Source of the DNA: Oxalobacteraceae bacterium OTU3CINTB1
GTDB lineage: Bacteria > Pseudomonadota > Gammaproteobacteria > Burkholderiales > Burkholderiaceae_D
DNA length: 64,000 nt
Assembly (NCBI GenBank): GCA_024123955.1
Contig: CP099652.1
Coordinates: 1,984,001 to 2,048,000, forward strand
Direction: 5' to 3'
The stretch's first letter is position 1. Every line of letters begins with the position of its first letter. Below are positions 1 through 64,000 of the stretch, one piece after another. A model generated the notes under the pieces. It was given only the letters and a program-made list of their open reading frames with translations, searched no databases and was not told the origin of the DNA. A program made the translations under genes and the position numbers.

Positions 1-291
1 GAGCGCGGCGACCAGGGCGCCGCCAAGCTGCGCCTGGGCTTGTCGCTGCGTCCGCTCGACCAGATGGAGCGGCGCCAGTCCGGCATCCCCGGCGGCCTGG
101 TGATCGAGGACGCCGGCGGCGCGGCCGCCAACGCCGGCATCCAGCCGGGCGACGTGCTGCTGTCGGTAAACGGGCTGGCGGTGAACACCGTCGACCAGGT
201 GCGCCAGGTGGTCGACAAGTCCGGCAAGTCGGTGGCGTTGCTGATCCAGCGCGGAGATGAGAGAATCTTCATCCCGGTGCGGCTGGGGTAA
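1..291 (+). CDS. DegP/DegQ-type serine protease, C-terminal PDZ part (5' truncated)
   Basis: This reading frame is open from the left edge and ends in a stop at 289-291, so only the last 96 residues are present. They form a PDZ domain: a Gly-Leu strand near the start, the GDVLLSVNG core that follows the ligand-binding groove, and a terminal strand ending IPVRLG. This matches the second PDZ domain of periplasmic HtrA-family proteases (DegP, DegQ, MucD), which refold or degrade misfolded envelope proteins. The protease domain lies outside the window, so a different PDZ protein cannot be excluded. A two-component system follows 62 bp downstream, a common neighbourhood for envelope-stress proteases. 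Confidence 0.8.
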   Translation, partial: ERGDQGAAKLRLGLSLRPLDQMERRQSGIPGGLVIEDAGGAAANAGIQPGDVLLSVNGLAVNTVDQVRQVVDKSGKSVALLIQRGDERIFIPVRLG

Positions 292-353
292 TCAAAAACC
301 GGTCATTTGCAACCCCTCTGGCGGAATTCGACAATAACAAGAAAGGAAACACC

Positions 354-1013
354 ATGCGACTTCTGCTGGTAGAAGACGACACGATGATCGGCGAAGTGGT
401 GCTCGACCTGCTGCGGGCCGAGCACTACGCGGTCGACTGGGTCAAGGACGGCGACATGGCCGACACCGCGCTGCAAACGCAAACCTACGACCTGGTGCTG
501 CTGGACCTGGGCCTGCCGCGCAAGGACGGCCTCGAAGTGCTGCGTTCGATGCGCGCGCGCAAGGAGCTGACCCCGGTCCTGGTGGCCACCGCGCGCGACG
601 CCAAGGAGCAGCGCATCGCCGGCCTCGACGCCGGCGCCGACGACTACGTGCTCAAACCCTACGACCTCGACGAGCTGCTGGCGCGCATCCGCGCCTTGTT
701 GCGCCGCTCGGCCGGTCGCGCCGAGCCGGTGTTTGAGCATGGCAACGTCTCGGTCAACCCGCAAACGCGCGAAGTGATCGCCGACGGCAAGCCGGTCAAC
801 CTGTCGGCGCGCGAATGGGCCGTGCTGGAAGCCTTGATCGCCCGGCCCGGCATCGTGCTGTCGCGGCACCAGCTCGAAGAGAAGTTGTACAGCTGGAAGG
901 ACGAGGTCAACAGCAACGCCGTCGAGGTCTACATCCACGGCCTGCGCAAAAAACTCGGCGCCGAGCTGATCCAGAACGTGCGCGGCCTCGGCTACATGGT
1001 GCCCAAGCTATGA
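354..1013 (+). CDS. OmpR/QseB-family response regulator
   Basis: A 219-residue DNA-binding response regulator. The receiver domain (about residues 1-115) starts RLLLVEDD and has the phospho-acceptor Asp51 in LVLLDLGLP, a switch Thr in VATARD and the conserved Lys in YVLKPYDL. The C-terminal winged helix (about 125-219) has the OmpR-type ending, with LSAREWAVLEAL and VYIHGLRKKLG. An AAAGGAAA ribosome site lies just ahead of the ATG. The stop overlaps the start of the sensor kinase gene (ATGA), so the two are translationally coupled. It resembles QseB/TctD-type regulators; the stimulus and targets cannot be read from sequence. Confidence 0.95.
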   Translation: MRLLLVEDDTMIGEVVLDLLRAEHYAVDWVKDGDMADTALQTQTYDLVLLDLGLPRKDGLEVLRSMRARKELTPVLVATARDAKEQRIAGLDAGADDYVLKPYDLDELLARIRALLRRSAGRAEPVFEHGNVSVNPQTREVIADGKPVNLSAREWAVLEALIARPGIVLSRHQLEEKLYSWKDEVNSNAVEVYIHGLRKKLGAELIQNVRGLGYMVPKL

Positions 1014-2410
1014 AGGTGAAGGTCAAGATGCCCTCGCTGCCATCGTTGCCGCGGGTGCCGGTGGTGACGCACTCGCTGCGCGGCAGGCTGCTGTGGTTTC
1101 TGCTGGCGGCCATCACCATGGCGGCCATCGCCCAGGCGCTGATCGCCTACCGCAGCGCGCTGAGCGACGCCGACCAGATCTTCGACTACCACATGCAGCA
1201 AATGGCCATGTCGCTGCGCTCGAGCGCGACCCTGACCAACAAGGCCGCCGACGCCGTGGCCGACCCCGAAAACGACGACCTCGTGGTGCAGGTCTGGACC
1301 CCGGACGGCGCCCAGGTGTTCCGCTCGCTGTCGCGCGCGGCGCTGCCGCAGCGCGCCGTGCTGGGTTTTTCCAACGTCAAGGCCAACAACACCACCTACC
1401 GCATCTTCTCGGTGCAAACCAGCAACCAGACGGTGCAGGTGGCCCAGGACATGGCGGTGCGCCAGCGCATGGCCGGCACCCTGGCGCTGCGCACGGTCGG
1501 CCCGATCGCCGTGATGGCGCCGATTTTGATGCTGGTGGTGTGGTGGGTCGTCAGCGGCTCGCTCGCGCCGGTGTCGCGCGTCAAACGCCAGGTGGCCGCG
1601 CGCCAGGCCGACGATTTGTCGCCGGTGTCGGAAAACGATTTACCGGACGAGGTGCTGCCGCTGGTCCATGAACTGAACTTGCTGTTCGGCCGCGTGCGCA
1701 CCGCCTTCGAGGCGCAACAACATTTTGTGGCCGACGCCGCCCACGAACTGCGCTCGCCGCTGGCCGCGCTCAAGCTCCAGGTGCTCAGCCTGGGCCGCGC
1801 GCAGGACGAGGCCGCGCGCAACGTCGCCATCGGCCGCGTGACGGCCGGCATCGAGCGCGCCACCCGGCTGGTCGAGCAATTGCTGGTGCTGGCGCGCCAG
1901 GAGGGCTCGGTCGACGACGCGCGGCTCGAGGCGCTGAGCCTGTCGGACCTGCTCAAGCGCACCCTGGGCGACATGGCCGGCCTGGCGCAGGCGCGCCAGA
2001 TCGACCTCGGCCTGCACCACGCCGACGAGGCCGGCGTCGACGGCCAGCCCGACGCCCTCATCATCCTGATGCGCAACCTGGTCGACAACGCCATCAAATA
2101 TACGCCGGCCGGCGGCACGGTCGACCTCGACCTGCGCCGCGTGCCGGGCGCCAAGTCGGCGCCGGGTCGGGTCATCCTCAGCGTCGAGGATTCCGGCCCC
2201 GGCATTCCCGCCGACGAGCGCGAGCGCGTCTTCAACCGTTTCTACCGCGTGCCCGGCAGCGAGGCCGGCGGCAGCGGCCTGGGGCTGGCCATCATCAAGT
2301 CCATCGCCGAGCGCCACGGCGCCGTGCTCACCCTCGACCAGTCCGCGCGTTTGGGCGGGCTGAAGGTCCAAGTCGATTTTCCCGAGACTGCGACGCCCAC
2401 TCCGGTCTAA
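1010..2410 (+). CDS. QseC/TctE-type sensor histidine kinase
   Basis: A 466-residue membrane sensor kinase partnered with the preceding regulator. The ATG at 1010 overlaps the regulator stop and is preferred over upstream in-frame starts inside that gene. There is a transmembrane helix at about 30-50, a periplasmic 2CSK_N-like sensor region, a second helix near 165-185, then HAMP-like and HisKA segments with the phospho-acceptor His245 in DAAHELRSPLAAL. The ATPase domain has the N box (LVDNAIKYTPAGG), the G1 box (VEDSGPGIP) and the G2 box (GGSGLGLAIIK). All catalytic motifs are intact. The signal sensed is unknown. Confidence 0.95.
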   Translation: MKVKVKMPSLPSLPRVPVVTHSLRGRLLWFLLAAITMAAIAQALIAYRSALSDADQIFDYHMQQMAMSLRSSATLTNKAADAVADPENDDLVVQVWTPDGAQVFRSLSRAALPQRAVLGFSNVKANNTTYRIFSVQTSNQTVQVAQDMAVRQRMAGTLALRTVGPIAVMAPILMLVVWWVVSGSLAPVSRVKRQVAARQADDLSPVSENDLPDEVLPLVHELNLLFGRVRTAFEAQQHFVADAAHELRSPLAALKLQVLSLGRAQDEAARNVAIGRVTAGIERATRLVEQLLVLARQEGSVDDARLEALSLSDLLKRTLGDMAGLAQARQIDLGLHHADEAGVDGQPDALIILMRNLVDNAIKYTPAGGTVDLDLRRVPGAKSAPGRVILSVEDSGPGIPADERERVFNRFYRVPGSEAGGSGLGLAIIKSIAERHGAVLTLDQSARLGGLKVQVDFPETATPTPV

Positions 2411-2441
2411 AATGCTCCTTTGACATCGGTTGGAGCGGCGT

Positions 2442-3635
2442 ATGAAGAAGATCGGCTTTTCGGGCACCCTGGACCCGATCACCAACGGCCACATGTGGGT
2501 GATCAACGAGGCGCGCTCGATCGCGGACGAAGTGGTGGTGTTCCTGTCCGAAAACACCGCCAAAAAACCCAAGTTCACGGCCGAGGAGCGCAAAAGCATC
2601 ATCGCGCTCAGCTGCGCCGAGCAGGGCTGGGACAACGTGCAGGTGGTCATCGTCAAGGGCGACTACACGGCGCGCGCGGCCAAGAAGCACGGCGCCGACT
2701 GCCTGATCCGCGGCATCCGCACCACGGCCGATTTCGACTACGAAAACCTGATCCAGCAGACCAACGTCGACGTGTTACAAGGCGCCAAGACCATCTTCGT
2801 CATGCCGCCGCGCGACCTCGGTTCGGTCAGTTCGAGCTTCGTCAAGGCGCTCGAGGGGCCGATCGGCTGGAACTGGATCATGAAGCAATTCGTGCCCGGG
2901 CCGGCCTACCACGCCTGGGTGCTCAGCTGGCTGCGCAAGGAATGGGAAACCTTGTGGGACTACGCGCACGCCGACGTGCCGGCCATCGCCCACGCCGACC
3001 AATGGTTCGTGCGCCTGACCGGCGCCACCGCCTACGGCGGCGCCGACCGCCACTACCACAACCTCGACCACCTGGTGCACGGCCTGTGCGAGATCCGCGC
3101 CTGGGCCGCCAACACCGGCCCGGACCCGCTCGATGTCGACATCGTCAAGCAGGCGTTCTGGTTCCACGACGCCGAATACGGCCGCCGGGGCGAGCCGGGC
3201 GAGTTGACCAACGAGGAAGCGAGCGCCCAGTTGTGGCTGGGCAGCCACCTGGCGCAGGAAATGGACGACACGGCGCAACTGATACGCGCCACCGACCACT
3301 TCCAGGAAGCGTCGATCACGCACCGGCTCAAGGACGTCATGCTCAGCGTCGACCTGGCCATCCTCGGCCAGGACGACGAGGTCTATCACAATTACGCGCG
3401 CGGCATCCGGCGCGAATACAGCCACCTGCCGGACGTCAAGTACCGCCAGGACCGGGGCGGCGCGCTGGCGCATCTGTGCCGCAAGGCCGAGGCGGGCCAG
3501 CTGTTCGGCAACGCCTACTTCGCCGACACCTACAACGAACGCGCCATCGCCAACATGCAGCGCGAAATGGCCACCCTCAGCAACGCCGGCAACTCCGGGG
3601 TCAGGTCCGCCATTTCTACACAAGCAGAACCGTAG
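2442..3635 (+). CDS. Phosphopantetheine adenylyltransferase-like domain fused to HD phosphohydrolase
   Basis: A 397-residue two-domain protein. Residues 1-160 match phosphopantetheine adenylyltransferase (CoaD), which makes dephospho-CoA from ATP and 4'-phosphopantetheine. Visible are the nucleotidyltransferase motif GTLDPITNGH (8-17), KKPKFTAEER, RGIRTTADFDYE (from 90) and the C-terminal VSSSFVKAL. Residues 165-390 look like a metal-dependent HD phosphohydrolase of the COG4339 type, with HYHNLDH (204-210), WFHD (His242-Asp243) and a later Asp in LSVDLAIL. The ATG at 2442 has GGAG six bases upstream and is chosen over a TTG at 2430. The last dozen residues and the stop are encoded by a palindromic repeat. 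CoaD is normally about 160 residues and unfused. Confidence 0.85.
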   Translation: MKKIGFSGTLDPITNGHMWVINEARSIADEVVVFLSENTAKKPKFTAEERKSIIALSCAEQGWDNVQVVIVKGDYTARAAKKHGADCLIRGIRTTADFDYENLIQQTNVDVLQGAKTIFVMPPRDLGSVSSSFVKALEGPIGWNWIMKQFVPGPAYHAWVLSWLRKEWETLWDYAHADVPAIAHADQWFVRLTGATAYGGADRHYHNLDHLVHGLCEIRAWAANTGPDPLDVDIVKQAFWFHDAEYGRRGEPGELTNEEASAQLWLGSHLAQEMDDTAQLIRATDHFQEASITHRLKDVMLSVDLAILGQDDEVYHNYARGIRREYSHLPDVKYRQDRGGALAHLCRKAEAGQLFGNAYFADTYNERAIANMQREMATLSNAGNSGVRSAISTQAEP

Positions 3636-3704
3636 AGCGGCGTAAATCGGCGGCCAGCCTTACGAGGGACGAGGCCGTGTAGAAATGGTGGACCTGACCC
3701 CGGA
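3594..3704. repeat. Palindromic repeat, GGGGTCAGGTCC arms
   Basis: Two inverted arms of about 27 bp (3594-3620 and 3678-3704) enclose a spacer of about 57 bp. The arms begin TCCGGGGTCAGGTCC and end TGGACCTGACCCCGGA; one mismatch is visible (CCGCC against GGTGG). The left arm lies inside the coding end of the CoaD-HD gene and supplies its stop. The GGGGTC core is shared with the repeats at 10056, 35268, 40399 and 53986. REP-type mobile palindromes behave this way, but no mobilising transposase lies in the window. Confidence 0.8.
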
Positions 3705-3784
3705 GTACGGGGCGCGGCGGTGTGGCGCTCTCTGCTACACTGGCCGCGCCGCTTATCGTCCCCCTTGCCGCCATGAGGAACGCC

Positions 3785-4903
3785 ATGCCCTACCTGCAAA
3801 CACTCGATTCCATCGTCCTGTCCACCGTCGCGCCGGCCGCGCAGGCGACCGACCGCGACGCCGTCTTTCCCCGCGCGGCCATCGGCGCGCTGGGCCAGGC
3901 CGGCCTGCTCGGCCTGATCAGCGCCGAGGCGGTCGGCGGCGGCGGCAAGGGCCTGGCCGAGGCGGCCCAGGTGGTCGAGCGCATCGCCCGCGCCTGCCCG
4001 TCGACGGCGATGGTGGTGTGCATGCATTACTGCGCCACCGTGGTCATCGAGGCATTCGGCGCCGAGCCGCTGCGCCGCGAGATCGCCGCCGGCCGCCACC
4101 TGAGCACCCTGGCGTGGTCCGACAGCGGTTCGCGCAGCCACTTCTGGGCGCCGATGGGCACGGCGCGGCGCGATGGCGACCACGTCGTGATCGACGGCAG
4201 CAAGACCATGGTCACCTCGGCCGCCGAAGCCGATTCCTATGTGTGGTCGACCGGGCCGGCCGACGGCGCCGGCGTCAGCAGCCTGTGGCTTGTCGAGCGC
4301 GACAGCGAGGGGCTCGGCGAGGCCAAATTCTTCGACGGCCTCGGCCTGCGCGGCAACCGCTCGTCGCCGTTGAGCGCCAGGGGCGTGCGGGCGCCGGCCG
4401 CCGCGCTGCTGGGCGCCGACGGCGGCGGCTTCGACATCATGGTCGGCAAGGTGCTGCCGGTGTTCGCCACCCTGACGGCGTCATGCTCGCTGGGCCTGAT
4501 GGACGCGGTGCTGGAGGCCGCCTGCGGCCACGTCACCGCCAGCAAGCTCGAACACCTCGACAGCGCGCTGGCCGACTTGCCGACCATACGCGCCTACCTG
4601 GCGCGCGCCCGCATCCAGGCCGACCTGGTGCGCACCTTGCGCGACGACACCGTCGCCGCGCTGGCGGCCGGCCGCGCCGACGCCATGCTGCGCGTGATGC
4701 AGGTCAAGGCCGCCGCCGCCGAGGCCGCGCTGGAGGTGAGCGACACGGCCATGCGCGTGTGCGGCGGCGCCGCCTTCCGCAAGGACCTGGGCATCGAGCG
4801 CTACTTCCGCGACGCCCGCGCCGCGTCGGTGATGGCGCCGACGTCGGACGTGCTGTACGACTTCATCGGCAAGGCCGTCTGCGGCATGCCGGTGTTCGGC
4901 TGA
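3785..4903 (+). CDS. Acyl-CoA-dehydrogenase-like flavoprotein
   Basis: A 372-residue acyl-CoA dehydrogenase fold protein, expected to bind FAD or FMN. An N-terminal helical domain contains ARACPSTAMVVCMHYC. The middle beta domain has WSDSGSRSHFW and the typical VIDGSKTMVTSA strand. The C-terminal helical domain has RVCGGAAFRKDLGIERYFRDARAA in the usual place, quoted here only in part as RVCGGAAF and ERYFRDARA. Where classical dehydrogenases carry the catalytic Glu (YEGT motif) this protein reads VMAPTSD, so dehydrogenation of acyl-CoA is doubtful and a flavin monooxygenase role (DszC or SfnB style) is possible. The start at 3785 has AGGA just upstream. It heads a three-gene operon with the next two genes. 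Confidence 0.85.
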   Translation: MPYLQTLDSIVLSTVAPAAQATDRDAVFPRAAIGALGQAGLLGLISAEAVGGGGKGLAEAAQVVERIARACPSTAMVVCMHYCATVVIEAFGAEPLRREIAAGRHLSTLAWSDSGSRSHFWAPMGTARRDGDHVVIDGSKTMVTSAAEADSYVWSTGPADGAGVSSLWLVERDSEGLGEAKFFDGLGLRGNRSSPLSARGVRAPAAALLGADGGGFDIMVGKVLPVFATLTASCSLGLMDAVLEAACGHVTASKLEHLDSALADLPTIRAYLARARIQADLVRTLRDDTVAALAAGRADAMLRVMQVKAAAAEAALEVSDTAMRVCGGAAFRKDLGIERYFRDARAASVMAPTSDVLYDFIGKAVCGMPVFG

Positions 4904-4932
4904 TGACGCCATTGAGAGCACAAGGGAGACAC

Positions 4933-5793
4933 ATGACAAGCACACCACTGATGATGGGCGCGGTCGCCTACGCGCCCAAGGTCGTGACGATCTGGGAAGG
5001 CTTCAAGGAATACTTCCGCCGCCACGGCCTGGCCTTCGACTACCTCCTCTATTCCAACTACGAGCGCCAGGTCGAGGCGCAATTCGACGGCAGCATCAAC
5101 CTGGCCTGGAACTCGCCGCTGGCGTGGGTGCGCGCCGCGCGCATCGCCGCCGCGCGCGGCCTGACGCTCGACACGGTGGCGATGCGCGACACCGACCGCG
5201 ACCTGACGTCGGTGCTGGTCACGCGCGCCGATTCGCCGGTGACCGAGCTGGCCTGGCTGGCCGGCAAGACCATCGGCTTCGGCGCCATCGACTCGCCGCA
5301 GGCGCGCCTGATCCCGCTCGACTATCTGCGCCACCACGGCCTGCTGGCCGGCCGCGACTTCATGGCGCGCCACTTCGACGTCCTGGGCGGCAAGCACGGC
5401 GACCACATCGGCGGCGAGCGCGACGCCGCGCAGGCGCTGGTCGCCGGCGAGATCGACGCCGCCTGGATGATCGACGGCAACCACATGGCATTCTCGCGCG
5501 AAGGCTTGCTGGCGGCCGGTACAACGCGCATCCTGGCGCGCACGCAACCCTTCGATCATTGCAACTTCACCGTCAGCCCGGGCGCCCCGGCCGAGCAGAT
5601 CAAGCAGTTCACCGAGTTGCTGCTGGCGATGCGCTGGGACGACGCCGAGGTGCGCCCGCTGCTGGAGATGGAAGGGCTGCGGCAATGGCTGCCCGGCCGC
5701 ACCAGCGGCTACGACGCCCTGATGCGCGCCGCCGACGACGAGCAGTTCTACGATGCAGCGGGGAATATCATTGCAAGCGACTATCGATATTGA
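4933..5793 (+). CDS. PhnD-like substrate-binding-fold protein without signal peptide
   Basis: A 286-residue protein with the type II periplasmic binding fold of the phosphonate/phosphite PhnD family: GAVAYAPKVVTIWEGFKEYF at the start, LVTRADSPV, LAGKTIGFGAIDSPQARL, and HFDVLGGKHGDHIGGERDA before a C-terminal lobe. Unlike transported members it starts directly at the first strand with no signal peptide or lipobox, so it is probably cytoplasmic. The AGGGAG ribosome site fits the ATG at 4933. It lies 29 bp after the flavoprotein gene, and its end overlaps the next gene. No ABC permease or ATPase is adjacent. In other families the same fold works as an enzyme (MqnA/MqnD, THI5), which is a possible precedent. 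Confidence 0.8.
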   Translation: MTSTPLMMGAVAYAPKVVTIWEGFKEYFRRHGLAFDYLLYSNYERQVEAQFDGSINLAWNSPLAWVRAARIAAARGLTLDTVAMRDTDRDLTSVLVTRADSPVTELAWLAGKTIGFGAIDSPQARLIPLDYLRHHGLLAGRDFMARHFDVLGGKHGDHIGGERDAAQALVAGEIDAAWMIDGNHMAFSREGLLAAGTTRILARTQPFDHCNFTVSPGAPAEQIKQFTELLLAMRWDDAEVRPLLEMEGLRQWLPGRTSGYDALMRAADDEQFYDAAGNIIASDYRY

Positions 5794-7069
5794 GCAGCTG
5801 GGCTTTGACGCCGGCGCCCATGTGCTGGTCAAGCACGCGCTGGCGGCGTTGCCGCCGGGGCAAACCTTGCAGGTGCGCGGCCGGGCCCACGGCTGGGAAG
5901 GCCAGCTGATCGCGTGGTGCCGCACGCAAGGGCATCAATGCGCGTTCGCGCGAGACGGGGAGGGCGGCGGCAACGTCGCCACCGTGCGCCGGCACGCCGA
6001 TAGCGTCGATGGCGCCGCTGGCCCCGACACCGCCGACACCGCAAACACCGCAAACACCGCCGGCACCGCCGACAACGCGCCCCACGCCGGCGCGGGCGGT
6101 CGTTGGCGCGGCGCCTTGCGTACCGGCCACGCCGACCCGTCCTTGCCCGGCGCGCTGGCCGAACGCGCCGACGCCCGCTGGGGCCTGGCCGCGCGCGGCG
6201 CGACGGTGGAAGCCGGCTCGCCGCCGATCGCCTTCCGCCTGGCCGAGCGCGACGAAGTCTGGGGTGAACGCGCCGCCGACCTGTACGCGCAGGCCGCCGC
6301 CGCCCAATGGGACCCGCAAACGGCGATCGACTGGACCGCCCCGTTCGAGCTGCCCGACATCGTCGAGGAGGCCGTGGTGCAGGTGCTGACCTATATGATC
6401 GAAAACGAGGTGGCCGCGCTGGTGGTGCCCGCGCGCTTCCTGGGCCAACTGCATCCGCACTACCGCGAAGTGCAGGCGGTGCTGGCGATCCAGGTCGCCG
6501 ACGAGGCCCGCCACATCGACGTCTTCACGCGCCGGGTACTGCTCAAGGGCCGCGAGCCGGGCCTGTCGACCGCCGGCGGCCAGGCCTCGCTCAAGACGCT
6601 GCTCGACGAACCGGATTTCTCGGTGGCCGAGTTTTTATTGTCGGTGCTGGGCGAGGGCACGTTTGTCAGCCTGCTGCACTTCCTGCACGAGCACGCGCCG
6701 GACCCGGTCACGCGGCAGATCGCCCGGCTGGCCGCACGCGACGAAGCGCGCCACGTAGCTTTCGGCATGACGCACCTGGCCGCGCGGCTGGAAAACGATC
6801 CGGGTTTTCGCGCCCGGCTGGCCAACGCGGTGCAGTCGCGCAACGACGCGCTATCGACGACATCGGGCCTGAACGAGGAAGTGTTCGACGCGCTGATCCT
6901 GCTGGCGGCGGGGGAATTGACGGTGCCGGCCATCGCGGCCGGCTACCTGAAGGTGCAGCAGTTGATGCGCGACATGGCCGAGGGACGCCAGGCGCGGCTG
7001 GAAAGACTGGGCTTCAGCAAGGACGCCGCACAACACCTGTCGTCCCTGCACACCCGCAACTTCATGTAA
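5753..7069 (+). CDS. Di-iron ferritin-like protein with TusA-like N-terminal domain
   Basis: A 438-residue protein. Residues 8-60 look like a TusA/SirA-type domain (GQTLQVRGR, IAWCRTQGHQC), but the CPxP cysteine motif is absent. A low-complexity linker of NTA/DTA triplets follows (about 92-109). The C-terminal helical domain carries an apparent di-iron ligand set: Glu217 or Glu219 in ENEVAAL, Glu251 and His254 in DEARH, Glu301 in GEGTF, and Glu331 and His334 in a second DEARH. This is the E, ExxH, E, ExxH pattern of ferritin-like oxygenases and R2-like proteins. The ATG at 5753 overlaps the previous gene by 41 bp; a TTG at 5771 with GGGGA ahead is an alternative start. The substrate is unknown. 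Confidence 0.8.
   Translation: MQRGISLQATIDIEQLGFDAGAHVLVKHALAALPPGQTLQVRGRAHGWEGQLIAWCRTQGHQCAFARDGEGGGNVATVRRHADSVDGAAGPDTADTANTANTAGTADNAPHAGAGGRWRGALRTGHADPSLPGALAERADARWGLAARGATVEAGSPPIAFRLAERDEVWGERAADLYAQAAAAQWDPQTAIDWTAPFELPDIVEEAVVQVLTYMIENEVAALVVPARFLGQLHPHYREVQAVLAIQVADEARHIDVFTRRVLLKGREPGLSTAGGQASLKTLLDEPDFSVAEFLLSVLGEGTFVSLLHFLHEHAPDPVTRQIARLAARDEARHVAFGMTHLAARLENDPGFRARLANAVQSRNDALSTTSGLNEEVFDALILLAAGELTVPAIAAGYLKVQQLMRDMAEGRQARLERLGFSKDAAQHLSSLHTRNFM
6026..6079 (+). repeat. Six-copy 9-bp tandem repeat inside the ferritin-like gene
   Basis: Six imperfect 9-bp units (GACACCGCC or AACACCGCA variants) encode Asp/Asn/Gly-Thr-Ala triplets in the linker between the two domains. The repeat is in frame, so copy-number change would lengthen or shorten the linker without a frameshift. 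Confidence 0.85.
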
Positions 7070-7110
7070 TGGTCGGCCATGGGCCAGATCAAGCCAAGAT
7101 CAAACCCAGA

Positions 7111-7848
7111 TCAAAAACGGTTCCAGTTGTTGTGGCGGTGCTCGGTCGCCTCCTTGAGCAGGTAGCCGGCGCGGCGCTCGTCCCTGGCGCTGTGGGCGTC
7201 GCCCAGCTGCACCGTCATCGCCAGTTCCTGCAGCGCCGGCGGGTACTCGTGCTCGGCCGACTCCTCCAGCAAGGCGCGCGCCTTGGCCGGGTCCGCCGGC
7301 ACGCCGCGCCCCTCGCTGTAGAAGTACGACAGCAGGAACATCGCATGCGCGTTGCCGCCTTCGCTGGCGGCGCCCAGCCAGCGCGCGGCCAGCCGGTCGT
7401 CGCGCGCGACGCCGTCGCCGTTCTTGTAGAGCTGGCCCAGCACCAGCGCCGCCCGCGCGTGCCGCTGCTGCGCCGCCAGGGTGTACCACGGCGCGGCCGC
7501 CGCCGGCTGCGCGGGTACGCCGGCCACGCCCAGCCGCAGCAGCTCGCCCAGCTGGAACGCCGCCTCGACGTCGCCGCCGCGCGCGGCCTGCTCGAACAAC
7601 TTCAGCGCCTCGGCGCGCTGGTCCGGCCGGGTTTTATATAGCAGCGCCAGCTCGCGCTGGGCCACCGGCATGTCCTGCCGCGCCCACGCCATCAGCTTGC
7701 GCTCGGCGCTGGCGTCGGCCTGCTGCAGCGCCTTCATGCCGACCGTCTCGATCTGCGCCGCGTCGGGCGGATCGCGCTGGATTTGGCAACCGAACAACAG
7801 CGCGGAGGCCAGCACCGTCGCCAGGATCGTCACCGAAGGTTTTTTCAT
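7111..7848 (-). CDS. Sel1-repeat lipoprotein
   Basis: A 245-residue exported protein. The N-terminus is a lipoprotein signal (SALLFGC lipobox, Cys at about 21). The rest consists of Sel1-like tetratricopeptide repeats of about 36 residues, for example KLFEQAARGGDVEAAFQLGELL, seen here as FEQAARGGDVEAAFQLGE, then AALVLGQLYKNGDGV and AMFLLSYFYSEGRGV. Such solenoids are protein-protein interaction scaffolds, here probably on the periplasmic face of a membrane. It starts 17 bp after the upstream cyclic-nucleotidase gene and is likely co-transcribed with it. The partner is unknown. Confidence 0.9.
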   Translation of the reverse strand: MKKPSVTILATVLASALLFGCQIQRDPPDAAQIETVGMKALQQADASAERKLMAWARQDMPVAQRELALLYKTRPDQRAEALKLFEQAARGGDVEAAFQLGELLRLGVAGVPAQPAAAAPWYTLAAQQRHARAALVLGQLYKNGDGVARDDRLAARWLGAASEGGNAHAMFLLSYFYSEGRGVPADPAKARALLEESAEHEYPPALQELAMTVQLGDAHSARDERRAGYLLKEATEHRHNNWNRF

Positions 7849-7865
7849 CGCCGCGCTCCCCGGGT

Positions 7866-9971
7866 TTATTTGCTCAGATCGATCGTGTACTTGGCGAAGC
7901 CGCTCGCGTCCAGCGCGCCCTCTGCGGTGACGGCGGTGATGCCGCTGCTTTTGGCCAGCGCCAGGTGGCCCGGCGCCGAGCGCAGGATCACCGGACCGGC
8001 GGTGGCCGTCTTGACGAAGCTCCAGCTGCGCGCGCTGCCGTTGCCGGCCAAGGTGACCTTGCCGGTCGACGCCCCCAGCGCCGCCAGGTAGTTGCTCACC
8101 ACGGTCTGGTTGGCGTCCGGCGACTTGATGATGGTCTTGCTGCCGTCGATGCCGGGCACGGCGCCGCCGCCGCCGGCGCGGTAATCGTTGGTGGCGACGA
8201 TGAAGTCGTCGCCGTCGGCCACCGGCTTGCCCAGGTAGGTCAGGTTGGCGATGCGCGCGCCGGCCGGCTTGGTGACGTCGATCTGGTAGGTCAGCGCGTT
8301 GTTCTCGGCGTAGAACACGTCGTAGTTATAGATCGTGCCGTAGCTCGGCACCAGGTCCTGCTCGGCCGTCTTGGCCGGATCGATCTGGCCGAACTGCTTG
8401 GCGGCCGTCTCCAGCCACGCCTTCAAGTCCGAACCCTTGATCTTGACCGCCTGCAGGTTGTTATTGCTGTACAGGTAAAGGTCGCCCGGATTGCGCACCT
8501 GCAGCCCGACCGGCGCGGCGGCGCTGGCGCCCGGCGCGACGTCGGTGAAGTCGGACGGCCCGTTGCGCCCGGCCTTGAACGGCGCGCTGCACGAGATCAC
8601 CGGAATATTCTTGTAGCTGGCGAGGGTGGCATCGGTGCTGGTGGCGATGAATTTTTTCACGTAGTCGAGCTGCGCCTGGTTGACCAGCTGGATCGCGCTG
8701 ACGTCGCCGGCCAGCGCGAAGTAGGCCGACATCTCGAAGTCGGTGGCCACGCCCAGCGGCTGCTTGGCGTAGGCGATCGTGGCGGCGTGCTCGGCGGCGA
8801 CCAGCGGCGCGATCGCCGGATCGGCCTTGACGTTGGTGGTGCCGTCGGTGTACTTGAAGCCGCGCGATTCGACCGTCGTCTTGGCCGGCTGCACCACCCA
8901 CTTGCCGCGGGTGTAGGCCAGGGTCATCTTGATGATGCCCAGGCGCCGGCCCCAGCTTTGCGCCATGACGGTCGGCACGCCGTTGACGAAGCCGTTGACG
9001 GCGTCGATCTTGGCGCTGGCCGGGAAGGCGGCGAACGAGGCGTCCAGGGCGGCGGCGCCCGGCTCCTTGCCTTTCGGGAAGATCAGGTGCGAGTGGCCGA
9101 TCAGCAGCGCGTCGATGCCGGTGGTGGTCAGGTGGTAGCTGCCGTTTTCCATCTTCGGGCTGTACGGGCTCGGATCGAGGCCGCCGTGCGACAGCGCCAC
9201 GACCAGGTCGGCGCCCTTGGCGCGCAGCTCGGGCACGTACTGCTTGGCCGCCTCCTGCACGCCGGTGACGGCGACCTTGCCGGCCAGGTTCTTCTGGTCC
9301 CACTCGAGGATCTGCGGCGGCACAAAGCTCAGCAGGCCGATGTTCATTTTGACGTCGAACTTGCCGCCGTCGGGCGCGGTGGCCGAGAAGGTGCGCGGCA
9401 ACACCACGTACGGCTGCACGATCGGCTTGCCGCTGGCCACGCCGGTGACGTTGGTCAAGGTCAGCGGGAAGGCCGGGGCGCCGCAGGTGCCGCTCGGCTT
9501 GGCCACGCCGGGGATGCCGAAGTCGGTGTTGGTGATCTGGCTCAGCAGCGGCAAGCCGTAGTTGAATTCATGGTTGCCGAAGCCGCCGCCGTCGTACTTC
9601 ATGGCGTTCATGGCCTTGTGCACGGCCATCGTCTCCGAACACGGGATCGGCTTGGTGACGGCCTGCAGGTCGCCCAGCAGGGTGCCCTGGATGGTGTCGC
9701 CGTCGTCGAGCAGCACGTTGTTGGGGGTCTCGGCGCGGGCGGCGGCCACCAGGGTGGAAGTGCGTTCGAGGCCCAGGCTGGTGTCCTCGGCCAGCGAGTA
9801 ATAGTTATAGCTCATCACGTTGGCGTGGATGTCGGTGGTCTCCATCAACGCCAGGGTCACGGTGGTACCCTCGGGAATCGCCGGGATCGGATTGGACTCG
9901 CCGCCGCAACCCGCCAAGCCGATCACGCCTGCCGCCACCAACGCCGCCACCATCACCGAATTCGTTCTCAT
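7866..9971 (-). CDS. cpdB: Periplasmic 2',3'-cyclic-nucleotide phosphodiesterase/3'-nucleotidase
   Basis: A 701-residue CpdB/UshA-family enzyme that hydrolyses 2',3'-cyclic nucleotides and 3'-nucleotides outside the cytoplasm, salvaging phosphate and nucleosides. The N-terminus has a lipobox-like GLAGCGG, so it may be lipid-anchored, whereas classical CpdB is soluble. The metallophosphatase core shows TTDIHANVMSY, DDGDTIQG, GNHEFNYG, ALSHGG and GHSH metal-ligand motifs. The C-terminal 5'-nucleotidase domain (about residues 440-650) has the substrate-stacking ATNDYRAGGGG segment. The Sel1 lipoprotein gene follows closely. Assignment to CpdB rather than UshA rests on overall resemblance. Confidence 0.9.
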   Translation of the reverse strand: MRTNSVMVAALVAAGVIGLAGCGGESNPIPAIPEGTTVTLALMETTDIHANVMSYNYYSLAEDTSLGLERTSTLVAAARAETPNNVLLDDGDTIQGTLLGDLQAVTKPIPCSETMAVHKAMNAMKYDGGGFGNHEFNYGLPLLSQITNTDFGIPGVAKPSGTCGAPAFPLTLTNVTGVASGKPIVQPYVVLPRTFSATAPDGGKFDVKMNIGLLSFVPPQILEWDQKNLAGKVAVTGVQEAAKQYVPELRAKGADLVVALSHGGLDPSPYSPKMENGSYHLTTTGIDALLIGHSHLIFPKGKEPGAAALDASFAAFPASAKIDAVNGFVNGVPTVMAQSWGRRLGIIKMTLAYTRGKWVVQPAKTTVESRGFKYTDGTTNVKADPAIAPLVAAEHAATIAYAKQPLGVATDFEMSAYFALAGDVSAIQLVNQAQLDYVKKFIATSTDATLASYKNIPVISCSAPFKAGRNGPSDFTDVAPGASAAAPVGLQVRNPGDLYLYSNNNLQAVKIKGSDLKAWLETAAKQFGQIDPAKTAEQDLVPSYGTIYNYDVFYAENNALTYQIDVTKPAGARIANLTYLGKPVADGDDFIVATNDYRAGGGGAVPGIDGSKTIIKSPDANQTVVSNYLAALGASTGKVTLAGNGSARSWSFVKTATAGPVILRSAPGHLALAKSSGITAVTAEGALDASGFAKYTIDLSK

Positions 9972-10055
9972 CGCATCCCCAAAAATGTATAAAAATCAAG
10001 GTGGCGACTTTAACGAAACTACATGACCGCGTTGTGACAAACCGCAATAAACTGC

Positions 10056-10132
10056 GGGGTCAAGTCTGTCATTCAGAAACGAGCTGGTGCATACGACTGT
10101 TGTGCCGGTGTCCGAATGACAGACTTGACCCC
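10056..10132. repeat. Palindromic repeat, GGGGTCAAGTCTGTCATTC arms
   Basis: A 77-bp inverted repeat in the 171-bp gap between cpdB and the DUF3443 gene. The left arm is GGGGTCAAGTCTGTCATTC; the right arm is GAATGACAGACTTGACCCC, a perfect 19-bp match. The same arms recur at 35268-35352, 25 kb away, with a different spacer. Confidence 0.9.
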
Positions 10133-10142
10133 GACTGTTGGG

Positions 10143-11912
10143 TCAGTAGGCCCACAGCGGGCCGGTCTTGCCGTTGACCGTTTGCCCTTCCATGACGACG
10201 AACACGCGGCGGCCGTAGAAGAATGGCAGGCCCCAGTCGAAGGCGTCGCCGTTGCCGGCGGTGGAAATGCCGGCAAGGGGGCCGCCCACGTGCGCGGCCT
10301 GGACGGTCGACGCCAGTTGCACCAGGTTGACGACGTTGAAGGCGACCGTGCCGCTGGCGCTGCCGTCGGCGGCCGTGTTGGTCGCGCTCAGCGCCAGCGC
10401 CGCGACCGGGCAGAAGAAGTCGCCCCCCGAGCAGGTGCGGATCGTCGCGTCGGTGAAGAAGTAGCCGTTCGAGCCGCTGTCGATGAAGCTCGATCCGTAC
10501 GTTTTGCCCTTGTAGGCGGTGCTGAAGTCGCCGCCGCTGTCGGTCTTGAACACCGTTTCGCTGGCGATGGTGTTGTTGGCTTGCGTGTTGACGCCGAAGA
10601 TCAGGGTGCCGCTGACCGACGTCAGGCCGGCCGCGCCCACCGCCGGCAGGCTCACCAGCACGCCGTTGTTGTTGACGGCGAACCCTGCGACCGGATTGCT
10701 GATCTGCGAGGCCAGCGGCATGGCGCTGGCCGTGCAGGTGCCGCCGGCGGCGGAACCGCAGGCGTAGTACACGCCGGATATGGCCGCTTGCGCGCAGGCG
10801 CTGCCGCAGTCGTGCTGGAACAGGCCGACGCCAAGGATGCCCTTGGCGCCCATGGCCGCCAGGGTGCCGAGGTTGTTGCCGGCGCTGCTGCACGTTGCGG
10901 GCGTGGCGGCGTAGCTGGCGCCGCTGTCGCCGATGACCTGGATCGGGATGCCGGCGGCCACCTCGTCGGCCATCTTGACGTCGGCCCGGCGCACCGCGCC
11001 CCACGTGTAGCCGCTGATGAACTTGCCGCATTCGGCGGCGTCGGCGCCGGACGGGGTCTTGACGGCCGGCAGCGCCAGGCCCGTGTTCAGCGCGGACGCC
11101 AGCAGGCGCAGGCCGTAGGAGCCGGTGTCGAGCAGCACGTGGTCGACCGTCTGGCAGGTGGCGGTGCCCGGCTGGCACACCGTCACGTTCACGTAGGGCA
11201 CGTTGATGACGCCGCCCACGCCGGCCGGGCCGCTGTCGACGCTGATGGTGGTGCTGTTCGACAGCGCCGCCGTCACGCTCAGCGCGGCGCTGGCGCTGGC
11301 GGCGCCGCCGTCGCCGCTGCACGTCAGGCTGTAGGTGAAGTTGCCGGCGCCGGCCGGGGTTACCGTCACCGCGCCGGACGTGGCGCGGGCGCCGCTCCAT
11401 GCGCCGCTGGCGACGCAGCCGGTGGCGTTGGCCGACGACCAGCTCAGCACCGAGGTTTGGGCGGTGGTGATGTTGGCCGGCGCCAGGGCCAGATTGGTGG
11501 TGGGGGCGGGCGGCGGGGTGCTCACGACCACCGCGGCGGTGCCGCTGGCGCCGCCGCAGGTGAGCGTGTAGTTGGCCGTGCCGGCGGCGCCGGCGGTGAC
11601 CGTGAGCGTGCCGCTGGCGGCGCGCGCGCCGCTCCAGGCGCCGGAGGCGACACAGCCGGCGGCCGGCGGATTGCTCACGCTCCAGCTCAGGGTGACGACC
11701 TGGCCGCTGGTGGTGGCCGTCGGCGTGGCGCCGATGCTGACCACCGGCGTGGCGGCGACGACGCCGGCGTCGGCCTGGGTGGTGGTGGTGGTGGCCGCCG
11801 TGCCGCCGCTACCGCCGCCACCGCCGCCACAGGCGCTTAGCGCCAGGCAGAGCAGGGCGGCGGCCAAGCGGGCGGTCCAGGGCGCGCCGGCGCCGTGCTG
11901 GGGTAATCTCAT
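10143..11912 (-). CDS. DUF3443 exported protein with retropepsin-like fold and Ig-like repeats
   Basis: A 589-residue lipoprotein. The signal ends in LALSACGGGG, followed by a Gly/Thr-rich spacer. Two tandem Ig-like segments (about residues 50-130 and 135-215) share the motif GCVASGAWSGARA. The rest is the DUF3443 domain, with a pepsin/retropepsin-like VLLDTGSYGLRLL and a second half containing SFIDSGSNGYFF; both carry the Asp-Thr/Ser-Gly of aspartic proteases. The protein ends FDWGLPFFYGR and a short tail. It follows the DUF2844 gene by 9 bp, a pairing common in Burkholderiales. Protease activity is plausible from the two DTG/DSG motifs but unproven. Confidence 0.85.
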   Translation of the reverse strand: MRLPQHGAGAPWTARLAAALLCLALSACGGGGGGSGGTAATTTTTQADAGVVAATPVVSIGATPTATTSGQVVTLSWSVSNPPAAGCVASGAWSGARAASGTLTVTAGAAGTANYTLTCGGASGTAAVVVSTPPPAPTTNLALAPANITTAQTSVLSWSSANATGCVASGAWSGARATSGAVTVTPAGAGNFTYSLTCSGDGGAASASAALSVTAALSNSTTISVDSGPAGVGGVINVPYVNVTVCQPGTATCQTVDHVLLDTGSYGLRLLASALNTGLALPAVKTPSGADAAECGKFISGYTWGAVRRADVKMADEVAAGIPIQVIGDSGASYAATPATCSSAGNNLGTLAAMGAKGILGVGLFQHDCGSACAQAAISGVYYACGSAAGGTCTASAMPLASQISNPVAGFAVNNNGVLVSLPAVGAAGLTSVSGTLIFGVNTQANNTIASETVFKTDSGGDFSTAYKGKTYGSSFIDSGSNGYFFTDATIRTCSGGDFFCPVAALALSATNTAADGSASGTVAFNVVNLVQLASTVQAAHVGGPLAGISTAGNGDAFDWGLPFFYGRRVFVVMEGQTVNGKTGPLWAY

Positions 11913-11921
11913 GCGGCGGTC

Positions 11922-12395
11922 CTATTCGATGGTGGCGGTGTCGAAGCCGGCCGGCAGCGCGCTGGGAATCCAGGCGTGGCCGGCGAACGCGCGCATGTGG
12001 CCGCTCGAGACCAGCACCATGTCGGACTGGTTGAGCGCCAGCTGCGAGTGGCCGGCGCGGGCCCGCTGGCCGGCCGCGCCGGTCATGACGGCAAACTTCT
12101 CGCCCAGCAAAGTGCGCAGGTCCGGCAGGATCGGGCCGCGCCAGCTGACGGCGAACACCTTGCCGGCCGTGTCGCTGTATTCGCGCACGACGGTGCCGCT
12201 GTCGAGGGTGCTCTGGCTGACGGTGTAGACGGCATCGGTGGTGGCGGCCGTCGTGGCGGCCCCGGTAGCGGCCAGGCGCCGCGCGGTGGTGGCCGGCGTG
12301 CCGCCGAAGTCGGACGGCGAGCCGCCCAGCGCCGCGTAGGCGAGGGCGCCTTGCAGCAGTGTGAGGAATAACATGAGGGCGATCGCGTGGCGCAT
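11922..12395 (-). CDS. DUF2844 exported protein
   Basis: A 157-residue secreted protein of the DUF2844 family. An N-terminal signal peptide (MRHAIALMLFLTLLQGALAYA) is followed by ALGG and a compact domain with STLDSGTVVREYSD, VFAVSWRGPILPDL and LVSSGHMRAFAGHAW (quoted in fragments). No catalytic motif is recognisable. It precedes the DUF3443 gene by 9 bp on the same strand, and the two families usually occur together, so a joint envelope role is likely. Function unknown. Confidence 0.85.
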   Translation of the reverse strand: MRHAIALMLFLTLLQGALAYAALGGSPSDFGGTPATTARRLAATGAATTAATTDAVYTVSQSTLDSGTVVREYSDTAGKVFAVSWRGPILPDLRTLLGEKFAVMTGAAGQRARAGHSQLALNQSDMVLVSSGHMRAFAGHAWIPSALPAGFDTATIE

Positions 12396-12548
12396 GGCGT
12401 GCTCCGTTGCCTTGATAAAGACCAGTGTAGGCCGCGATCGGGTTGAATTGCGTTAGTGAAATGTAAGCAAACGTAAAACGAATAAAAAAACGGCGCCCGA
12501 ATGGACGCCATTGTCATCGTGGCCTGAGCACGTGCCTAACCTCGGATG

Positions 12549-12646
12549 CACGTAGGGCGGATTAGGCGGCACGCCGTAATCCGCCATCTACGCGCCGCCG
12601 ACGGCGCATGCATGGCGGATTACGCTTCGCTAATCCGCCCTACGTG
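12549..12646. repeat. Paired palindromic repeat, CGTAGGGCGGATTA family
   Basis: A 98-bp element with two REP-like units in opposite orientation. It begins CACGTAGGGCGGATTAGG, has GTAATCCGCCA then TGGCGGATTACGCTTCGC in the middle, and ends CTAATCCGCCCTACGTG. The single unit recurs at 26830 and 31493. It lies just downstream of the TonB receptor gene stop at 12653, so the outer palindrome could also act as a transcription stop. Confidence 0.9.
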
Positions 12647-12652
12647 TCTCCG

Positions 12653-15055
12653 TTAGAACCGCACCCACAGCCGGCCGAAGTAGGAGGCGCCGTTCAGGCC
12701 GAACTGCACGCTCTCGTACTTGAAGCCGTTGTCGGTCTGGTCCGGGTCCTGCGAGGTCGGCTTGACGTTGAAGATGTTGTTGCCGCCCAGGGTGAACTTC
12801 ATGTTCTTGTTGATCGTGTAGGTGAAGCTCAGGTCGGCCGAGGTTTTCGACTCGTAGCGCTGGTTGGCCACGCCGTTGGCGGTGCCGTCGAAGGTGCCCA
12901 GGGTCTGCGGGCCGAAGTGGATGATCTTGAAATCCGTCTCCAGCGCGCCGGTGACGAAGTCGAAGCCCAGGGTGACTTTCGATTTCGGCGCGCCCTGCTC
13001 GATGTACAGGCGTTCCTTTTCCGACAGCAGCACGTCCTCGAAGCCTTGCAGCGCGGCCGGCGCGTGGATGCCGGTGACCTCGGTCTTGCTGGCGTTGAGG
13101 GCCAGGTAGGTGGTCAGGCGGTTGGCGCCGAAGTTGGCCTTGTGCGAGGCGGTCAGGTCCAGGCCTTGCGTCTTGGTGTCGACCGAGTTGACGAAGAATT
13201 GCGCCTCGCCCACGCCCAGCGCGGCCAGGCGGTCGGCCAGGTCGGGGTAGTTGTCGGCGTTGAAGCGGCCCGACAGCACAATGCGGTCCTTGATCTTGAT
13301 GCGGTACAGGTCGGCCGTGACGGAGATCGCCTCGCTTGGCGTCCAGGTCGTGCCCAGGGTGAAGCTGGTCGATTTTTCCTCTTTCAGTTTCGGGATACCG
13401 GCCGCGTTGGCGACCACGCCGCCGTTGGGCGCGAGCACCACTTCCTTCGGCACGCCGCCGATGAAGTCGGTGAAGGTGGTCGACAGGTGGCTTTGCTGCA
13501 GCGACGGCGCGCGGAAGCCGGTGCTGGCCGAGCCGCGCAGCAGGGTGCTTGGCGCCACGCGCACCGAGCCGGCCAGCTTGCCCGTCACGGTCGAGCCGAA
13601 GTCGCTGAATTTCTCGTAGCGCACCGCCGCCTGGGCCTTGACGGCGTCGGTCAGGTCGGCCTCGAGGTCGAGGTAGGCGGCGTTGCTGTGGCGCTTGGCC
13701 TTGGTCTCGTCGCCCGGCTGGAAGCCCGGGAAGCCCTGGCTGCCGGCGTTGCCGCCGTTGCCGACGCCGTCGGCGTCGATGTAGGAGCCGCGTTCGCCGG
13801 CGAAGATCTTGAATTCCTCGCTGCGGTATTCGCCGCCGAAGGCGACGTTCAGGCCACCCCCGAGCACGCCGTCGTAGTAGCGCGACAGGTCGACGTTGGT
13901 GGTCAGTTGCTGGAACGAGAAGCCGCCGGCGTCGAAGGCGCTGGCGCTGACGCCGCGGCCGCCGCCGAGCAGGTCCTGGTTGGCGATCGAGGCGTTGATC
14001 GTGTTGCTGATGTTGTACATCATCTTGTTGTAGCCGTAGGTCTGCGACAAGTCGGTGTTCCATTCACCCAGCTTGATGCGGTGGCCGATGGTGCCGTAGC
14101 GGTCGTCGATCTTGGCGTTGATGAACGGCACGAAGCCGTTCGGGTACATGGCCGCCGAGTTGCGGCTCGGGATGTCGTCCGAGCCGACGCCGCCGCGCGC
14201 GAACGCGGCCGACGAGCCGTCGCGCTTCTGGGCGCCAGCCGTGAAGTACAGTTTACCGGTGCCGGTGGTCGGCAGTTCGCCGTTCAGATAAATGGTCTGG
14301 TTTTCGGTCTTGGTGTCGCCGATGATGCGCGGGTTGTCGGCCTCGGCGCGGTTCGAGCGGCCACGGTCGAGGTATTCGCCGGTGATGCCGACCACGCCGC
14401 CGTTGCCGATGCTAAAGCCGCAGTAGGCCGAGCCCAGGTAGTTCTCGCCGTCGCCGGCCGAGTACTGGCTGTAGCCGGCGATGGCTTCGCAGCCGAGGCT
14501 CTTTTTGAGGCCGATGTCCATGACGCCGGCGATCGCGTCCGAGCCGTACTGGGCGGCGGCGCCGTCGCGCAGCACCTGCACGTCCTTGATGGCCAGCATC
14601 GGGATGGCGTTCAGGTCCGTGCCGGTGTTGCCGCGGTTGCGCGCGCCGAACAGGTTGACCAGCGCGGTGGTGTGGCGGCGCTTGCCGTTGACCAGCACCA
14701 GGGTCTGGTCCGAGCCCAGGCCGCGCAGCGCGGCCGAGTCCACCAGGTCGGCGCCGTCCGAGCCGCTTTGGCGGGTCGAGTTGAACGATGGCGAGATGTA
14801 GGTCAGCGATTGTGCCAGGTCGAACTGGCCGCCCTGTTCGGAGACCTTGTTCATCGGGATGATATCGACCGGCACCACGGTGTCGGTGGCCGACGAGGTG
14901 GCGCGGCGCGAGCCAACCAGGGTGACCGTTTGCATGGGAGCGGCGGCGTCTGCCGGCGCGGTGCTTTGCGCGTGGACGGCGGGGCTCAGGGTCAGCGCGG
15001 CGGCGCCGTAGAGGGTGAATAAGACGGCGTTGCGTAAGGTGGTGTTGGCTGGCAC
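12653..15055 (-). CDS. TonB-dependent outer-membrane receptor
   Basis: An 800-residue TonB-dependent receptor. It starts with GTG at 15055 behind a GGGAG ribosome site, followed by a signal peptide ending AVHAQ. The plug domain (about 50-170) has ADLVDSAALRGLGSDQTLVLVNGKR in the expected place, seen as LRGLGSDQTLVLVNGKR, and VLRDGAAAQYGSDAIAGV. The beta-barrel ends in LWVRF with the terminal Phe needed for BAM-dependent assembly. The long NGKRRHTTALVN plug variant resembles receptors of the large-substrate, carbohydrate or peptide type rather than siderophore receptors. No Fur box is evident in the AT-rich 15056-15223 leader. Substrate unknown. Confidence 0.9.
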   Translation of the reverse strand: MPANTTLRNAVLFTLYGAAALTLSPAVHAQSTAPADAAAPMQTVTLVGSRRATSSATDTVVPVDIIPMNKVSEQGGQFDLAQSLTYISPSFNSTRQSGSDGADLVDSAALRGLGSDQTLVLVNGKRRHTTALVNLFGARNRGNTGTDLNAIPMLAIKDVQVLRDGAAAQYGSDAIAGVMDIGLKKSLGCEAIAGYSQYSAGDGENYLGSAYCGFSIGNGGVVGITGEYLDRGRSNRAEADNPRIIGDTKTENQTIYLNGELPTTGTGKLYFTAGAQKRDGSSAAFARGGVGSDDIPSRNSAAMYPNGFVPFINAKIDDRYGTIGHRIKLGEWNTDLSQTYGYNKMMYNISNTINASIANQDLLGGGRGVSASAFDAGGFSFQQLTTNVDLSRYYDGVLGGGLNVAFGGEYRSEEFKIFAGERGSYIDADGVGNGGNAGSQGFPGFQPGDETKAKRHSNAAYLDLEADLTDAVKAQAAVRYEKFSDFGSTVTGKLAGSVRVAPSTLLRGSASTGFRAPSLQQSHLSTTFTDFIGGVPKEVVLAPNGGVVANAAGIPKLKEEKSTSFTLGTTWTPSEAISVTADLYRIKIKDRIVLSGRFNADNYPDLADRLAALGVGEAQFFVNSVDTKTQGLDLTASHKANFGANRLTTYLALNASKTEVTGIHAPAALQGFEDVLLSEKERLYIEQGAPKSKVTLGFDFVTGALETDFKIIHFGPQTLGTFDGTANGVANQRYESKTSADLSFTYTINKNMKFTLGGNNIFNVKPTSQDPDQTDNGFKYESVQFGLNGASYFGRLWVRF

Positions 15056-15223
15056 GTTTCGGCTCCCATGAAAAATTTGATTCTATTCAAATAATTTATA
15101 TTGATATGGGTTTTCTGCCAATTTTGCGTTTAAACACTATTTAGTGTTGTTTTGACGCGCCAACCGGCGTCCCGGCCGGGTTCGCGTCTACGTAGTGCTA
15201 CGGAGTGAGTCACGCGAATGTGA

Positions 15224-15820
15224 TTAATGTCTGTACTGGAACTTGCCGTTGCACTGGAAGCCGAACTTGAACGGCGGGGGCTCGAAATCGCGCTCGCACA
15301 GGCGGCGCGGCACCTCGTCGTAGGCGACCAGCACGCCTTGTTCGCCGATGAAGACCTGGATCGTCCCGCCCCATTCGTTCTGCACGCGATCCGGCTCGGG
15401 ATCGAGGCGCCTGAACACGGCGTAATAATTCGGTGTGTTCGGGTCGAAGCGGCTTTTATGCGGCATGCGGACCATGCGGCTAACCGCTGCATCGGGCATT
15501 TGCCTGAGCTTGCGCGCGGTTGCCCAGGCCCGCGACTCGGGTGTCAGGATGGACGGCGACAGCGCTCCCGCCGGCATCGGCTTCCCACCCCGGAACGTGG
15601 CATAAAAAGCGACGCCCTCGGCTTGCTCGTTCAGTCTCGGTCCCCCGATGAATGGACGGTAGACCTCCGTGTACGCTAAATAGATGGTGGCCAGGACCAG
15701 CAAAACTAGTGCGAGAAACACCCTGTCCGACATCGGCGGTTTCCGTATGCGCGCGGGCTTGGGGACGTGTTTGTGCAGCAGTGTGTACTTGTATTTGCGT
15801 TTGCGCCTGGACTTGCTCAT
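15224..15820 (-). CDS. Hypothetical single-pass membrane protein
   Basis: A 198-residue protein that I do not recognise. The strongly basic N-terminus (SKSRRKRKYKYTLLHKH) precedes one transmembrane helix at about 33-50 (VFLALVLLVLATIYLAY), so the positive-inside rule puts the remaining 145 residues outside the cytoplasm. That part has several Pro-rich turns and two Cys (RRLCERDF and FQCNGKF) that could form a disulfide. The ATG at 15820 overlaps the end of the PhzF-like gene (ATGA), so the two are translationally coupled. The frame is open further upstream, but that stretch lies inside the PhzF gene. Confidence 0.7.
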   Translation of the reverse strand: MSKSRRKRKYKYTLLHKHVPKPARIRKPPMSDRVFLALVLLVLATIYLAYTEVYRPFIGGPRLNEQAEGVAFYATFRGGKPMPAGALSPSILTPESRAWATARKLRQMPDAAVSRMVRMPHKSRFDPNTPNYYAVFRRLDPEPDRVQNEWGGTIQVFIGEQGVLVAYDEVPRRLCERDFEPPPFKFGFQCNGKFQYRH

Positions 15821-16626
15821 CGGTTGTCCCCGGTGGCGGAGCGCGTCGCGCCGCCGATCAGGACCATGCCGCCTCTGCCCGCCCCGATAGTTGCGCGGAT
15901 GCGGCACGGCTGGCCGAGATTCACGCCCTGGTACAAGGTCACGTCCGCGCCCAGGTGGACGGCGAGGGCGCCAGCGGCCACGCCGGTAGCGCCGTCTTCC
16001 ATCGCGGGATCGAGGTGGTTGAAGCTGCGGCCTTCGAGCGCGCCGTCGGGCCGGCGGCACCAGGCGTAGCAGCCGTTAACGTGGTGCTCGCGGCCCCAAT
16101 CGGCGATGGCTTGCAAGTCCGGACGCAGCGCGTGCAGTGCGGCGCTGTCGGCCACCTCCAGTAACAATTTGGGGCTGCCGACCGACGCCACGGCTGGCGC
16201 CGATGCCAATTCCAGCCCGGGCGCGGCCAGCAGGCGCGCCGCTAGCTCAGCGGCGATCGCAGGCTGCGGCACCGATTGCGGCGCCAGTTCGACAAATACG
16301 TCGTTGCCATTCGCGGGCAACGTGAGCGTCAGCGGCTGGCCGCGCATGGCGGTGTGCACGGTCAAGCTCGGACGCTCCGGCGACAGCAGCACGCGCGCCG
16401 CCGCCAGGGTCGCGTGCAGGCACAGCGGGCTGCGCGTGTGCGGATAGTAATAGTCGAGCACGACGCCGCCGTCGGGCGCGGTGTCGACGAACACGCAGGC
16501 GGGCAGGGCGCGTTCGCGGGCAAAGCGCTGGCGCTGCTCGGCGTCGCTGTGGTCGTGTTGGACGACGAGGGCGGCGTTGCCGCCGCCGGGGATGGTGCCG
16601 AAGCAAAGCAGTTGATGAATGAGCAT
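15817..16626 (-). CDS. PhzF-family isomerase-like protein
   Basis: A 269-residue member of the PhzF/DapF-like fold. Recognisable are GGGNAALVVQHD near the N-terminus, RSPLCLHATLAAARVL (in place of HPxxATA), GSPKLLLEV and DPAMEDGATGVAAGALA, the counterpart of the EDPATGSAAG phosphate-type loop. In PhzF the catalytic Glu45 sits in an LSETTFV motif; here the aligned segment reads LPACVFV, so the Glu appears to be Ala. The protein is somewhat shorter than usual (about 280-300). It diverges from dnaE2 with only 58 bp between them, including the LexA box. Its reaction is unknown. Confidence 0.8.
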   Translation of the reverse strand: MLIHQLLCFGTIPGGGNAALVVQHDHSDAEQRQRFARERALPACVFVDTAPDGGVVLDYYYPHTRSPLCLHATLAAARVLLSPERPSLTVHTAMRGQPLTLTLPANGNDVFVELAPQSVPQPAIAAELAARLLAAPGLELASAPAVASVGSPKLLLEVADSAALHALRPDLQAIADWGREHHVNGCYAWCRRPDGALEGRSFNHLDPAMEDGATGVAAGALAVHLGADVTLYQGVNLGQPCRIRATIGAGRGGMVLIGGATRSATGDNR

Positions 16627-16661
16627 GACTTGAGTATACCGTGCGCTTAGGGTGTAAAATA

Positions 16662-16677
16662 CTGTACATAAACACAG
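16662..16677. promoter_or_regulatory. LexA (SOS) box at dnaE2
   Basis: CTGTACATAAACACAG matches the LexA consensus CTGT-N8-ACAG exactly in both half-sites. It ends 7 bp before the dnaE2 ATG. A -10-like TAAAAT at 16655-16660 precedes it, so LexA binding would cover the transcription start. It also lies 36 bp upstream of the divergent phzF-like start and could affect both genes. Confidence 0.9.
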
Positions 16678-16684
16678 TGCATCT

Positions 16685-19600
16685 ATGAGCCCGCCACCGT
16701 CACCACTCCCGTCGTCGCAAGGACTGCCGGCCTACGCCGAGCTGTTCTGCATGAGCAACTTTTCCTTCCTGCAAGGCGCGTCGCGGCCTGAGGAGCTGGT
16801 CGCGCGCGCTGTCGAGCTCGATTATGCGGGGCTGGCCATCACCGATGAGTGCTCGCTGGCCGGCGTGGTGCGCGCGCATGCGGCCGCCAAAGAGGCCGGC
16901 CTCCCCCTGGTGATCGGCAGCCACTTCCACCTGAAGAACCCGGACGGCAGCGCCGCGTTGTCGCTCATCGCGCTGGCCAAAAACCGCGAAGGCTACGGCA
17001 ATTTGTGCGAGCTGATCACCATCGCCCGCAACCGGGTCGCCAAGGGCAGCTATCTGCTGACGCCGGCCGACCTGGCCGCGCCGGCGCCGGCCTACGCGCA
17101 TTTAAAGGGCTTGCCGGACTGCCTGATGATACTGCTGCCGCACTACCCGGCGCACCAGCCCGGCGACGTCGACCGGCTGCACGCGCAGGCGGCGTGGATG
17201 GAGGCGACCTTTCCCGGGCGCGCGTGGATGGGGCTGAACCTGCTGCAGCGCGCCTTCGACGAAGCGCACCGCCTCAGCATCGACGAGGTGGCGTTGCAGC
17301 ATGGAATGTCCGTGGTGGCGCTGGGGCAGGTGTGCATGCATGTGCGCTCGCGCAAGCCGCTGCACGACACCCTGACGGCGGTGCGGGTAGGCAAGCCGGT
17401 CGGCGAGTGCGGCTACGCGCTGGCGCAGAACGCCGAGCAGCACCTGCGCCCGCGTCTGCGGCTGGCCAACCTGTATCCGCCGGCGGCGCTGTTCGAGACC
17501 TTGCGCATCATGCAGGAGTGCACCTTCAAGCTGACCGAGCTGCGATATGAGTATCCGCGCGAACTGGTGCCGGCCGGCCACACGCCGGCCAGCTACCTGC
17601 GCCAGGAGGTTTACGAGGGCACGGCGTGGCGCTTTCCGGCGGGTTTGTCGGCCAGGGTGCGCGGCCAGATCGAAAAGGAGCTCGAGCTGATCGCCGAGCT
17701 CGAGTACGAGCCGTACTTTCTGACCGTCTACGACATCGTGAAGTTCGCCCGCAGCCAGGGCATCCTATGCCAGGGGCGCGGCTCGGCGGCCAACTCGGTG
17801 GTGTGTTTCTGTCTTGGCGTGACGGCGGTCGACCCCGAGCGCAGCAACATGCTGACCGGGCGGTTCATCTCGCGCGAGCGCAAGGAGCCGCCCGACATCG
17901 ACGTCGACTTCGAGCACCAGCGGCGCGAGGAGGTGATCCAGTATATCTATAAAAAATACGGCGCCGACCGCGCCGCGCTGGCGGCCGTTGTCATCAGCTA
18001 CCGGCCCAAGAGCGCGCTGCGCGACAGCGGCAAGGCGCTCGGCGTCGACCTGGCCATCGTCGAGAAGGTGGCCAAGTCGCACCACTGGTTCGACAGCCGC
18101 CACGACCTGGTCGGACGGCTGGCCGAATGCGGGCTCGATCCGGATTCGCAACTGGCGCAGCAATGGGCCTCGCTGGCGATGATGTTGCTGGGCTTTCCGC
18201 GCCACCTGTCGCAGCATCCGGGCGGCTTCGTCATCTCGCACGAGAAGTTGTCGCGGCTGGTGCCGATCGAGGCGGCCACGATGGAGGGGCGCTGCGTGAT
18301 CCAGTGGGACAAAGACGATCTGGAGGAGCTCGGCCTGATGAAGGTCGACGTGCTGGCGTTGGGCATGCTGTCGGCGCTGCGGCGCGCGCTCGACCTGGTG
18401 TCGGCCCGGCGCGGCGCGCCCTTGGCCCTGCACGCCATTCCGTCCGAGGACCCCGCCACCTACGCGATGATGTGCCAAGCCGACACCATCGGCGTGTTCC
18501 AGATCGAGTCGCGCGCGCAGATGAGCATGCTGCCACGGCTGCGGCCAAATAAATTCTACGATCTGGTGGTCGAAGTGGCGCTGGTACGCCCCGGGCCGAT
18601 CCAGGGCGGCATGGTGCATCCGTATTTGCAGCGGCGCCAGAACCCGCGCCTGGTCGAGTATCCGGCCGGACTGGAGGAAGCGCTCGGCCGCACCCTGGGC
18701 GTGCCGATCTTCCAGGAACAGGTGATGCAGATCGCCGTCATCGCCGCCGGCTTCAGCGAGGGCGAGGCCGATCAATTGCGACGCGCGATGGCGGCCTGGA
18801 AACGCAAGGGCGGCGTCGATAAATACCACAGCCGCATCGTCGAGGGCATGACCGAGCGCGGCTACGATCCCGAGTTCGCCGAATCGATCTTCCGCCAGAT
18901 CCAGGGCTTCGGCGAATACGGCTTTCCCGAATCGCACGCGGCCAGTTTCGCGCTGCTGACCTATGCCAGTTCCTGGCTCAAATGCCACGAACCGGCCGCC
19001 TTCCTGTGCGCGCTGCTCAACAGCCAGCCGATGGGGTTCTACAGTCCGTCGCAACTGGTGCAGGACGCCAAGCGCCACGGCGTGGTGGTGCGCGAGATCG
19101 ACGTCACCATCAGCGGCTGGGAGTCGTCGCTGGAGGAGCCGGTGGGCAAGCTGGGACAGCCGGCGGTGCGGCTGGGCCTGTCGATGATGAAGGGGATGCG
19201 CGACGGCGCCGCCGAACGCATCGAAGCGGCGCGCGCCCAGGCGCCGTTCGCCAGCGTCGCCGACCTGGCGCGGCGTGCCGACCTGGACCGCCACGACCTG
19301 CAAGTGCTGGCCGCCGGCAATTCGCTGGTCCACCTGGCCGGCAACCGCCGGCAGGCGCTGTGGCAGGCGGTCGGCGCCACGCCGGACAAGGATTTGCTGC
19401 GGCCGACCACGCCGGACGAGGAGGCGCCCGTATTGAAGCCGCCGAGCGAGGGCGAGGAAATCCTCGGCGACTACCGCTCGCACGGCCTGACATTGGGACG
19501 CCATCCGCTGGCGCTGCTGCGCGCCAAGTTGCTCGAGCACCGTTTCCTGCCGGCGGCCACCCTGAACACCTACACCAACGGCATGCTGGCGCGCGCCTGC

Positions 19601-19864
19601 GGCATGGTCACGGTGCGGCAGCGGCCCGGCACGGCCAAGGGCGTGCTGTTCCTCACCCTTGAGGACGAGACCGGCAACGTCAACGTCATCATCTGGCCCA
19701 AACTGGTCGAGGAGCAGCGCCGCGAGGTGCTGGGCGCGCCGCTGCTGGGCGTGTACGGCGTCTGGCAGCAGGACGGCATCGTGCGCCACCTGGTGGCCAA
19801 GCGGCTGGTCGACATGTCGCACCTGCTGGGCCGGCTGCCGACCATCAGCCGTGATTTTTGTTGA
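16685..19864 (+). CDS. dnaE2: Error-prone DNA polymerase III alpha subunit DnaE2
   Basis: A 1059-residue C-family polymerase of the DnaE2 (ImuC) type, which performs SOS-induced translesion synthesis. The N-terminal PHP domain starts YAELFCMSNFSFLQGASRPEEL. The palm has GRGSAANSVVCFCLGVTAVDP and the acidic PPDIDVDFEHQRREEV metal-binding segment (quoted in part). YGFPESHAASFALLTYAS and a C-terminal OB fold (GMVTVRQRPGTAKGVLF) follow. The length fits DnaE2, about 100 residues shorter than DnaE1. The LexA box ends 7 bp upstream, leaving no room for a standard ribosome site, so the transcript may be nearly leaderless. The usual imuA and imuB partners are not adjacent. Confidence 0.95.
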   Translation: MSPPPSPLPSSQGLPAYAELFCMSNFSFLQGASRPEELVARAVELDYAGLAITDECSLAGVVRAHAAAKEAGLPLVIGSHFHLKNPDGSAALSLIALAKNREGYGNLCELITIARNRVAKGSYLLTPADLAAPAPAYAHLKGLPDCLMILLPHYPAHQPGDVDRLHAQAAWMEATFPGRAWMGLNLLQRAFDEAHRLSIDEVALQHGMSVVALGQVCMHVRSRKPLHDTLTAVRVGKPVGECGYALAQNAEQHLRPRLRLANLYPPAALFETLRIMQECTFKLTELRYEYPRELVPAGHTPASYLRQEVYEGTAWRFPAGLSARVRGQIEKELELIAELEYEPYFLTVYDIVKFARSQGILCQGRGSAANSVVCFCLGVTAVDPERSNMLTGRFISRERKEPPDIDVDFEHQRREEVIQYIYKKYGADRAALAAVVISYRPKSALRDSGKALGVDLAIVEKVAKSHHWFDSRHDLVGRLAECGLDPDSQLAQQWASLAMMLLGFPRHLSQHPGGFVISHEKLSRLVPIEAATMEGRCVIQWDKDDLEELGLMKVDVLALGMLSALRRALDLVSARRGAPLALHAIPSEDPATYAMMCQADTIGVFQIESRAQMSMLPRLRPNKFYDLVVEVALVRPGPIQGGMVHPYLQRRQNPRLVEYPAGLEEALGRTLGVPIFQEQVMQIAVIAAGFSEGEADQLRRAMAAWKRKGGVDKYHSRIVEGMTERGYDPEFAESIFRQIQGFGEYGFPESHAASFALLTYASSWLKCHEPAAFLCALLNSQPMGFYSPSQLVQDAKRHGVVVREIDVTISGWESSLEEPVGKLGQPAVRLGLSMMKGMRDGAAERIEAARAQAPFASVADLARRADLDRHDLQVLAAGNSLVHLAGNRRQALWQAVGATPDKDLLRPTTPDEEAPVLKPPSEGEEILGDYRSHGLTLGRHPLALLRAKLLEHRFLPAATLNTYTNGMLARACGMVTVRQRPGTAKGVLFLTLEDETGNVNVIIWPKLVEEQRREVLGAPLLGVYGVWQQDGIVRHLVAKRLVDMSHLLGRLPTISRDFC

Positions 19865-20075
19865 GGTGGAATTTCCGGCGCGATGGCTGGCCGCAGTCGT
19901 TCGCGCGCGGAATTTGAGGAAGCCGGGTGCCACAGGCCCCCATTTCGGGGGGGGTGCGGGGAGCGAACTGGCGCCGCAACGCCACCGAGGATACGAATTC
20001 AGGCAAGCTGATTGGACGCGCGTTCCCGATCGTCCGCCGTCACTGTCACCACTGTCCAATCACGGAGAACCACCC

Positions 20076-20756
20076 ATGCCAGACATTTCACACGCCAAAC
20101 CCAGCGCCTTGCCCACAGGCGGCGGCGCCGCGCTGCTCGATCCCGCCGACACCCTGGTGCTGCTGTTGGACCACCAGGCCGGACTCTTCCAGACCGTCAA
20201 GGATATCGCGGTGGCCGACCTGCGGCGGAACGTGGAGACGATCGCCAGGCTGTGCACTTTGCTGAAGATCCCGGTGATCACCACCGCTTCGGAGCCGGCC
20301 GGCAGCAATGGTCCGCTGATGCCGGAGATCCACCAGTACGCGCCGCATGCCGTTTATGTGCCGCGCAAAGGCGAGGTCAACGCGTGGGACAACGTCGACT
20401 TTGTCGGCGCCGTGCGCGCCAGCGGCCGCAAGACGCTGGTGATGGCGGGCGTGTGGACCAGCGTTTGCGTGATGTTTCCCGCGCTCGACGCCGTGGCGGC
20501 AGGGTACGATGTCTACGCCGTCATCGACGCGTCCGGCGATCCGAGCGAGATGGTCTCGCGCGTCTCCGTTGCGCGCTTCGCACAAGGTGGCGTCAAGCCC
20601 ACCTCGACCAACGCGTTGTTATCGGAGCTGCACCGCACCTGGGCGCGCCCGGAAGCGGCGGAGCTGGCCAAGCTATATGGCCTGGTCGCGCCCAACTATG
20701 CGGCGGTGGCGGAGAGCTATGCGCGCGCCCAGCAGGCGGTGCGGGACGCGGCCTAA
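20076..20756 (+). CDS. Isochorismatase-family cysteine hydrolase (YcaC-like)
   Basis: A 226-residue isochorismatase-fold hydrolase. The catalytic triad is visible as Asp in LLLDHQAGLF, Lys in VPRKGEVNAWDN, and Cys in GVWTSVCVMFPALDA. The DHQ start and long C-terminal tail resemble YcaC-type hydrolases rather than true isochorismatase or nicotinamidase. The ATG at 20076 has GGAG 8 bases upstream; the frame is open further upstream but reads through the end of dnaE2. It is a single gene between dnaE2 and the RAMA-like gene. The substrate, probably an amide or hydroxamate, is unknown. Confidence 0.85.
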   Translation: MPDISHAKPSALPTGGGAALLDPADTLVLLLDHQAGLFQTVKDIAVADLRRNVETIARLCTLLKIPVITTASEPAGSNGPLMPEIHQYAPHAVYVPRKGEVNAWDNVDFVGAVRASGRKTLVMAGVWTSVCVMFPALDAVAAGYDVYAVIDASGDPSEMVSRVSVARFAQGGVKPTSTNALLSELHRTWARPEAAELAKLYGLVAPNYAAVAESYARAQQAVRDAA

Positions 20757-20860
20757 GATCTGGGGCCCCCACCCCAACGGGCATATAAGGTGTCTGGTAC
20801 AGGACCGTAAGAGGTGAAAGGGGCAATATCACACGACTCTATGCGGGAACCGTACTCTTT

Positions 20861-20954
20861 TGGTTGTCTGTTTCTGTCTCTTTTTGTCTTATTTGAACTC
20901 CAGCTCGGCCTCCGGGTCTAAAGAGACAGGAAGAGACAAAAACCGACAGAAACC
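20861..20954. repeat. Imperfect inverted repeat of GTCTCTTTTTGTC type ahead of the RAMA-like gene
   Basis: The left arm contains GGTTGTCTGTTTCTGTCTC then TTTTTGTCTT. The right arm contains AAGAGACAGGAAGAGACAAA then AACCGACAGAAACC, so the outer ends and the inner TTTTTGTCTT/AAGAGAC units pair imperfectly around a GC-rich centre. The purine/pyrimidine strand bias is unlike anything nearby. It ends about 15 bp before the ATG at 20970 and could be an operator or an mRNA leader hairpin. Confidence 0.6.
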
Positions 20955-20969
20955 GCAAGGAGAAAGAGT

Positions 20970-21557
20970 ATGAATCCCCGACAGACTCGCTTACTCCCAC
21001 CCGCCACTGAACTCCAGCTTGAAGAATTCCTGCGCAAGAGCGCCAGCTCTCTATCGGTCACCGAGGCGCTGGTGGCCGCCGTTAAATTGTGGATCGAGCG
21101 CGAGAAGGCGACCGCCCAGCCATCGCGCGGCTACCAATGGAAGATTTTATTTTTACCGGAGGGAACCCGGGTACGCATGCAATATGAGGAAGACTGGCAC
21201 AGCGCCGAAGTGGTCGGTGATGATTTGATCTATCGCGGCCTTCCCGTGTCCCCGCATCAGTTGACCCAGGCCGTGGCCGGCGACGGCCGCAATGCCTGGC
21301 GGGATCTGTGGATACGCTTCCCTGGAGAAAAGAATTGGGCGTGTGCCGCGCAATTGCGCGCCCGTCTGCAAAAACGTGCCGCCACTACGCCGCCAACGCC
21401 GGCGGAAGCGATGGCTAACGCAGCCAAGACAATGAGCAATGCGCTGAACGCCGCACTGGTTTTGATCGAGCACGTCGACTTGCAGTCCCGAAACACTCTG
21501 GAGCGCCGCTTGCCCAAAAGCCGCCGTGAATACGATGAATTCGACGACATTCATTGA
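20970..21557 (+). CDS. Hypothetical protein with RAMA-like domain
   Basis: A 195-residue protein. An N-terminal helical part (TELQLEEFLRKSASSLSVTEAL) is followed by a segment resembling the RAMA domain (restriction enzyme adenine methylase associated): LPEGTRVRMQYEEDWHSAEV, DDLIYRGLPVSPHQLTQAV, and NAWRDLWIRFPG in place of the NGWxxW end. RAMA domains are thought to read or bind modified DNA. The C-terminal third is Ala-rich and helical, ending in a charged tail. A strong AAGGAG ribosome site precedes the ATG. Codon use is less GC-extreme than in neighbours. No methylase or nuclease lies next to it. Function unknown. Confidence 0.75.
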   Translation: MNPRQTRLLPPATELQLEEFLRKSASSLSVTEALVAAVKLWIEREKATAQPSRGYQWKILFLPEGTRVRMQYEEDWHSAEVVGDDLIYRGLPVSPHQLTQAVAGDGRNAWRDLWIRFPGEKNWACAAQLRARLQKRAATTPPTPAEAMANAAKTMSNALNAALVLIEHVDLQSRNTLERRLPKSRREYDEFDDIH

Positions 21558-21566
21558 TTAAAAAGA

Positions 21567-21598
21567 CTTCGGCCGCCCGCTTTCACGGGCGGCCGAAG
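21567..21598 (-). terminator. Rho-independent terminator for the PRC-barrel unit
   Basis: A perfect 13-bp stem (CTTCGGCCGCCCG with its complement) and a 6-base loop. Read on the minus strand the stem is followed by TCTTTTTAAT, a good U-tract, so it terminates the minus-strand genes 21640-22241. On the plus strand there is no U-tract. Confidence 0.85.
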
Positions 21599-21639
21599 CC
21601 GTACTGCAACGATGCGTGGGAGGTGGTTATCCCGCCAAC

Positions 21640-21819
21640 TCATCGCCTCTTGCGCCGCAGGTGGTCCGCCACCTGGTATTCACGACCGTCGGACCAGCTC
21701 GCCAGCGTGACGGGCACGCCGACCGGCGGCCGCGCCTGCGCCTGGCGGCGGCGCGCGATCCGCACCATCAAGGTCGCGGTCAGCGCGGCCGCGCCGGCCA
21801 GCATGATCAGGGCCGACAT
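21640..21819 (-). CDS. Small membrane protein coupled to the PRC-barrel gene
   Basis: A 59-residue reading frame starting at the ATG at 21819, which forms GTGATG with the stop of the upstream PRC-barrel gene, so translation would be coupled. Residues 1-20 form one transmembrane helix (MSALIMLAGAAALTATLMV), followed by a basic RIARRRQAQAR stop-transfer and a short polar tail ending RRKRR. A strong terminator lies 42 bp after its end, supporting a real transcript end. It has no recognisable family and its small size leaves some doubt. Confidence 0.55.
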   Translation of the reverse strand: MSALIMLAGAAALTATLMVRIARRRQAQARPPVGVPVTLASWSDGREYQVADHLRRKRR

Positions 21820-22241
21820 CACAGCGGACCGCTGTCGAGGTTGTCGTAGCGGGTGCCGTAGTAGCTATGGATCTGGCTCGCCCAGGTCTGGTTGGCCATG
21901 TTGGGCCAGTGGTCGGTGTCGAAACCGGGCGCGTTCTCGATGCGCTCCTTGTCGATGTTCAAGGTGAAGCGTTTGTTGACCGTGTCCAGGGTCAGCGCTT
22001 CCCATGGCACCGCGAATAATTTTTCGCCGATGGTCAGGATGCCGCCCGACGACATGACCGCATAGGCAATTTTGCCGGTGCGCATGTCGAGCATGATTTC
22101 CTTGATCTCGCCCAGGTGTTCGTTCTTCAGATTGTGAACGTGGTCGCCGATCAGCGTGTCTGCGCCCATCAGTTCAGGGCCGGGACCCTTGTTGCCGTTG
22201 TCGACATACATACCGTAAGCATCGCGTTCCGTGTAGCTCAT
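21819..22241 (-). CDS. PRC-barrel domain protein
   Basis: A 140-residue PRC-barrel protein. The start MSYTERDAYGMY at 22241 has GAGGAG upstream and is preferred to an in-frame ATG at 22310. The barrel (about residues 25-95) shows MGADTLIGDHVHNLKNEHLG and IKEIMLDMRTGKIAYAVMSS (quoted as typical strands), with GEKLFAVPWEAL after it. The C-terminal part, with a WPNMANQTWASQIHSYYG segment, is typical of stress-linked PRC-barrel proteins in Proteobacteria. They are often induced by osmotic or desiccation stress, which is family knowledge rather than something visible here. Confidence 0.85.
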   Translation of the reverse strand: MSYTERDAYGMYVDNGNKGPGPELMGADTLIGDHVHNLKNEHLGEIKEIMLDMRTGKIAYAVMSSGGILTIGEKLFAVPWEALTLDTVNKRFTLNIDKERIENAPGFDTDHWPNMANQTWASQIHSYYGTRYDNLDSGPL

Positions 22242-22418
22242 GATGTTCTCCTCTAAGAATGAGTTGCTATTCTGACTTGGTTGATTGGGACGGTCTGTAC
22301 GCTGAGACACAGTCGGATCGGATTGCCAAACCGGCCATTTTTGCCAGTCAGCTAAGCTGAGTTTTCCGATCCGTAAGGGATTTTTCCGGGGCTGATGCTG
22401 ATGAAATAACCGTTTTAG

Positions 22419-25009
<2,591 letters not shown>

Positions 25010-25029
25010 AGCAATCGCAGGCAAAAATG

Positions 25030-25063
25030 CCCGGCGCGCGTTGGCAAACCCCTCTGCGCCGGG
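25030..25063 (+). terminator. Possible terminator after kdsA
   Basis: An 8-bp GC stem (CCCGGCGC with GCGCCGGG) and an 18-base loop are followed by TTATATT. The large loop and short T run make it a weak candidate, but it falls between kdsA and the eno leader. Confidence 0.4.
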
Positions 25064-25084
25064 TTATATTCCCGTTATCCTTAA

Positions 25085-26428
<1,344 letters not shown>

Positions 26429-26436
26429 TGCAGTCA

Positions 26437-26461
26437 GCGGCCGCCGACGTCCGGCGGCCGC
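26437..26461 (+). other. GC hairpin between eno and ftsB
   Basis: A perfect 10-bp stem (GCGGCCGCCG with CGGCGGCCGC) and a 5-base loop begin 9 bp after the eno stop. There is no T run after it, so it may slow transcription or protect the eno mRNA 3' end rather than terminate. Confidence 0.5.
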
Positions 26462-26480
26462 GTTCGAACCCGAATCGACC

Positions 26481-26810
26481 ATGCGCCTGATCACCCTCGC
26501 CCTGGCAGTGTTGCTGCTGCTGATACAGTACCCGCTCTGGCTGGGGAAGGGCGGCTGGCTGCGCGTGGCCGATCTCGAAGCGCAAGTGGGCACGGCGCAT
26601 AAAAAAAACGCCGAACTGCTGGCCCGCAACGCCAAGCTCGACTCCGAAGTGCGCGACCTCAAGGACGGCACCGGCGCCGTCGAAGAACGCGCCCGCTACG
26701 AGCTCAGCATGATCAAACAAAACGAAATCTTCATCCAGATCGTCGGCAAAGGACAAGCCGCGCCGCCGGTGCCGCTGGCCGCCCCACCAGCCCCGCCAGC
26801 CGACCACTAA
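26481..26810 (+). CDS. ftsB: Cell division protein FtsB
   Basis: A 109-residue septum-formation protein of the FtsB/DivIC family, which with FtsL and FtsQ activates septal peptidoglycan synthesis. There is one N-terminal transmembrane helix ([20 protein letters not shown]), the conserved GKGGWLRV after it, and a coiled coil of about 40 residues ([20 protein letters not shown]). The [20 protein letters not shown] block is the FtsB signature. The C-terminal Pro/Ala tail is longer than in Escherichia coli. The position after eno is the classical one. Confidence 0.92.
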
Positions 26811-26829
26811 CCCTGAATATGTTCTAAAA

Positions 26830-26863
26830 CACGTAGGGCGGATTAGCGAAGCGTAATCCGCCA
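26830..26863. repeat. Single palindromic repeat, CGTAGGGCGGATTA family
   Basis: CACGTAGGGCGGATTAGCG then AAGCGTAATCCGCCA: a hairpin whose arms are GGCGGATTA and TAATCCGCC around GCGAAGCG. The continuation AAGCGCCG is also found at the copy at 31493. It sits 20 bp after ftsB. Confidence 0.9.
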
Positions 26864-26969
26864 AGCGCCGTCGATGGCCCATGCCAACCCCCGTGACATT
26901 TCGCTAGATTTCCACATGGAAATAAACGCTATGATACCGACGAGCATCCAGCGAAGTGACCATACCGCC

Positions 26970-27824
26970 ATGACCCAAGCCCCAGCACCAACCCGTAGAC
27001 CAGCGGCCCGCCGCCAGCCCGGCCGCCTCCGGGCCGCCTTTGCTTGGGCGGCCATGCTCGTGGCCACCGCGCTGGCACCACTCGCCGCCGACGCCACCTG
27101 CATCCCCGTCCGCGTCGGCTACATGGACCAGCACCGCCCCCCATACTGGCTGGGCGAAGGCACCGTAGTCCCCGATCCGCCCGGTGCCGCCGTCGACCTG
27201 ATGCACGACGCCGTGCTCGGCGCCGGCTTCGGCTGCCCGCCGGTCTGGGTGCGCCTGCCGATCGCCCGCCTGCGCGTGGCGCTGGCCAGCGGCGACATCG
27301 ACATGTCGCCCATGGGGGAGCTACCCGTTTATCCGCCGGAGATAGCGCTACCACGCGACAAGGCCGGCAACATCGACCTCGACCGCGCCATGCACAACGC
27401 CCTCATCGTGCTGGTGCGCGCCAGCGACAAGCTACCGGCCAGCACCCAGCCGATGCAGCACTTCAAAGGCAAGCTGCTCGGCGTGGCGCAAGGCCAAAGC
27501 TACGCCCCCCGCCTGCGCGACGCCGGCCTGACGATCGACGACGGCGCGCGCGATCTCGAGCGCAACCTCGAAAAGCTGCGGCTCGGACGCATCGATGGCG
27601 TAGTCGTCGCCGCCGTCTCGCCCGAACACCTGAAGGCCACCTTGGCGCGCTACAAGGGCGCCTTTGTGCAATTGCCGCAGCCGCTGATCAACACCCGCGT
27701 CTGGCTCGCCTTCAACGACAACTTCTACCGCGCCCACCCGGCGCAGGTGGAGGCGCTGTGGACCTGGCTCGACCTCAACCGCCACCGGCTCGGCTACGTC
27801 ATGCAGAAATACCGCAAGCAATAG
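26970..27824 (+). CDS. Periplasmic amino-acid-type substrate-binding protein
   Basis: A protein of about 284 residues with an unusually long basic N-region (TRRPAARRQPGRLR), then a signal peptide core (AAFAWAAMLVATALAPLAADA). The mature part looks like a family 3 extracellular solute-binding domain: VRVGYMDQHRPPYW, GAAVDLMHDAVLGAGFGCPP, LASGDIDMSPMGEL, LLGVAQGQSYAPRLRDAGL and LEKLRLGRIDGVVV. Two Cys near the start of the mature region (TCIPV and GFGCPP) may form a disulfide. There is no ABC transporter next to it. The start is uncertain: ATG at 26931 and TTG/ATG further up are in frame, but a TATGAT at 26930-26935 could be the -10 box. Confidence 0.75.
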   Translation: MTQAPAPTRRPAARRQPGRLRAAFAWAAMLVATALAPLAADATCIPVRVGYMDQHRPPYWLGEGTVVPDPPGAAVDLMHDAVLGAGFGCPPVWVRLPIARLRVALASGDIDMSPMGELPVYPPEIALPRDKAGNIDLDRAMHNALIVLVRASDKLPASTQPMQHFKGKLLGVAQGQSYAPRLRDAGLTIDDGARDLERNLEKLRLGRIDGVVVAAVSPEHLKATLARYKGAFVQLPQPLINTRVWLAFNDNFYRAHPAQVEALWTWLDLNRHRLGYVMQKYRKQ

Positions 27825-27893
27825 TAGTGCGCGATTTGGGCCCGCGATTTGGTAGAATCCGGGTCCCTCATCCCGACCACCTCCAGGCCTGAT

Positions 27894-28832
27894 TTGTCGA
27901 AGACGCTGTTTATAACCACCGCGACCATTACGCTCGCGCTGGCCGGTATCGCCGCCGCAACCCCTGTCACCGCAGCCAACCCCGCCGCCGGCGGCCACGA
28001 CCTGCTGCGCGCGCAAGTGCTGCTCGACCGCGCCCATTTCTCGTCCGGCGAAATCGACGGCAGCAAGGGCAGCAACCTGCGCAAGGCCGTCATCGGTTTC
28101 CAGAAACTGCACCAGTTGCCGCTGACCGGCGTGCTCGACACGGCCACCTGGGCCGTGCTATCGACCGACACCGCGCCCGTGCTCGACGTCTACACCGTCA
28201 CCGCCGGGGACGCGGCTGGCCCCTACCGGCCGGTGCCGGCTACGATGGCCGACAAGGCCAAGCTGCCGGCGCTCGGTTACGCCAGCATGGCCGAGGCGCT
28301 GGGCGAAAAATTCCACAGCAGCCCGGAGCTGCTGCGCCGCCTCAATCCCGGCAAATCGTTCACCCGCGCGGGCGAGCAACTGCTGGTGCCGAACGTGATG
28401 TCGGCCAAGCCGCTGCCCAAAGCGACCTCGATCCTGGTCGACGCCGGCGACGGCACCTTGACCCTGCTCGACGCCGGCGGCATGCCGATCGCGCAATTCC
28501 CGGCCAGCACCGGCAGCGCCCACGACCCGCTGCCGGAGGGGCGCTGGGAAGTGCGCGGCATCGCCCCCAACCCCGAATACCGCTACAACCCCAAGCTGTT
28601 CTGGGACGCCAAGGCCGGCGACACCGCCGCCCGCATCCCGGCCGGCCCCAACAACCCGGTCGGCGCTGTCTGGATCCAGCTGAGCAAGCCGCACTACGGC
28701 ATCCACGGCACGCCGGAGCCGGGCAAGATCGGCAAGACCCAGTCGCACGGCTGCATCCGCCTGACCAACTGGGACGTCCAGACGGTGGCGCGGGCCATCT
28801 CGCGCGGCGCGGTGGTGTTGTTGCAAGGTTAG
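27894..28832 (+). CDS. L,D-transpeptidase with peptidoglycan-binding domain
   Basis: An exported enzyme of about 312 residues of the YkuD family, which makes 3-3 peptidoglycan cross-links or attaches proteins to the wall. After the signal peptide (LFITTATITLALAGIAAA) there is a peptidoglycan-binding helical domain (LLRAQVLLDRAHFSSGEIDG and VIGFQKLHQLPLTGVLD). The catalytic domain (about 170-312) has YGIHGTPEPGKIG and the Cys signature SHGCIRLTNWD. The start is probably the TTG at 27894; an earlier TTG at 27849 would add 15 residues and lies over a TAGAAT -10-like box (27853-27858). Confidence 0.88.
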   Translation: MSKTLFITTATITLALAGIAAATPVTAANPAAGGHDLLRAQVLLDRAHFSSGEIDGSKGSNLRKAVIGFQKLHQLPLTGVLDTATWAVLSTDTAPVLDVYTVTAGDAAGPYRPVPATMADKAKLPALGYASMAEALGEKFHSSPELLRRLNPGKSFTRAGEQLLVPNVMSAKPLPKATSILVDAGDGTLTLLDAGGMPIAQFPASTGSAHDPLPEGRWEVRGIAPNPEYRYNPKLFWDAKAGDTAARIPAGPNNPVGAVWIQLSKPHYGIHGTPEPGKIGKTQSHGCIRLTNWDVQTVARAISRGAVVLLQG

Positions 28833-28901
28833 CGGACGGAATGGGGCGAGCCCCTTCCTTTGGTACACTAGCGCACGGCCACCACCAGACTAGGAAACCG
28901 G

Positions 28902-29519
28902 ATGAGCGACACCCCGCTGCACGAAACCTTCGCCGACACCATGCTCAGCCCAAGGCTGCAATGGCATTGCGAGCCTGCCCACTGGCAGGTGGACTACGCT
29001 GCAAATAGCCTGCGCATCCACACCGACGCCGCCACCGACTTCTGGCAGCGCACCCATTACGGCTTCCAGGTCGACAACGGCCACTTTCTGAACCTGCAGG
29101 CCGAAGGCGACTTCGTGCTGACGACCAAGGTCACCTCGCGCCCGGCGCACCAGTACGACCAGGCCGGGCTGATGGTGCGGCTGTCGTCCGGTTGCTGGCT
29201 CAAGACCTCGGTCGAGTTCGAGCCGGACGGCGACAACCGCCTCGGCGTCGTCGTCACCAACGGCCATTATTCCGACTGGTCGACCCAGCCGCTGGCCAAG
29301 GACATCGACACCGTCTGGTTCCGCGTGCGCGCCGAGGCCAACGACTGCATCGTCGAATCGTCGCTCGACGGCGAGCAGTGGACGCAAATCCGCATGGCCC
29401 ACCTGCACGAGCGCGCCGGCGCCGAGTCGGTCGCCTGCGGGCTGTACGCCTGCAGTCCCAACGAGTCCGGCTTCGAAGCGGAGTTCTCTTTCCTCAGCTT
29501 CATTCCTGGGCGCATCTGA
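28902..29519 (+). CDS. DUF1349 concanavalin-like protein
   Basis: A 205-residue cytoplasmic protein of the DUF1349 family, a jelly-roll (concanavalin-like) fold. Characteristic strands are TDFWQRTHYGFQVDNGHFL, GDFVLTTKVTSRPAHQYDQA (quoted in part), GLMVRLSSGCWLKTSVEFE and ACSPNESGFEAEFSFLSF. Family members were named regulation of enolase-like in yeast, but a biochemical role is not established. Its stop overlaps the start of the racemase gene by one base (TGATG), so the two are coupled, and the GST gene follows in the same operon. Confidence 0.85.
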   Translation: MSDTPLHETFADTMLSPRLQWHCEPAHWQVDYAANSLRIHTDAATDFWQRTHYGFQVDNGHFLNLQAEGDFVLTTKVTSRPAHQYDQAGLMVRLSSGCWLKTSVEFEPDGDNRLGVVVTNGHYSDWSTQPLAKDIDTVWFRVRAEANDCIVESSLDGEQWTQIRMAHLHERAGAESVACGLYACSPNESGFEAEFSFLSFIPGRI

Positions 29520-30238
29520 TGAAGACCATCGGCCTCATTGGCGGCATGAGCTGGGAATCGACGGTGCCGTACTACCGGCAAGTGAATCAAACAGTCAAGG
29601 AGCATTTGGGCGGGCTGCACTCGGCCAAGGTCGTGCTCGTTAGCGTCGACTTCCATGACGTGGAGAAGTTACAGCGGGCCGGCGACTGGGACGCGGCCGG
29701 CGCGCTGCTGGCCGACGCCGCCCGCTCGCTGCAGGCCGCCGGCGCCGACTTCATCGTGCTGTGCACTAACACCATGCACAAGGTCGCGCCGGCCATCGAA
29801 GCGGCCGCTGGCATTCCGCTGTTCCACATCGCCGACCCCACGGCCGCCGCCATCAAGGCCGCCGGCCACACCAGGATCGGCCTGCTCGGCACGCGCTTCA
29901 CGATGGAGCAGGCGTTCTACAAGGACCGGCTGCGCGCGTTGCACGGCCTGGAGGTGATCGTCCCCGAAGCGGACGAACGCGACATCGTGCACCGGATCAT
30001 CTACGAAGAACTCTGCCTCGGCAACGTCGTCGAGGCCTCGCGCGGCGACTACCGCCGAATCATCGCCGCGCTGGTGGAGCGGGGCGCGCAGGCCATCATT
30101 TTGGGTTGCACCGAGATCTCGCTGCTGATCGCCCAGGCCGACGCGGCCGTGCCGCTGTTCGACACCACCGCCATCCACGCCCGCAAGGCCGCCGAGTTCG
30201 CGCTCGGCCTTCCACCCGACACCACGGAGAAAAAATGA
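29519..30238 (+). CDS. Aspartate/glutamate racemase family protein
   Basis: A 239-residue Asp/Glu racemase. The N-terminal GLIGGMSWESTVPYYRQVN and the paired catalytic cysteines in FIVLCTNTMHKVA and AIILGCTEISLLI are intact. It resembles YgeA-type broad-specificity amino-acid racemases. The ATG at 29519 overlaps the preceding stop; longer in-frame starts lie within the DUF1349 gene and are rejected. The end overlaps the GST start by 4 bp (ATGA). The operon of DUF1349, racemase and GST suggests co-expression, but the link in function is not apparent. Confidence 0.92.
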   Translation: MKTIGLIGGMSWESTVPYYRQVNQTVKEHLGGLHSAKVVLVSVDFHDVEKLQRAGDWDAAGALLADAARSLQAAGADFIVLCTNTMHKVAPAIEAAAGIPLFHIADPTAAAIKAAGHTRIGLLGTRFTMEQAFYKDRLRALHGLEVIVPEADERDIVHRIIYEELCLGNVVEASRGDYRRIIAALVERGAQAIILGCTEISLLIAQADAAVPLFDTTAIHARKAAEFALGLPPDTTEKK

Positions 30239-30870
30239 AACTGATCGGCATGCTCGACTCACCTTATGTCCGCCGCGTCGCCGTATCGCTGCAATTATTC
30301 GGCGTGCCGTTCGAACACCAGTCGCTGTCGGTGTTCCGCACCTTCGACCAATTCCGCAAGATCAATCCGGTGGTCAAGGCGCCGACCCTGGTGACCGGCG
30401 ACGGCACCGTGCTGATGGACTCGACGCTGATCCTGCAATACGCCGAAACCCTGGCTACGCCGGAACGGCGCCTGACGCCATCCGACCCGGCAGCGCTGCT
30501 GCGCTCGCTGCGCGTGCTCGGGCTGGCCCTCGCCGCCTGCGACAAGGGGGTGCAAATCGTCTACGAACGCAACGTGCGCCCGGCCGAAAAGCTGCACCAG
30601 CCGTGGGTCGAACGGGTCACCCTGCAAATGCTGTCGGCCTTCGACGCGCTCGAAGCCGAGCAGCGCGAGAGGCCGCTGATCCTCGGTGGACCCGGCACGG
30701 AACATGGCGCGATCATGACCGCGATCACCTGGCACTTCATGCGGCAAATGCTGCCCGAGCTGGTGGCCGCCGAAAACTATCCAGCGCTGGACGACTTGTC
30801 GCGCCGCGCCGAGTCGCTGCCGCAATTTGCCGCCGCGCCGCACGGCGACAGCACCTATTCCCCCAACTGA
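30235..30870 (+). CDS. Glutathione S-transferase
   Basis: A 211-residue GST with an N-terminal thioredoxin-fold domain: MKLIGMLDSPYVRRVAVSLQ, with the catalytic Ser/Tyr in SPYVRR, the cis-proline in NPVVKAPTLV and the glutathione-binding LMDSTLILQY. The C-terminal helical domain runs from about residue 85 to 211. The SPYVRRVA start is typical of YfcF/zeta-like bacterial GSTs. The substrate is unknown. It is translationally coupled to the racemase gene and ends 16 bp before the gamma-carbonic-anhydrase-like gene. Confidence 0.9.
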   Translation: MKLIGMLDSPYVRRVAVSLQLFGVPFEHQSLSVFRTFDQFRKINPVVKAPTLVTGDGTVLMDSTLILQYAETLATPERRLTPSDPAALLRSLRVLGLALAACDKGVQIVYERNVRPAEKLHQPWVERVTLQMLSAFDALEAEQRERPLILGGPGTEHGAIMTAITWHFMRQMLPELVAAENYPALDDLSRRAESLPQFAAAPHGDSTYSPN

Positions 30871-30886
30871 CTTTTCCGGACACCGC

Positions 30887-31456
30887 ATGCCTTTATCCCC
30901 GTACCTCGACACCAGCCCCGTCCTTGCTGACGACATTTATTTGCACGCCACGGCGCAAGTGATCGGCGACGTTCGCATCGGCCGCGACAGCTCGATCTGG
31001 TGCAACACCGTGCTGCGTGGCGACGTCAACCGCATCGTCATCGGCGAATGCAGCAACGTGCAAGACTTCGCCATGGGCCACGTCGCCCACAAGCACCCGG
31101 GCAAGCCGGACGGTTCGCCGCTGATCATCGGCGACTACGTCACCATCGGCCACTCGGTGCTGCTGCACGGCTGCACCATCGGCAATGAATGCCTGATCGG
31201 CATGGGCTCCATCATCATGGACGACGTCATGGTGCAAGACCGCGTCATGATCGGCGCCGGCAGCCTCGTCTCGCCGGGCAAGGTGCTGGAAAGCGGCCAC
31301 TTGTACGTCGGCCGTCCGGCGAAAAAGGTGAGGGCGCTGAGCGCAGAGGAAATCGCCTACCTGAAATATTCGGCCGAGCACTACGTCCGCGTCAAAAACA
31401 ACCACATCAGCAGCGAGACCCAAGCAAAGCAAAGTCAGGCACCACAAGCGCTCTGA
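30887..31456 (+). CDS. Gamma-carbonic-anhydrase-like hexapeptide protein
   Basis: A 189-residue left-handed beta-helix protein of the gamma-carbonic anhydrase/PaaY family. Hexapeptide turns are seen in VIGDVRIGRDSSIWCNTVLRG (quoted in part), IVIGECSNVQDF and LIIGDYVTIGHSVLLHGC. Three candidate zinc ligands are His in AMGHVAHK, and the two His of IGHSVLLHG. A C-terminal helix (AEEIAYLKYSAEHYV) packs across the helix. Carbonic anhydrase activity is often absent or redox-gated in this family, and some members act as thioesterases. A second member lies at 41422-41946. Confidence 0.88.
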   Translation: MPLSPYLDTSPVLADDIYLHATAQVIGDVRIGRDSSIWCNTVLRGDVNRIVIGECSNVQDFAMGHVAHKHPGKPDGSPLIIGDYVTIGHSVLLHGCTIGNECLIGMGSIIMDDVMVQDRVMIGAGSLVSPGKVLESGHLYVGRPAKKVRALSAEEIAYLKYSAEHYVRVKNNHISSETQAKQSQAPQAL

Positions 31457-31492
31457 CCGCCCCATGGCCTGAACACGTGAAAAAATCTACAT

Positions 31493-31530
31493 CACGTAGG
31501 GCGGATTAGCGCAAAGCGCGTAATCCGCCA
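31493..31530. repeat. Single palindromic repeat, CGTAGGGCGGATTA family
   Basis: CACGTAGGGCGGATTAGCGC then AAAGCGCGTAATCCGCCA, the third copy of the family, with a slightly longer stem (GGCGGATTAGCGC against GCGCGTAATCCGCC). It is followed by AAGCGCCG like the copy at 26830. It lies 36 bp after the gamma-CA-like gene. Confidence 0.9.
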
Positions 31531-31616
31531 AGCGCCGCCAACACCGTCAAAAAATTTCCACCCGGGTTAGCCCATAATCGCTTTGATAATAATCAATCTT
31601 TACACGTTCACCACTT

Positions 31617-31635
31617 GTAAATGAGAATCATTATT
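31617..31635 (+). promoter_or_regulatory. Fur box ahead of heme receptor
   Basis: GTAAATGAGAATCATTATT matches the 19-bp Fur consensus (GATAATGATAATCATTATC) at 15 positions. It lies about 75 bp before the heme receptor ATG. Iron-replete Fur would be expected to block this unit. Confidence 0.88.
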
Positions 31636-31708
31636 GTTAGTATGCGTTTTTGCCAGCAATCGCTGTAAGTCCGAGAGCCAGCCGTCCACAACTCTCTCTT
31701 GGAACTCT

Positions 31709-34060
31709 ATGGCCACCACCACCACGGGCGCCCGGCATCCGGCCGCGCCTACCCACAACTTGCGGCCGCGCCTGATGGGCGTCGCAGTGCACTCCGCCAT
31801 GATCACCCTGATGGCCACGGCCATGCTCCCGGCACATGCCCAGCAAGCCCAAGCGGCAGGCGCCGCCAGCGCCCCGGCCCTCGGCGAAATCGTCGTCCAG
31901 GCCAAGCGTGACGAAGCCGCCTCCACCCGCAACGGCACCACCACCGTCGTCAAAGCCGAGCAACTGGAACAAAACAACGCCATCGACATGGCCAAGATCG
32001 CCCGCTACTCGCCGCTGATCAGCGTGCCCGCCGCCGCCAGCGGCGGCGCCAACGTCTGGGACAGCGCCGGCAACACCGGCATCAACATTCGCGGCGTCGA
32101 AGGCAACCGCGTCAGCCTCGAAGTTGACGGCATCGCGCTGCCGGACGCCGCGCCGCGTCCGGAAAGCACATCGATGAATTCGTTCGGCATCGGCCGCGAC
32201 TACTTCGACCCCGAGATGTTCCACTACGTCAGCATCGGCTCCGGCGCCAGCCCGGCCGGCGGCGGCACACCCGGCCTGGGCGGGGCCGTCTCGTTCGTCA
32301 CCAAGTCGCCGGAAATGTACCTCGACGGCACCCGCAAGCTCTACGCCGACTACAAGTTCGGCTACGCGTCGGAACAGGCGTCGCGCATGCACGCCGTCAC
32401 CGCCGCCATCGCGCTTGGCGACAGCCTGCAAGCGCTGATCGTCGCCGTGCACCGCGACGGCGCCGAAACCAAGACCGAAGGCGACGCCGTCCCCAATCCG
32501 GACGACTGGTCCTCGGATGCGGTGCTGGCCAAGCTGAACTGGAAGCTGGCGCGCGACCAGGAACTGCGCTTCACCGTCGACCACTACAAGGCCGAGCACG
32601 ATCGTATCTACAACAACAAGGTCGGCGCGCTGTATCCGGCAGGCGCGACGCAGAACTCCAATACCGAGCGCACCCGCTACAGCGTCGAACACCGCTACAC
32701 GCCGGCTAACAACCTGCTGTTCGACAAGCTCGAAACCAAACTGTATAAGCAAACCGCCTCGGTCGAGGACTTCACCAACGCCAACTACGTCACCGGCGGT
32801 CAGCCCTACATCCGCGACATCACCACCGGCTATTTCAACGATAGCAAGGGTCTCGCGTTTGACGCGGTGAAACAGTTGAACCCGTCGATCATGCTCGGCT
32901 ACGGCGTGCTCTACGAGGAGCTGGAAAGCCGCCGTCCATGGCTGGAGGACCGCACGGTCGCGCGCACCGGCGCCCACCAGATCACGATGAAGAACCGCAT
33001 GGCCGACATGGACACCGACAAGCTGGCCGCCTACGTGCGCGGCGAGTTCGGGTTCAACCTCGCCGGCCACCAGGCCACATTGACGCCGGGCCTGCGCGCC
33101 GAGCGCCGCGAGCTGACGCCTAAGAACCTGCAAAACTACCTCATCGCCGTGCCGAGCGCGGCGAAGGAAATCCGCGAGGAAAAGGACACCTTCGTCACGC
33201 CGAGCCTGAACTTTTCGGTCGAGCTGACCCCGCAGCTGAGCACCTACGCGCAATACACGCGCGGCACCCGCTTGCCGAGCGCGGCCGAGCGCACCGGCAC
33301 CTACGACTCGTTCAGCTACACGGCCGCCGGCAACGCTTACGCCGTGCTGGGCAACCCCGACCTGAAAAAGGAAACCAGCAACGCCTTCGAGGTGGGACTG
33401 AAGGGCGCGCCGACGCCGGGTGTCGAGGTCAGCTTCTCGCTGTTCCACACCAGCTACGACAACTTCATCGAATACGCCGCGCAGGCGCCCGACCCGGTCA
33501 ACTACCCGACCATCACGCAAGGCCTGTTCCGTCCGGAAAACGTCGGCAAGGCCAAGATCCGTGGCGGCGAAGTGAGCAGCCGCTTCGCGCTGGGCCAGTG
33601 GTGGCAACCGATGCAAGGCTACAGCCTGGCGCTGGCCGGCGGCATCTCGCGCGGCACGGCCGAAAACAAGGACAGCGGCAAAAAGGCCGAACTGGCCTCG
33701 GTGCAACCGTACAAGGCCAATGCCACGTTCGCCTATGACGACCCGGCCAAGCGCGGCGGCGGCGCCTTCATCGTCAGCACCGTGCGCGGCAAGCGCGCCG
33801 CCGCCGACGTGTTCACCAGCGCCACGACCGGCATGTTCGCCGTGCCCGGCTACACCGTCATGGACCTGACCGCGTACTGGCACATCAACCAGCACGCCAC
33901 CGTCAGCGGCGGCCTGTACAACCTGGCCGACCGCAAGTACTGGGACTACGCCTCGTCGCGCAGCCTGGTCGCCGGCACCACGGCAGCCACCCTGGCCGAC
34001 ATCGAACGCCAGGCACGTCCGGGCCGCAACTTCGCCGTCAACCTCAAAGTCATCTACTAA
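31709..34060 (+). CDS. TonB-dependent heme/hemoglobin receptor
   Basis: A 783-residue outer-membrane receptor. The ATG at 31709 follows GGAA and precedes a signal peptide ending LPAHAQ after a longish N-region. The plug contains the TonB-box-like GEIVVQAKRDE and GNTGINIRGVEGNRVSLEVDG. The barrel has ARTLPSAAE-like TRGTRLPSAAE and the conserved GNPDLKKETSNAFEVG, the FRAP/NPDL region of hemoglobin-transferrin-lactoferrin receptors, and ends LKVIY. An upstream Fur box and a downstream HmuS-family gene support heme uptake. No heme ABC transporter is in this unit, so it must be encoded elsewhere or replaced. Confidence 0.9.
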   Translation: MATTTTGARHPAAPTHNLRPRLMGVAVHSAMITLMATAMLPAHAQQAQAAGAASAPALGEIVVQAKRDEAASTRNGTTTVVKAEQLEQNNAIDMAKIARYSPLISVPAAASGGANVWDSAGNTGINIRGVEGNRVSLEVDGIALPDAAPRPESTSMNSFGIGRDYFDPEMFHYVSIGSGASPAGGGTPGLGGAVSFVTKSPEMYLDGTRKLYADYKFGYASEQASRMHAVTAAIALGDSLQALIVAVHRDGAETKTEGDAVPNPDDWSSDAVLAKLNWKLARDQELRFTVDHYKAEHDRIYNNKVGALYPAGATQNSNTERTRYSVEHRYTPANNLLFDKLETKLYKQTASVEDFTNANYVTGGQPYIRDITTGYFNDSKGLAFDAVKQLNPSIMLGYGVLYEELESRRPWLEDRTVARTGAHQITMKNRMADMDTDKLAAYVRGEFGFNLAGHQATLTPGLRAERRELTPKNLQNYLIAVPSAAKEIREEKDTFVTPSLNFSVELTPQLSTYAQYTRGTRLPSAAERTGTYDSFSYTAAGNAYAVLGNPDLKKETSNAFEVGLKGAPTPGVEVSFSLFHTSYDNFIEYAAQAPDPVNYPTITQGLFRPENVGKAKIRGGEVSSRFALGQWWQPMQGYSLALAGGISRGTAENKDSGKKAELASVQPYKANATFAYDDPAKRGGGAFIVSTVRGKRAAADVFTSATTGMFAVPGYTVMDLTAYWHINQHATVSGGLYNLADRKYWDYASSRSLVAGTTAATLADIERQARPGRNFAVNLKVIY

Positions 34061-34078
34061 ACAACCCACGGAGCCAAC

Positions 34079-35260
34079 ATGAAACCTCACCATCGATTCA
34101 CCCTGGCGCTGACCGGCGCCTTATTGTTCACCGCGTTGCCGGGCGGTGCCGCCAGCCTGGCCGAGCGCTGGGACAGCCTACGCGCCGAGCAGCCCAAGCT
34201 GGCCGCGCGCGACGCCGCCAAAACGCTCAGCGTCTCGGAAGCGGACCTGCTGGCGACGGGCATCGGCAAGACCGTCGTCCGCCTCAAGGAAGGCGACACC
34301 GTGCCGCGCGAAATCATGCGCCGCGCGCTGGACCTGGGCAAGGTGCTGGCGCTGACCCGCAACGAAAACGGCGTGCTCGAGCGCACCGGCGTCGCCAGCA
34401 AGCTCAAGTCTCAGGACGAGATTCTCGGTCTGGAAGAAGACAAGCAGAAGGAACGCGAAGCGCGCCTGCGCAACATCGCCGGCGGTTATCTGGGCGGCGA
34501 GATCGACCTGCGCTTCACCTTCGACAAATGGAAATACGCGTTCGCGGTGACGCAGCCGGGCAAGGACGGCGTCGTCTCGCGCAGCCTGCAATTCTTCGAC
34601 GCCAGCGGCAACGCCGTGCACAAGCTGTACCTGAAAAACGACGCCGGCGTACCGGTGTTTGACAAGCTGGTCGCCGACTTCCGCGCGCCATCGCAAAGCG
34701 CCGACCTGAAGGTTGCCGCGCAACCGGTCAAGGCTGCCGAAAAGCCGGACAGCGCGATCGACGTCAAGGAATTCCAGCTGGCATGGAACGAAATCAACGA
34801 CGTTCACCAGTTCAACCGTTTGTTGACGGAGTTCGGCGTCTCGCGCCAGCAAGCGATGCGCCTGGCGCCGGCCGGCGCCGCCACGCGCATCACGCCGCAA
34901 GCGGTACGCCAGCTGCTGGAAGAGACCGCAAAGCAAAAGATCGACATCATGGTCTTCCTCGGCAATGGCTCGACGATCCAGATCTTCAGCGGCAAGGTCG
35001 GCAAGGTCGCCGCCTCGCCGGGCTGGTTCAACGTGCTCGACCCGGAATTCAATTTGCACCTGCGTGACAGCGCCTTCGCCAGCGGCTGGGTGGTCAAGCG
35101 CGCCGGCATCACCTCGGTCGAATTCTACGACCACAACAGCGACCAGGTCGTCAGCTTCTTCGGCGTGCGCGAACCGAAGAAACCGCAGCCGGAAAGCTGG
35201 CTCAACATGACCGCCGCGTTGCCGAAAGCCGAAGACGCCGCCCGCCAAGCCAGCCGCTAA
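34079..35260 (+). CDS. hmuS: HmuS/ChuS-family heme-utilisation protein with signal peptide
   Basis: A 393-residue protein of the HemS/ChuS/HmuS family, whose cytoplasmic members bind and degrade or deliver heme. Both repeat halves are present: LAERWDSLRAEQPKLAARDA and FFDASGNAVHKLYL in the first, AWNEINDVHQFNRLLTEF with a likely heme-ligand His243, and MVFLGNGSTIQIFSG and WFNVLDPEFNLHLRD in the second. Oddly, the N-terminus adds a signal-like MKPHHRFTLALTGALLFTAL and GGAAS. GGAG lies 6 bases before the ATG and no other start is near, so export looks real. It lies 18 bp after the receptor, sharing its Fur box. Confidence 0.9.
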   Translation: MKPHHRFTLALTGALLFTALPGGAASLAERWDSLRAEQPKLAARDAAKTLSVSEADLLATGIGKTVVRLKEGDTVPREIMRRALDLGKVLALTRNENGVLERTGVASKLKSQDEILGLEEDKQKEREARLRNIAGGYLGGEIDLRFTFDKWKYAFAVTQPGKDGVVSRSLQFFDASGNAVHKLYLKNDAGVPVFDKLVADFRAPSQSADLKVAAQPVKAAEKPDSAIDVKEFQLAWNEINDVHQFNRLLTEFGVSRQQAMRLAPAGAATRITPQAVRQLLEETAKQKIDIMVFLGNGSTIQIFSGKVGKVAASPGWFNVLDPEFNLHLRDSAFASGWVVKRAGITSVEFYDHNSDQVVSFFGVREPKKPQPESWLNMTAALPKAEDAARQASR

Positions 35261-35267
35261 CCCTGCG

Positions 35268-35352
35268 GGGGTCAAGTCTGTCATTCGGACACGGCCTCTA
35301 CGGTGCGAGGGCTTTACAGTTAAGCTCGTGTCCGAATGTCAGACTTGACCCC
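35268..35352. repeat. Palindromic repeat, GGGGTCAAGTCTGTCATTC arms
   Basis: An 85-bp inverted repeat between two converging genes. The left arm is GGGGTCAAGTCTGTCATTC plus GGACACG; the right arm is CGTGTCCGAATG then TCAGACTTGACCCC, one base shorter (GAATGTCAGAC against GAATGACAGAC). It shares its arms with the copy at 10056 but not its spacer. Confidence 0.9.
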
Positions 35353-35358
35353 GGGGTT

Positions 35359-36552
35359 TTAGGCACCGACGGCGGCGCGGCCCAGCGCGGGATCGTCGGT
35401 GAAGAAGCCGTCCAGACCGACGGCGATGTAGCGTTTCATTTCGGCGATCGAGCCGGCCTCGTTGCGCGCCTGCAAACTGCCGCCGTCGCGGAAATCGGCC
35501 GCCAGGAACTGGTTTTCGGGCCGGAATGTCCACGGTTCGACACGCAATCCTGCCTTGTGCGCATCGTCGACGAACGAGTTTGGCTCGGCCAGGCTGCCGT
35601 CCTTCTTCAGCGGGATGATCGAGCGCGTCGGCGGCGCCACGACGTCAGCGTATTGCGCGATGTCGCGCATGCCTGCCGGCGTGCACATCTGCGCGAAGGT
35701 GAGCTTGCCGCCGGCCGCCGCGACGTCCATCGGCCGCACGTCCTGGCCGATGACGAGCTGCATGATGCGCAGGTTGGCGCGCCGGCCCAGCTTGCCGCGC
35801 AGGTATTTCAGATTGGCGACCTCGAACGATTGGATCTCGACCGGGTTGCGGCGCGTGTAATCGTGCGCGTCCAGAATCGACAGGAAACGGTCCTCCAGCG
35901 GCAGGCCGACGCTGGCGAAATAGGTCGAGTGCTTCAGCTCCGGCACGATGCCGATGATGCGCCCGCGCGCCGCCGCCTCGGCCGCGACGAAGTCGATGAT
36001 CTCCTCGAACGTGGCCACCTGGAACATGCCGTTGTACTGCGCGCTGCCCGGACGATAAGCCGGAATACGTTCGACCGCGCGCAGGGTCTTCAGTTCGGCC
36101 AGCGTGAAGTCGTCGACGAACCAGCCGTCGTGCGGCTCGCCGTCGATGGTCTTGCGCGTCTTGCGGCTGGCGAACTCGGGATGGCTGGCCACATCGGTGG
36201 TCTCGCTGAGATACGCCTCGTGCCGCGCCACCAGTACGCCGTCCTTGGTGCTGCACAGGTCCGGCTCGACATAGTCGGCGCCGTCCGCGATGGCCTTGGC
36301 GTACGATGCCAGCGTGTGTTCCGGCCGCAAGGCGCTGGCGCCACGGTGCGCGAACACCAGCGGCTTCTTGCCGCCGCCGATGCCGCCGGCGCCGACCGGC
36401 GCGATGCCCGGCAGGCCCGACTGGTCAGCCAGGCCGCCGCTCGCCGCCAGCGCCGACGATGCCGGCAACAGCAGCGAGGCGCCGGCCGTCAGCGCCGCCG
36501 TTTGGATAAAGCCCCGGCGCGACAGGCGCGAAGGTAAATAAAGTCTATTCAT
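35359..36552 (-). CDS. glpQ: Glycerophosphodiester phosphodiesterase (Tat-exported)
   Basis: A 397-residue GlpQ-type enzyme that splits glycerophosphodiesters into glycerol 3-phosphate and an alcohol. The N-terminus has a Tat signal (SRRGFIQTAALTAGASLLL). Catalytic motifs are FAHRGASALRPEHTLASY, the metal-binding GADYVEPDLCSTKDGVLVARHE (quoted in part) and the late GLDGFFTDDPALG. The ATG at 36552 overlaps the stop of the upstream TonB receptor gene, so the pair is coupled: the receptor may import the substrate and this enzyme cleave it in the periplasm. The upstream in-frame extension lies inside the receptor gene. Confidence 0.92.
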   Translation of the reverse strand: MNRLYLPSRLSRRGFIQTAALTAGASLLLPASSALAASGGLADQSGLPGIAPVGAGGIGGGKKPLVFAHRGASALRPEHTLASYAKAIADGADYVEPDLCSTKDGVLVARHEAYLSETTDVASHPEFASRKTRKTIDGEPHDGWFVDDFTLAELKTLRAVERIPAYRPGSAQYNGMFQVATFEEIIDFVAAEAAARGRIIGIVPELKHSTYFASVGLPLEDRFLSILDAHDYTRRNPVEIQSFEVANLKYLRGKLGRRANLRIMQLVIGQDVRPMDVAAAGGKLTFAQMCTPAGMRDIAQYADVVAPPTRSIIPLKKDGSLAEPNSFVDDAHKAGLRVEPWTFRPENQFLAADFRDGGSLQARNEAGSIAEMKRYIAVGLDGFFTDDPALGRAAVGA

Positions 36553-38960
36553 CAGAAGTCGGCCATCAAAGTCAGGAAGCCCTGACGCGGTGCGATCGGG
36601 AATGTATTGTAAGTCCCGCTGGCCGCGCCAACCACTACATTCAAGCTGCCTTCGCGGTCGGCCAGGTTGCTGATGTTGACGCGGTAGCGCGCGTTCTTGA
36701 TCAAGCCGCCGTTGAGGAAGGGCAGCTTGCCCGACACGCCCAGGCTCATCAGGAAGTAGCTCGGCACCGACAGGTCGTTGGTGTAGGTCGCATAGCGCTT
36801 GCCGACATAGTCGCCGATCAGCTGGAACTCGGTGTCGGCGACAGTCAGCGTCGCGACCGTCTTGTTCATCCACTCCGGGCTGCCCGGCACGGCCTTGCCG
36901 GCGGTCGGCACGATGTCCTTGCCGTTGCGGTAGTTGTCCTGGTACTCCGAGCGGTTGTACGACAGTGCGTTGTACAAAGTGAACATGCGGCCGAAGTGCA
37001 AGGTGCCGGACAGGTCGATACCGTCGGTCTTGACGCTGCCGACGTTGGCCAGCACCGGATTGCCGCCGATGATGGACGAGATCACCGGCGTCGGGCTGAT
37101 CTGCAGCAGGCGGTCCTTGAAGTTGACGTGGTAGACGTTGACCTGGCCGTCGATGGCGCTCAGCGCGCCGAGGTTAAGCTGGTGGCTGGTGCGCAGGCCC
37201 GCTTCATAGGTGATCGAGGTTTCCGGCTTGGCGGTGTCGCGGAACAGGTCGAACGCCTGCTGGCTCGCCAGGCTCCACGGCGACGCGCCGCCACCGCCAT
37301 AGGTGACGAACTGGCGCATGTTCTTCTGCACGTTGACGAACAGTTGATCCTGCGCCGTGATGTCCCAGCGCGCGCCGATCTGCGGCAGCAGCCATTTCTT
37401 GGTGGTGATCTTGCCGACCGGCAGGGCGGTCGAGCCGTTGGCGATGGCGCCCACTTTAGGCTGCACCGGAAACTGGCCGTCGGCCCATTGCAGGCTCGAC
37501 TTGAAGCCGGCTTGCAGCGCCAGGTCGTCGCGCACGCGCCATTCGTCCTGCACCGAAATCTGCGCGACCTTGTTGTCGATCTTGCTGCCGTATTGCGTGA
37601 TCAGCGGATCGCTCGGACGGTCGTATGGCGAGCTTGGATTGTTGACGTCCAGCGCGTACCAGCGGCGGTAGGCCGACGAGCGGTTGCTTTCGAGCCAGAG
37701 GCTGGCCTGCAATTTGTGGTCGCCCAGTTCCGTGGTCAGACTCGACAGGTAGCCGCTGCGGTTGATGACGTATTCGGTGGTGCGCGTCGCGTAGCCGGAG
37801 TTGCCGAATACCTGTTTCAGGTTCTGGCCGGGGAAATACACCGCGAACAAGCCCGGCAGGCCGGCCACGCCGATCGGGCCGGCCACCACGCCGACGCCGT
37901 CGTCGTTGTGGTAGTAGATCTGGTTCGACCAGGTGGTCGATTCGCCCAGGTTCATGTCGAACTTGGCGTAGGTCAGCCAGTCGGTACGCTGGGCGTCGCT
38001 GTAGTAATTGCGGTAGTTGTTGCCTTCTGCGGCCGGGGTGGCGCCGGTTGGCGACAGGTAGGACACGGCTTGCTGGAAGTTCGGGTACAGGAAGGGACGG
38101 GTGTACGGCTGGAACTTCTCGGTGGCCGAGCGCACGGTGCTGTCCTCGTTCGGCTCGATCTTGTCCGAGTAGTTGACGAACAAGGTCAGCTTGCCCAGGC
38201 TCGACTGGTTGACGAACTTGGCGTTGAACTGGTCGCCACCCTGGCGGCCCTTGAAGTCCCAGGCGCGCTGCTCGTGGTGCACGCCGGAGATGTAGGCGCT
38301 GTTGCCTTCGCCGAAGGTGCCGGTGTCGTAGCGCAGGAAGGTGCGCGAGGTCTTGTAGCTGCCGACGGTCTGCTGCACCGCCAGGTTGCGCGTCTGCGAG
38401 GGATCGCTGGAGAAGGTCTCGATGGTGCCGCCCAGGTTGCTGGTCGACGCGGTCGACAGGTCGCCTGCGCCCGACGACAGAATCACGCTGCCGACGTTCT
38501 CGCTGATGACGGCGCGCTGCGGCGACAGGCCGTTGTAGTTGCCGTATTGCTGGTCGCCCAGCGGCACGCCGTCCATCGTGTAGCCCAGCTGCGGGCCGCT
38601 GAAGCCGTGGATGAACAGCGAGGTGTTTTGTTCGTTGTTGCCCCACGGGTCGGCGGTCTGGAAGCTCACGCCCGGCAGGGTTTGCAGCGCTTTCAATGGA
38701 TTAATACCCGGCAGGATCTTCTGCATATCGCTCTTGGTCATCGCGACCGAGGAGCGGGTCTTGCGGGTGGCGATTTCCACGGTGGCCATCGGCGCGGCCG
38801 CTGCTGCGGCGGTGTCCACAGTATCGGCAGCGGCGGCGGTGGCTTCCGCGGCATTGGCCGGGGCGGCCATTTCAGCGACGGCGGCGGCAACGTTGGCGGC
38901 CATGGCCAGCATCGGGAAGCTCAGCGCGGCGAAGCACACTGCGGATAATTTCTTGTTCAT
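36552..38960 (-). CDS. TonB-dependent receptor linked to glycerophosphodiesterase
   Basis: An 802-residue outer-membrane receptor. The start MNKKLSAVCFAALSFPMLAMA at 38960 (quoted in part) gives a clean signal peptide and is preferred to an upstream ATG at 39098. A very Ala-rich stretch (about 22-58) precedes the plug, which has ATVEIATRKTRSSVAMTK, LKALQTLPGVSFQTADPWG and FIHGFSGPQLGYTMDGVPLG. The barrel ends FLTLMADF. Coupling to glpQ suggests uptake of glycerophosphodiesters or another phosphate source. No Pho box was recognised by eye. Confidence 0.9.
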   Translation of the reverse strand: MNKKLSAVCFAALSFPMLAMAANVAAAVAEMAAPANAAEATAAAADTVDTAAAAAAPMATVEIATRKTRSSVAMTKSDMQKILPGINPLKALQTLPGVSFQTADPWGNNEQNTSLFIHGFSGPQLGYTMDGVPLGDQQYGNYNGLSPQRAVISENVGSVILSSGAGDLSTASTSNLGGTIETFSSDPSQTRNLAVQQTVGSYKTSRTFLRYDTGTFGEGNSAYISGVHHEQRAWDFKGRQGGDQFNAKFVNQSSLGKLTLFVNYSDKIEPNEDSTVRSATEKFQPYTRPFLYPNFQQAVSYLSPTGATPAAEGNNYRNYYSDAQRTDWLTYAKFDMNLGESTTWSNQIYYHNDDGVGVVAGPIGVAGLPGLFAVYFPGQNLKQVFGNSGYATRTTEYVINRSGYLSSLTTELGDHKLQASLWLESNRSSAYRRWYALDVNNPSSPYDRPSDPLITQYGSKIDNKVAQISVQDEWRVRDDLALQAGFKSSLQWADGQFPVQPKVGAIANGSTALPVGKITTKKWLLPQIGARWDITAQDQLFVNVQKNMRQFVTYGGGGASPWSLASQQAFDLFRDTAKPETSITYEAGLRTSHQLNLGALSAIDGQVNVYHVNFKDRLLQISPTPVISSIIGGNPVLANVGSVKTDGIDLSGTLHFGRMFTLYNALSYNRSEYQDNYRNGKDIVPTAGKAVPGSPEWMNKTVATLTVADTEFQLIGDYVGKRYATYTNDLSVPSYFLMSLGVSGKLPFLNGGLIKNARYRVNISNLADREGSLNVVVGAASGTYNTFPIAPRQGFLTLMADF

Positions 38961-39090
38961 GTTCTGCCTTGAAAACCGGTTAAAAGAGTTACAACAGGAA
39001 TAGCAACGCTGCGCATGATAGTGATGGCGTGTTACCGGATGATGACCACCATGCGGTACACTGCCGTATGGAAATAAGAGGGAAGACACG

Positions 39091-39414
39091 ATGCGCATAC
39101 TTCTGATGCTGGCGTTGGCGTTGCCACTGGCCGGCTGTTACACGGTCAATCAGGCACGGCTGGGCAACTTCGTCACCGACACCGTCCAGCCCGGCATGCC
39201 GCTGGAGCAGGCAGTGGCGCGCATGCGGGTCGAGGGCTTTGCCTGCAACGCCAGCAGCGCCGGCACCGTGACGATCTGCACCCGCACGCAGGAACGGCTG
39301 ATGCGCGGTGAGTGCGTCGAACGTGTCGATCTGATCCGCAGCCAGACGTCGGCCAAGACCTTGGGCGCGGTCGACATTCTGGAAGTCAAATGCGCCAAGC
39401 TCAAGATGTGGTAA
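39091..39414 (+). CDS. Small lipoprotein, hypothetical
   Basis: A 107-residue lipoprotein with a short signal and lipobox (LALALPLAGC, Cys16). The mature part has VQPGMPLEQAVARMRVEGFAC, similar in layout to the BamE/SmpA-like fold in which a turn precedes an amphipathic helix, and then several Cys (FACNAS, TICTR, GECVE, VKCAK) that may pair. I do not recognise a named family. It diverges from the TonB receptor gene and precedes the SBF-type transporter by 7 bp. Confidence 0.75.
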   Translation: MRILLMLALALPLAGCYTVNQARLGNFVTDTVQPGMPLEQAVARMRVEGFACNASSAGTVTICTRTQERLMRGECVERVDLIRSQTSAKTLGAVDILEVKCAKLKMW

Positions 39415-39421
39415 CCCAGCG

Positions 39422-40393
39422 ATGACCCGTCCCAAATTCCTACCCGATAACTTTACCTTGGCGATGATCGTGACGATCGTCGCGGCCAGCCTGTTCCCGT
39501 GCACCGGCCAGGGCGCCGTCATCTTCAACGGCATCACCCATGCGGCGGTCAGCCTGCTGTTCTTCCTGCACGGGGCCAAGCTGTCGCGCGAGGCGGTGGT
39601 GGCCGGCATCACGCACTGGCGGTTGCATCTGCTGGTGTTGCTGTGTACGTTCGCGCTGTTCCCCTTGCTGGGATTCGCCCTCAAGCCGCTGCTGATGCCG
39701 CTGGTGACGCCGGACCTGTATCTGGGCATCCTGTTCCTGTGCATGCTGCCGTCGACAGTGCAATCGTCGATCGCCTTTACAGCGGCCGCGCGCGGCAATG
39801 TGCCGGCGGCGATATGCAGCGCGTCGGCGTCGAATTTGATCGGGATTTTCCTGACGCCGTTGATGGTCGGGTTGCTGACGGCGGCGCAGATGCAGGGTGG
39901 TTCGCCGTGGGAATCGGCGTTGCAGATCGCCTTGCAGCTGCTGTTGCCGTTTATCGCCGGGCAGGTCGCGCGGCGATGGATCGGCGCCTGGGTCGAGCGC
40001 AACAAGCCGCTGACGCGGATGGTCGATCAGGGCTCGATTCTGCTGGTGGTCTACACCGCGTTCAGCGAGGCGGTCGGGCAGGGGCTGTGGCACCAGCTGT
40101 CATGGGCGTCGCTGGGCGGGCTGATGTTGATTGACGTGGTGTTGCTGGGATCGGTGATGCTGATCGCCGCGCAGTTGGCCCGGCGTCTGGGATTCAGTCG
40201 CGAGGACCGGATCGCGATCGTGTTTTGCGGTTCGAAGAAGAGTTTGGCCAGCGGCGTGCCCATGGCCAAGGTGTTGTTCGCCGGCGGCGCGCTGGGCGCG
40301 GTGGTGTTGCCGTTGATGCTGTTCCATCAATTGCAATTGATGGTGTGCGCGGTGCTGGCGCAGAGATATGCCAGGGAGCCGGAAGTAAAGTAG
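39422..40393 (+). CDS. SBF-like bile acid:sodium symporter family transporter (YfeH-like)
   Basis: A 323-residue membrane protein with about ten transmembrane helices. It belongs to the SBF/YfeH-type subfamily (PF13593), judged from FTLAMIVTIVAASLFPCTG, ITHAAVSLLFFLHGAKLSRE, FLCMLPSTVQSSIAFTAAARGN (quoted in part) and the late FCGSKKSLASGVPMAKVLF. The GSKKSLASG segment is a hallmark of this subgroup. Substrates are generally unknown for these; organic anions are likely. The stop at 40393 is followed by a palindromic repeat and the converging hslO gene. Confidence 0.92.
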   Translation: MTRPKFLPDNFTLAMIVTIVAASLFPCTGQGAVIFNGITHAAVSLLFFLHGAKLSREAVVAGITHWRLHLLVLLCTFALFPLLGFALKPLLMPLVTPDLYLGILFLCMLPSTVQSSIAFTAAARGNVPAAICSASASNLIGIFLTPLMVGLLTAAQMQGGSPWESALQIALQLLLPFIAGQVARRWIGAWVERNKPLTRMVDQGSILLVVYTAFSEAVGQGLWHQLSWASLGGLMLIDVVLLGSVMLIAAQLARRLGFSREDRIAIVFCGSKKSLASGVPMAKVLFAGGALGAVVLPLMLFHQLQLMVCAVLAQRYAREPEVK

Positions 40394-40398
40394 GCTCC

Positions 40399-40461
40399 AA
40401 CCCGCAAAGCCGGGCGGGGTCTGACCCCTTGGGGTCAGACCCCAGCACTGGGGTGCGGGTT
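40399..40461. repeat. Palindromic repeat, AACCCGCA/GGGGTCTGACCCC type
   Basis: The inner perfect palindrome GGGGTCTGACCCC-TT-GGGGTCAGACCCC (40416-40443) lies inside outer arms AACCCGCA (40399) and TGCGGGTT (ending 40461). The same outer arms with a similar core recur at 53986-54053. It sits between the converging ends of the transporter and hslO and could terminate both. Confidence 0.9.
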
Positions 40462-40464
40462 TGA

Positions 40465-41418
40465 CTAGTGCTTAACGTCGCTCGCCGGTATCAATGCCGC
40501 GACCGGCTCGTCACTGGCGAACAACTGCGCGCAATCGACCTTGTCGTAATCGTAATGCTGCCCGCAGAAATCGCAATTCACGCCAACGTGACCCTGTTCT
40601 TCCAGCACGCTGTCAACCTCCTCGCGCCCCAGCATCTTCAACATGTTGCCGACTTTTTCGCGCGTGCAGGTGCAATGGAACGACGGGCTCAACGGATCGA
40701 ACACCCGAATCGTCTCTTCCCAGAACAAGCGCTGCATCAACACATCCACGGTCGTTTCCAGCAACTCCTGCTCCTTCAACGTCGAGCCCAGGATCACCGC
40801 CCGGTTCCACGTCTCCAGCGCATCTTCTTGCGTCAGCGGCTCGGCGCCGGCTTTGCCGCCATGGTCCGGCAGCTTTTGCAGCAGCAGCCCGCGCGAGACA
40901 TTATCGTCGGCCGCCAGCCACAGCTTGGTATCCAGCTGTTCCGAGCGCAGCATGTAGTTTTCAATGACGGTCGCCACATCGTCGCCGTCCAGCGGCACGA
41001 TGCCCTGGTACGGCTGCTGGCCCGGTACCTTGTCGGCCGGATCGAGCGTGATGATGAAGCGGCCCTTGCCGTTGGCGTTCAGCATAGCCGGCAACGTCGC
41101 GTCGTCGGCGATGACGGCGCCCTCGGCCAGCTTGGCGGTGGCGCGCAGACGCAGGTCGGCATCGCACTCGACCACCAGCAACTGCACCGGACCGTCGCCG
41201 TGGATTTGCATGATGATCGAGCCGTTGAATTTCAGGTTGGCCGACAGCAGCGCTCCGGCGGCGACCATCTGGCCCAACAGCTTCTTGACCGCAGGCGGGT
41301 AGTCGTGGCGCGACAACACCTCTCGCCACGTGGCCGAAATGTCGATGAACTCGCCGCGCACGGCGGCGTTCTCGAAGATGAATTTCTGCAGGACATCCGT
41401 AGTCAGGGTAATACTCAT
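40465..41418 (-). CDS. hslO: Hsp33 redox-regulated chaperonin
   Basis: A 317-residue Hsp33, a cytoplasmic holdase switched on by oxidation. The C-terminal zinc centre is intact: CTC in FHCTCTREKV and CDFC in VNCDFCGQHY, separated by about 33 residues, giving the CxC and CxxC pairs that form disulfides under oxidative stress. The N-terminal domain has FENAAVRGEFIDISATW and the linker ends near EEVDSVLEEQG. It starts 3 bp after the gamma-CA gene and is in its operon. Confidence 0.97.
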   Translation of the reverse strand: MSITLTTDVLQKFIFENAAVRGEFIDISATWREVLSRHDYPPAVKKLLGQMVAAGALLSANLKFNGSIIMQIHGDGPVQLLVVECDADLRLRATAKLAEGAVIADDATLPAMLNANGKGRFIITLDPADKVPGQQPYQGIVPLDGDDVATVIENYMLRSEQLDTKLWLAADDNVSRGLLLQKLPDHGGKAGAEPLTQEDALETWNRAVILGSTLKEQELLETTVDVLMQRLFWEETIRVFDPLSPSFHCTCTREKVGNMLKMLGREEVDSVLEEQGHVGVNCDFCGQHYDYDKVDCAQLFASDEPVAALIPASDVKH

Positions 41419-41421
41419 GTT

Positions 41422-41946
41422 TTATCCAATCTTTTTGAGTTGCGTCTTGAACAGCTGGCCGCGTTGCACATAGCTGTCGGCGCTGGCGAGCAGGCGCGCG
41501 GTATCCTCGGCGGTCAAGGTGCGCACGGCCTTGGCCGGCGAGCCGATGATCAGCGAATTGTCCGGAAATTCCTTGCCCTCGGTGACCAGCGCGCCGGCTC
41601 CGACCAGGCAACCGGCGCCAATCTTCGCGCCGTTCAGAATCACCGCCTGGATGCCGATCAGGGCGCCGTCGCCGATGGTGCAGCCGTGCAGCATGGCTTG
41701 GTGGCCGATGGTCACGTTCTTGCCCACGGTCAGCGGGTAGCCCATGTCCGTATGCATCACGGTGCCTTCCTGGACGTTGCTGTTCTCGCCGATGGTGATG
41801 CGTTCGTTATCGCCGCGCAAGGTCGCGCCAAACCACACCGAGGTGTTGGCCTTCAACGTGACTTTGCCCACCAGGGTCGCGCTGTCGGCGACAAATGACG
41901 ATGCATCGATCTCTGGCGCGTGTTCGCCCAGTTGATAAATAGACAT
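41422..41946 (-). CDS. Gamma-carbonic anhydrase family protein
   Basis: A 174-residue left-handed beta-helix protein. Hexapeptide turns run from [21 protein letters not shown] (quoted in part) through [20 protein letters not shown] to [20 protein letters not shown]. Zinc-ligand candidates are His in VMHTDMG and the two in [12 protein letters not shown]-terminal helix ([18 protein letters not shown]) closes the barrel. It is upstream of hslO by 3 bp, so it may be expressed with an oxidative-stress chaperone. It is shorter and distinct from the other member at 30887. Confidence 0.92.
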
Positions 41947-42106
41947 TGGAAACCTTCGGTTGAATGATGGGAACGGCGGGATGGCGCTATTTTACGCTTG
42001 CACCACCAGCGAACGGTCGTGCTATTATTTTGCTTTGCGGCCAGCAATGTACCGATATTGCGCCGACTCCGCCGTTTTCAAGCTGCCTGAGACAAGGACC
42101 AGAACC

Positions 42107-42991
42107 ATGACGCTGACACCATCCCGCTCCGAATTCCTGACCATACGCGGTTTGCGCTGCCATTTGCATCACTGGGGCAGGGAAGGCGCGCCCAAGATCT
42201 TCATGCTGCACGGCTGGATGGACGTCGGCGCCTCGTTCCAGTTCGTCGTCGACGCCTTGAAGGGCGACTGGCACGTAATCGCGCCGGACTGGCGCGGCTT
42301 CGGCCTGTCCGACCGCAGCGGCGACGACACGTATTGGTTCCCCGACTATCTGGCCGACCTGGACGCGATCCTGCGCCATTATTCGCCGGACAAGGCGGTC
42401 GACATCGTCGGCCACAGCATGGGCGGCAACATTCTCGGCCTGTACGCTGGCGCGCGGCCGGAGCGCATCCGCAAGCTGGTCAATCTGGAGGGCGCCGGCC
42501 TGCGCGCCGCCAAGCCCGAGCAGGCGCCCGGCCGCTATGCCAAGTGGATGGATGGCCTGCTGGAAAAGCCGGAGCTGCGCACCTACCCGTCGCAACAGGC
42601 GGTGGCGGCGCGCTTGCAGAAGACCAATCCGCGCCTGAGCGACGAGCGCGCCGCTTTCCTGTCGCAGCACTGGTCTGCGCAGAACGAGCAGGGCGAGTGG
42701 GAAATCCTCGGCGACCCCGTACACAAGCAACAAGGCCCGCTGCCGTACAACGTCGACGAGGTGATGGCCTGCTGGAAGGCTATTACCGCACCGGTGCTGT
42801 GGGTCGAAGCCGATCAGACCAATATGTGGGACTGGCTCGGCTCGAAGCCGGGTGGGCAGGTCGAGCTGGAGCGCCGCCTCAGCTTTTTGCGCGACGTCAC
42901 CCGCAAGATGGTGCACGATGCAGGCCATATGCTGCACCACGACCAGCCGGTCGAGCTTGCGGGGTACATCGAGGAATTCTTGACCACATGA
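42107..42991 (+). CDS. Alpha/beta hydrolase
   Basis: A 294-residue alpha/beta-hydrolase fold enzyme. The nucleophile elbow is GHSMGGN (Ser near 112), the oxyanion region is MLHGWMDVGASFQF, the acid is likely Asp in VEADQTNMW, and the catalytic His is in HDAGHMLHHDQP. The ATG at 42107 has AAGGA at 8-base spacing and is chosen over upstream starts. It resembles epoxide-hydrolase/MhpC-type enzymes, but the substrate is unknown. It is divergent from the gamma-CA/hslO unit. Confidence 0.9.
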   Translation: MTLTPSRSEFLTIRGLRCHLHHWGREGAPKIFMLHGWMDVGASFQFVVDALKGDWHVIAPDWRGFGLSDRSGDDTYWFPDYLADLDAILRHYSPDKAVDIVGHSMGGNILGLYAGARPERIRKLVNLEGAGLRAAKPEQAPGRYAKWMDGLLEKPELRTYPSQQAVAARLQKTNPRLSDERAAFLSQHWSAQNEQGEWEILGDPVHKQQGPLPYNVDEVMACWKAITAPVLWVEADQTNMWDWLGSKPGGQVELERRLSFLRDVTRKMVHDAGHMLHHDQPVELAGYIEEFLTT

Positions 42992-43254
42992 TCGGTAGTG
43001 CTTGCAAGCACATTGGTTCTTTGGCATGATTGACCGCATGAACCCGCATAACACCACCGTCACGAACCACCGCCACGTCGCCCCAGACGCTGGCCTGGCC
43101 GCGTTTGCCGGTTGCGGTCAGTCTTTCTCCATTATTCGAATTATTCAGGGTCGCTGAGCTGCGGCTGCGCCGGTGCTCGGCGCCCCAGTCCCAGCGCTTC
43201 CCCGCGCGCGGGCCGTGCCCGCGTCTTCCCCTGAATAGTTTAATGGAGCACCCA
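42992..43254. other. 263-bp gap ahead of the threonine dehydratase gene
   Basis: I see no gene here. It holds a perfect TGCTTGCAAGCA palindrome near 43000, and ATTATTCGAATTATTC (near 43130), two ATTATTC copies two bases apart, in a less GC-rich patch that could be a promoter or operator. GAATAGTTTAATGGAG leads into the dehydratase start. Confidence 0.4.
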
Positions 43255-44268
43255 ATGACGACATCCCACCCGTATCCCTCGCTGGCCCAGATCCGCGACA
43301 CCGCCGCACGCCTGCACGGCAAAGTTCTGCATACGCCCGTCTGGCGCTGGCAAACCGGCGTCATCGAAGAACAATTCCCCTCCACCGAAGTCTGGCTCAA
43401 GCTGGAATTGTTTCAGAAAACCGGCACCTTCAAGCTGCGCGGCGCGCTCAATTGCATCGAGGCGCTGGACGCGGCGGCGCGTCAGCGCGGCGTGGTCGCC
43501 GTCAGCGCCGGCAACCATGCGATCGCCGTGTCGTACACGGCGCGGCTGGCCGGATGCAGCGCCAAGGTCGTCATGCCGGCCCACGCCAGCCCGGCGCGCA
43601 TCGCTGCCTGCCGCGAGTTCGGCGCCGAAGTGCTGCTGATGCCGGACGTACACCAGGCGTTCGCGCGTGGACGCGAGATCGCGCGCGACGAGGGCCGCAC
43701 CATGCTGCATCCCTACGACGGCGCGCTGACCGCTCAAGGCACCGGCACGGTCGGACTGGAACTGATGGCGCAGGTGCCCGATCTGGACGCAGTGGTGGTC
43801 CCGGTCGGTGGCGGCGGCTTGTGCGCCGGCATCGCCGCCGCAGTCAAGCAACTCAATCCGCGCTGCGCCGTCTACGGCGTCGAACCGTTCGGCGCCGACG
43901 CGTTGTACCGCAGCTTTGCCTCGGGCACGCCGGAGACCCTGGAACGGGTCGATACCGTCGCCGACAGCCTGGGCGCGCCGTATGCGATGGAATACAGCTT
44001 CAACGTCTGCCGCCGCTTCGTCGATGAGGTGGTGCGGGTTGACGACGACCAGATCTGCGAGGCTATGCTGTATCTGTTCCGCGACGCCAAGCTGGTGGCC
44101 GAGCCGGCGGCGGCGGTGGCGACGGCCGCGTTGTTCGGCCCGCTGCGCGAGCGGCTTGAGGGCAAGCGCGTGGCCTTGCTGGTGTGCGGATCGAATATCG
44201 ATCCCGCGCGTTTTGCGCAGCTGCTATGCAGGGGCGCGCGCATCCGCGATACAATGACAGCATGTTAA
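43255..44268 (+). CDS. Threonine/serine dehydratase family (PLP-dependent)
   Basis: A 337-residue fold-type II PLP enzyme. The PLP lysine is in FQKTGTFKLRGALN, the substrate loop is AVSAGNHAIAVSYTA, and the phosphate-binding glycine loop is VVVPVGGGGLCAGIAAAVK. It deaminates Thr or Ser to 2-oxobutyrate or pyruvate, or racemises Ser. The C-terminal regulatory ACT domain of biosynthetic IlvA is absent, so a catabolic role is likelier. The ATG at 43255 has GGAG 6 bases ahead; a closer-in-frame ATG at 43243 lies within that ribosome site. Its last 7 bp overlap the PHP gene. Confidence 0.9.
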   Translation: MTTSHPYPSLAQIRDTAARLHGKVLHTPVWRWQTGVIEEQFPSTEVWLKLELFQKTGTFKLRGALNCIEALDAAARQRGVVAVSAGNHAIAVSYTARLAGCSAKVVMPAHASPARIAACREFGAEVLLMPDVHQAFARGREIARDEGRTMLHPYDGALTAQGTGTVGLELMAQVPDLDAVVVPVGGGGLCAGIAAAVKQLNPRCAVYGVEPFGADALYRSFASGTPETLERVDTVADSLGAPYAMEYSFNVCRRFVDEVVRVDDDQICEAMLYLFRDAKLVAEPAAAVATAALFGPLRERLEGKRVALLVCGSNIDPARFAQLLCRGARIRDTMTAC

Positions 44269-45095
44269 AAGTCGATCTGCACTGCCATTCCAATGTCTCC
44301 GACGGCGTTCTCGCACCCGCCGCCGTGGCCGCCCACGCGCGCAAGGCCGGCGTCGACGTCTGGGCGCTGACCGACCACGACGAAGTCGGCGGCATTCCCG
44401 CCGCGCGCGCCGCCGCGAAAGAGCAGGGGATGCAATTTGTCTCCGGCGTCGAGATTTCGATCACCTGGGCCAATGAAACGGTGCATATCGTCGGTCTGCG
44501 CATCGACGAGACCAACGCTGCGCTGCTCAACGGCCTGGCGTGCACGCGCTCGGGCCGCGACAACCGGGGCCGTGAAATCGCGCGCCAGCTCGAAGCGGCC
44601 GGCATCAAGGGCGCCTACGAGGGCGCGCTGACCTATGTCGGCAATCCCGACCTGATGTCGCGCACGCACTTTGCCCGCTATCTTGTGGAAATCGGCGCCT
44701 GCGCCAATATTCCGGACGTGTTCAAGAAATACCTGTCCGAGGGCAAACCGGGCTATGTGCCGCATTGCTGGGCCAGCCTGGCCGATTCGGTCGAGTGGAT
44801 ACGCGGGGCAGGGGGCATCGCCGTCATCGCCCATCCGGGTCGTTATCGCTTCAGCCAGCTGGCCCAGGGCCAGTTGTTCGACGAGTTCAAGCAATTGGGC
44901 GGGCAGGCGATCGAGGTCGTCACCGGCAGCCATACGCCGGACCAGTATCCGGTGTATGCGCAGTTGGCGAATAGTTACGGTTTTCTCGCCTCGCGCGGGA
45001 CCGATTTCCATGCGCCGGGCGAATCGCGTGTCGATTTTGCGTTGTTGCCGCCATTGCCCGCCAATGTCAAACCTGTTTGGCACGATTGGTTTTAG
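44262..45095 (+). CDS. PHP-domain phosphatase (3',5'-nucleoside bisphosphate phosphatase type)
   Basis: A 277-residue PHP-superfamily metal phosphoesterase of the YciV/RnmA type, which removes the 3' phosphate from 3',5'-bisphosphates such as pAp. The metal-binding motifs are VDLHCHSNVSDG, WALTDHDEVGG, the internal VHIVGLRID, HPGRYRFS, and the C-terminal GTDFHAPGES. The start ATG at 44262 overlaps the dehydratase stop. In Burkholderiales this gene normally precedes the YrdC and site-2 protease genes found at 46165; here htpX sits between. Confidence 0.92.
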   Translation: MLKVDLHCHSNVSDGVLAPAAVAAHARKAGVDVWALTDHDEVGGIPAARAAAKEQGMQFVSGVEISITWANETVHIVGLRIDETNAALLNGLACTRSGRDNRGREIARQLEAAGIKGAYEGALTYVGNPDLMSRTHFARYLVEIGACANIPDVFKKYLSEGKPGYVPHCWASLADSVEWIRGAGGIAVIAHPGRYRFSQLAQGQLFDEFKQLGGQAIEVVTGSHTPDQYPVYAQLANSYGFLASRGTDFHAPGESRVDFALLPPLPANVKPVWHDWF

Positions 45096-45120
45096 GCCTC
45101 GCCGGTAAAACCTACCGCTG

Positions 45121-45135
45121 ATTACCGGCGGTAAT
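45121..45135. promoter_or_regulatory. 15-bp palindrome upstream of htpX
   Basis: ATTACCG-G-CGGTAAT is a perfect inverted repeat 80 bp before the htpX ATG. It resembles the ATAATTACCGGTAATTAT palindrome at 52112. It lies 25 bp after the PHP gene, so it may be an operator or a weak hairpin. A CTTGATT at 45148 lies downstream and could be a heat-shock sigma element, but no clear second half was seen. Confidence 0.4.
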
Positions 45136-45215
45136 TAATATTGCCATCTTGATTTTGCGTAAAGCCGGTCATACCTTATGATCTGGGCAAACTTGTCCGT
45201 ACCGGAGAACAACCA

Positions 45216-46091
45216 ATGAAACGCATCGTCCTGTTTATCGCCACCAACCTCGCCGTCATGCTGGTGCTGTCCATCGTGCTGTCGCTGCTGGGCATCGGCC
45301 GTCCGGGCGCGGGCGGCAACCTCGAAATGGGCAGCTTGCTGGCGTTTTCGCTGGTGGTCGGCTTCACCGGCGCGATCTTCTCGCTGCTGATCAGCAAGCC
45401 GATGGCCAAATGGTCGACCGGCGCGCGCGTGATCGAGACGCCGTCGTCGTCGACCGAGCTGTGGCTGGTCAACACCGTCAAGGCGCTGTCCGAACGCGCC
45501 GGCATCGGCATGCCCGAGGTCGCGGTCTACGACGGCGAGCCGAACGCCTTCGCCACCGGCGCCTTCAAGAACTCGGCGATGGTGGCCGTGTCGACCGGTT
45601 TGCTGGAAAACATGAACCGCGACGAGGTCGAGGCCGTGCTCGGCCACGAGGTGGCCCACATCGCCAACGGCGACATGGTCACCATGACGCTGATCCAGGG
45701 CGTGGTCAACACCTTCGTGGTGTTCCTGGCGCGCGTGGTCGGCTTCTTCGTCGACAAGGTGTTGCTCAAGAACGATCGCCAGGGCACCGGCATCGGCTAC
45801 ATGGCCACCGTGTTCGTCTGCGAGCTGGTATTCGGCCTGGTCGCCTCGCTGATCGTGGCCTGGTTCTCGCGCCAGCGCGAATTCCGCGCCGACGCCGGCT
45901 CGGCCAAGCTGCTCGGCAGCAGCGTGCCGATGCAGCACGCGCTGGCCCGCCTGAACGGCATGGAGCCGGGCGCCTTGCCGCAATCGATCGCGGCGGCCGG
46001 CATCACCAACCGCGGCGGCTGGGGCGCGCTGTTCTCGACCCACCCGCCTTTCGAGCAGCGCATCGCCGCCTTGCGTAGCGTACAATCCTGA
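45216..46091 (+). CDS. htpX: Membrane zinc protease HtpX
   Basis: A 291-residue inner-membrane M48 protease that helps remove damaged membrane proteins. There are transmembrane helices at about 5-25, 35-55, 155-175 and 195-215. The zinc motif is HEVAH (144-148), with the downstream Glu ligand in [15 protein letters not shown] and the C-terminal [17 protein letters not shown] precedes the ATG. HtpX is heat-shock and envelope-stress controlled in Escherichia coli; whether that holds here is not visible. Confidence 0.97.
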
Positions 46092-46164
46092 TCTTATTAA
46101 TAGCGGCCTCGGCCGGCTTTAGTCGGTCACGACTTCAGCCAAGCCGGGGCCCTGCCAACCAACC

Positions 46165-46788
46165 ATGAGTCAATTCTTCCAGGTCCATCCCGTCAACCCG
46201 CAAGCGCGCCTGATCAAGCAGGCGGCGCAGATTATCGACGGCGGCGGCATCGTTGCCGTGCCGACCGATTCCTGCTACGCGCTGGTCTGCCACCTGGACG
46301 ACAAGGGCGCCGTCGAGCGCCTTCGGCGCATCCGCGGCATCGACGAGAAGCACCATTTGACCCTGCTGTGCCGCGACCTGAGCGAGATCGGCGTCTACGC
46401 GCGCGTCGACAACCGCCAGTTCCGCCTGCTCAAGAGCGCCACGCCGGGGCCGTACACCTTCATCCTCGAGGCGACCAAGATCGTGCCGCGCCGGCTCAGC
46501 CATCCGTCCCGCAAGACCATCGGCCTGCGCGTGCCGGAGAACCCGATCGTGCTGGCGCTGCTGGAACAATTGCAGCAGCCGCTGCTGGGCACCACCCTGA
46601 TCATGCCGGGCGAGCAGGACGCGCTCAACGACGCCGACACCATCTGTGAGCGGCTGGGCAAGCAGATCGAGCTGGTCATCGACGGTGGCGCCTGCAGCAT
46701 GGAGCCGACCACCGTGATCGACCTGACCGGTCCCGACGCCGAGCTGGTACGCCAGGGCCGGGGCGACGCCGCCTTGTTCGGACTCTGA
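46165..46788 (+). CDS. Sua5/YciO/YrdC-family protein
   Basis: A 207-residue member of the YrdC-like RNA-binding fold, annotated in relatives as L-threonylcarbamoyladenylate synthase, the first step of the t6A37 tRNA modification. GGIVAVPTDSCYALVCHLDD, the KKHLTLLCRDL-like EKHHLTLLCRDLSEIG, and TPGPYTFILEATKIVPRRL are the recognisable segments. It is nearer the YciO subgroup than TsaC, so true t6A activity is uncertain. It precedes the site-2 protease gene by 83 bp. Confidence 0.88.
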   Translation: MSQFFQVHPVNPQARLIKQAAQIIDGGGIVAVPTDSCYALVCHLDDKGAVERLRRIRGIDEKHHLTLLCRDLSEIGVYARVDNRQFRLLKSATPGPYTFILEATKIVPRRLSHPSRKTIGLRVPENPIVLALLEQLQQPLLGTTLIMPGEQDALNDADTICERLGKQIELVIDGGACSMEPTTVIDLTGPDAELVRQGRGDAALFGL

Positions 46789-46871
46789 TTCTCCCTTTGC
46801 GACAAGGCAAGTGCGCCGGCCTTCGACGGCGCCCAAGATCACTTAGCAGCCTCTGGTAGAATCCCTCCATC

Positions 46872-47546
46872 ATGGATATAGATAGCATCGTCCAGACCAT
46901 CACGGTCTACGCCATTCCAGTTCTTTTTGCGATTTCCCTGCACGAAGCGGCACACGGCTATGTCGCCCGCTACTTCGGCGATCCCACCGCCGCCGATCAA
47001 GGCCGCCTGAGCATCAACCCGATGCGTCATATCGACCCGTTCGGCACGGTGCTGCTGCCGCTGGTCCTGAGCCTGCTGACCCTGCCGGCGCTGGGCTACG
47101 CCAAACCGGTGCCGGTCGATTACAACCGCCTGCGCAATCCGAAAAAGCAGATGGCCATCGTGGCGGCCGCCGGTCCCGGCGCCAACTTCGTCATGGGGCT
47201 GGGCTGGATGGTGCTGTGGGTGGTGCTGACGTTCGTGTTCCATGCCGACCAGGACGACTTCTTCATCCTGATGGCCAAGGCCGGTATCGGCGTCAACTCC
47301 GCCATGTTCGTGTTCAACCTGATTCCGCTGCCGCCGCTCGACGGCGGGCGCATCGTCACCGGCATCCTGCCGATGCCGCTGGCGCGCAAGTACGCCCAGA
47401 TCGAGCGCTACGGCGTCTACGTCTTCATCGGCCTGATCCTGATGATGCAGTTCGGCCTGCTGACCGGCTTCCTCATCAGCGGCATGCATCTGGTGCAGAC
47501 TGTTTTCCATTTGCTGGTGAAACCGCTGATCTTCCTTTTGGCTTAA
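46872..47546 (+). CDS. Site-2 protease family (M50) membrane metalloprotease
   Basis: A 224-residue integral-membrane peptidase of the M50 SREBP/S2P type. The zinc motif HEAAH is at 24-28 in the first helix, with the third ligand in NLIPLPPLDGGRI. Five to six transmembrane segments are apparent. It lacks the PDZ domain of RseP, so it belongs to the short S2P group of unknown substrate. TrpS follows 7 bp downstream, which is a frequent arrangement in betaproteobacteria. Confidence 0.93.
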   Translation: MDIDSIVQTITVYAIPVLFAISLHEAAHGYVARYFGDPTAADQGRLSINPMRHIDPFGTVLLPLVLSLLTLPALGYAKPVPVDYNRLRNPKKQMAIVAAAGPGANFVMGLGWMVLWVVLTFVFHADQDDFFILMAKAGIGVNSAMFVFNLIPLPPLDGGRIVTGILPMPLARKYAQIERYGVYVFIGLILMMQFGLLTGFLISGMHLVQTVFHLLVKPLIFLLA

Positions 47547-47553
47547 GCACACC

Positions 47554-48756
47554 ATGTACCCCGATCGTGTCGTCTCCGGCATGCGTCCGACCGGCTCCAT
47601 GCACCTGGGCCACTACCACGGCGCGCTGAAAAACTGGATCAAGCTGCAGGCCCAGCAGCCGTGCCTGTTCTTCGTGGCCGACTGGCACGCGCTGACCACG
47701 CACTACGACGACCCAAGCGTCATCGAGCGCAGCACCTGGGAGATGCTGATCGACTGGCTGGCAGCCGGCATCGATCCGTCGCAGACGACCTTGTTCATCC
47801 AGTCGCGCGTGCCGGAGCACGCCGAGCTGCACCTGCTGCTGTCGATGGCCACGCCGCTGGGCTGGCTGGAACGGGTGCCGACCTACAAGGACCAGATCGA
47901 CAACCTGGCCAACAAGGACCTGGCCACCTACGGCTTCCTCGGCTACCCGCTGCTGCAAGCGGCCGATGTGCTGATCTACCGCGCCAGCCTGGTGCCGGTG
48001 GGCGACGACCAGGTGCCGCATATCGAGATGATGCGCGAGATTGCGCGACGTTTTAATCACTTGTACGGCAAGGAAAAAGGCTTCGAGGAAAAGGCGGAAA
48101 AGGCCGTCAAGAAGCTGGGCAGCAAGCGCGCCAAGCTGTACTTGGAACTGCGCACCGAGTACCAGCAGGACGGCAAGGACGAGGCGCTGGAGCAGGCCAA
48201 GGCCATGCTCGACGACGCCCAGAACCTGTCGCTTGGCGACCGCGAGCGCCTGTTCGGCTATCTGGAGGGCAGCCGCAAACTGATCCTGGTCGAGCCGCAG
48301 GCGCGCCTGACCGCCGCTTCGCGCCTGCCGGGCCTGGACGGACGCAAAATGTCCAAGAGCTACGGCAACGCCATCGCGCTGCGCGAGGACAAGGACTCGG
48401 TCGCCAGGAAGATCCGCACCATGCCGACTGATCCGGCCCGCGTGCGCCGCACCGATCCGGGCGACCCGGCCCGTTGCCCGGTCTGGCAATTCCACCAGGT
48501 GTATTCCGACTCGCCGACCCAGGCCTGGGTGCAGCGTGGCTGCATGTCGGCCGGTATCGGCTGCATCGAGTGCAAACAACCCGTTATCGACGCCATCGTC
48601 AAGGAACAGGAACCGATGCACGAGCGGGCCCAGCAATATCTGGACGACCCGTCGCTGGTGCGCGCCATCGTCGCCGACGGCAACGACGCCGCCCGCCGCC
48701 TGGCGCAGGACACCATGCGCGATGTGCGCGAGGCCATGGGCCTGGCCTACACGTAG
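47554..48756 (+). CDS. trpS: Tryptophanyl-tRNA synthetase
   Basis: A 400-residue class I synthetase that charges tRNA-Trp. The HIGH-type motif is HLGH (17-20) in SMHLGHYHGALKNW, and the KMSKS motif is at 265-269 (GRKMSKSYGN). The chain is about 65 residues longer than the Escherichia coli enzyme (334), the long form found in many Betaproteobacteria, with inserted segments in the middle (about 170-250) and a Cys-rich IGCIECKQPVID loop near the end. The start is 7 bp after the site-2 protease gene. Confidence 0.97.
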   Translation: MYPDRVVSGMRPTGSMHLGHYHGALKNWIKLQAQQPCLFFVADWHALTTHYDDPSVIERSTWEMLIDWLAAGIDPSQTTLFIQSRVPEHAELHLLLSMATPLGWLERVPTYKDQIDNLANKDLATYGFLGYPLLQAADVLIYRASLVPVGDDQVPHIEMMREIARRFNHLYGKEKGFEEKAEKAVKKLGSKRAKLYLELRTEYQQDGKDEALEQAKAMLDDAQNLSLGDRERLFGYLEGSRKLILVEPQARLTAASRLPGLDGRKMSKSYGNAIALREDKDSVARKIRTMPTDPARVRRTDPGDPARCPVWQFHQVYSDSPTQAWVQRGCMSAGIGCIECKQPVIDAIVKEQEPMHERAQQYLDDPSLVRAIVADGNDAARRLAQDTMRDVREAMGLAYT

Positions 48757-48800
48757 CGCTGGAAACTTTGTAACCCTTCGTAAATTCCGGTAAAGACATC

Positions 48801-49349
48801 ATGAGCGATAACATCTCTTGCTGGGTGCGGCGCTACGCCCCCCTGATCCCTGGTGGCGAGGTGCTGGATCTGGCCTGCGGCAACGGCCGCCATACCCGCC
48901 ATCTGGCCTCGCTGGGCCACTCGGTGGTCGCGGTGGACCGCGATCCGGAGGCGCTGGCGCTGGCGGCCGGCCCCGACATCACCACGTCCAACATCGACCT
49001 GGAGGAGGCGGGCGCCGCGTGGCCATTCGGTCCCGCGCGATTTGCCGGCATTGTGGTCACAAACTACCTGCATCGCCCGCTAACGCCCGCGATGATCGCC
49101 AGCCTGGCGCCGGACGGCGTGTTGATCTACGAAACCTTCGCAGAGGGTAACGCGCAATTCGGCAAACCGTCGAACCCGGATTTCCTGCTCAAGCCGGGCG
49201 AACTGCTGGACTGGGCGCGCGACCACGGCCTGCGCGTGGTCGCGTTCGAGGATGGCGTGGTCGATGCGCCAAAAACTGCCATGGTGCAACGAATCTGCGC
49301 CGTGAAGCCTGATTTTCCGCGCGTGGCGGCCCTGTTGCCGCCATTTTGA
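48801..49349 (+). CDS. SAM-dependent methyltransferase (class I)
   Basis: A 182-residue Rossmann methyltransferase. The SAM-binding glycine motif is VLDLACGNGRHTRHLA, followed by VVAVDRDPEAL for motif II and IVVTNYLHRPL for motif IV. The C-terminal part has GVLIYETFAEGNAQFGKPSN and a terminal VQRICAVKP strand. It resembles TehB-like or small-molecule methyltransferases. Its substrate is unknown. It lies between trpS and dapA with 44- and 84-bp gaps. Confidence 0.88.
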   Translation: MSDNISCWVRRYAPLIPGGEVLDLACGNGRHTRHLASLGHSVVAVDRDPEALALAAGPDITTSNIDLEEAGAAWPFGPARFAGIVVTNYLHRPLTPAMIASLAPDGVLIYETFAEGNAQFGKPSNPDFLLKPGELLDWARDHGLRVVAFEDGVVDAPKTAMVQRICAVKPDFPRVAALLPPF

Positions 49350-49433
49350 AACCCGATTTGTCGCCCCGAATGCACCATAAGCGCGGCTCATCGTCTACAA
49401 TCGTCGTTTTAATACTTTATGCAGTGGTTTCCT

Positions 49434-50309
49434 ATGATTAAGGGCAGCATAGTAGCAATCGTCACTCCGATGCACCCGGACGGCAGTCTGGACTTCGAGG
49501 GCCTGAACCGCCTGATCGACTGGCACATCGCCGAAGGCACGGACAGCATCGTCATCGCCGGCACCACCGGCGAATCGGCCACCGTCAGTGTGGAAGAGCA
49601 CTGCGCCCTGATCAAGGCGACGGTCGCCCACGCCAAAGGCCGGATCCCGATCATCGCCGGCGCCGGCGCCAATTCGACCGCCGAAGCGATCAAGCTGACC
49701 CGTTTCGCCAAGGAAGCGGGCGCCGACGCCACGCTGCAAGTGGTTCCCTACTACAACCGCCCGACCCAGGAAGGCATGTTCCAGCACTTCAAGGCCATCG
49801 CCGAAGCGGTGGACCTGCCGGTAATCCTGTACAACGTGCCGGGCCGCACCGTCGCCGACATGAGCAACGAGACCATCCTGCGTCTGGCGGCCGTGCCCGG
49901 CATCGTCGGCGTTAAGGATGCGACCGGCAACATCGGCCGCGGCTACGACTTGCTGCGCCTGGCGCCGAAGTCGTTTGCCGTCTACTCCGGCGACGATCCG
50001 ACCGCGATGGCGCTGATCCTCGGCGGCGGCGCCGGCAATATCTCCGTCACCGCCAACGTCATGCCGCGCGCGATGGCCGAGATGTGCGCGGCCGCGCTGG
50101 CCGGCGACATCCCGAAGGCGGTGGCGTTGAACAATCAAATGTTCCCGCTGCACCAGAAGCTGTTCATCGAGCCGAACCCGGTGCCGGTCAAGTGGGCGTT
50201 GGCGGAAATGGGCAAGATGCCGGCTGGCATACGCCTGCCGCTGGTGCCGCTGGGCGCCGATTGCCACGACGCGGTACGCGCGGCCCTGCGAGAGGCCGGC
50301 GTACTGTAA
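49434..50309 (+). CDS. dapA: 4-hydroxy-tetrahydrodipicolinate synthase
   Basis: A 291-residue DapA, which condenses pyruvate with aspartate semialdehyde for lysine and diaminopimelate. Motifs are [20 protein letters not shown] (quoted in part), [15 protein letters not shown], the catalytic Tyr in [16 protein letters not shown], and the Schiff-base Lys in [11 protein letters not shown]. The ATG at 49434 is chosen because the in-frame ATG at 49419 would add five residues not usual in the family. bamC follows 121 bp downstream, as in many Gram-negatives. Confidence 0.97.
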
Positions 50310-50430
50310 AACCCCGGCAGGCATGCGCGCGCCCGCGATGTTGCACGGGCGCGGCGGCTGCCTGAGCAACAAGCCCCGACTCGATCGGATCATATTTTGC
50401 TGCACTCCAGCTTCTTATAACAGTAACGAC

Positions 50431-51621
50431 ATGACTATTCGCAAGACAGCTTCTATTTCCTCGCAGCGCGTGCTGGTACTGGGCGCATTGATGGCCAGTT
50501 TGACCGGTTGCGGCATGATCAGCTCCGTCATCGGCAACGACAAGGTGGACTACAAGTCCGCCAAAAAGGCCAGCACCCTGGACGTGCCGCCGGATCTGAC
50601 GCAATTGCAGAAGGATAACCGCTACTCGCTGCCGGACTCGAACAACGGCGTCGCCACCGCCTCCGGCTACAACGCCGCCAAGGGCGCGGCCGCCGCCGCC
50701 GGTGTCGGTCCTGGCGTGGTCGTGCCGGGCCAGCCGCTCGCCGGCACCGTGGTGCCGACCAGCGTCAACGATATCAAGGTCGAGCGCGACGGCAACCAGC
50801 GCTGGCTGGTGATCAAGCAGACGCCGGAACAATTGTGGCCGCAGCTGAAGAAGTTCTGGGAGGATTCGGGCTTCACCCTGGCGCAGGAACTGCCGACCGC
50901 CGGCATCATGGAAACGGAATGGAACGAAAACCGCGCCAAGATTCCGCAGGATTTCATCCGTAACACCATCGGCAAGGTCTTCGATTCGGTCTATTCGAGC
51001 GGCGAGCGCGACAAGTTCCGCACCCGCATCGAGCGCCGCGCCGACGGCGCCAGCGAGATCTACATCAGCCATCGCGGCGCCCAGGAAGTAGTCACCGGCG
51101 CCCAGAAGGAAAGCACGATGTGGACCCCGCGTCCGAACGATCCGGGCCTGGAAGCCGAATTCTTGGCGCGCATGATGAACAAGCTGGGCAACGGCGGCGA
51201 AGACACCTCGCCGGCCAAGACCGCCGTCGAATCGGCCATCGTCCAACCGCAGCACGCGTCGCTGGTCGGCACCGGCGCCGACCGTGCCGTGCAGGTGGAC
51301 GAGGGCTTCGACCGCGCCTGGCGCCGGGTCGGCCTGGCGCTCGACCGCGCCGGCTTCACCGTCGAGGACCGCGACCGTACCAGCGGCACCTACTTCGTCC
51401 GCTACATCGACGACGCGACCGAAACCAAAGGCTTCTTCAGCAAGCTGTTCAGCTGGGGTTCGTCGTCGGAAGCCGATAAGGAAGCGCAACGCTATCGCAT
51501 CTCGGTCAAGGCGGGCGCGGGCAACAGCAGCACCGTCACCGTGATGAACAATGCCGGCAAACCGGAAACGGGCCCGGTCGGCGATAAGATCCTGAACCTG
51601 CTGCACGAGCAATTGAAATAA
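50431..51621 (+). CDS. bamC: Outer-membrane assembly lipoprotein BamC
   Basis: A 396-residue BamC, part of the beta-barrel assembly machine. The lipobox is SLTGCGM (Cys about 27). The unstructured N-terminal region carries KVDYKSAKKASTLDVPPDLTQ, the conserved segment that binds BamD. Two helix-grip domains follow (about 140-260 and 280-395), with WLVIKQTPEQLWPQLKKFWE and VDEGFDRAWRRVGLALDRAG as matching starts. Length is above the Escherichia coli protein (344), due to an insert rich in Gly and Ala. The dapA-bamC order supports the call. Confidence 0.95.
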   Translation: MTIRKTASISSQRVLVLGALMASLTGCGMISSVIGNDKVDYKSAKKASTLDVPPDLTQLQKDNRYSLPDSNNGVATASGYNAAKGAAAAAGVGPGVVVPGQPLAGTVVPTSVNDIKVERDGNQRWLVIKQTPEQLWPQLKKFWEDSGFTLAQELPTAGIMETEWNENRAKIPQDFIRNTIGKVFDSVYSSGERDKFRTRIERRADGASEIYISHRGAQEVVTGAQKESTMWTPRPNDPGLEAEFLARMMNKLGNGGEDTSPAKTAVESAIVQPQHASLVGTGADRAVQVDEGFDRAWRRVGLALDRAGFTVEDRDRTSGTYFVRYIDDATETKGFFSKLFSWGSSSEADKEAQRYRISVKAGAGNSSTVTVMNNAGKPETGPVGDKILNLLHEQLK

Positions 51622-51688
51622 GCTGCGATGGCAGTGGCGGCGCCGGATTGGCGCCGCCGTCTGAATATCCCGGAGAATATCCGGGCAT

Positions 51689-51719
51689 AAAAAAACCGGT
51701 GCCACGCGCCGGTTTTTTT
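51689..51719. terminator. Bidirectional Rho-independent terminator after bamC
   Basis: AAAAAAACCGG, a 9-base loop and CCGGTTTTTTT form an 11-bp hairpin with A and T runs on both sides. It can stop bamC transcription on the plus strand. A second small hairpin (CCCGGA-GAATA-TCCGGG, 51670-51686) lies just ahead. Confidence 0.88.
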
Positions 51720-51774
51720 ATATCTGCGGATAAATGGAGATTTCCATTGGACGCCAAAGCTTCAGGCGAAAAAA

Positions 51775-51805
51775 AACCCGCCGGCGCCAAAAGCGCTGGC
51801 GGGTT
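51775..51805 (-). terminator. Terminator of the small lipoprotein gene
   Basis: A 13-bp stem with one G-U pair (AACCCGCCGGCGC with GCGCTGGCGGGTT) and CAAAA loop. Read on the minus strand it is followed by a run of eight or nine T, so it is a strong terminator 12 bp after the stop of the gene at 51818. Confidence 0.9.
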
Positions 51806-51817
51806 CTTCCTTACTGA

Positions 51818-52066
51818 TTACTTCGAAGCAGCAGGTGCCGAAGCAGCTGGAGCAGCAGCGTCAGCAGCAGGAGCGGCTGGAGCAGTTGCGTCAGCAGCAG
51901 GAGCGGCTGGAGCGGCAGCGTCAGCGGCTGGAGCAGCTGGAGCAGCAGCTGGAGCAGCTTCTGGAGCCACTACTGGTGCTGGGGTAACGGTGGTTTCTTC
52001 TTTTTTCGAGCAAGCGGTCAGAGCAGCAACGGCCAGCAGGGAAACGATCAGCAGGGATTTTTTCAT
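51818..52066 (-). CDS. Small Ala/Pro-rich repeat lipoprotein
   Basis: An 82-residue lipoprotein. The signal MKKSLLIVSLLAVAALTAC is a canonical lipobox signal (Cys19), followed by SKKEETTVTPAPVV and then about 50 residues of Ala/Pro/Asp repeats (APAAPAADA units), with no folded domain visible. A strong dedicated terminator and a palindrome upstream show it is a real, separately transcribed gene. The flexible tail might span periplasm or bind cell wall. On the opposite strand a longer frame exists but is a shadow. Confidence 0.85.
   Translation of the reverse strand: MKKSLLIVSLLAVAALTACSKKEETTVTPAPVVAPEAAPAAAPAAPAADAAAPAAPAADATAPAAPAADAAAPAASAPAASK
51858..51947 (-). repeat. Three-copy 30-bp tandem repeat in the lipoprotein gene
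   Basis: Three 30-bp units start GCGTCAGCAGCAGGAGCGG (units 1 and 2) and GCGTCAGCGGCTGG (unit 3) on the plus strand. They encode ten-residue Ala/Pro/Asp blocks in frame, so slippage would change tail length only. Confidence 0.85.
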
Positions 52067-52356
52067 GAATTTTCCTTAGTAAATACAAAATTGAACACAG
52101 TGTTGCGATTAATAATTACCGGTAATTATCGCTCATTAGGTCGTCTTCGAAGGCTTTTCGTACCTGACATGGTGCCTGCCAGACAACGGAAACTTCCTAA
52201 CCGAATATTATAGCGATTTTTACTGCGTCGCAATAGGACAAAGAGCCGTTCTCACAACTATTTTGCGGTATCGCAACATTTCGCTTTCGACTTCAGTTTA
52301 GGGAAGCCGGCCACTACCGGAGTTCGCTTCGAACACCGCATTTTACCCCTAACCGC
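52067..52356. other. 290-bp AT-richer intergenic region
   Basis: No gene is visible. It is less GC-rich than the surroundings and lies between the start of the lipoprotein gene (minus strand) and the end of the PLD-like gene (minus strand). It contains the 18-bp palindrome at 52112-52129 and TATTATAG near 52206. It most likely holds the lipoprotein promoter. Confidence 0.5.
52112..52129. promoter_or_regulatory. 18-bp perfect palindrome upstream of the small lipoprotein
   Basis: ATAATTACCGGTAATTAT is self-complementary over all 18 bases and lies 46 bp ahead of the lipoprotein ATG on the minus strand. It looks like a dimeric-regulator operator. The related ATTACCGGCGGTAAT occurs before htpX. 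Confidence 0.6.
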
Positions 52357-52833
52357 TCAGAGTCCTGTTGAGTTTGCAAACATTCCGGGTCCTGATTCGT
52401 CCCAAATTGTAAGGAAACGTTCCAAAGGGGTCTTTATATCGGTTGGACCATCGAAAACTGCTTCACCACGGAAATGGTCTGAATGGAAACGCCGGACGAT
52501 ATGGATCTCGTCGGCAATACAGAACGAGTCGGTTAGTTGCCACAGCGACTGACTGGTGCGCCGAATCTCAATCGCATGGCCGTAATCCTTAACCAAACGC
52601 AAGAAACGCGGGGCGTCCCGCTCGATCACGCGGCCGTCGTGGGCGACCAGTTGCAGGCGGCCGCCACCCTTTAAAAAGCGGCGCAGCACCGCATCGGTGG
52701 CGCTGCCGCCCAGGTTCCAGATGGCGAAATCGGGATCGAACAGCCGCAGCGTGTGCTCGGCGCGGGCCAGGCAGGTGTCCAACTGCTCGACAAACCCGCC
52801 TTTCGTCGTAAAGGTAACTATTTGCCTTTCCAT
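52357..52833 (-). CDS. Phospholipase D-like domain protein (DUF7931-like)
   Basis: A 158-residue protein with a PLD-like beta strand pattern: TKGGFVEQLDTCLARAEHTLRLFDPDFAI (quoted as LRLFDPDFAIWNL), FLKGGGRLQLVAHDG, and SFCIADEIHIVRRFHSDHFRG. No full HxKxxxxD motif is present, so catalysis is doubtful. It follows the ribosomal oxygenase gene by 19 bp on the same strand, a pairing seen in related bacteria. Function unknown. Confidence 0.75.
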   Translation of the reverse strand: MERQIVTFTTKGGFVEQLDTCLARAEHTLRLFDPDFAIWNLGGSATDAVLRRFLKGGGRLQLVAHDGRVIERDAPRFLRLVKDYGHAIEIRRTSQSLWQLTDSFCIADEIHIVRRFHSDHFRGEAVFDGPTDIKTPLERFLTIWDESGPGMFANSTGL

Positions 52834-52852
52834 CGCGCCTCCGCCTGATTGA

Positions 52853-53974
52853 TCAGCCTAGTTCGATCCAGCCGTCCTGATACCACGTGTACAGCGCGTC
52901 CATCACATCGTCGGATGCCGTCGCCAGCTCGGCGCCGGTCAGCGCGCGGTTGTTGGCGAGTAATTCCAGCGCCACCTTGTCGGCGCGGCCGACGCCGAAC
53001 GATTCGCCATTGATGAACACGTGCTTGCCGCGATACAGCATCTGCGTCTTGCGCGACAGCGACAACCCCTTTTTCGCCGCCGCCTCGCCGAACTTGCCGA
53101 ACGTCAGCGGTTTGGCCGGTCCGGTGAAGAACACGTTGTGCTTGGGCTCGGACATATATTCGCCCAGGAAGATCGTCACGTCCTCTTCGGTGAAGCGGAC
53201 CTTGTTGATTTCCTCGGTGATCGTATCCAGCATGTGGCGCGGGATCTCGGCCGGCTTGGCGGTCGCCTCCAGCTCCGGATCGGCGTAGCGGCCCGGCAGG
53301 TCGATCGAATCGGCCATGAATTGCAGGAACGCCTCGCCCAGCTCCTGGTAGGACGGCGAGCGGAAGCCGATCGAATAGGTCTGGCAATCGCCGATGGCCA
53401 CGCCGTCGTGCGCGTAGTGCGGCGGCAGGTACAGCATGTCGCCCGGATTGAGGACGAACTCCTCGTTCGGCTTGAAGTTGGCCAGGATCTTGAGCGGCAG
53501 GCCCTCGACCAGGCTCAGGTCCTTCTGCGGGCCGATGCGCCAGCGGCGCTGTCCCTGCGCCTGCAGCAGGAACACGTCGTAGGAATCGAAGTGCGGACCG
53601 ACGCCGCCGCCGTCGGTGGCGAAGCTGACCATCAGGTCGTCGAGGCGGGCATCGGGAATGAAGCGGAACTGGCGCAGTAGGTCGTCGGCCTTGGCGTCGA
53701 ACAGGTTGACGCCCTGGACCAGCAGGGTCCATTCCTTTTGCGTCAGCGGCGGCAGGTTTTCCAGCGGGCCGTGCTGCATCGACCATTCGCCGTCGACGGC
53801 CGCGATCAGGCGCGATTCGGCGTGGTTGGTCGAGGCCAGCTTGGTCAGTGCATCCAGGCTCAGCAGTGGCTTGAAGCCGGGGATGGCGTTACGGATCAGG
53901 AGTGGCTTTTTGTGCCAGTAGTCGCGCAGAAACTGCGCCGGCGTGATGTCGCCGAGGAGCGGTAATTTTTTCAT
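52853..53974 (-). CDS. roxA: Ribosomal protein uL16 arginine 3-hydroxylase (YcfD/RoxA type)
   Basis: A 373-residue JmjC/cupin 2-oxoglutarate and iron oxygenase. The first iron-binding motif is HxD in VGPHFDSYDVFLLQ, the substrate region has MLYLPPHYAHDGVAIGDC with the distal His, and the C-terminal dimerisation/winged-helix part runs from about 230. Family members hydroxylate an arginine of ribosomal protein uL16. Length matches Escherichia coli YcfD (373). It is co-directional with the PLD-like gene. Confidence 0.92.
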   Translation of the reverse strand: MKKLPLLGDITPAQFLRDYWHKKPLLIRNAIPGFKPLLSLDALTKLASTNHAESRLIAAVDGEWSMQHGPLENLPPLTQKEWTLLVQGVNLFDAKADDLLRQFRFIPDARLDDLMVSFATDGGGVGPHFDSYDVFLLQAQGQRRWRIGPQKDLSLVEGLPLKILANFKPNEEFVLNPGDMLYLPPHYAHDGVAIGDCQTYSIGFRSPSYQELGEAFLQFMADSIDLPGRYADPELEATAKPAEIPRHMLDTITEEINKVRFTEEDVTIFLGEYMSEPKHNVFFTGPAKPLTFGKFGEAAAKKGLSLSRKTQMLYRGKHVFINGESFGVGRADKVALELLANNRALTGAELATASDDVMDALYTWYQDGWIELG

Positions 53975-53985
53975 ACCGCATTATA

Positions 53986-54053
53986 AACCCGCACCCCAAT
54001 CAGAGGGGTCGGACCCGATGGGTCCGACCCCGGCGGTCCGCGCCGTGCGGGTT
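53986..54053. repeat. Palindromic repeat, AACCCGCA/GGGGTCGGACCC type
   Basis: The inner palindrome GGGGTCGGACCC-GAT-GGGTCCGACCCC (54005-54031) lies within outer arms AACCCGCA and TGCGGGTT, the same outer arms as the element at 40399. It fills most of the gap between the roxA start and the permease gene end. Confidence 0.9.
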
Positions 54054-54064
54054 GACGTGTGCGT

Positions 54065-54823
54065 TCAGCGTGTGTGCAACCAACGCGCATGCAGCCAGCG
54101 CGCCAGATAATCGAGCGCGAACCCCAGCACGCCGATCAGCACGATCGCCGCCATCAGTTCGTTGTAAGCCAAGCGGTCGCGCGCATCGAGTATGAAATAC
54201 CCCAATCCCGCCGACACCCCCAGCATCTCCGCCGGCACCAGCACGATCCAGATAATGCCGATCGCCAGCCGCACGCCGGTCAGGATATCGGCCGTGATCC
54301 CCGGCAGCACCACCCGCAGCACGGTCTCCGTCCTGGTGGCCGATAAACTGCGCGCCAGCAGCAGCCAGTTCGGATCGAGCCGCGCCACGCCGGTGGCGGT
54401 GTTGAGCAAAATCGGCCAGACGGCGGCGAACGCCAGCAAAAAATACACCGGCGCGTCGCCGACGCCGAGCGTCATCACCGCCAGCGGCATCCACGACAGC
54501 GGCGACACCATGCGCAGCAGCTGGAACAGCGGCATGGCCGCCGCCGCGAAGCGCCGCGAACTGCCGACCAACACCCCAAGCGGCACGCCGATCAGCACCG
54601 CCGCCCCCAGGCCGTAACCGACCCGGCGCAAACTGAGGCCGATGTCGCGCCAGATGTCCGGCCCTTGCAGCAGTTGCAGCAGCGCGCGACCGGCTTCCAG
54701 CGGCGCGAAGGCCGACGCGATCGGCGTATCCTTTTCCAGCGCGACCACGCCGGCGTGCCACAGCACCAGCGCGACCGCGAAACCGAGCAGCGGCGAGCCG
54801 ACGCGATTCACCAGATTCCCCAT
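54065..54823 (-). CDS. ABC transporter permease (nitrate/sulfonate/taurine type)
   Basis: A 252-residue inner-membrane permease with about six transmembrane helices (VGSPLLGFAVALVLWHAGVV first). The EAA-like loop is in ATRTETVLRVVLPGITADILTG, quoted here as LRVVLPGITADIL. It belongs to the SsuC/TauC/NrtB group and is the last gene of the operon, starting 3 bp after the binding-protein gene. Together with the ATPase and binding protein it would import a small organic or inorganic anion. Substrate unknown. Confidence 0.93.
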   Translation of the reverse strand: MGNLVNRVGSPLLGFAVALVLWHAGVVALEKDTPIASAFAPLEAGRALLQLLQGPDIWRDIGLSLRRVGYGLGAAVLIGVPLGVLVGSSRRFAAAAMPLFQLLRMVSPLSWMPLAVMTLGVGDAPVYFLLAFAAVWPILLNTATGVARLDPNWLLLARSLSATRTETVLRVVLPGITADILTGVRLAIGIIWIVLVPAEMLGVSAGLGYFILDARDRLAYNELMAAIVLIGVLGFALDYLARWLHARWLHTR

Positions 54824-54826
54824 CCG

Positions 54827-56059
54827 TCAGACCGCCAGCACTTCGCTGCGCAGCAGGTTGGCCGGCAGGCCGAACGCGCCCGGACCGCCGACGGCGGCAA
54901 TCGCCTTGCGCACGAAGCGGTCGTCGATCAAATCACGCGCGACGAACGACGGCTCCAGCTTTTGCAGGAAACCGGTGTCGCCTTCCAGACGCGTGGTCTT
55001 GAGCGCCTTGACCATCTGCTCCGTGTACGACGCGAACGGGAAGGGCTGGAAGTCGATGCGGCGCTGGTTCCAGTCCTTGTGGACGATGACGCCGCGCTTT
55101 TCGTAGTCGGCGTAGTCGGTCACGGTCAGCACTTTCGACAGCACCTGCAGCGCGTGCGGCGTGTAGCGGTGCGCGTCGCCGTTCGACAGCAGGCGCGCGG
55201 TGTCGATCTGGTTCGAACGTGTCCACAGCTGCGCCTTGACGATGGCGTTGGTCACGCGCTGCGCCCATTCTGGACGGGCGGCGATGTCGCGCTCGGACAG
55301 GAAGGTGACGCAGCAAGCGTGGTTCTTCCAGACGTCGCCGGAGAAGCGCAGCACCTTGCCGACGCCGTTGGTTTCCGCCAGCGCGTTGAACGGCTCGGCG
55401 ACGATGAAGCCGGCGATCGATTTGCTGGCCAGCGCAGAGACCATCTCCGCCGGCGCCAGCACCACCAGATTGACTTCCTTCGGCCCGATGGCGCCTTCGC
55501 GGCCCTTGGCCACCACCGACAGCCCGGCCTTGGACAGGATCTGCTGCAGCAGGATGTTGTGGATCGAGTACCAGAACGGAATCGCCACCGTGCGTCCGCC
55601 CAGGTCGGCGACGCTGTTGATCTCCTTGGCCACCGTCAGCGCCGAGCCGTTGACGTGGTTCCACGCCACCACCTTGGCCGGGAACTTGGCGCCGTAGCGC
55701 ACCGACATGGTGGCCGGCGACAGCAGGTGGATCACATTGACCTGGCCGGAGACGAAGGCCTCGATGATCTGGGCCCAGCTGCGGAACAGGCGCGGCGTCT
55801 CGGCCTGCAAGCCCTCGGCCTCGAACAGCTTGCGCCCGTGCGCCACCAGCAGCGGGGTGGCGTCGGTGATCGGCAGGTAGCCGATCTTGACCGGCTGGTC
55901 GTCGCCTTTCGGGCCTTGCTGGGCCATGGCGTCGCCGGCGAATAGCATCGGCGCGGCGACGCTGGCGCTACCGAGCGCGGACACGCGCAGGAAGTCGCGG
56001 CGCGTCATGCCGCAGTCGCAATCGGAGGCGGCGCAGATATGGTAAGGGTTTGCGGTCAT
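54827..56059 (-). CDS. ABC substrate-binding protein, Tat-exported, Cys-rich leader
   Basis: A 410-residue binding protein of the NrtA/SsuA/TauA family. An unusual leader (residues 1-17) holds Cys9, Cys14 and Cys16 (HICAASDCDCG) ahead of a Tat signal, MTRRDFLRVSALGSASVAA. The mature part has VKIGYLPITDATPLLVAHGRKL, VSGQVNVIHLLSPATMSVRYG (quoted in part), and VAIPFWYSIHNILLQQIL, then a second lobe with FIVAEPFNALAETNG. The start at 56059 gives the full leader; an internal ATG (residue 18) would remove it. The Tat signal suggests folding or cofactor loading before export. Confidence 0.9.
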   Translation of the reverse strand: MTANPYHICAASDCDCGMTRRDFLRVSALGSASVAAPMLFAGDAMAQQGPKGDDQPVKIGYLPITDATPLLVAHGRKLFEAEGLQAETPRLFRSWAQIIEAFVSGQVNVIHLLSPATMSVRYGAKFPAKVVAWNHVNGSALTVAKEINSVADLGGRTVAIPFWYSIHNILLQQILSKAGLSVVAKGREGAIGPKEVNLVVLAPAEMVSALASKSIAGFIVAEPFNALAETNGVGKVLRFSGDVWKNHACCVTFLSERDIAARPEWAQRVTNAIVKAQLWTRSNQIDTARLLSNGDAHRYTPHALQVLSKVLTVTDYADYEKRGVIVHKDWNQRRIDFQPFPFASYTEQMVKALKTTRLEGDTGFLQKLEPSFVARDLIDDRFVRKAIAAVGGPGAFGLPANLLRSEVLAV

Positions 56060-56090
56060 GGAGGGCTTTCGGATAGTTTTGGAATTGTCG

Positions 56091-56927
56091 TCAGATGGTC
56101 GATTCGGTCGGCGGCGCGGCAGGCGCACGAACGTCCTGCAGCGCGGCGAGGATGCGCAACCGCAGCGCGCCGATCGCCTCGGTGTCGGCCAGGCGTGGAT
56201 GCGGCAGGTCGACCTGCCATTCGTGCACGATGCGGCCCGGCTGGCCGCCCATCAGCACGATGCGGTCGGCCACCAGGATCGCCTCGTCGATGTCGTGCGT
56301 GACCAGCAGCACGGCGCTGTGCCAGCGGTGGACCACGTCGACCAACAGCGTTTGCATCTCGGCGCGGGTGATGGCGTCGAGCGCGGAAAACGGTTCGTCG
56401 GCAAACAGCAGCTCCGGCTGGCGTGCCAGTGCCCGCGCCAGCGCGACGCGTTGCGCCATGCCGCCGGACAGCGCGTTCGGGTAGCGCTTTTCGCTGCCGG
56501 CCAAGCCGACGGCGTCGATCGCGTCCTGCACGCGTCGCGCGTGGGCGTCTTTGGAGATCTTCGGCTGGTGCGCGAAATCGAGACCGAAGCCGACGTTGGC
56601 GGCGACGTTCAGCCATGGCAGCAGGCTCGCTTGCTGGAACACCAGCGCGCTGCGCGGACTCGGTTCGGTCAGCGGCGCGCCAAGGAAGGCGACCTTGCCG
56701 CGCGATGGACGCTGCAGGCCGGCCAGCACGCGCAGCAAGGTTGATTTGCCGCAGCCGCTGCCGCCGAGCAGGCAGACGATTTCGCGCGGACGCACCGCCA
56801 GCGTGATGTCGTCGAAGGTATGGCCGGCGCCGGGGTAGGCGAAACCCAGTCCCTCGGCTTGCAGCGCCAGGCCGGCGCCGGCGCCGGCGCCGCTGCGGGC
56901 GGCGTGGTTCAACGCGGCGTCGTTCAT
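56091..56927 (-). CDS. ABC transporter ATP-binding protein
   Basis: A 278-residue ATPase of the nitrate/sulfonate/taurine group. Walker A is LLGGSGCGKSTLLRVLAGL, the Q-loop is LVFQQASLLPWL, the signature is ALSGGMAQRVALARAL, Walker B is LLFADEPFSALD, and the H-loop is LLVTHDIDEAI. The N-terminal 20 residues are Gly/Ala-rich. The ATG at 56927 overlaps the end of the flavoprotein gene (4 bp), so it is coupled to it; longer in-frame starts lie inside that gene. Confidence 0.95.
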   Translation of the reverse strand: MNDAALNHAARSGAGAGAGLALQAEGLGFAYPGAGHTFDDITLAVRPREIVCLLGGSGCGKSTLLRVLAGLQRPSRGKVAFLGAPLTEPSPRSALVFQQASLLPWLNVAANVGFGLDFAHQPKISKDAHARRVQDAIDAVGLAGSEKRYPNALSGGMAQRVALARALARQPELLFADEPFSALDAITRAEMQTLLVDVVHRWHSAVLLVTHDIDEAILVADRIVLMGGQPGRIVHEWQVDLPHPRLADTEAIGALRLRILAALQDVRAPAAPPTESTI

Positions 56928-58000
56928 TTGGTGGACGCCGCGTGCTTGTCCAGCGCCGCCTGCAGTTGCGTGATGCTCGGCGTGATCACCGGGATGAAGG
57001 CCGCTTCGCGCCAGCGCCGCGCAAAGCCGTCCTGTTCCTGTTCCAGATAAGCGTGGCCGCCCTTGGCGTGCAGTTCCAGCGTCAGGGCCTGCTGCACCAG
57101 ATCGGCCAGCGCGATGCGCAGCTTGAAGAGCGTCGGCGCGTCGGCGACGAAGCGGCCGTCGGCCACGCCGTCGAGCAGGTGCTGCGTGTGCAGCGTGAGC
57201 GCGTCGCGCGCGGCGGCGATGCGCTCGCCGAGTTGGCCGCGTCCCTTGGCGCCGTTGTCGAGCGTGCGCGCCGCGTGATCCAGGCCCGCGCGCGCCAGGC
57301 CGATCGACATTCCGCACTGCATGCCCAAGAAGGCTGGCCGCACGCGCGGCAGCCATTCCGGCGCCTGCGACGAGATGATGTTCTCCGGCGGGACCGCCAC
57401 GCCTTCGAGCCGCACGGCGGCGGTGTTACTGCCCCGCATGGCGATCAGCTGCAAATTGGCGCTGCGCTGCACACCGCCGGCGTCGCTGGCGAAAGCCACC
57501 ACCGCCGCCGGCGCGCCGTTGACCGGCGCCACGGCGGCGGCGGCGACAAAGCGCTGCGGCCGCAGGTTGGTGATCCACGCCAGCTTGCCGTTCAGGGTCC
57601 AGTTGCCGCTTTCCTTGGCGGGGCTGGCGTCGATCTGCAGCGGCTCCATCCCCGACAGGAATTTCATCGCGTTCGACAGGCCGGTGGCGCCGGCCAGCGT
57701 GCCGGCCATCAGCTCCGGCAGCAGGCGTTCGCGCAGCGCCGCGTTGGGGCTTTGCAGCAGGTATTCGATGAAACTACGCTGGCCCCAATAGACAAAGGCC
57801 GCCGTCAGCGAATGGCGCGCCACCTCGGCGATGCCGTCGATGGCGTCGCGCACGTCGCCGCCGCTGCCGCCAAGATGCGATGGCACGCCCGCCAGAAAGC
57901 AGCCCTGCGCCGCCAGCGCCGGCATGACCTGGTCCGCCAGTTCTTCGGATTGGTCGAGGGAGTCCGCGTGCAGCGTCAGCCAGTCGTAGAGGCCCGTCAT
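56924..58000 (-). CDS. Acyl-CoA-dehydrogenase-like flavoprotein (second)
   Basis: A 358-residue acyl-CoA dehydrogenase fold protein. Typical segments are GVPSHLGGSGGDVRDAIDG, AAFVYWGQRSFIEYLL, LAGATGLSNAMKFLSGMEPL (quoted in part), WTLNGKLAWITNL and a C-terminal HAKGGHAYLEQEQDGFARRWREAAFIPV (quoted as FARRWREAAF). At the position of the catalytic YEGTxE the sequence is PVITPSI, with no Glu. Such proteins next to NrtA/SsuA-type transporters are often flavin-dependent monooxygenases or sulfur-acquisition oxidoreductases (SfnB, DszC). The start at 58000 is preferred to 58078, which overlaps the AhpD-like gene. Confidence 0.85.
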   Translation of the reverse strand: MTGLYDWLTLHADSLDQSEELADQVMPALAAQGCFLAGVPSHLGGSGGDVRDAIDGIAEVARHSLTAAFVYWGQRSFIEYLLQSPNAALRERLLPELMAGTLAGATGLSNAMKFLSGMEPLQIDASPAKESGNWTLNGKLAWITNLRPQRFVAAAAVAPVNGAPAAVVAFASDAGGVQRSANLQLIAMRGSNTAAVRLEGVAVPPENIISSQAPEWLPRVRPAFLGMQCGMSIGLARAGLDHAARTLDNGAKGRGQLGERIAAARDALTLHTQHLLDGVADGRFVADAPTLFKLRIALADLVQQALTLELHAKGGHAYLEQEQDGFARRWREAAFIPVITPSITQLQAALDKHAASTK

Positions 58001-58002
58001 CC

Positions 58003-58557
58003 TTACACCGCGCCCGGCAGATACGGTTGCAGCTGCGGATTGACCGGCGTGCCGGCCAGGCTGTTGGCGAAGTTGCACAAGGTGGCCAGGCTGATGCCGA
58101 GCACCACCTCCAGCGCCTGCTGCTGGTTGTAGCCGGCGTCGATGAAGGCCTGCAGCGCCTCGTCGCCGACGGCGCCGCGTTGGGCGATGACGGCGGTGGC
58201 GAAGCGGGCCACCGCGTCCAGCTTGGCATCGCCGGTGGCGGCGCCGGTTTGCAGCGCGCGCACGCTGTCGGCGTTCTGGCCGGCTTTTTTCAGCGCGATG
58301 GCGCTGTGGCCGGCGATGCAGAAATCGCAGCCATGGATGCGCGCGGCGGTGATCTGCACCACTTCGCGCTCGGCCAGGGTCAGGCTGGCGCGCGAATTGA
58401 TGCCGGAGACGGTCAGGTAGGTTTCCAGCGCCACCGGCGCGTTGGCCAGCACGCCGATCAGGTTGGGCAGGTAGCCGTTGTTGGCGATGGCTTTTTCGAC
58501 GAAGGCGCGGCTATCGGCGGGGGCGGTATCGAGCGTGTGCAGGGTCAGACGGGACGT
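58003..58557 (-). CDS. AhpD-like carboxymuconolactone decarboxylase family protein (apparent ACG start)
   Basis: A protein of about 184 residues of the AhpD/CMD superfamily. The redox centre CxxC lies in ARIHGCDFCIAGHSAIAL with the nearby His. The frame is open back to a stop at about 58585 but has no ATG, GTG or TTG before an internal GTG at 58452, which would cut off the conserved N-terminus (LTLHTLDTAPADSRAFVEKA is in frame). An ACG at 58557, 9 bases after AGGA, encodes Thr-Ser-Arg-Leu-Thr-Leu-His; with ATG it would be the expected MSRLTLH start. It may be a rare ACG start or a base error. It begins the ABC operon. Confidence 0.75.
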   Translation of the reverse strand, partial: TSRLTLHTLDTAPADSRAFVEKAIANNGYLPNLIGVLANAPVALETYLTVSGINSRASLTLAEREVVQITAARIHGCDFCIAGHSAIALKKAGQNADSVRALQTGAATGDAKLDAVARFATAVIAQRGAVGDEALQAFIDAGYNQQQALEVVLGISLATLCNFANSLAGTPVNPQLQPYLPGAV

Positions 58558-58665
58558 GGTGGCTTTTCCTAAATGTTGACGTCATATTATCAGGCGCGCG
58601 CGCGATCGCCGCCATGTCCAAAAGTCGCGGTTTTTTGTTCAAACGTCTTTTTTGTTCAACCAAGT

Positions 58666-59613
58666 TCATACGGCCGCGCGCAGCTGGCGGCGGTAGGCGC
58701 CCGGCTGCTCGCCGACGATGCGTTTGAAGGCGCGCGTGAACGCCGCGTTGGACTGGTAGCCCACGTGGGCGGCGGCCTGCTCGACCGAGTCGCCGGCGTT
58801 GAGGCGCTGGGTGGCCAGCCGCATGCGCAGGCGCAGCAGAAACTGCGCCGGCGTCACCCCGCCGGCGCCGGTGAAGTGCTTGCAGAAGGCGGCGCGCGAC
58901 ATGTGCGCGGCGTCGGCCATGCGGGCGATGCTCCAGTCGTCGCCCGGCGCGTCGAGCATGCGTTCGAGCAGCGCCATGAACTCACCGCGCTGGGCCAGCG
59001 CCAGCAGGCCGGCGCTCAGTGCCTCGCGCTCGCTGGCGTGGCGGATCAGGTAAAAGAACAGCAGTTCGACCAGGCGCGCGATCAGCGGCGAGGGCCGTTC
59101 GGGATCGCTGCCGTTGATCGATTCGGCCTGGATCATGTCGAACAGCGCCGCGCTGTGGCCCAGGGCGGCGTCGCCGCTGCGGCACACCAGGTATTCGGGG
59201 AAGGAACCAATCACCATCGGACTGAGGGCGCCGCTGAAGCGAAAAAAGCCGCAGGCCAGGCCGGCGCCGTCGATGCCGGCGGACTCGCCGCCGCCGTCGT
59301 CACCGGCCAGCGGCAGCATCGGCTGTTTCGCCACCGGGGCGGCGGGGTCCGGCGAAGGGCTGAGGAAGTGCGCCACGTCGCTCATCAGGAACACGCCGTC
59401 GCGCGCGTGCAGGCGCAGCGCCGGCTGGCCGTCGATGTGCAGGTAGCACGCGCCCTGCAGCACCAAGTGGAAGCTGGCCATGGCGCGGCCGGCGGTCGAC
59501 ACGCGCCACGGCCCGCAGTAGCGGCCCACGTGCAGCGCGGCGGCGTCGAGCTCGATGCTGCCGAGCAGCCATTGGGCGAGTTTGTCGGAGGTGGCTTGTC
59601 GCATGGACACCAT
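58666..59613 (-). CDS. AraC-family transcription regulator
   Basis: A regulator of about 315 residues. The N-terminal cupin-like ligand domain (AraC_binding_2/cupin_6) has FHLVLQGACYLHIDG and FLMSDVAHFL. The C-terminal 100 residues form the double helix-turn-helix: WSIARMADAAHMSRAAFCKHF, then SVEQAAAHVGYQSNAAFTRAF (each quoted in part), ending AYRRQL. It lies 108 bp upstream of the AhpD-like gene and on the same strand, so it is the likely regulator of the flavoprotein/ABC operon. ATG at 59613 or 59604 may be the start. Confidence 0.92.
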   Translation of the reverse strand: MVSMRQATSDKLAQWLLGSIELDAAALHVGRYCGPWRVSTAGRAMASFHLVLQGACYLHIDGQPALRLHARDGVFLMSDVAHFLSPSPDPAAPVAKQPMLPLAGDDGGGESAGIDGAGLACGFFRFSGALSPMVIGSFPEYLVCRSGDAALGHSAALFDMIQAESINGSDPERPSPLIARLVELLFFYLIRHASEREALSAGLLALAQRGEFMALLERMLDAPGDDWSIARMADAAHMSRAAFCKHFTGAGGVTPAQFLLRLRMRLATQRLNAGDSVEQAAAHVGYQSNAAFTRAFKRIVGEQPGAYRRQLRAAV

Positions 59614-59751
59614 TGTAGGGCTTGCGCCGTGCAAGCGACGGAACCGAATCACATATCGTTATGCGGATTGCGCATGCGCCGTCCGGAGCGGCGCGGTCCC
59701 GCGCACGATTAAAGGTATAATCTGCCTGCTCATAACAGAAAGGAAATTCCA

Positions 59752-60294
59752 ATGAAGATTGCCAAGAACACGGTCGTGACTGTGAATTACAAACTGTCCG
59801 ATGCACAGGACAATCTGATCGAAGACGGCCGTCAACCGATGGTCTACCTGCACGGTGGCTACGAGAACACGCTGCCAAAAATCGAAGAAGAACTGGACGG
59901 CAAGGAAGTCGGTTACTCGTCGATCATCCAGATCGAGCCGGAAGACGCTTTCGGCGACTACGACGCCGCGCTGGTGAAGGTCGAGCCGCGCAACCGCCTG
60001 CCGGAGCCGCTGGAAGTGGGCATGCAGTTCGAAGGCATGCCCGACGGCGACGACGCCGACGAAGCGATGATTTTCACCGTCACCGACATCGCCGACGACA
60101 AGGTCGTTTTGGACGGCAACCATCCGCTGGCCGGCATGGCGCTGCGCTTCTCGCTCAACGTCACCGAAGTGCGTGAAGCGTCGGACGAGGAAATCGCCCA
60201 CGGCCACGTGCACGGCGCCCACGGCCACCACCACGGTGACGAGGACGACGAAGGCGAAGAGGGCGACCACGTCGCCATCCACCCGATCCACTAA
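59752..60294 (+). CDS. slyD: SlyD-type FKBP peptidyl-prolyl isomerase
   Basis: A 180-residue FKBP-type prolyl isomerase and metallochaperone. The FKBP part is split by the insert-in-flap domain: NTVVTVNYKLSDAQDNLIED, then the insert with PEDAFGDYDAALVKVEPRN (quoted in part), and LDGNHPLAGMALRFSLNVTEVR returning to the FKBP fold. The C-terminal tail is His/Asp/Glu-rich (HGHVHGAHGHHHGDEDDEGE), the nickel-binding feature of SlyD. AGAAAGGAAA ribosome site precedes the ATG. TATAAT lies 34 bp upstream (59715-59720). Confidence 0.96.
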   Translation: MKIAKNTVVTVNYKLSDAQDNLIEDGRQPMVYLHGGYENTLPKIEEELDGKEVGYSSIIQIEPEDAFGDYDAALVKVEPRNRLPEPLEVGMQFEGMPDGDDADEAMIFTVTDIADDKVVLDGNHPLAGMALRFSLNVTEVREASDEEIAHGHVHGAHGHHHGDEDDEGEEGDHVAIHPIH

Positions 60295-60303
60295 GCTAGT
60301 CGA

Positions 60304-61296
60304 TCAAGGCGTCGTCTCGGCGCCGCCGCCCTTGATGGTGAACAGGGCGGCGGCGTCGGGATTGACGCGCACCTCGGCCGATTCCGCGGCCACGCTCAGA
60401 TGTCCCACGTTGCCGCGCCAATCGATGGCCGGTTCGGTCCTGCCGGCTGCGCCGTTTTGGGGCGGGGCCTGGATCTGGGTGTCCACCAGCAGCACCTTCC
60501 CCTTGAATTTACCGGCCAGCGTCTTGATTTGACGGCGCGGCTCGGCAAAGCCGTCCTGTTTCGACTCGAAGCGCGGCAGCAGCGGAAATCCTTCCTCCTC
60601 CTGCAAGCCGATGGCGCCGTCCGAGAACAGCACCAAGCCGTGCATCTTCTGGCGCGCGGCCAAGGTGAAGAGGCGGTGCAGCCACGCGCGGTTGGCGACC
60701 AGGCGGTCCTCGTACTCGCTGTTGCGGCCCGCCTCCGGACGATAATGGTTGTTGTTCGCCGGTAGATTGATGGTGGCGAACAGCACCTTGCCGTATTCCC
60801 AGTGCGCGTTCTCGGCGTAGCTGCGGAACTTGGCGGTGCTCGACAAGCGTGACAGCTGGATGCGCTGCGCCCCCAGCGACTCGGGCTCGCCGTAAAACAG
60901 TTCGCGCAGGCGGTTCAGGCGTTCGATCGCGTTCGAGCGGCCGGCCGAATTGAGGCAGGCGCTCCAGTCGCTGCCGGCCAGCGACACCACCACCGGCGTG
61001 CCCGCGTCGTCCAGGATCGCGTGGCGCGCGGCGTACAGCTTGTCGCTGCAAGGTTCCTTGTCGCCCTTGATGCCGGTGGCGACGATGAACGCAGGATTGG
61101 ATTGCATGGCGGCGGCGATGGCGCGCTTGAGGGGCGCCTCGTCGCTGCCGTTTTTGAATGGATGGCCGATCACCGCGAACTGGAAGCCCTTGCCGGCTGG
61201 TGCCGCGCGCGCGCGCGCGTGCGCCGGCGCGAGCGCCACCGCGACGCTGAGCGCAACGGTCAGCGCAAGGGCGAGCCTGGACGCGGCGCGCGTCAT
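60304..61296 (-). CDS. Exported hypothetical protein (metallophosphatase-like fold possible)
   Basis: A 330-residue exported protein that I do not recognise. A signal peptide ([20 protein letters not shown]) is followed by [62 protein letters not shown], and [19 protein letters not shown] (quoted in part). The order resembles a calcineurin-like phosphoesterase core (D, GDK, NH-type positions), but the usual HD and GNHE ligands are missing, so it may be a degenerate member. Its start overlaps the mutS stop by 4 bp, so it is coupled to mutS. Confidence 0.75.
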
Positions 61297-64000
61297 GCCT
61301 GCGCGGTCTCCGTCAGGCGCTTGAGTTGGTGCTTAAGCTGATACAAGCGGTCCAGCGCCTCGCGCGGCGTCAGCGCGTCCGGGTCCAGATCGTCGAGCGC
61401 GTCGAGCAGCTCGCGCATGGCCGGTGTTGGATTGCCGCTGCCATTGCCGTCGGCGGACGGCGACGTTTCCATAGGCTCGTCGTTGGCGTCGGTGGAGGGC
61501 GCCGCGAACAAATCCAGTTGCGGCGTGGCGTCGAGCGCCTGCGCCTCCAGCCGCGCCAGATGCTTGCGCGCCGCCTTGATCACGGTCTGCGGCACGCCGG
61601 CCAGCTGCGCCACCTGCAAGCCGTAGCTCTGCGACGCCGGGCCGTCCTGCACCGCGTGCAGGAACACGATGCTGTCCTTGTGCTCGACGGCCGACAGGTG
61701 CACGTTGGCCGCCGTCGGGTGGCTCTCCGGCAGCTGCGTCAGTTCGAAGTAGTGGGTCGCGAACAGCGAGAAGCTGCGGCTGGTGTCGATCAGGTGGCGC
61801 GCGATGGCCCACGCCAGCGCCAGGCCGTCGAAGGTCGAGGTGCCGCGTCCCACTTCATCCATCAACACCAGCGAATGTTCGGTGGCGCCGTTGAGGATCG
61901 CCGCCGATTCGGTCATCTCCACCATGAAGGTCGAGCGGCCGCCGGCCAGATCGTCGGTGGCGCCGATGCGGGTGAAGATGCGGTCGATCGGGCCGATGGT
62001 GGCGCTGGTGGCGGGCACGTAGCTGCCGACGTAGGCCAGCAACGTGATGAGCGCCACCTGGCGCATGAAGGTCGATTTACCGCCCATGTTCGGCCCTGTG
62101 ATCAGCAGCAGGCGGCGCTCGTCGACGAAGCGGCAATCGTTGGCGATGAAGCGTTCGATCTGGTTCTCCACCACCGGATGGCGGCCCTCGACGATGTTGA
62201 TGCACGGGCCGTCGACCAGCTGTGGCGCGCACCAGTTGTGGCGCAGCGCGTGGTCGGTCAGCGACACCAGCGCGTCGAGCTGCGACAGCGCCTTCGAGAT
62301 CGTCTGCAGGCAGCCGATGAACGGCGCCAGGTCGGCCAGCAGCTGATCGTAGAGCATCTTCTCGCGCGCCAGCGCCTTGTCCTGCGCCGACAGCGCCTTG
62401 TCCTCGAACGCCTTCAGTTCCGGCGTGATGTAACGCTCGGCGTTCTTCAGCGTCTGGCGGCGGCGGTAATCGTCCGGCACCTTGGTGGTCTGGCCGTGCG
62501 TGACCTCGATGTAGAAGCCGTGCACCTTGTTGTATTCCACCCGCAGGTTGGCGATGCCGGTACGGGCGCGCTCGCGCGTCTCCAGGTCGACCAGGAACTG
62601 GCCGGCGTTCTCCGACAGCGCGCGCAGCTCGTCGAGTTCCGCGTCGAAGCCGCGCGCGAACACGCCGCCGTCGCGCACCATGTTGGCCGGCTCCGGCGCC
62701 ACCGCGCGCACCAGCAGGTCCAGGCATTCCTCGGGCGAGGACAGGTCGCTATGGATCGCGTTGAGCAGGCCGTTCGGATCGGTCAGCGCGCGCTGCAAGC
62801 CGTGGCGCAGCGCCGGCAGCTGCTTGACGCCGTCGCGCAGGCTGGCCAGGTCGCGCGGACGCGCCGACAGCAGCGCGATGCGCGTGGTGATGCGTTCGAT
62901 GTCCGGCACCTGCGCCAGGGTGTGCGACAGGCCGCCGGTGGCGTCGGCCTGCGCCAGCGCGGCGATGGCTTCGTGGCGCGAGCGGGCGATGCGCTGGTCG
63001 CGGCGCGCGTGGTGCAGCCAATAGCGCAGCAGGCGCGAACCCATCGCCGTGCGGCAGTGGTCCAGCAGCGAGAACAGGGTAGGGGACTCCTGGCCGCGTA
63101 TGGTCTCGGTCAGTTCCAGGTTGCGCCGCGTGGCCGCGTCCAGGCCGATAAACTCACTCTCGGTTTCGGTGCTCAGGCTGCGCACGTGCTGCAGGCCGCG
63201 ACCCTGGGTCGACTGGGCGTAGCGCAGCAGCGCGCCGGCCGCGCCGAACGCCGCGCCCAAACCGTCGGCGCCGAAGCCGGTCAACGTCGCCACGCTCAGT
63301 TGATCGAGCAGCGACTTGTGGCCGGTGACGACATCGAAGTGCCAGTCCGGCACGCGGTTGACATGGCAGCTGACGGCTTCCTCGAACAGGTCGGCGTTAT
63401 CGCCGCGCAGGATCTCGGCCGGCGCGATGCGCTCCAACTCCTGCTGCATGCGGGTGTTGACGGTGCGGCTGTCGCCGGAGAACTCCATCAGCTTGAGCGA
63501 ACCGCTGGCCAGCGACAGCCACGCCAGGCCGGCAGTGCACACCTTGCGCTGGCTGATGATGCACATCGCCAGCAGCGGGCGCTCGGCCTTTTCCGGCAGC
63601 AGGTCGGCATCGGTCAGGGTACCCGGCGTGACCACCCGCATCACCTTGCGCTCGACCGGGCCTTTGCTGGTGGCCGGATCGCCGATTTGTTCGCAGATCG
63701 CGCACGACTCGCCGATCTTGACCAGCTTGGCCAGATAGCCTTCCAGCGAATGGAACGGCACGCCGCACATCTTGATCGGTTGTCCGCCCGACGAACCGCG
63801 CGCCGTCAGCGTGATGCCGAGCACGCGCGCCGCTTTTTCCGCGTCCGAGTGGAACAGCTCATAGAAATCGCCCATGCGGTAGAAGACCAGCATGTCCGGG
63901 TACTCGGCCTTGATGCTTAAATATTGCTGCATCATCGGCGTGATTTTTTCTGTGGGACTGTTCTGGACGGCGGCGGCGTTGATTTCGTTGGGGACGGTGG
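61293..64000 (-). CDS. mutS: DNA mismatch repair protein MutS (5' end beyond window)
   Basis: MutS, the mismatch-recognising ATPase. The frame is open past the right edge: residues before the internal [16 protein letters not shown] read [21 protein letters not shown], quoted as [17 protein letters not shown], so the true start is just outside the window. The mismatch-binding Phe is in [16 protein letters not shown]. The ATPase has Walker A ([14 protein letters not shown]), the [18 protein letters not shown] signature, and the C-terminal [11 protein letters not shown] tail. The length of more than 880 residues fits the family. Confidence 0.97.

Follow-up and report, generated by a model that had tools for sequence, protein, structure and literature searches.

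A flavoprotein/PhnD-fold gene pair with exchangeable partners as a possible undescribed module supplying selenium to SelD

Introduction

What could a flavoprotein without the catalytic residue of its family, a binding-fold protein without a signal peptide and a di-iron protein with a TusA-like domain do together? The question is raised by three genes in the 64,000-nucleotide stretch of DNA from Oxalobacteraceae bacterium OTU3CINTB1 analysed here (the window). The original prediction, made from the sequence alone, took them for one unit encoding a redox pathway, in which the flavoprotein would hydroxylate or oxidise. After analysis of the locus and of its relatives in other bacteria, we give a probability of about 0.5 to the reading that these genes represent the aerobic version of an undescribed module supplying selenium to selenophosphate synthetase (SelD).

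Results

The three genes and their products

The predicted trio was borne out by the gene coordinates and by domain searches (Table 1). Genes 1 and 2 are separated by 29 bp, and genes 2 and 3 overlap by 41 bp, provided that translation of gene 3 starts with the ATG at 5753. That they form one unit agrees with the head-to-tail arrangement being kept in relatives. An examination of genome context indicated that the orthologues are not always separated: of the 89 loci, 88 have an ACAD-family gene no more than 6 kb from the PhnD-fold gene, and in 87 of these 88 the two are on the same strand. The association of flavoprotein and PhnD-fold protein is above chance. A phage origin was rejected, none of the three proteins having a PHROGs match, and gene 3 had no match on plasmids at 1e-10.

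Table 1. Position of the three genes and of their main features in the window
Feature	Position	Strand	Evidence
Gene 1, ACAD-fold flavoprotein without catalytic Glu (Rv1679/FadE16-like), 372 aa	3785..4903	+	Pfam ACAD domains; NF049984
Ala351 codon, place of the catalytic Glu	4835..4837	+	Alignment with short-chain ACADs
Gene 2, cytoplasmic PhnD-fold protein (Rv1680-like), 286 aa	4933..5793	+	Pfam Phosphonate-bd; NF049985; model pLDDT 96
GKHGDHIGGE insert, gene 2 residues 153-162	5389..5418	+	Alignment with paralogues
Invariant His209-Cys210, gene 2	5557..5562	+	89/89 rows
Gene 3, TusA-like domain fused to di-iron oxidase-type domain, 438 aa	5753..7069	+	Pfam, alignment, model
TusA-like domain of gene 3, residues 9-79, without CP cysteine	5777..5989	+	Weak Pfam TusA match; modelled fold; profile match
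Di-iron domain of gene 3, residues 198-436	6344..7060	+	Ligand set; VlmB, ADO, R2lox fold matches

The product of gene 1 exceeded the Pfam cut-offs of four acyl-CoA dehydrogenase (ACAD) domain models. In short-chain ACADs, the Glu of the YEGT motif acts as the general base. Alignment confirmed that VMAPTSD stands in its place, Ala351 being opposite the Glu; the family alignment has 81 Ala, 3 Gly, 1 Ser and no Glu at this position (85 rows, window included). Ordinary acyl-CoA dehydrogenation was therefore rejected as the function of this protein. Its best curated match was NF049984 (Rv1679/FadE16), with 377 bits for a cut-off of 600.

Gene 2 matched the Phosphonate-bd domain with 106.7 bits (cut-off 27), and its best curated match was NF049985 (Rv1680; 231 bits, below the cut-off of 400). 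Structure prediction, applied to genes 2 and 3, recovered the PhnD-type and di-iron folds, the model of gene 2 showing the two-lobed fold of PtxB, HtxB, ArrX and PhnD. The conserved first strand begins about 8 residues past the Met, which leaves no room for a signal peptide; the same is seen in the relatives with a clear start, among which no signal peptide was found. Inspection by eye, without profiles, of the open reading frames in positions 1-14000 of the window revealed no ABC permease or ATPase. The binding protein is thus devoid of both signal peptide and recognised transporter genes, as predicted, and phosphonate or phosphite uptake was rejected for these reasons. The six nearest paralogues scanned, from a sample of Pseudomonadota, were all above the cut-off of TIGR04553, a family of putative selenate-binding periplasmic proteins. 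These are secreted, share about 20-25% identity with gene 2, are largely gapped in the region of its GxHGDH insert and lack His209-Cys210. Within the insert, G156, D157 and E162 are kept in 89/89 rows. These features support the idea that the protein probably acts inside the cell as an enzyme or a carrier.

In gene 3, the TusA-like domain gives a weak sequence match (20.8 bits, Pfam cut-off 28.6). Its model, of good confidence, shows a beta-alpha-beta-alpha-beta-beta unit; model confidence was low at residues 84-124 and 137-163. The hallmark of TusA sulfurtransferases is the cysteine of a CP motif, which is not present in the alignment of this domain. In the C-terminal part, Glu217, Glu219, E251xxH254, Glu301 and E331xxH334 are invariant in 29 aligned sequences, and the protein thus has the E, ExxH, E, ExxH ligand set found in the four-helix bundle of carboxylate-bridged di-iron oxidases. 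Both the predicted ligand set and the cysteine-less TusA-like domain are therefore confirmed, and matches of the model to VlmB azoxy synthase, aldehyde-deformylating oxygenase (ADO) and R2lox support an oxygen-type fold. Gene 3 shares the ligand pattern of these enzymes; it differs from them by its identity of at most about 21%, its TusA-like fusion and its operon. Against the AurF-type N-oxygenase model (PF11583, cut-off 29.6) it scored 27.4 bits, and two relatives (L021 and L022) scored 34.4 and 27.9.

One gene pair with three sets of partners

The flavoprotein/PhnD-fold pair was found in 89 loci (88 distinct, L023 and L034 being one record with identical gene 2), together with one of three sets of partners. 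The first consists of a MetE-like zinc methyltransferase (70 loci) and an OsmC-like protein (69 loci). The second is the TusA-like/di-iron protein of the window (12 loci), MetE or OsmC being found in 0/12 of these. The third is a TusA-like/radical SAM protein of the Rv1681 type, the N-terminus of which gave a profile match to the TusA-like domain of gene 3. MetE-type loci are over-represented because the 80 named loci were the best 80 of 503 relatives when ranked against a Haemophilus protein. Conservation was counted after leaving out rows shorter than 80% of the median length (85 of 88 rows used for ACAD, 66 of 70 for MetE, 68 of 69 for OsmC, 89 of 89 for the PhnD-fold protein and 12 of 12 for the di-iron protein). 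The tree of the PhnD-fold proteins divides according to partner type; its rooting is unsure, since the periplasmic row is on a very long branch. Bacteria with the module belong, among others, to Bacillota, Pseudomonadota, Planctomycetota, Verrucomicrobiota, Chloroflexota and Acidobacteriota, and both human commensals and soil bacteria are represented.

The MetE-like partner is a catalytic domain without folate domain (Pfam Meth_synt_2), falls below the cut-offs of methionine synthase models, and retains zinc-type and homocysteine-type residues, as assigned by motif. Pfam identifies the protein beside it as OsmC in three of the four cases scanned, the fourth being just under the cut-off. Since the MetE form is present in Anaerococcus, a genus of strict anaerobes, it is less likely that gene 1 is a general flavin monooxygenase. 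Thus the trio, the cytoplasmic binding protein and the di-iron fold of the original prediction stand, while the proposed hydroxylation by the flavoprotein has become less likely. The other partner sets and the tie to selenium described below had been missed because they were not visible without tools.

A link to arsenosugars was considered because of two further genes near the pair on a plasmid of Miltoncostaea oceani: one is TIGR04282-like, with 126 bits for a cut-off of 134, and the other codes for an Rv1681-like radical SAM protein, with 225 bits for a cut-off of 380.

Association with SelD

Of the 80 named genomes that carry the pair, 73 had SelD above cut-off (49/50 and 24/30), which places the gene set mostly in bacteria able to use selenium; the seven misses were all metagenome bins. 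A frequency of 33.7% among 5207 bacteria is given in the accessible part of PMC5029168. The backgrounds that we measured were 283/399, 69/120 and 99/198. Even against a background of 71% the excess had a P of about 1e-5, kinship being ignored; the 24 taxon groups behind the statistics were assigned by hand according to record titles.

Further evidence came from gene order. One relative (G388) has the trio flanked by selA and selB, all on one strand and next to fdhE; its selD and selU are no more than 10 kb away. On the Miltoncostaea plasmid the pair is about 6 kb from selB-selA-selD. The genome of the window has selD; its selD, selB and selU sit away from the trio. Across the 88 distinct loci, only 4 (L021, L093, L097 and L100) had selD inside the examined DNA, the expected co-location being calculated for 4.2-Mb genomes.

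A role in selenocysteine alone was rejected, because SelB was not above cut-off in 16 genomes with the pair and 14 of these 16 had SelD. Ten of these 14 had SelU, and 2 of the other 4 had YqeB, so that no single selenium user accounts for the link. The pair and SelD co-occur in users of selenocysteine, selenouridine and the selenium cofactor, and this association, whatever the use made of selenium, points to a supply upstream of SelD. Together, the MetE and di-iron forms are likely to have a selenium role. The di-iron form taken alone had SelD in 11 of 12 genomes, a weak test against the background of 71% in the window's order; its excess was not significant in single samples (6/6, P 0.13; 3/3, P 0.19). 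Two genomes with the radical SAM type (G185 and G174) were both devoid of SelD, which argues against a tie to selenium of the pair in itself.

The same data bear on the possibility that the cluster consumes selenophosphate, making a selenium metabolite or cofactor downstream of SelD after binding of selenophosphate by the phosphonate-fold protein. Selenoneine is an example of such a metabolite. The SelD association would be expected in this case too, and the fold of gene 2 binds phosphite- and phosphonate-like anions. Two SelD-positive genomes of the di-iron type (G806 and G808) have neither SelB above cut-off nor SelU nor YqeB; they are, however, bins and perhaps incomplete, and all other SelD-positive genomes tested for all traits have a known selenium user, so that there is no clear orphan SelD in need of a new one. 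As the MetE-like partner also suits the removal of a methyl group better than an assembly, we consider consumption of selenophosphate unlikely. Between supply and use, we lean slightly towards supply.

Another explanation is that the module scavenges organosulfur compounds or salvages methionine, the link with SelD reflecting ecology or a shared redox life style. Gene 1 matches the models of SfnB (sulfur acquisition), 3-sulfinopropanoyl-CoA desulfinase and DszC, all far under their cut-offs, and the MetE-like and OsmC-like partners and the TusA-like domain belong to sulfur-type families. One locus (L030) has sulfur-type neighbours, as judged by eye; gene calls in the relatives' loci came from a simple script, and the labels FdnG/H/I, DsrE-, TauE- and sulfite-oxidation-like were assigned by eye. 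The lack of SelD in the radical SAM clade would also fit. Yet sulfur is needed universally and SelD was found in as many as 73/80 genomes, and the selA-trio-selB order in G388 is not what a sulfur module would lead one to expect. We therefore hold this explanation to be rather unlikely as well.

Discussion

Comparison with known systems

Among the closest known systems is Rv1679 (FadE16)/Rv1680 (SBP-like)/Rv1681 (radical SAM), represented by NF049984, NF049985 and NF049973. The first two are the best curated matches of genes 1 and 2, and the Rv1681-type partner has, like gene 3, a TusA-like N-terminus of its own. It differs from the trio in that genes 1 and 2 are under the cut-offs, the partner in the window is di-iron rather than radical SAM, and gene 2 belongs to another clade. 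In the accessible part of PMC8562490, Rv1680 is named a putative phosphonate transporter component. No paper with Rv1679 and Rv1680 together, or with fadE16 and moeX, was found in CC-licensed PubMed Central.

The NCBI family names Rv1679, Rv1680 and Rv1681 state no function, and fold families alone do not reveal a substrate. Both points leave room for the redox pathway of the original prediction, related neither to selenium nor to sulfur, but the co-occurrence and co-location with selenium genes speak against it, and we find it improbable.

Type I mlp gene clusters, described in the accessible part of a preprint (PMC10418091), are proposed to salvage methyl selenides in anoxic settings with the help of corrinoids, the methyl group going to methionine and selenium back to the cell. 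They share with the present module the proposed purpose and the co-occurrence with selenium genes; they rest on mlp corrinoid methyltransferases, and the families of the trio are not named in that part. Going by labels only, the recurrent neighbour families that were labelled included no corrinoid protein or mlp methyltransferase. The core methionine synthases MesA-MesD (PMC7857596) are, like the MetE-like partner, catalytic domains without folate domain. The partner of MesD/MesX is DUF1852; the protein seen beside the MetE-like partner is OsmC-like, and OsmC is not mentioned in the accessible part of that paper.

As far as titles and the first lines of abstracts go, the cluster was not found in the openly licensed (CC) PubMed Central literature, nor was a named pathway or function for the trio, in line with the original prediction. 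The accessible parts of PMC5322559, PMC7857596 and PMC13188914 did not contain the module's combination of families; the last lists an OsmC-like selenoprotein, with no ACAD or phosphonate. The orphan selD neighbours given in the accessible part of PMC5029168 are isochorismatase-like, ABC ATPase and cysteine-desulfurase-like genes, not families of the trio. The module is thus undescribed in the openly licensed literature searched.

A possible route from organic selenium to selenide

According to the reading that we prefer, the source of selenium would be organic compounds, from which selenide would be freed before its entry into proteins, tRNA and cofactors. The oxyanion-fold protein (gene 2 type) would hold the selenium compound or an intermediate through its invariant His/Cys set, and the Glu-less flavoprotein would perform a redox or elimination step on the bound compound. 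The last component, which is exchangeable, would strip a methyl (or alkyl) group: in the MetE form, whose zinc residues are kept, by transfer of the methyl group to homocysteine without a requirement for oxygen; in the di-iron form of the window, by oxidative removal. The selenide released would then go to SelD, and the radical SAM type may be a sister form that is no longer tied to SelD. By analogy, we tentatively propose that the module demethylates an organic selenium compound. With similar caution, it may represent a widespread way of providing SelD with selenide from methylated or other organic selenium, in which a binding-fold protein has become an enzyme and the last step is catalysed by unrelated chemistries (zinc-dependent methyl transfer, di-iron oxygen chemistry and, in the sister form, radical SAM).

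The methyl-selenide route that we found in print is the corrinoid one of anoxic settings (PMC10418091). If the proposed role is true, this compact module would help to explain how bacteria obtain selenide for SelD from organic selenium and would suggest functions for the NCBI families Rv1679-Rv1681. It would also show that unrelated chemistries can take each other's place in the same reaction step, enzymes that use oxygen standing in for enzymes that do without it and vice versa.

Gene 1 and gene 2 in the window

The original prediction had described gene 1 as a flavoprotein with the acyl-CoA dehydrogenase (ACAD) fold but no catalytic glutamate, gene 2 as a cytoplasmic PhnD-fold protein and gene 3 as a di-iron protein, and this description was borne out at every testable point. 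In the window's genome (6.87 Mb, one contig), the top curated matches were the Rv1679/FadE16 family for gene 1 (377 bits, below the cut-off of 600) and the Rv1680 family for gene 2 (231 bits, below the cut-off of 400). The M, P and D of the MAPxxD motif of gene 1 were present in 85/85 rows.

The closest folds to gene 2 were PtxB, HtxB, ArrX, PhnD and AioX, whose structures contain phosphite, hypophosphite, phosphonates, arsenate or arsenite; Thi5 came further down the list. Its next-best matches in Pseudomonadota were putative selenate-binding proteins (6/6 scanned above the TIGR04553 cut-off), one of them encoded in the window's own genome. Compared with these six proteins, gene 2 lacks a signal peptide, has about ten extra residues (GxHGDH) and carries a His-Cys, found in 89/89 gene 2 rows, at a place occupied by different residues in the six.

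Coordinates of the three genes and of side observations in the window and in the compared loci
Feature	Position	Strand	Description
Gene 1	3785-4903	+	ACAD-fold flavoprotein
Gene 2	4933-5793	+	PhnD-fold protein
Gene 3	5753-7069	+	TusA-like N-terminal domain, di-iron C-terminal domain
CoaD	window 2430-3635		Pantetheine-phosphate adenylyltransferase, above TIGR01510 cut-off; ~240 extra C-terminal residues, no Pfam match, by eye resembling an HD-type hydrolase
Inverted repeat	window 3592-3706		Between coaD-like gene and gene 1; arms ~30 bp, fold energy -76 kcal/mol, z -8.9; resembles a REP or MITE-type element
L002 (window's genome)	G000:C1:4851324-4852019		Second PhnD-fold protein (putative selenate SBP, above TIGR04553 cut-off), ~16 kb from selD (at 4835022)
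L030	4829-11999		5' of trio: small TusA-like protein, DsrE-like protein, TauE-like transporter, genes resembling by eye a sulfite-oxidising complex
L070	4540-5718		MetE-like gene spread over two ORFs
L117 (Miltoncostaea oceani, 815-kb plasmid)	524-14847		selB-selA-selD, Rv1681-like radical SAM gene, ACAD/SBP pair, arsenosugar-type glycosyltransferase-like gene, DUF2515 protein, SPASM-type radical SAM
L118 (Mycolicibacterium vanbaalenii plasmid)	2911-11264		In row: Rv1678-like membrane protein, ACAD, SBP, Rv1681-family radical SAM, then CcdA and disulfide oxidoreductase; deiodinase-like gene few kb upstream
Gene 2 relative of G463	G463:C23:33799-34645		Two overlapping frames; probably broken in its assembly

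Alternative partners of the pair

Nine aligned relatives of gene 2 served as the query for further ones, and we compared 89 loci (88 distinct), i.e., those of the best 80 of 503 relatives, 8 further loci and the window. An ACAD-family gene was found within 6 kb of the gene 2 relative in 88/89 loci, on the same strand in 87/88. Beside this pair, 70 of the 89 loci had a MetE-like and 69 an OsmC-like gene, while a TusA-like/di-iron gene was present in 12, none of which (0/12) had a MetE- or OsmC-like gene. Seven had neither a MetE-like nor a di-iron gene: L019 and L020 contained instead a convergent TusA-like/radical SAM gene (in L019 of the Rv1681 family, 498 bits, above the cut-off of 380), and the others were L044, L069, L083, L096 and L108, of which 4/5 were on a short contig or at the end of one. 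The names MetE-like and OsmC-like are supported by Pfam matches (Meth_synt_2, 113 bits, in the one protein scanned; above the OsmC cut-off in 3/4 scanned, the fourth slightly under). The trio has a sporadic distribution: relatives of gene 2 were found in 6/399 genomes of the window's order (one probably broken) and, at a loose threshold, in 15/397 genomes of the phylum, 6 of them close by score.

In the MetE-like partner, the residues assigned by motif to the zinc-ligand places, H261, C263, E297 and C361 (L062 numbering), were kept in 66/66 rows, with one gap at C361. So were S18, E69 and D205, which we take, by motif, to be the homocysteine contacts named in the consulted part of PMC7857596. 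The alignment of the OsmC-like partner contained no conserved cysteine column.

In a tree of gene 2 (92 rows), partner type followed the branching. The MetE clade (100/98) comprised 70 rows and three without an assigned partner, the di-iron clade (100/98) 12 rows and a plasmid row whose partners differ, and the radical-SAM clade (97/73) 3 such rows and one cut by the record end. The N-terminal domains of the di-iron and radical SAM proteins matched when their profiles were compared (probability 91%, E 1e-6), a result to which we give moderate weight because the profiles were built from just 9 and 3 sequences. The CP cysteine of TusA is absent from both, and an AWCR-like motif is kept in most rows. 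Two unrelated catalytic domains beside the same pair thus seem to bear the same accessory domain.

Association with selenium genes

In G388, which belongs to the same order as the window's genome, the trio is flanked by selA (575 bits) and selB (490 bits) on one strand and adjoins fdhE (FdhE, 243 bits) and formate dehydrogenase genes, all three scores being above cut-off; selD, which adjoins a selenate-type SBP gene, and selU are on the same contig, at most 10 kb away. Because of this gene order, we tested the co-occurrence with SelD. A second such place of closeness is the Miltoncostaea oceani plasmid, whose gene 2 sits in the di-iron clade and whose pair is about 6 kb from selB-selA-selD. 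selD was also within the fetched DNA of L093, L097 and L100 (3/80, where a rough estimate predicts 0.29; P 0.003), L097 and L100 being close kin in the gene 2 tree. The selenium genes of the genome that contains the window are elsewhere, away from the trio.

SelD was above cut-off in 73/80 genomes with the pair (49/50 and 24/30; best 80 of 503 relatives). The seven negatives (L044, L081, L082, L087, L101, L104 and L106) are all titled metagenome bins, and SelD was found in 31/31 pair-bearing records titled as isolates. The consulted part of PMC5029168 gives a frequency of 33.7% of 5207 bacteria, which is exceeded by the backgrounds that we measured: 283/399 in the window's order, and 69/120 and 99/198 in those of a Neobacillus and a Paenibacillus. 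Against a background of 71%, the excess had a P of 1e-5, with genomes counted without kinship correction; in hand-made taxon groups, 23/24 had at least one SelD member and 18 had SelD in all members. Within individual samples the excess was not significant (6/6, P 0.13; 3/3, P 0.19). The di-iron form alone had SelD in 11/12 genomes tested, which is weak against its background. SelD was present in 0/2 genomes with the radical-SAM type, indicating that SelD-dependent selenium use does not account for every role of the core pair.

SelB was above cut-off in 41/57 genomes searched, and 14/16 genomes without it had SelD (exceptions, G185 and G804). The selenouridine enzyme SelU was found in 10/14 of these SelD-positive genomes and YqeB, of the selenium-cofactor trait, in 2 of the 4 remaining (G765 and G799); in the other two, the bins G806 and G808, no SelB above cut-off, SelU or YqeB was found. 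The pair therefore tracks SelD and not any single selenophosphate user, as expected of a module acting upstream of SelD.

Possible function

Beyond its tie to SelD, the module may, we infer, demethylate organic selenium. This is suggested by the MetE-like enzyme, by the di-iron oxidase that takes its place in the other form, and by analogy with the corrinoid methyl-selenide clusters described in the consulted part of a preprint (PMC10418091). In the openly licensed PubMed Central literature, our searches yielded no description of the set of three or four genes. How novel the module is hinges on the selenium reading; should that fail, it would be a conserved operon with no assigned function.
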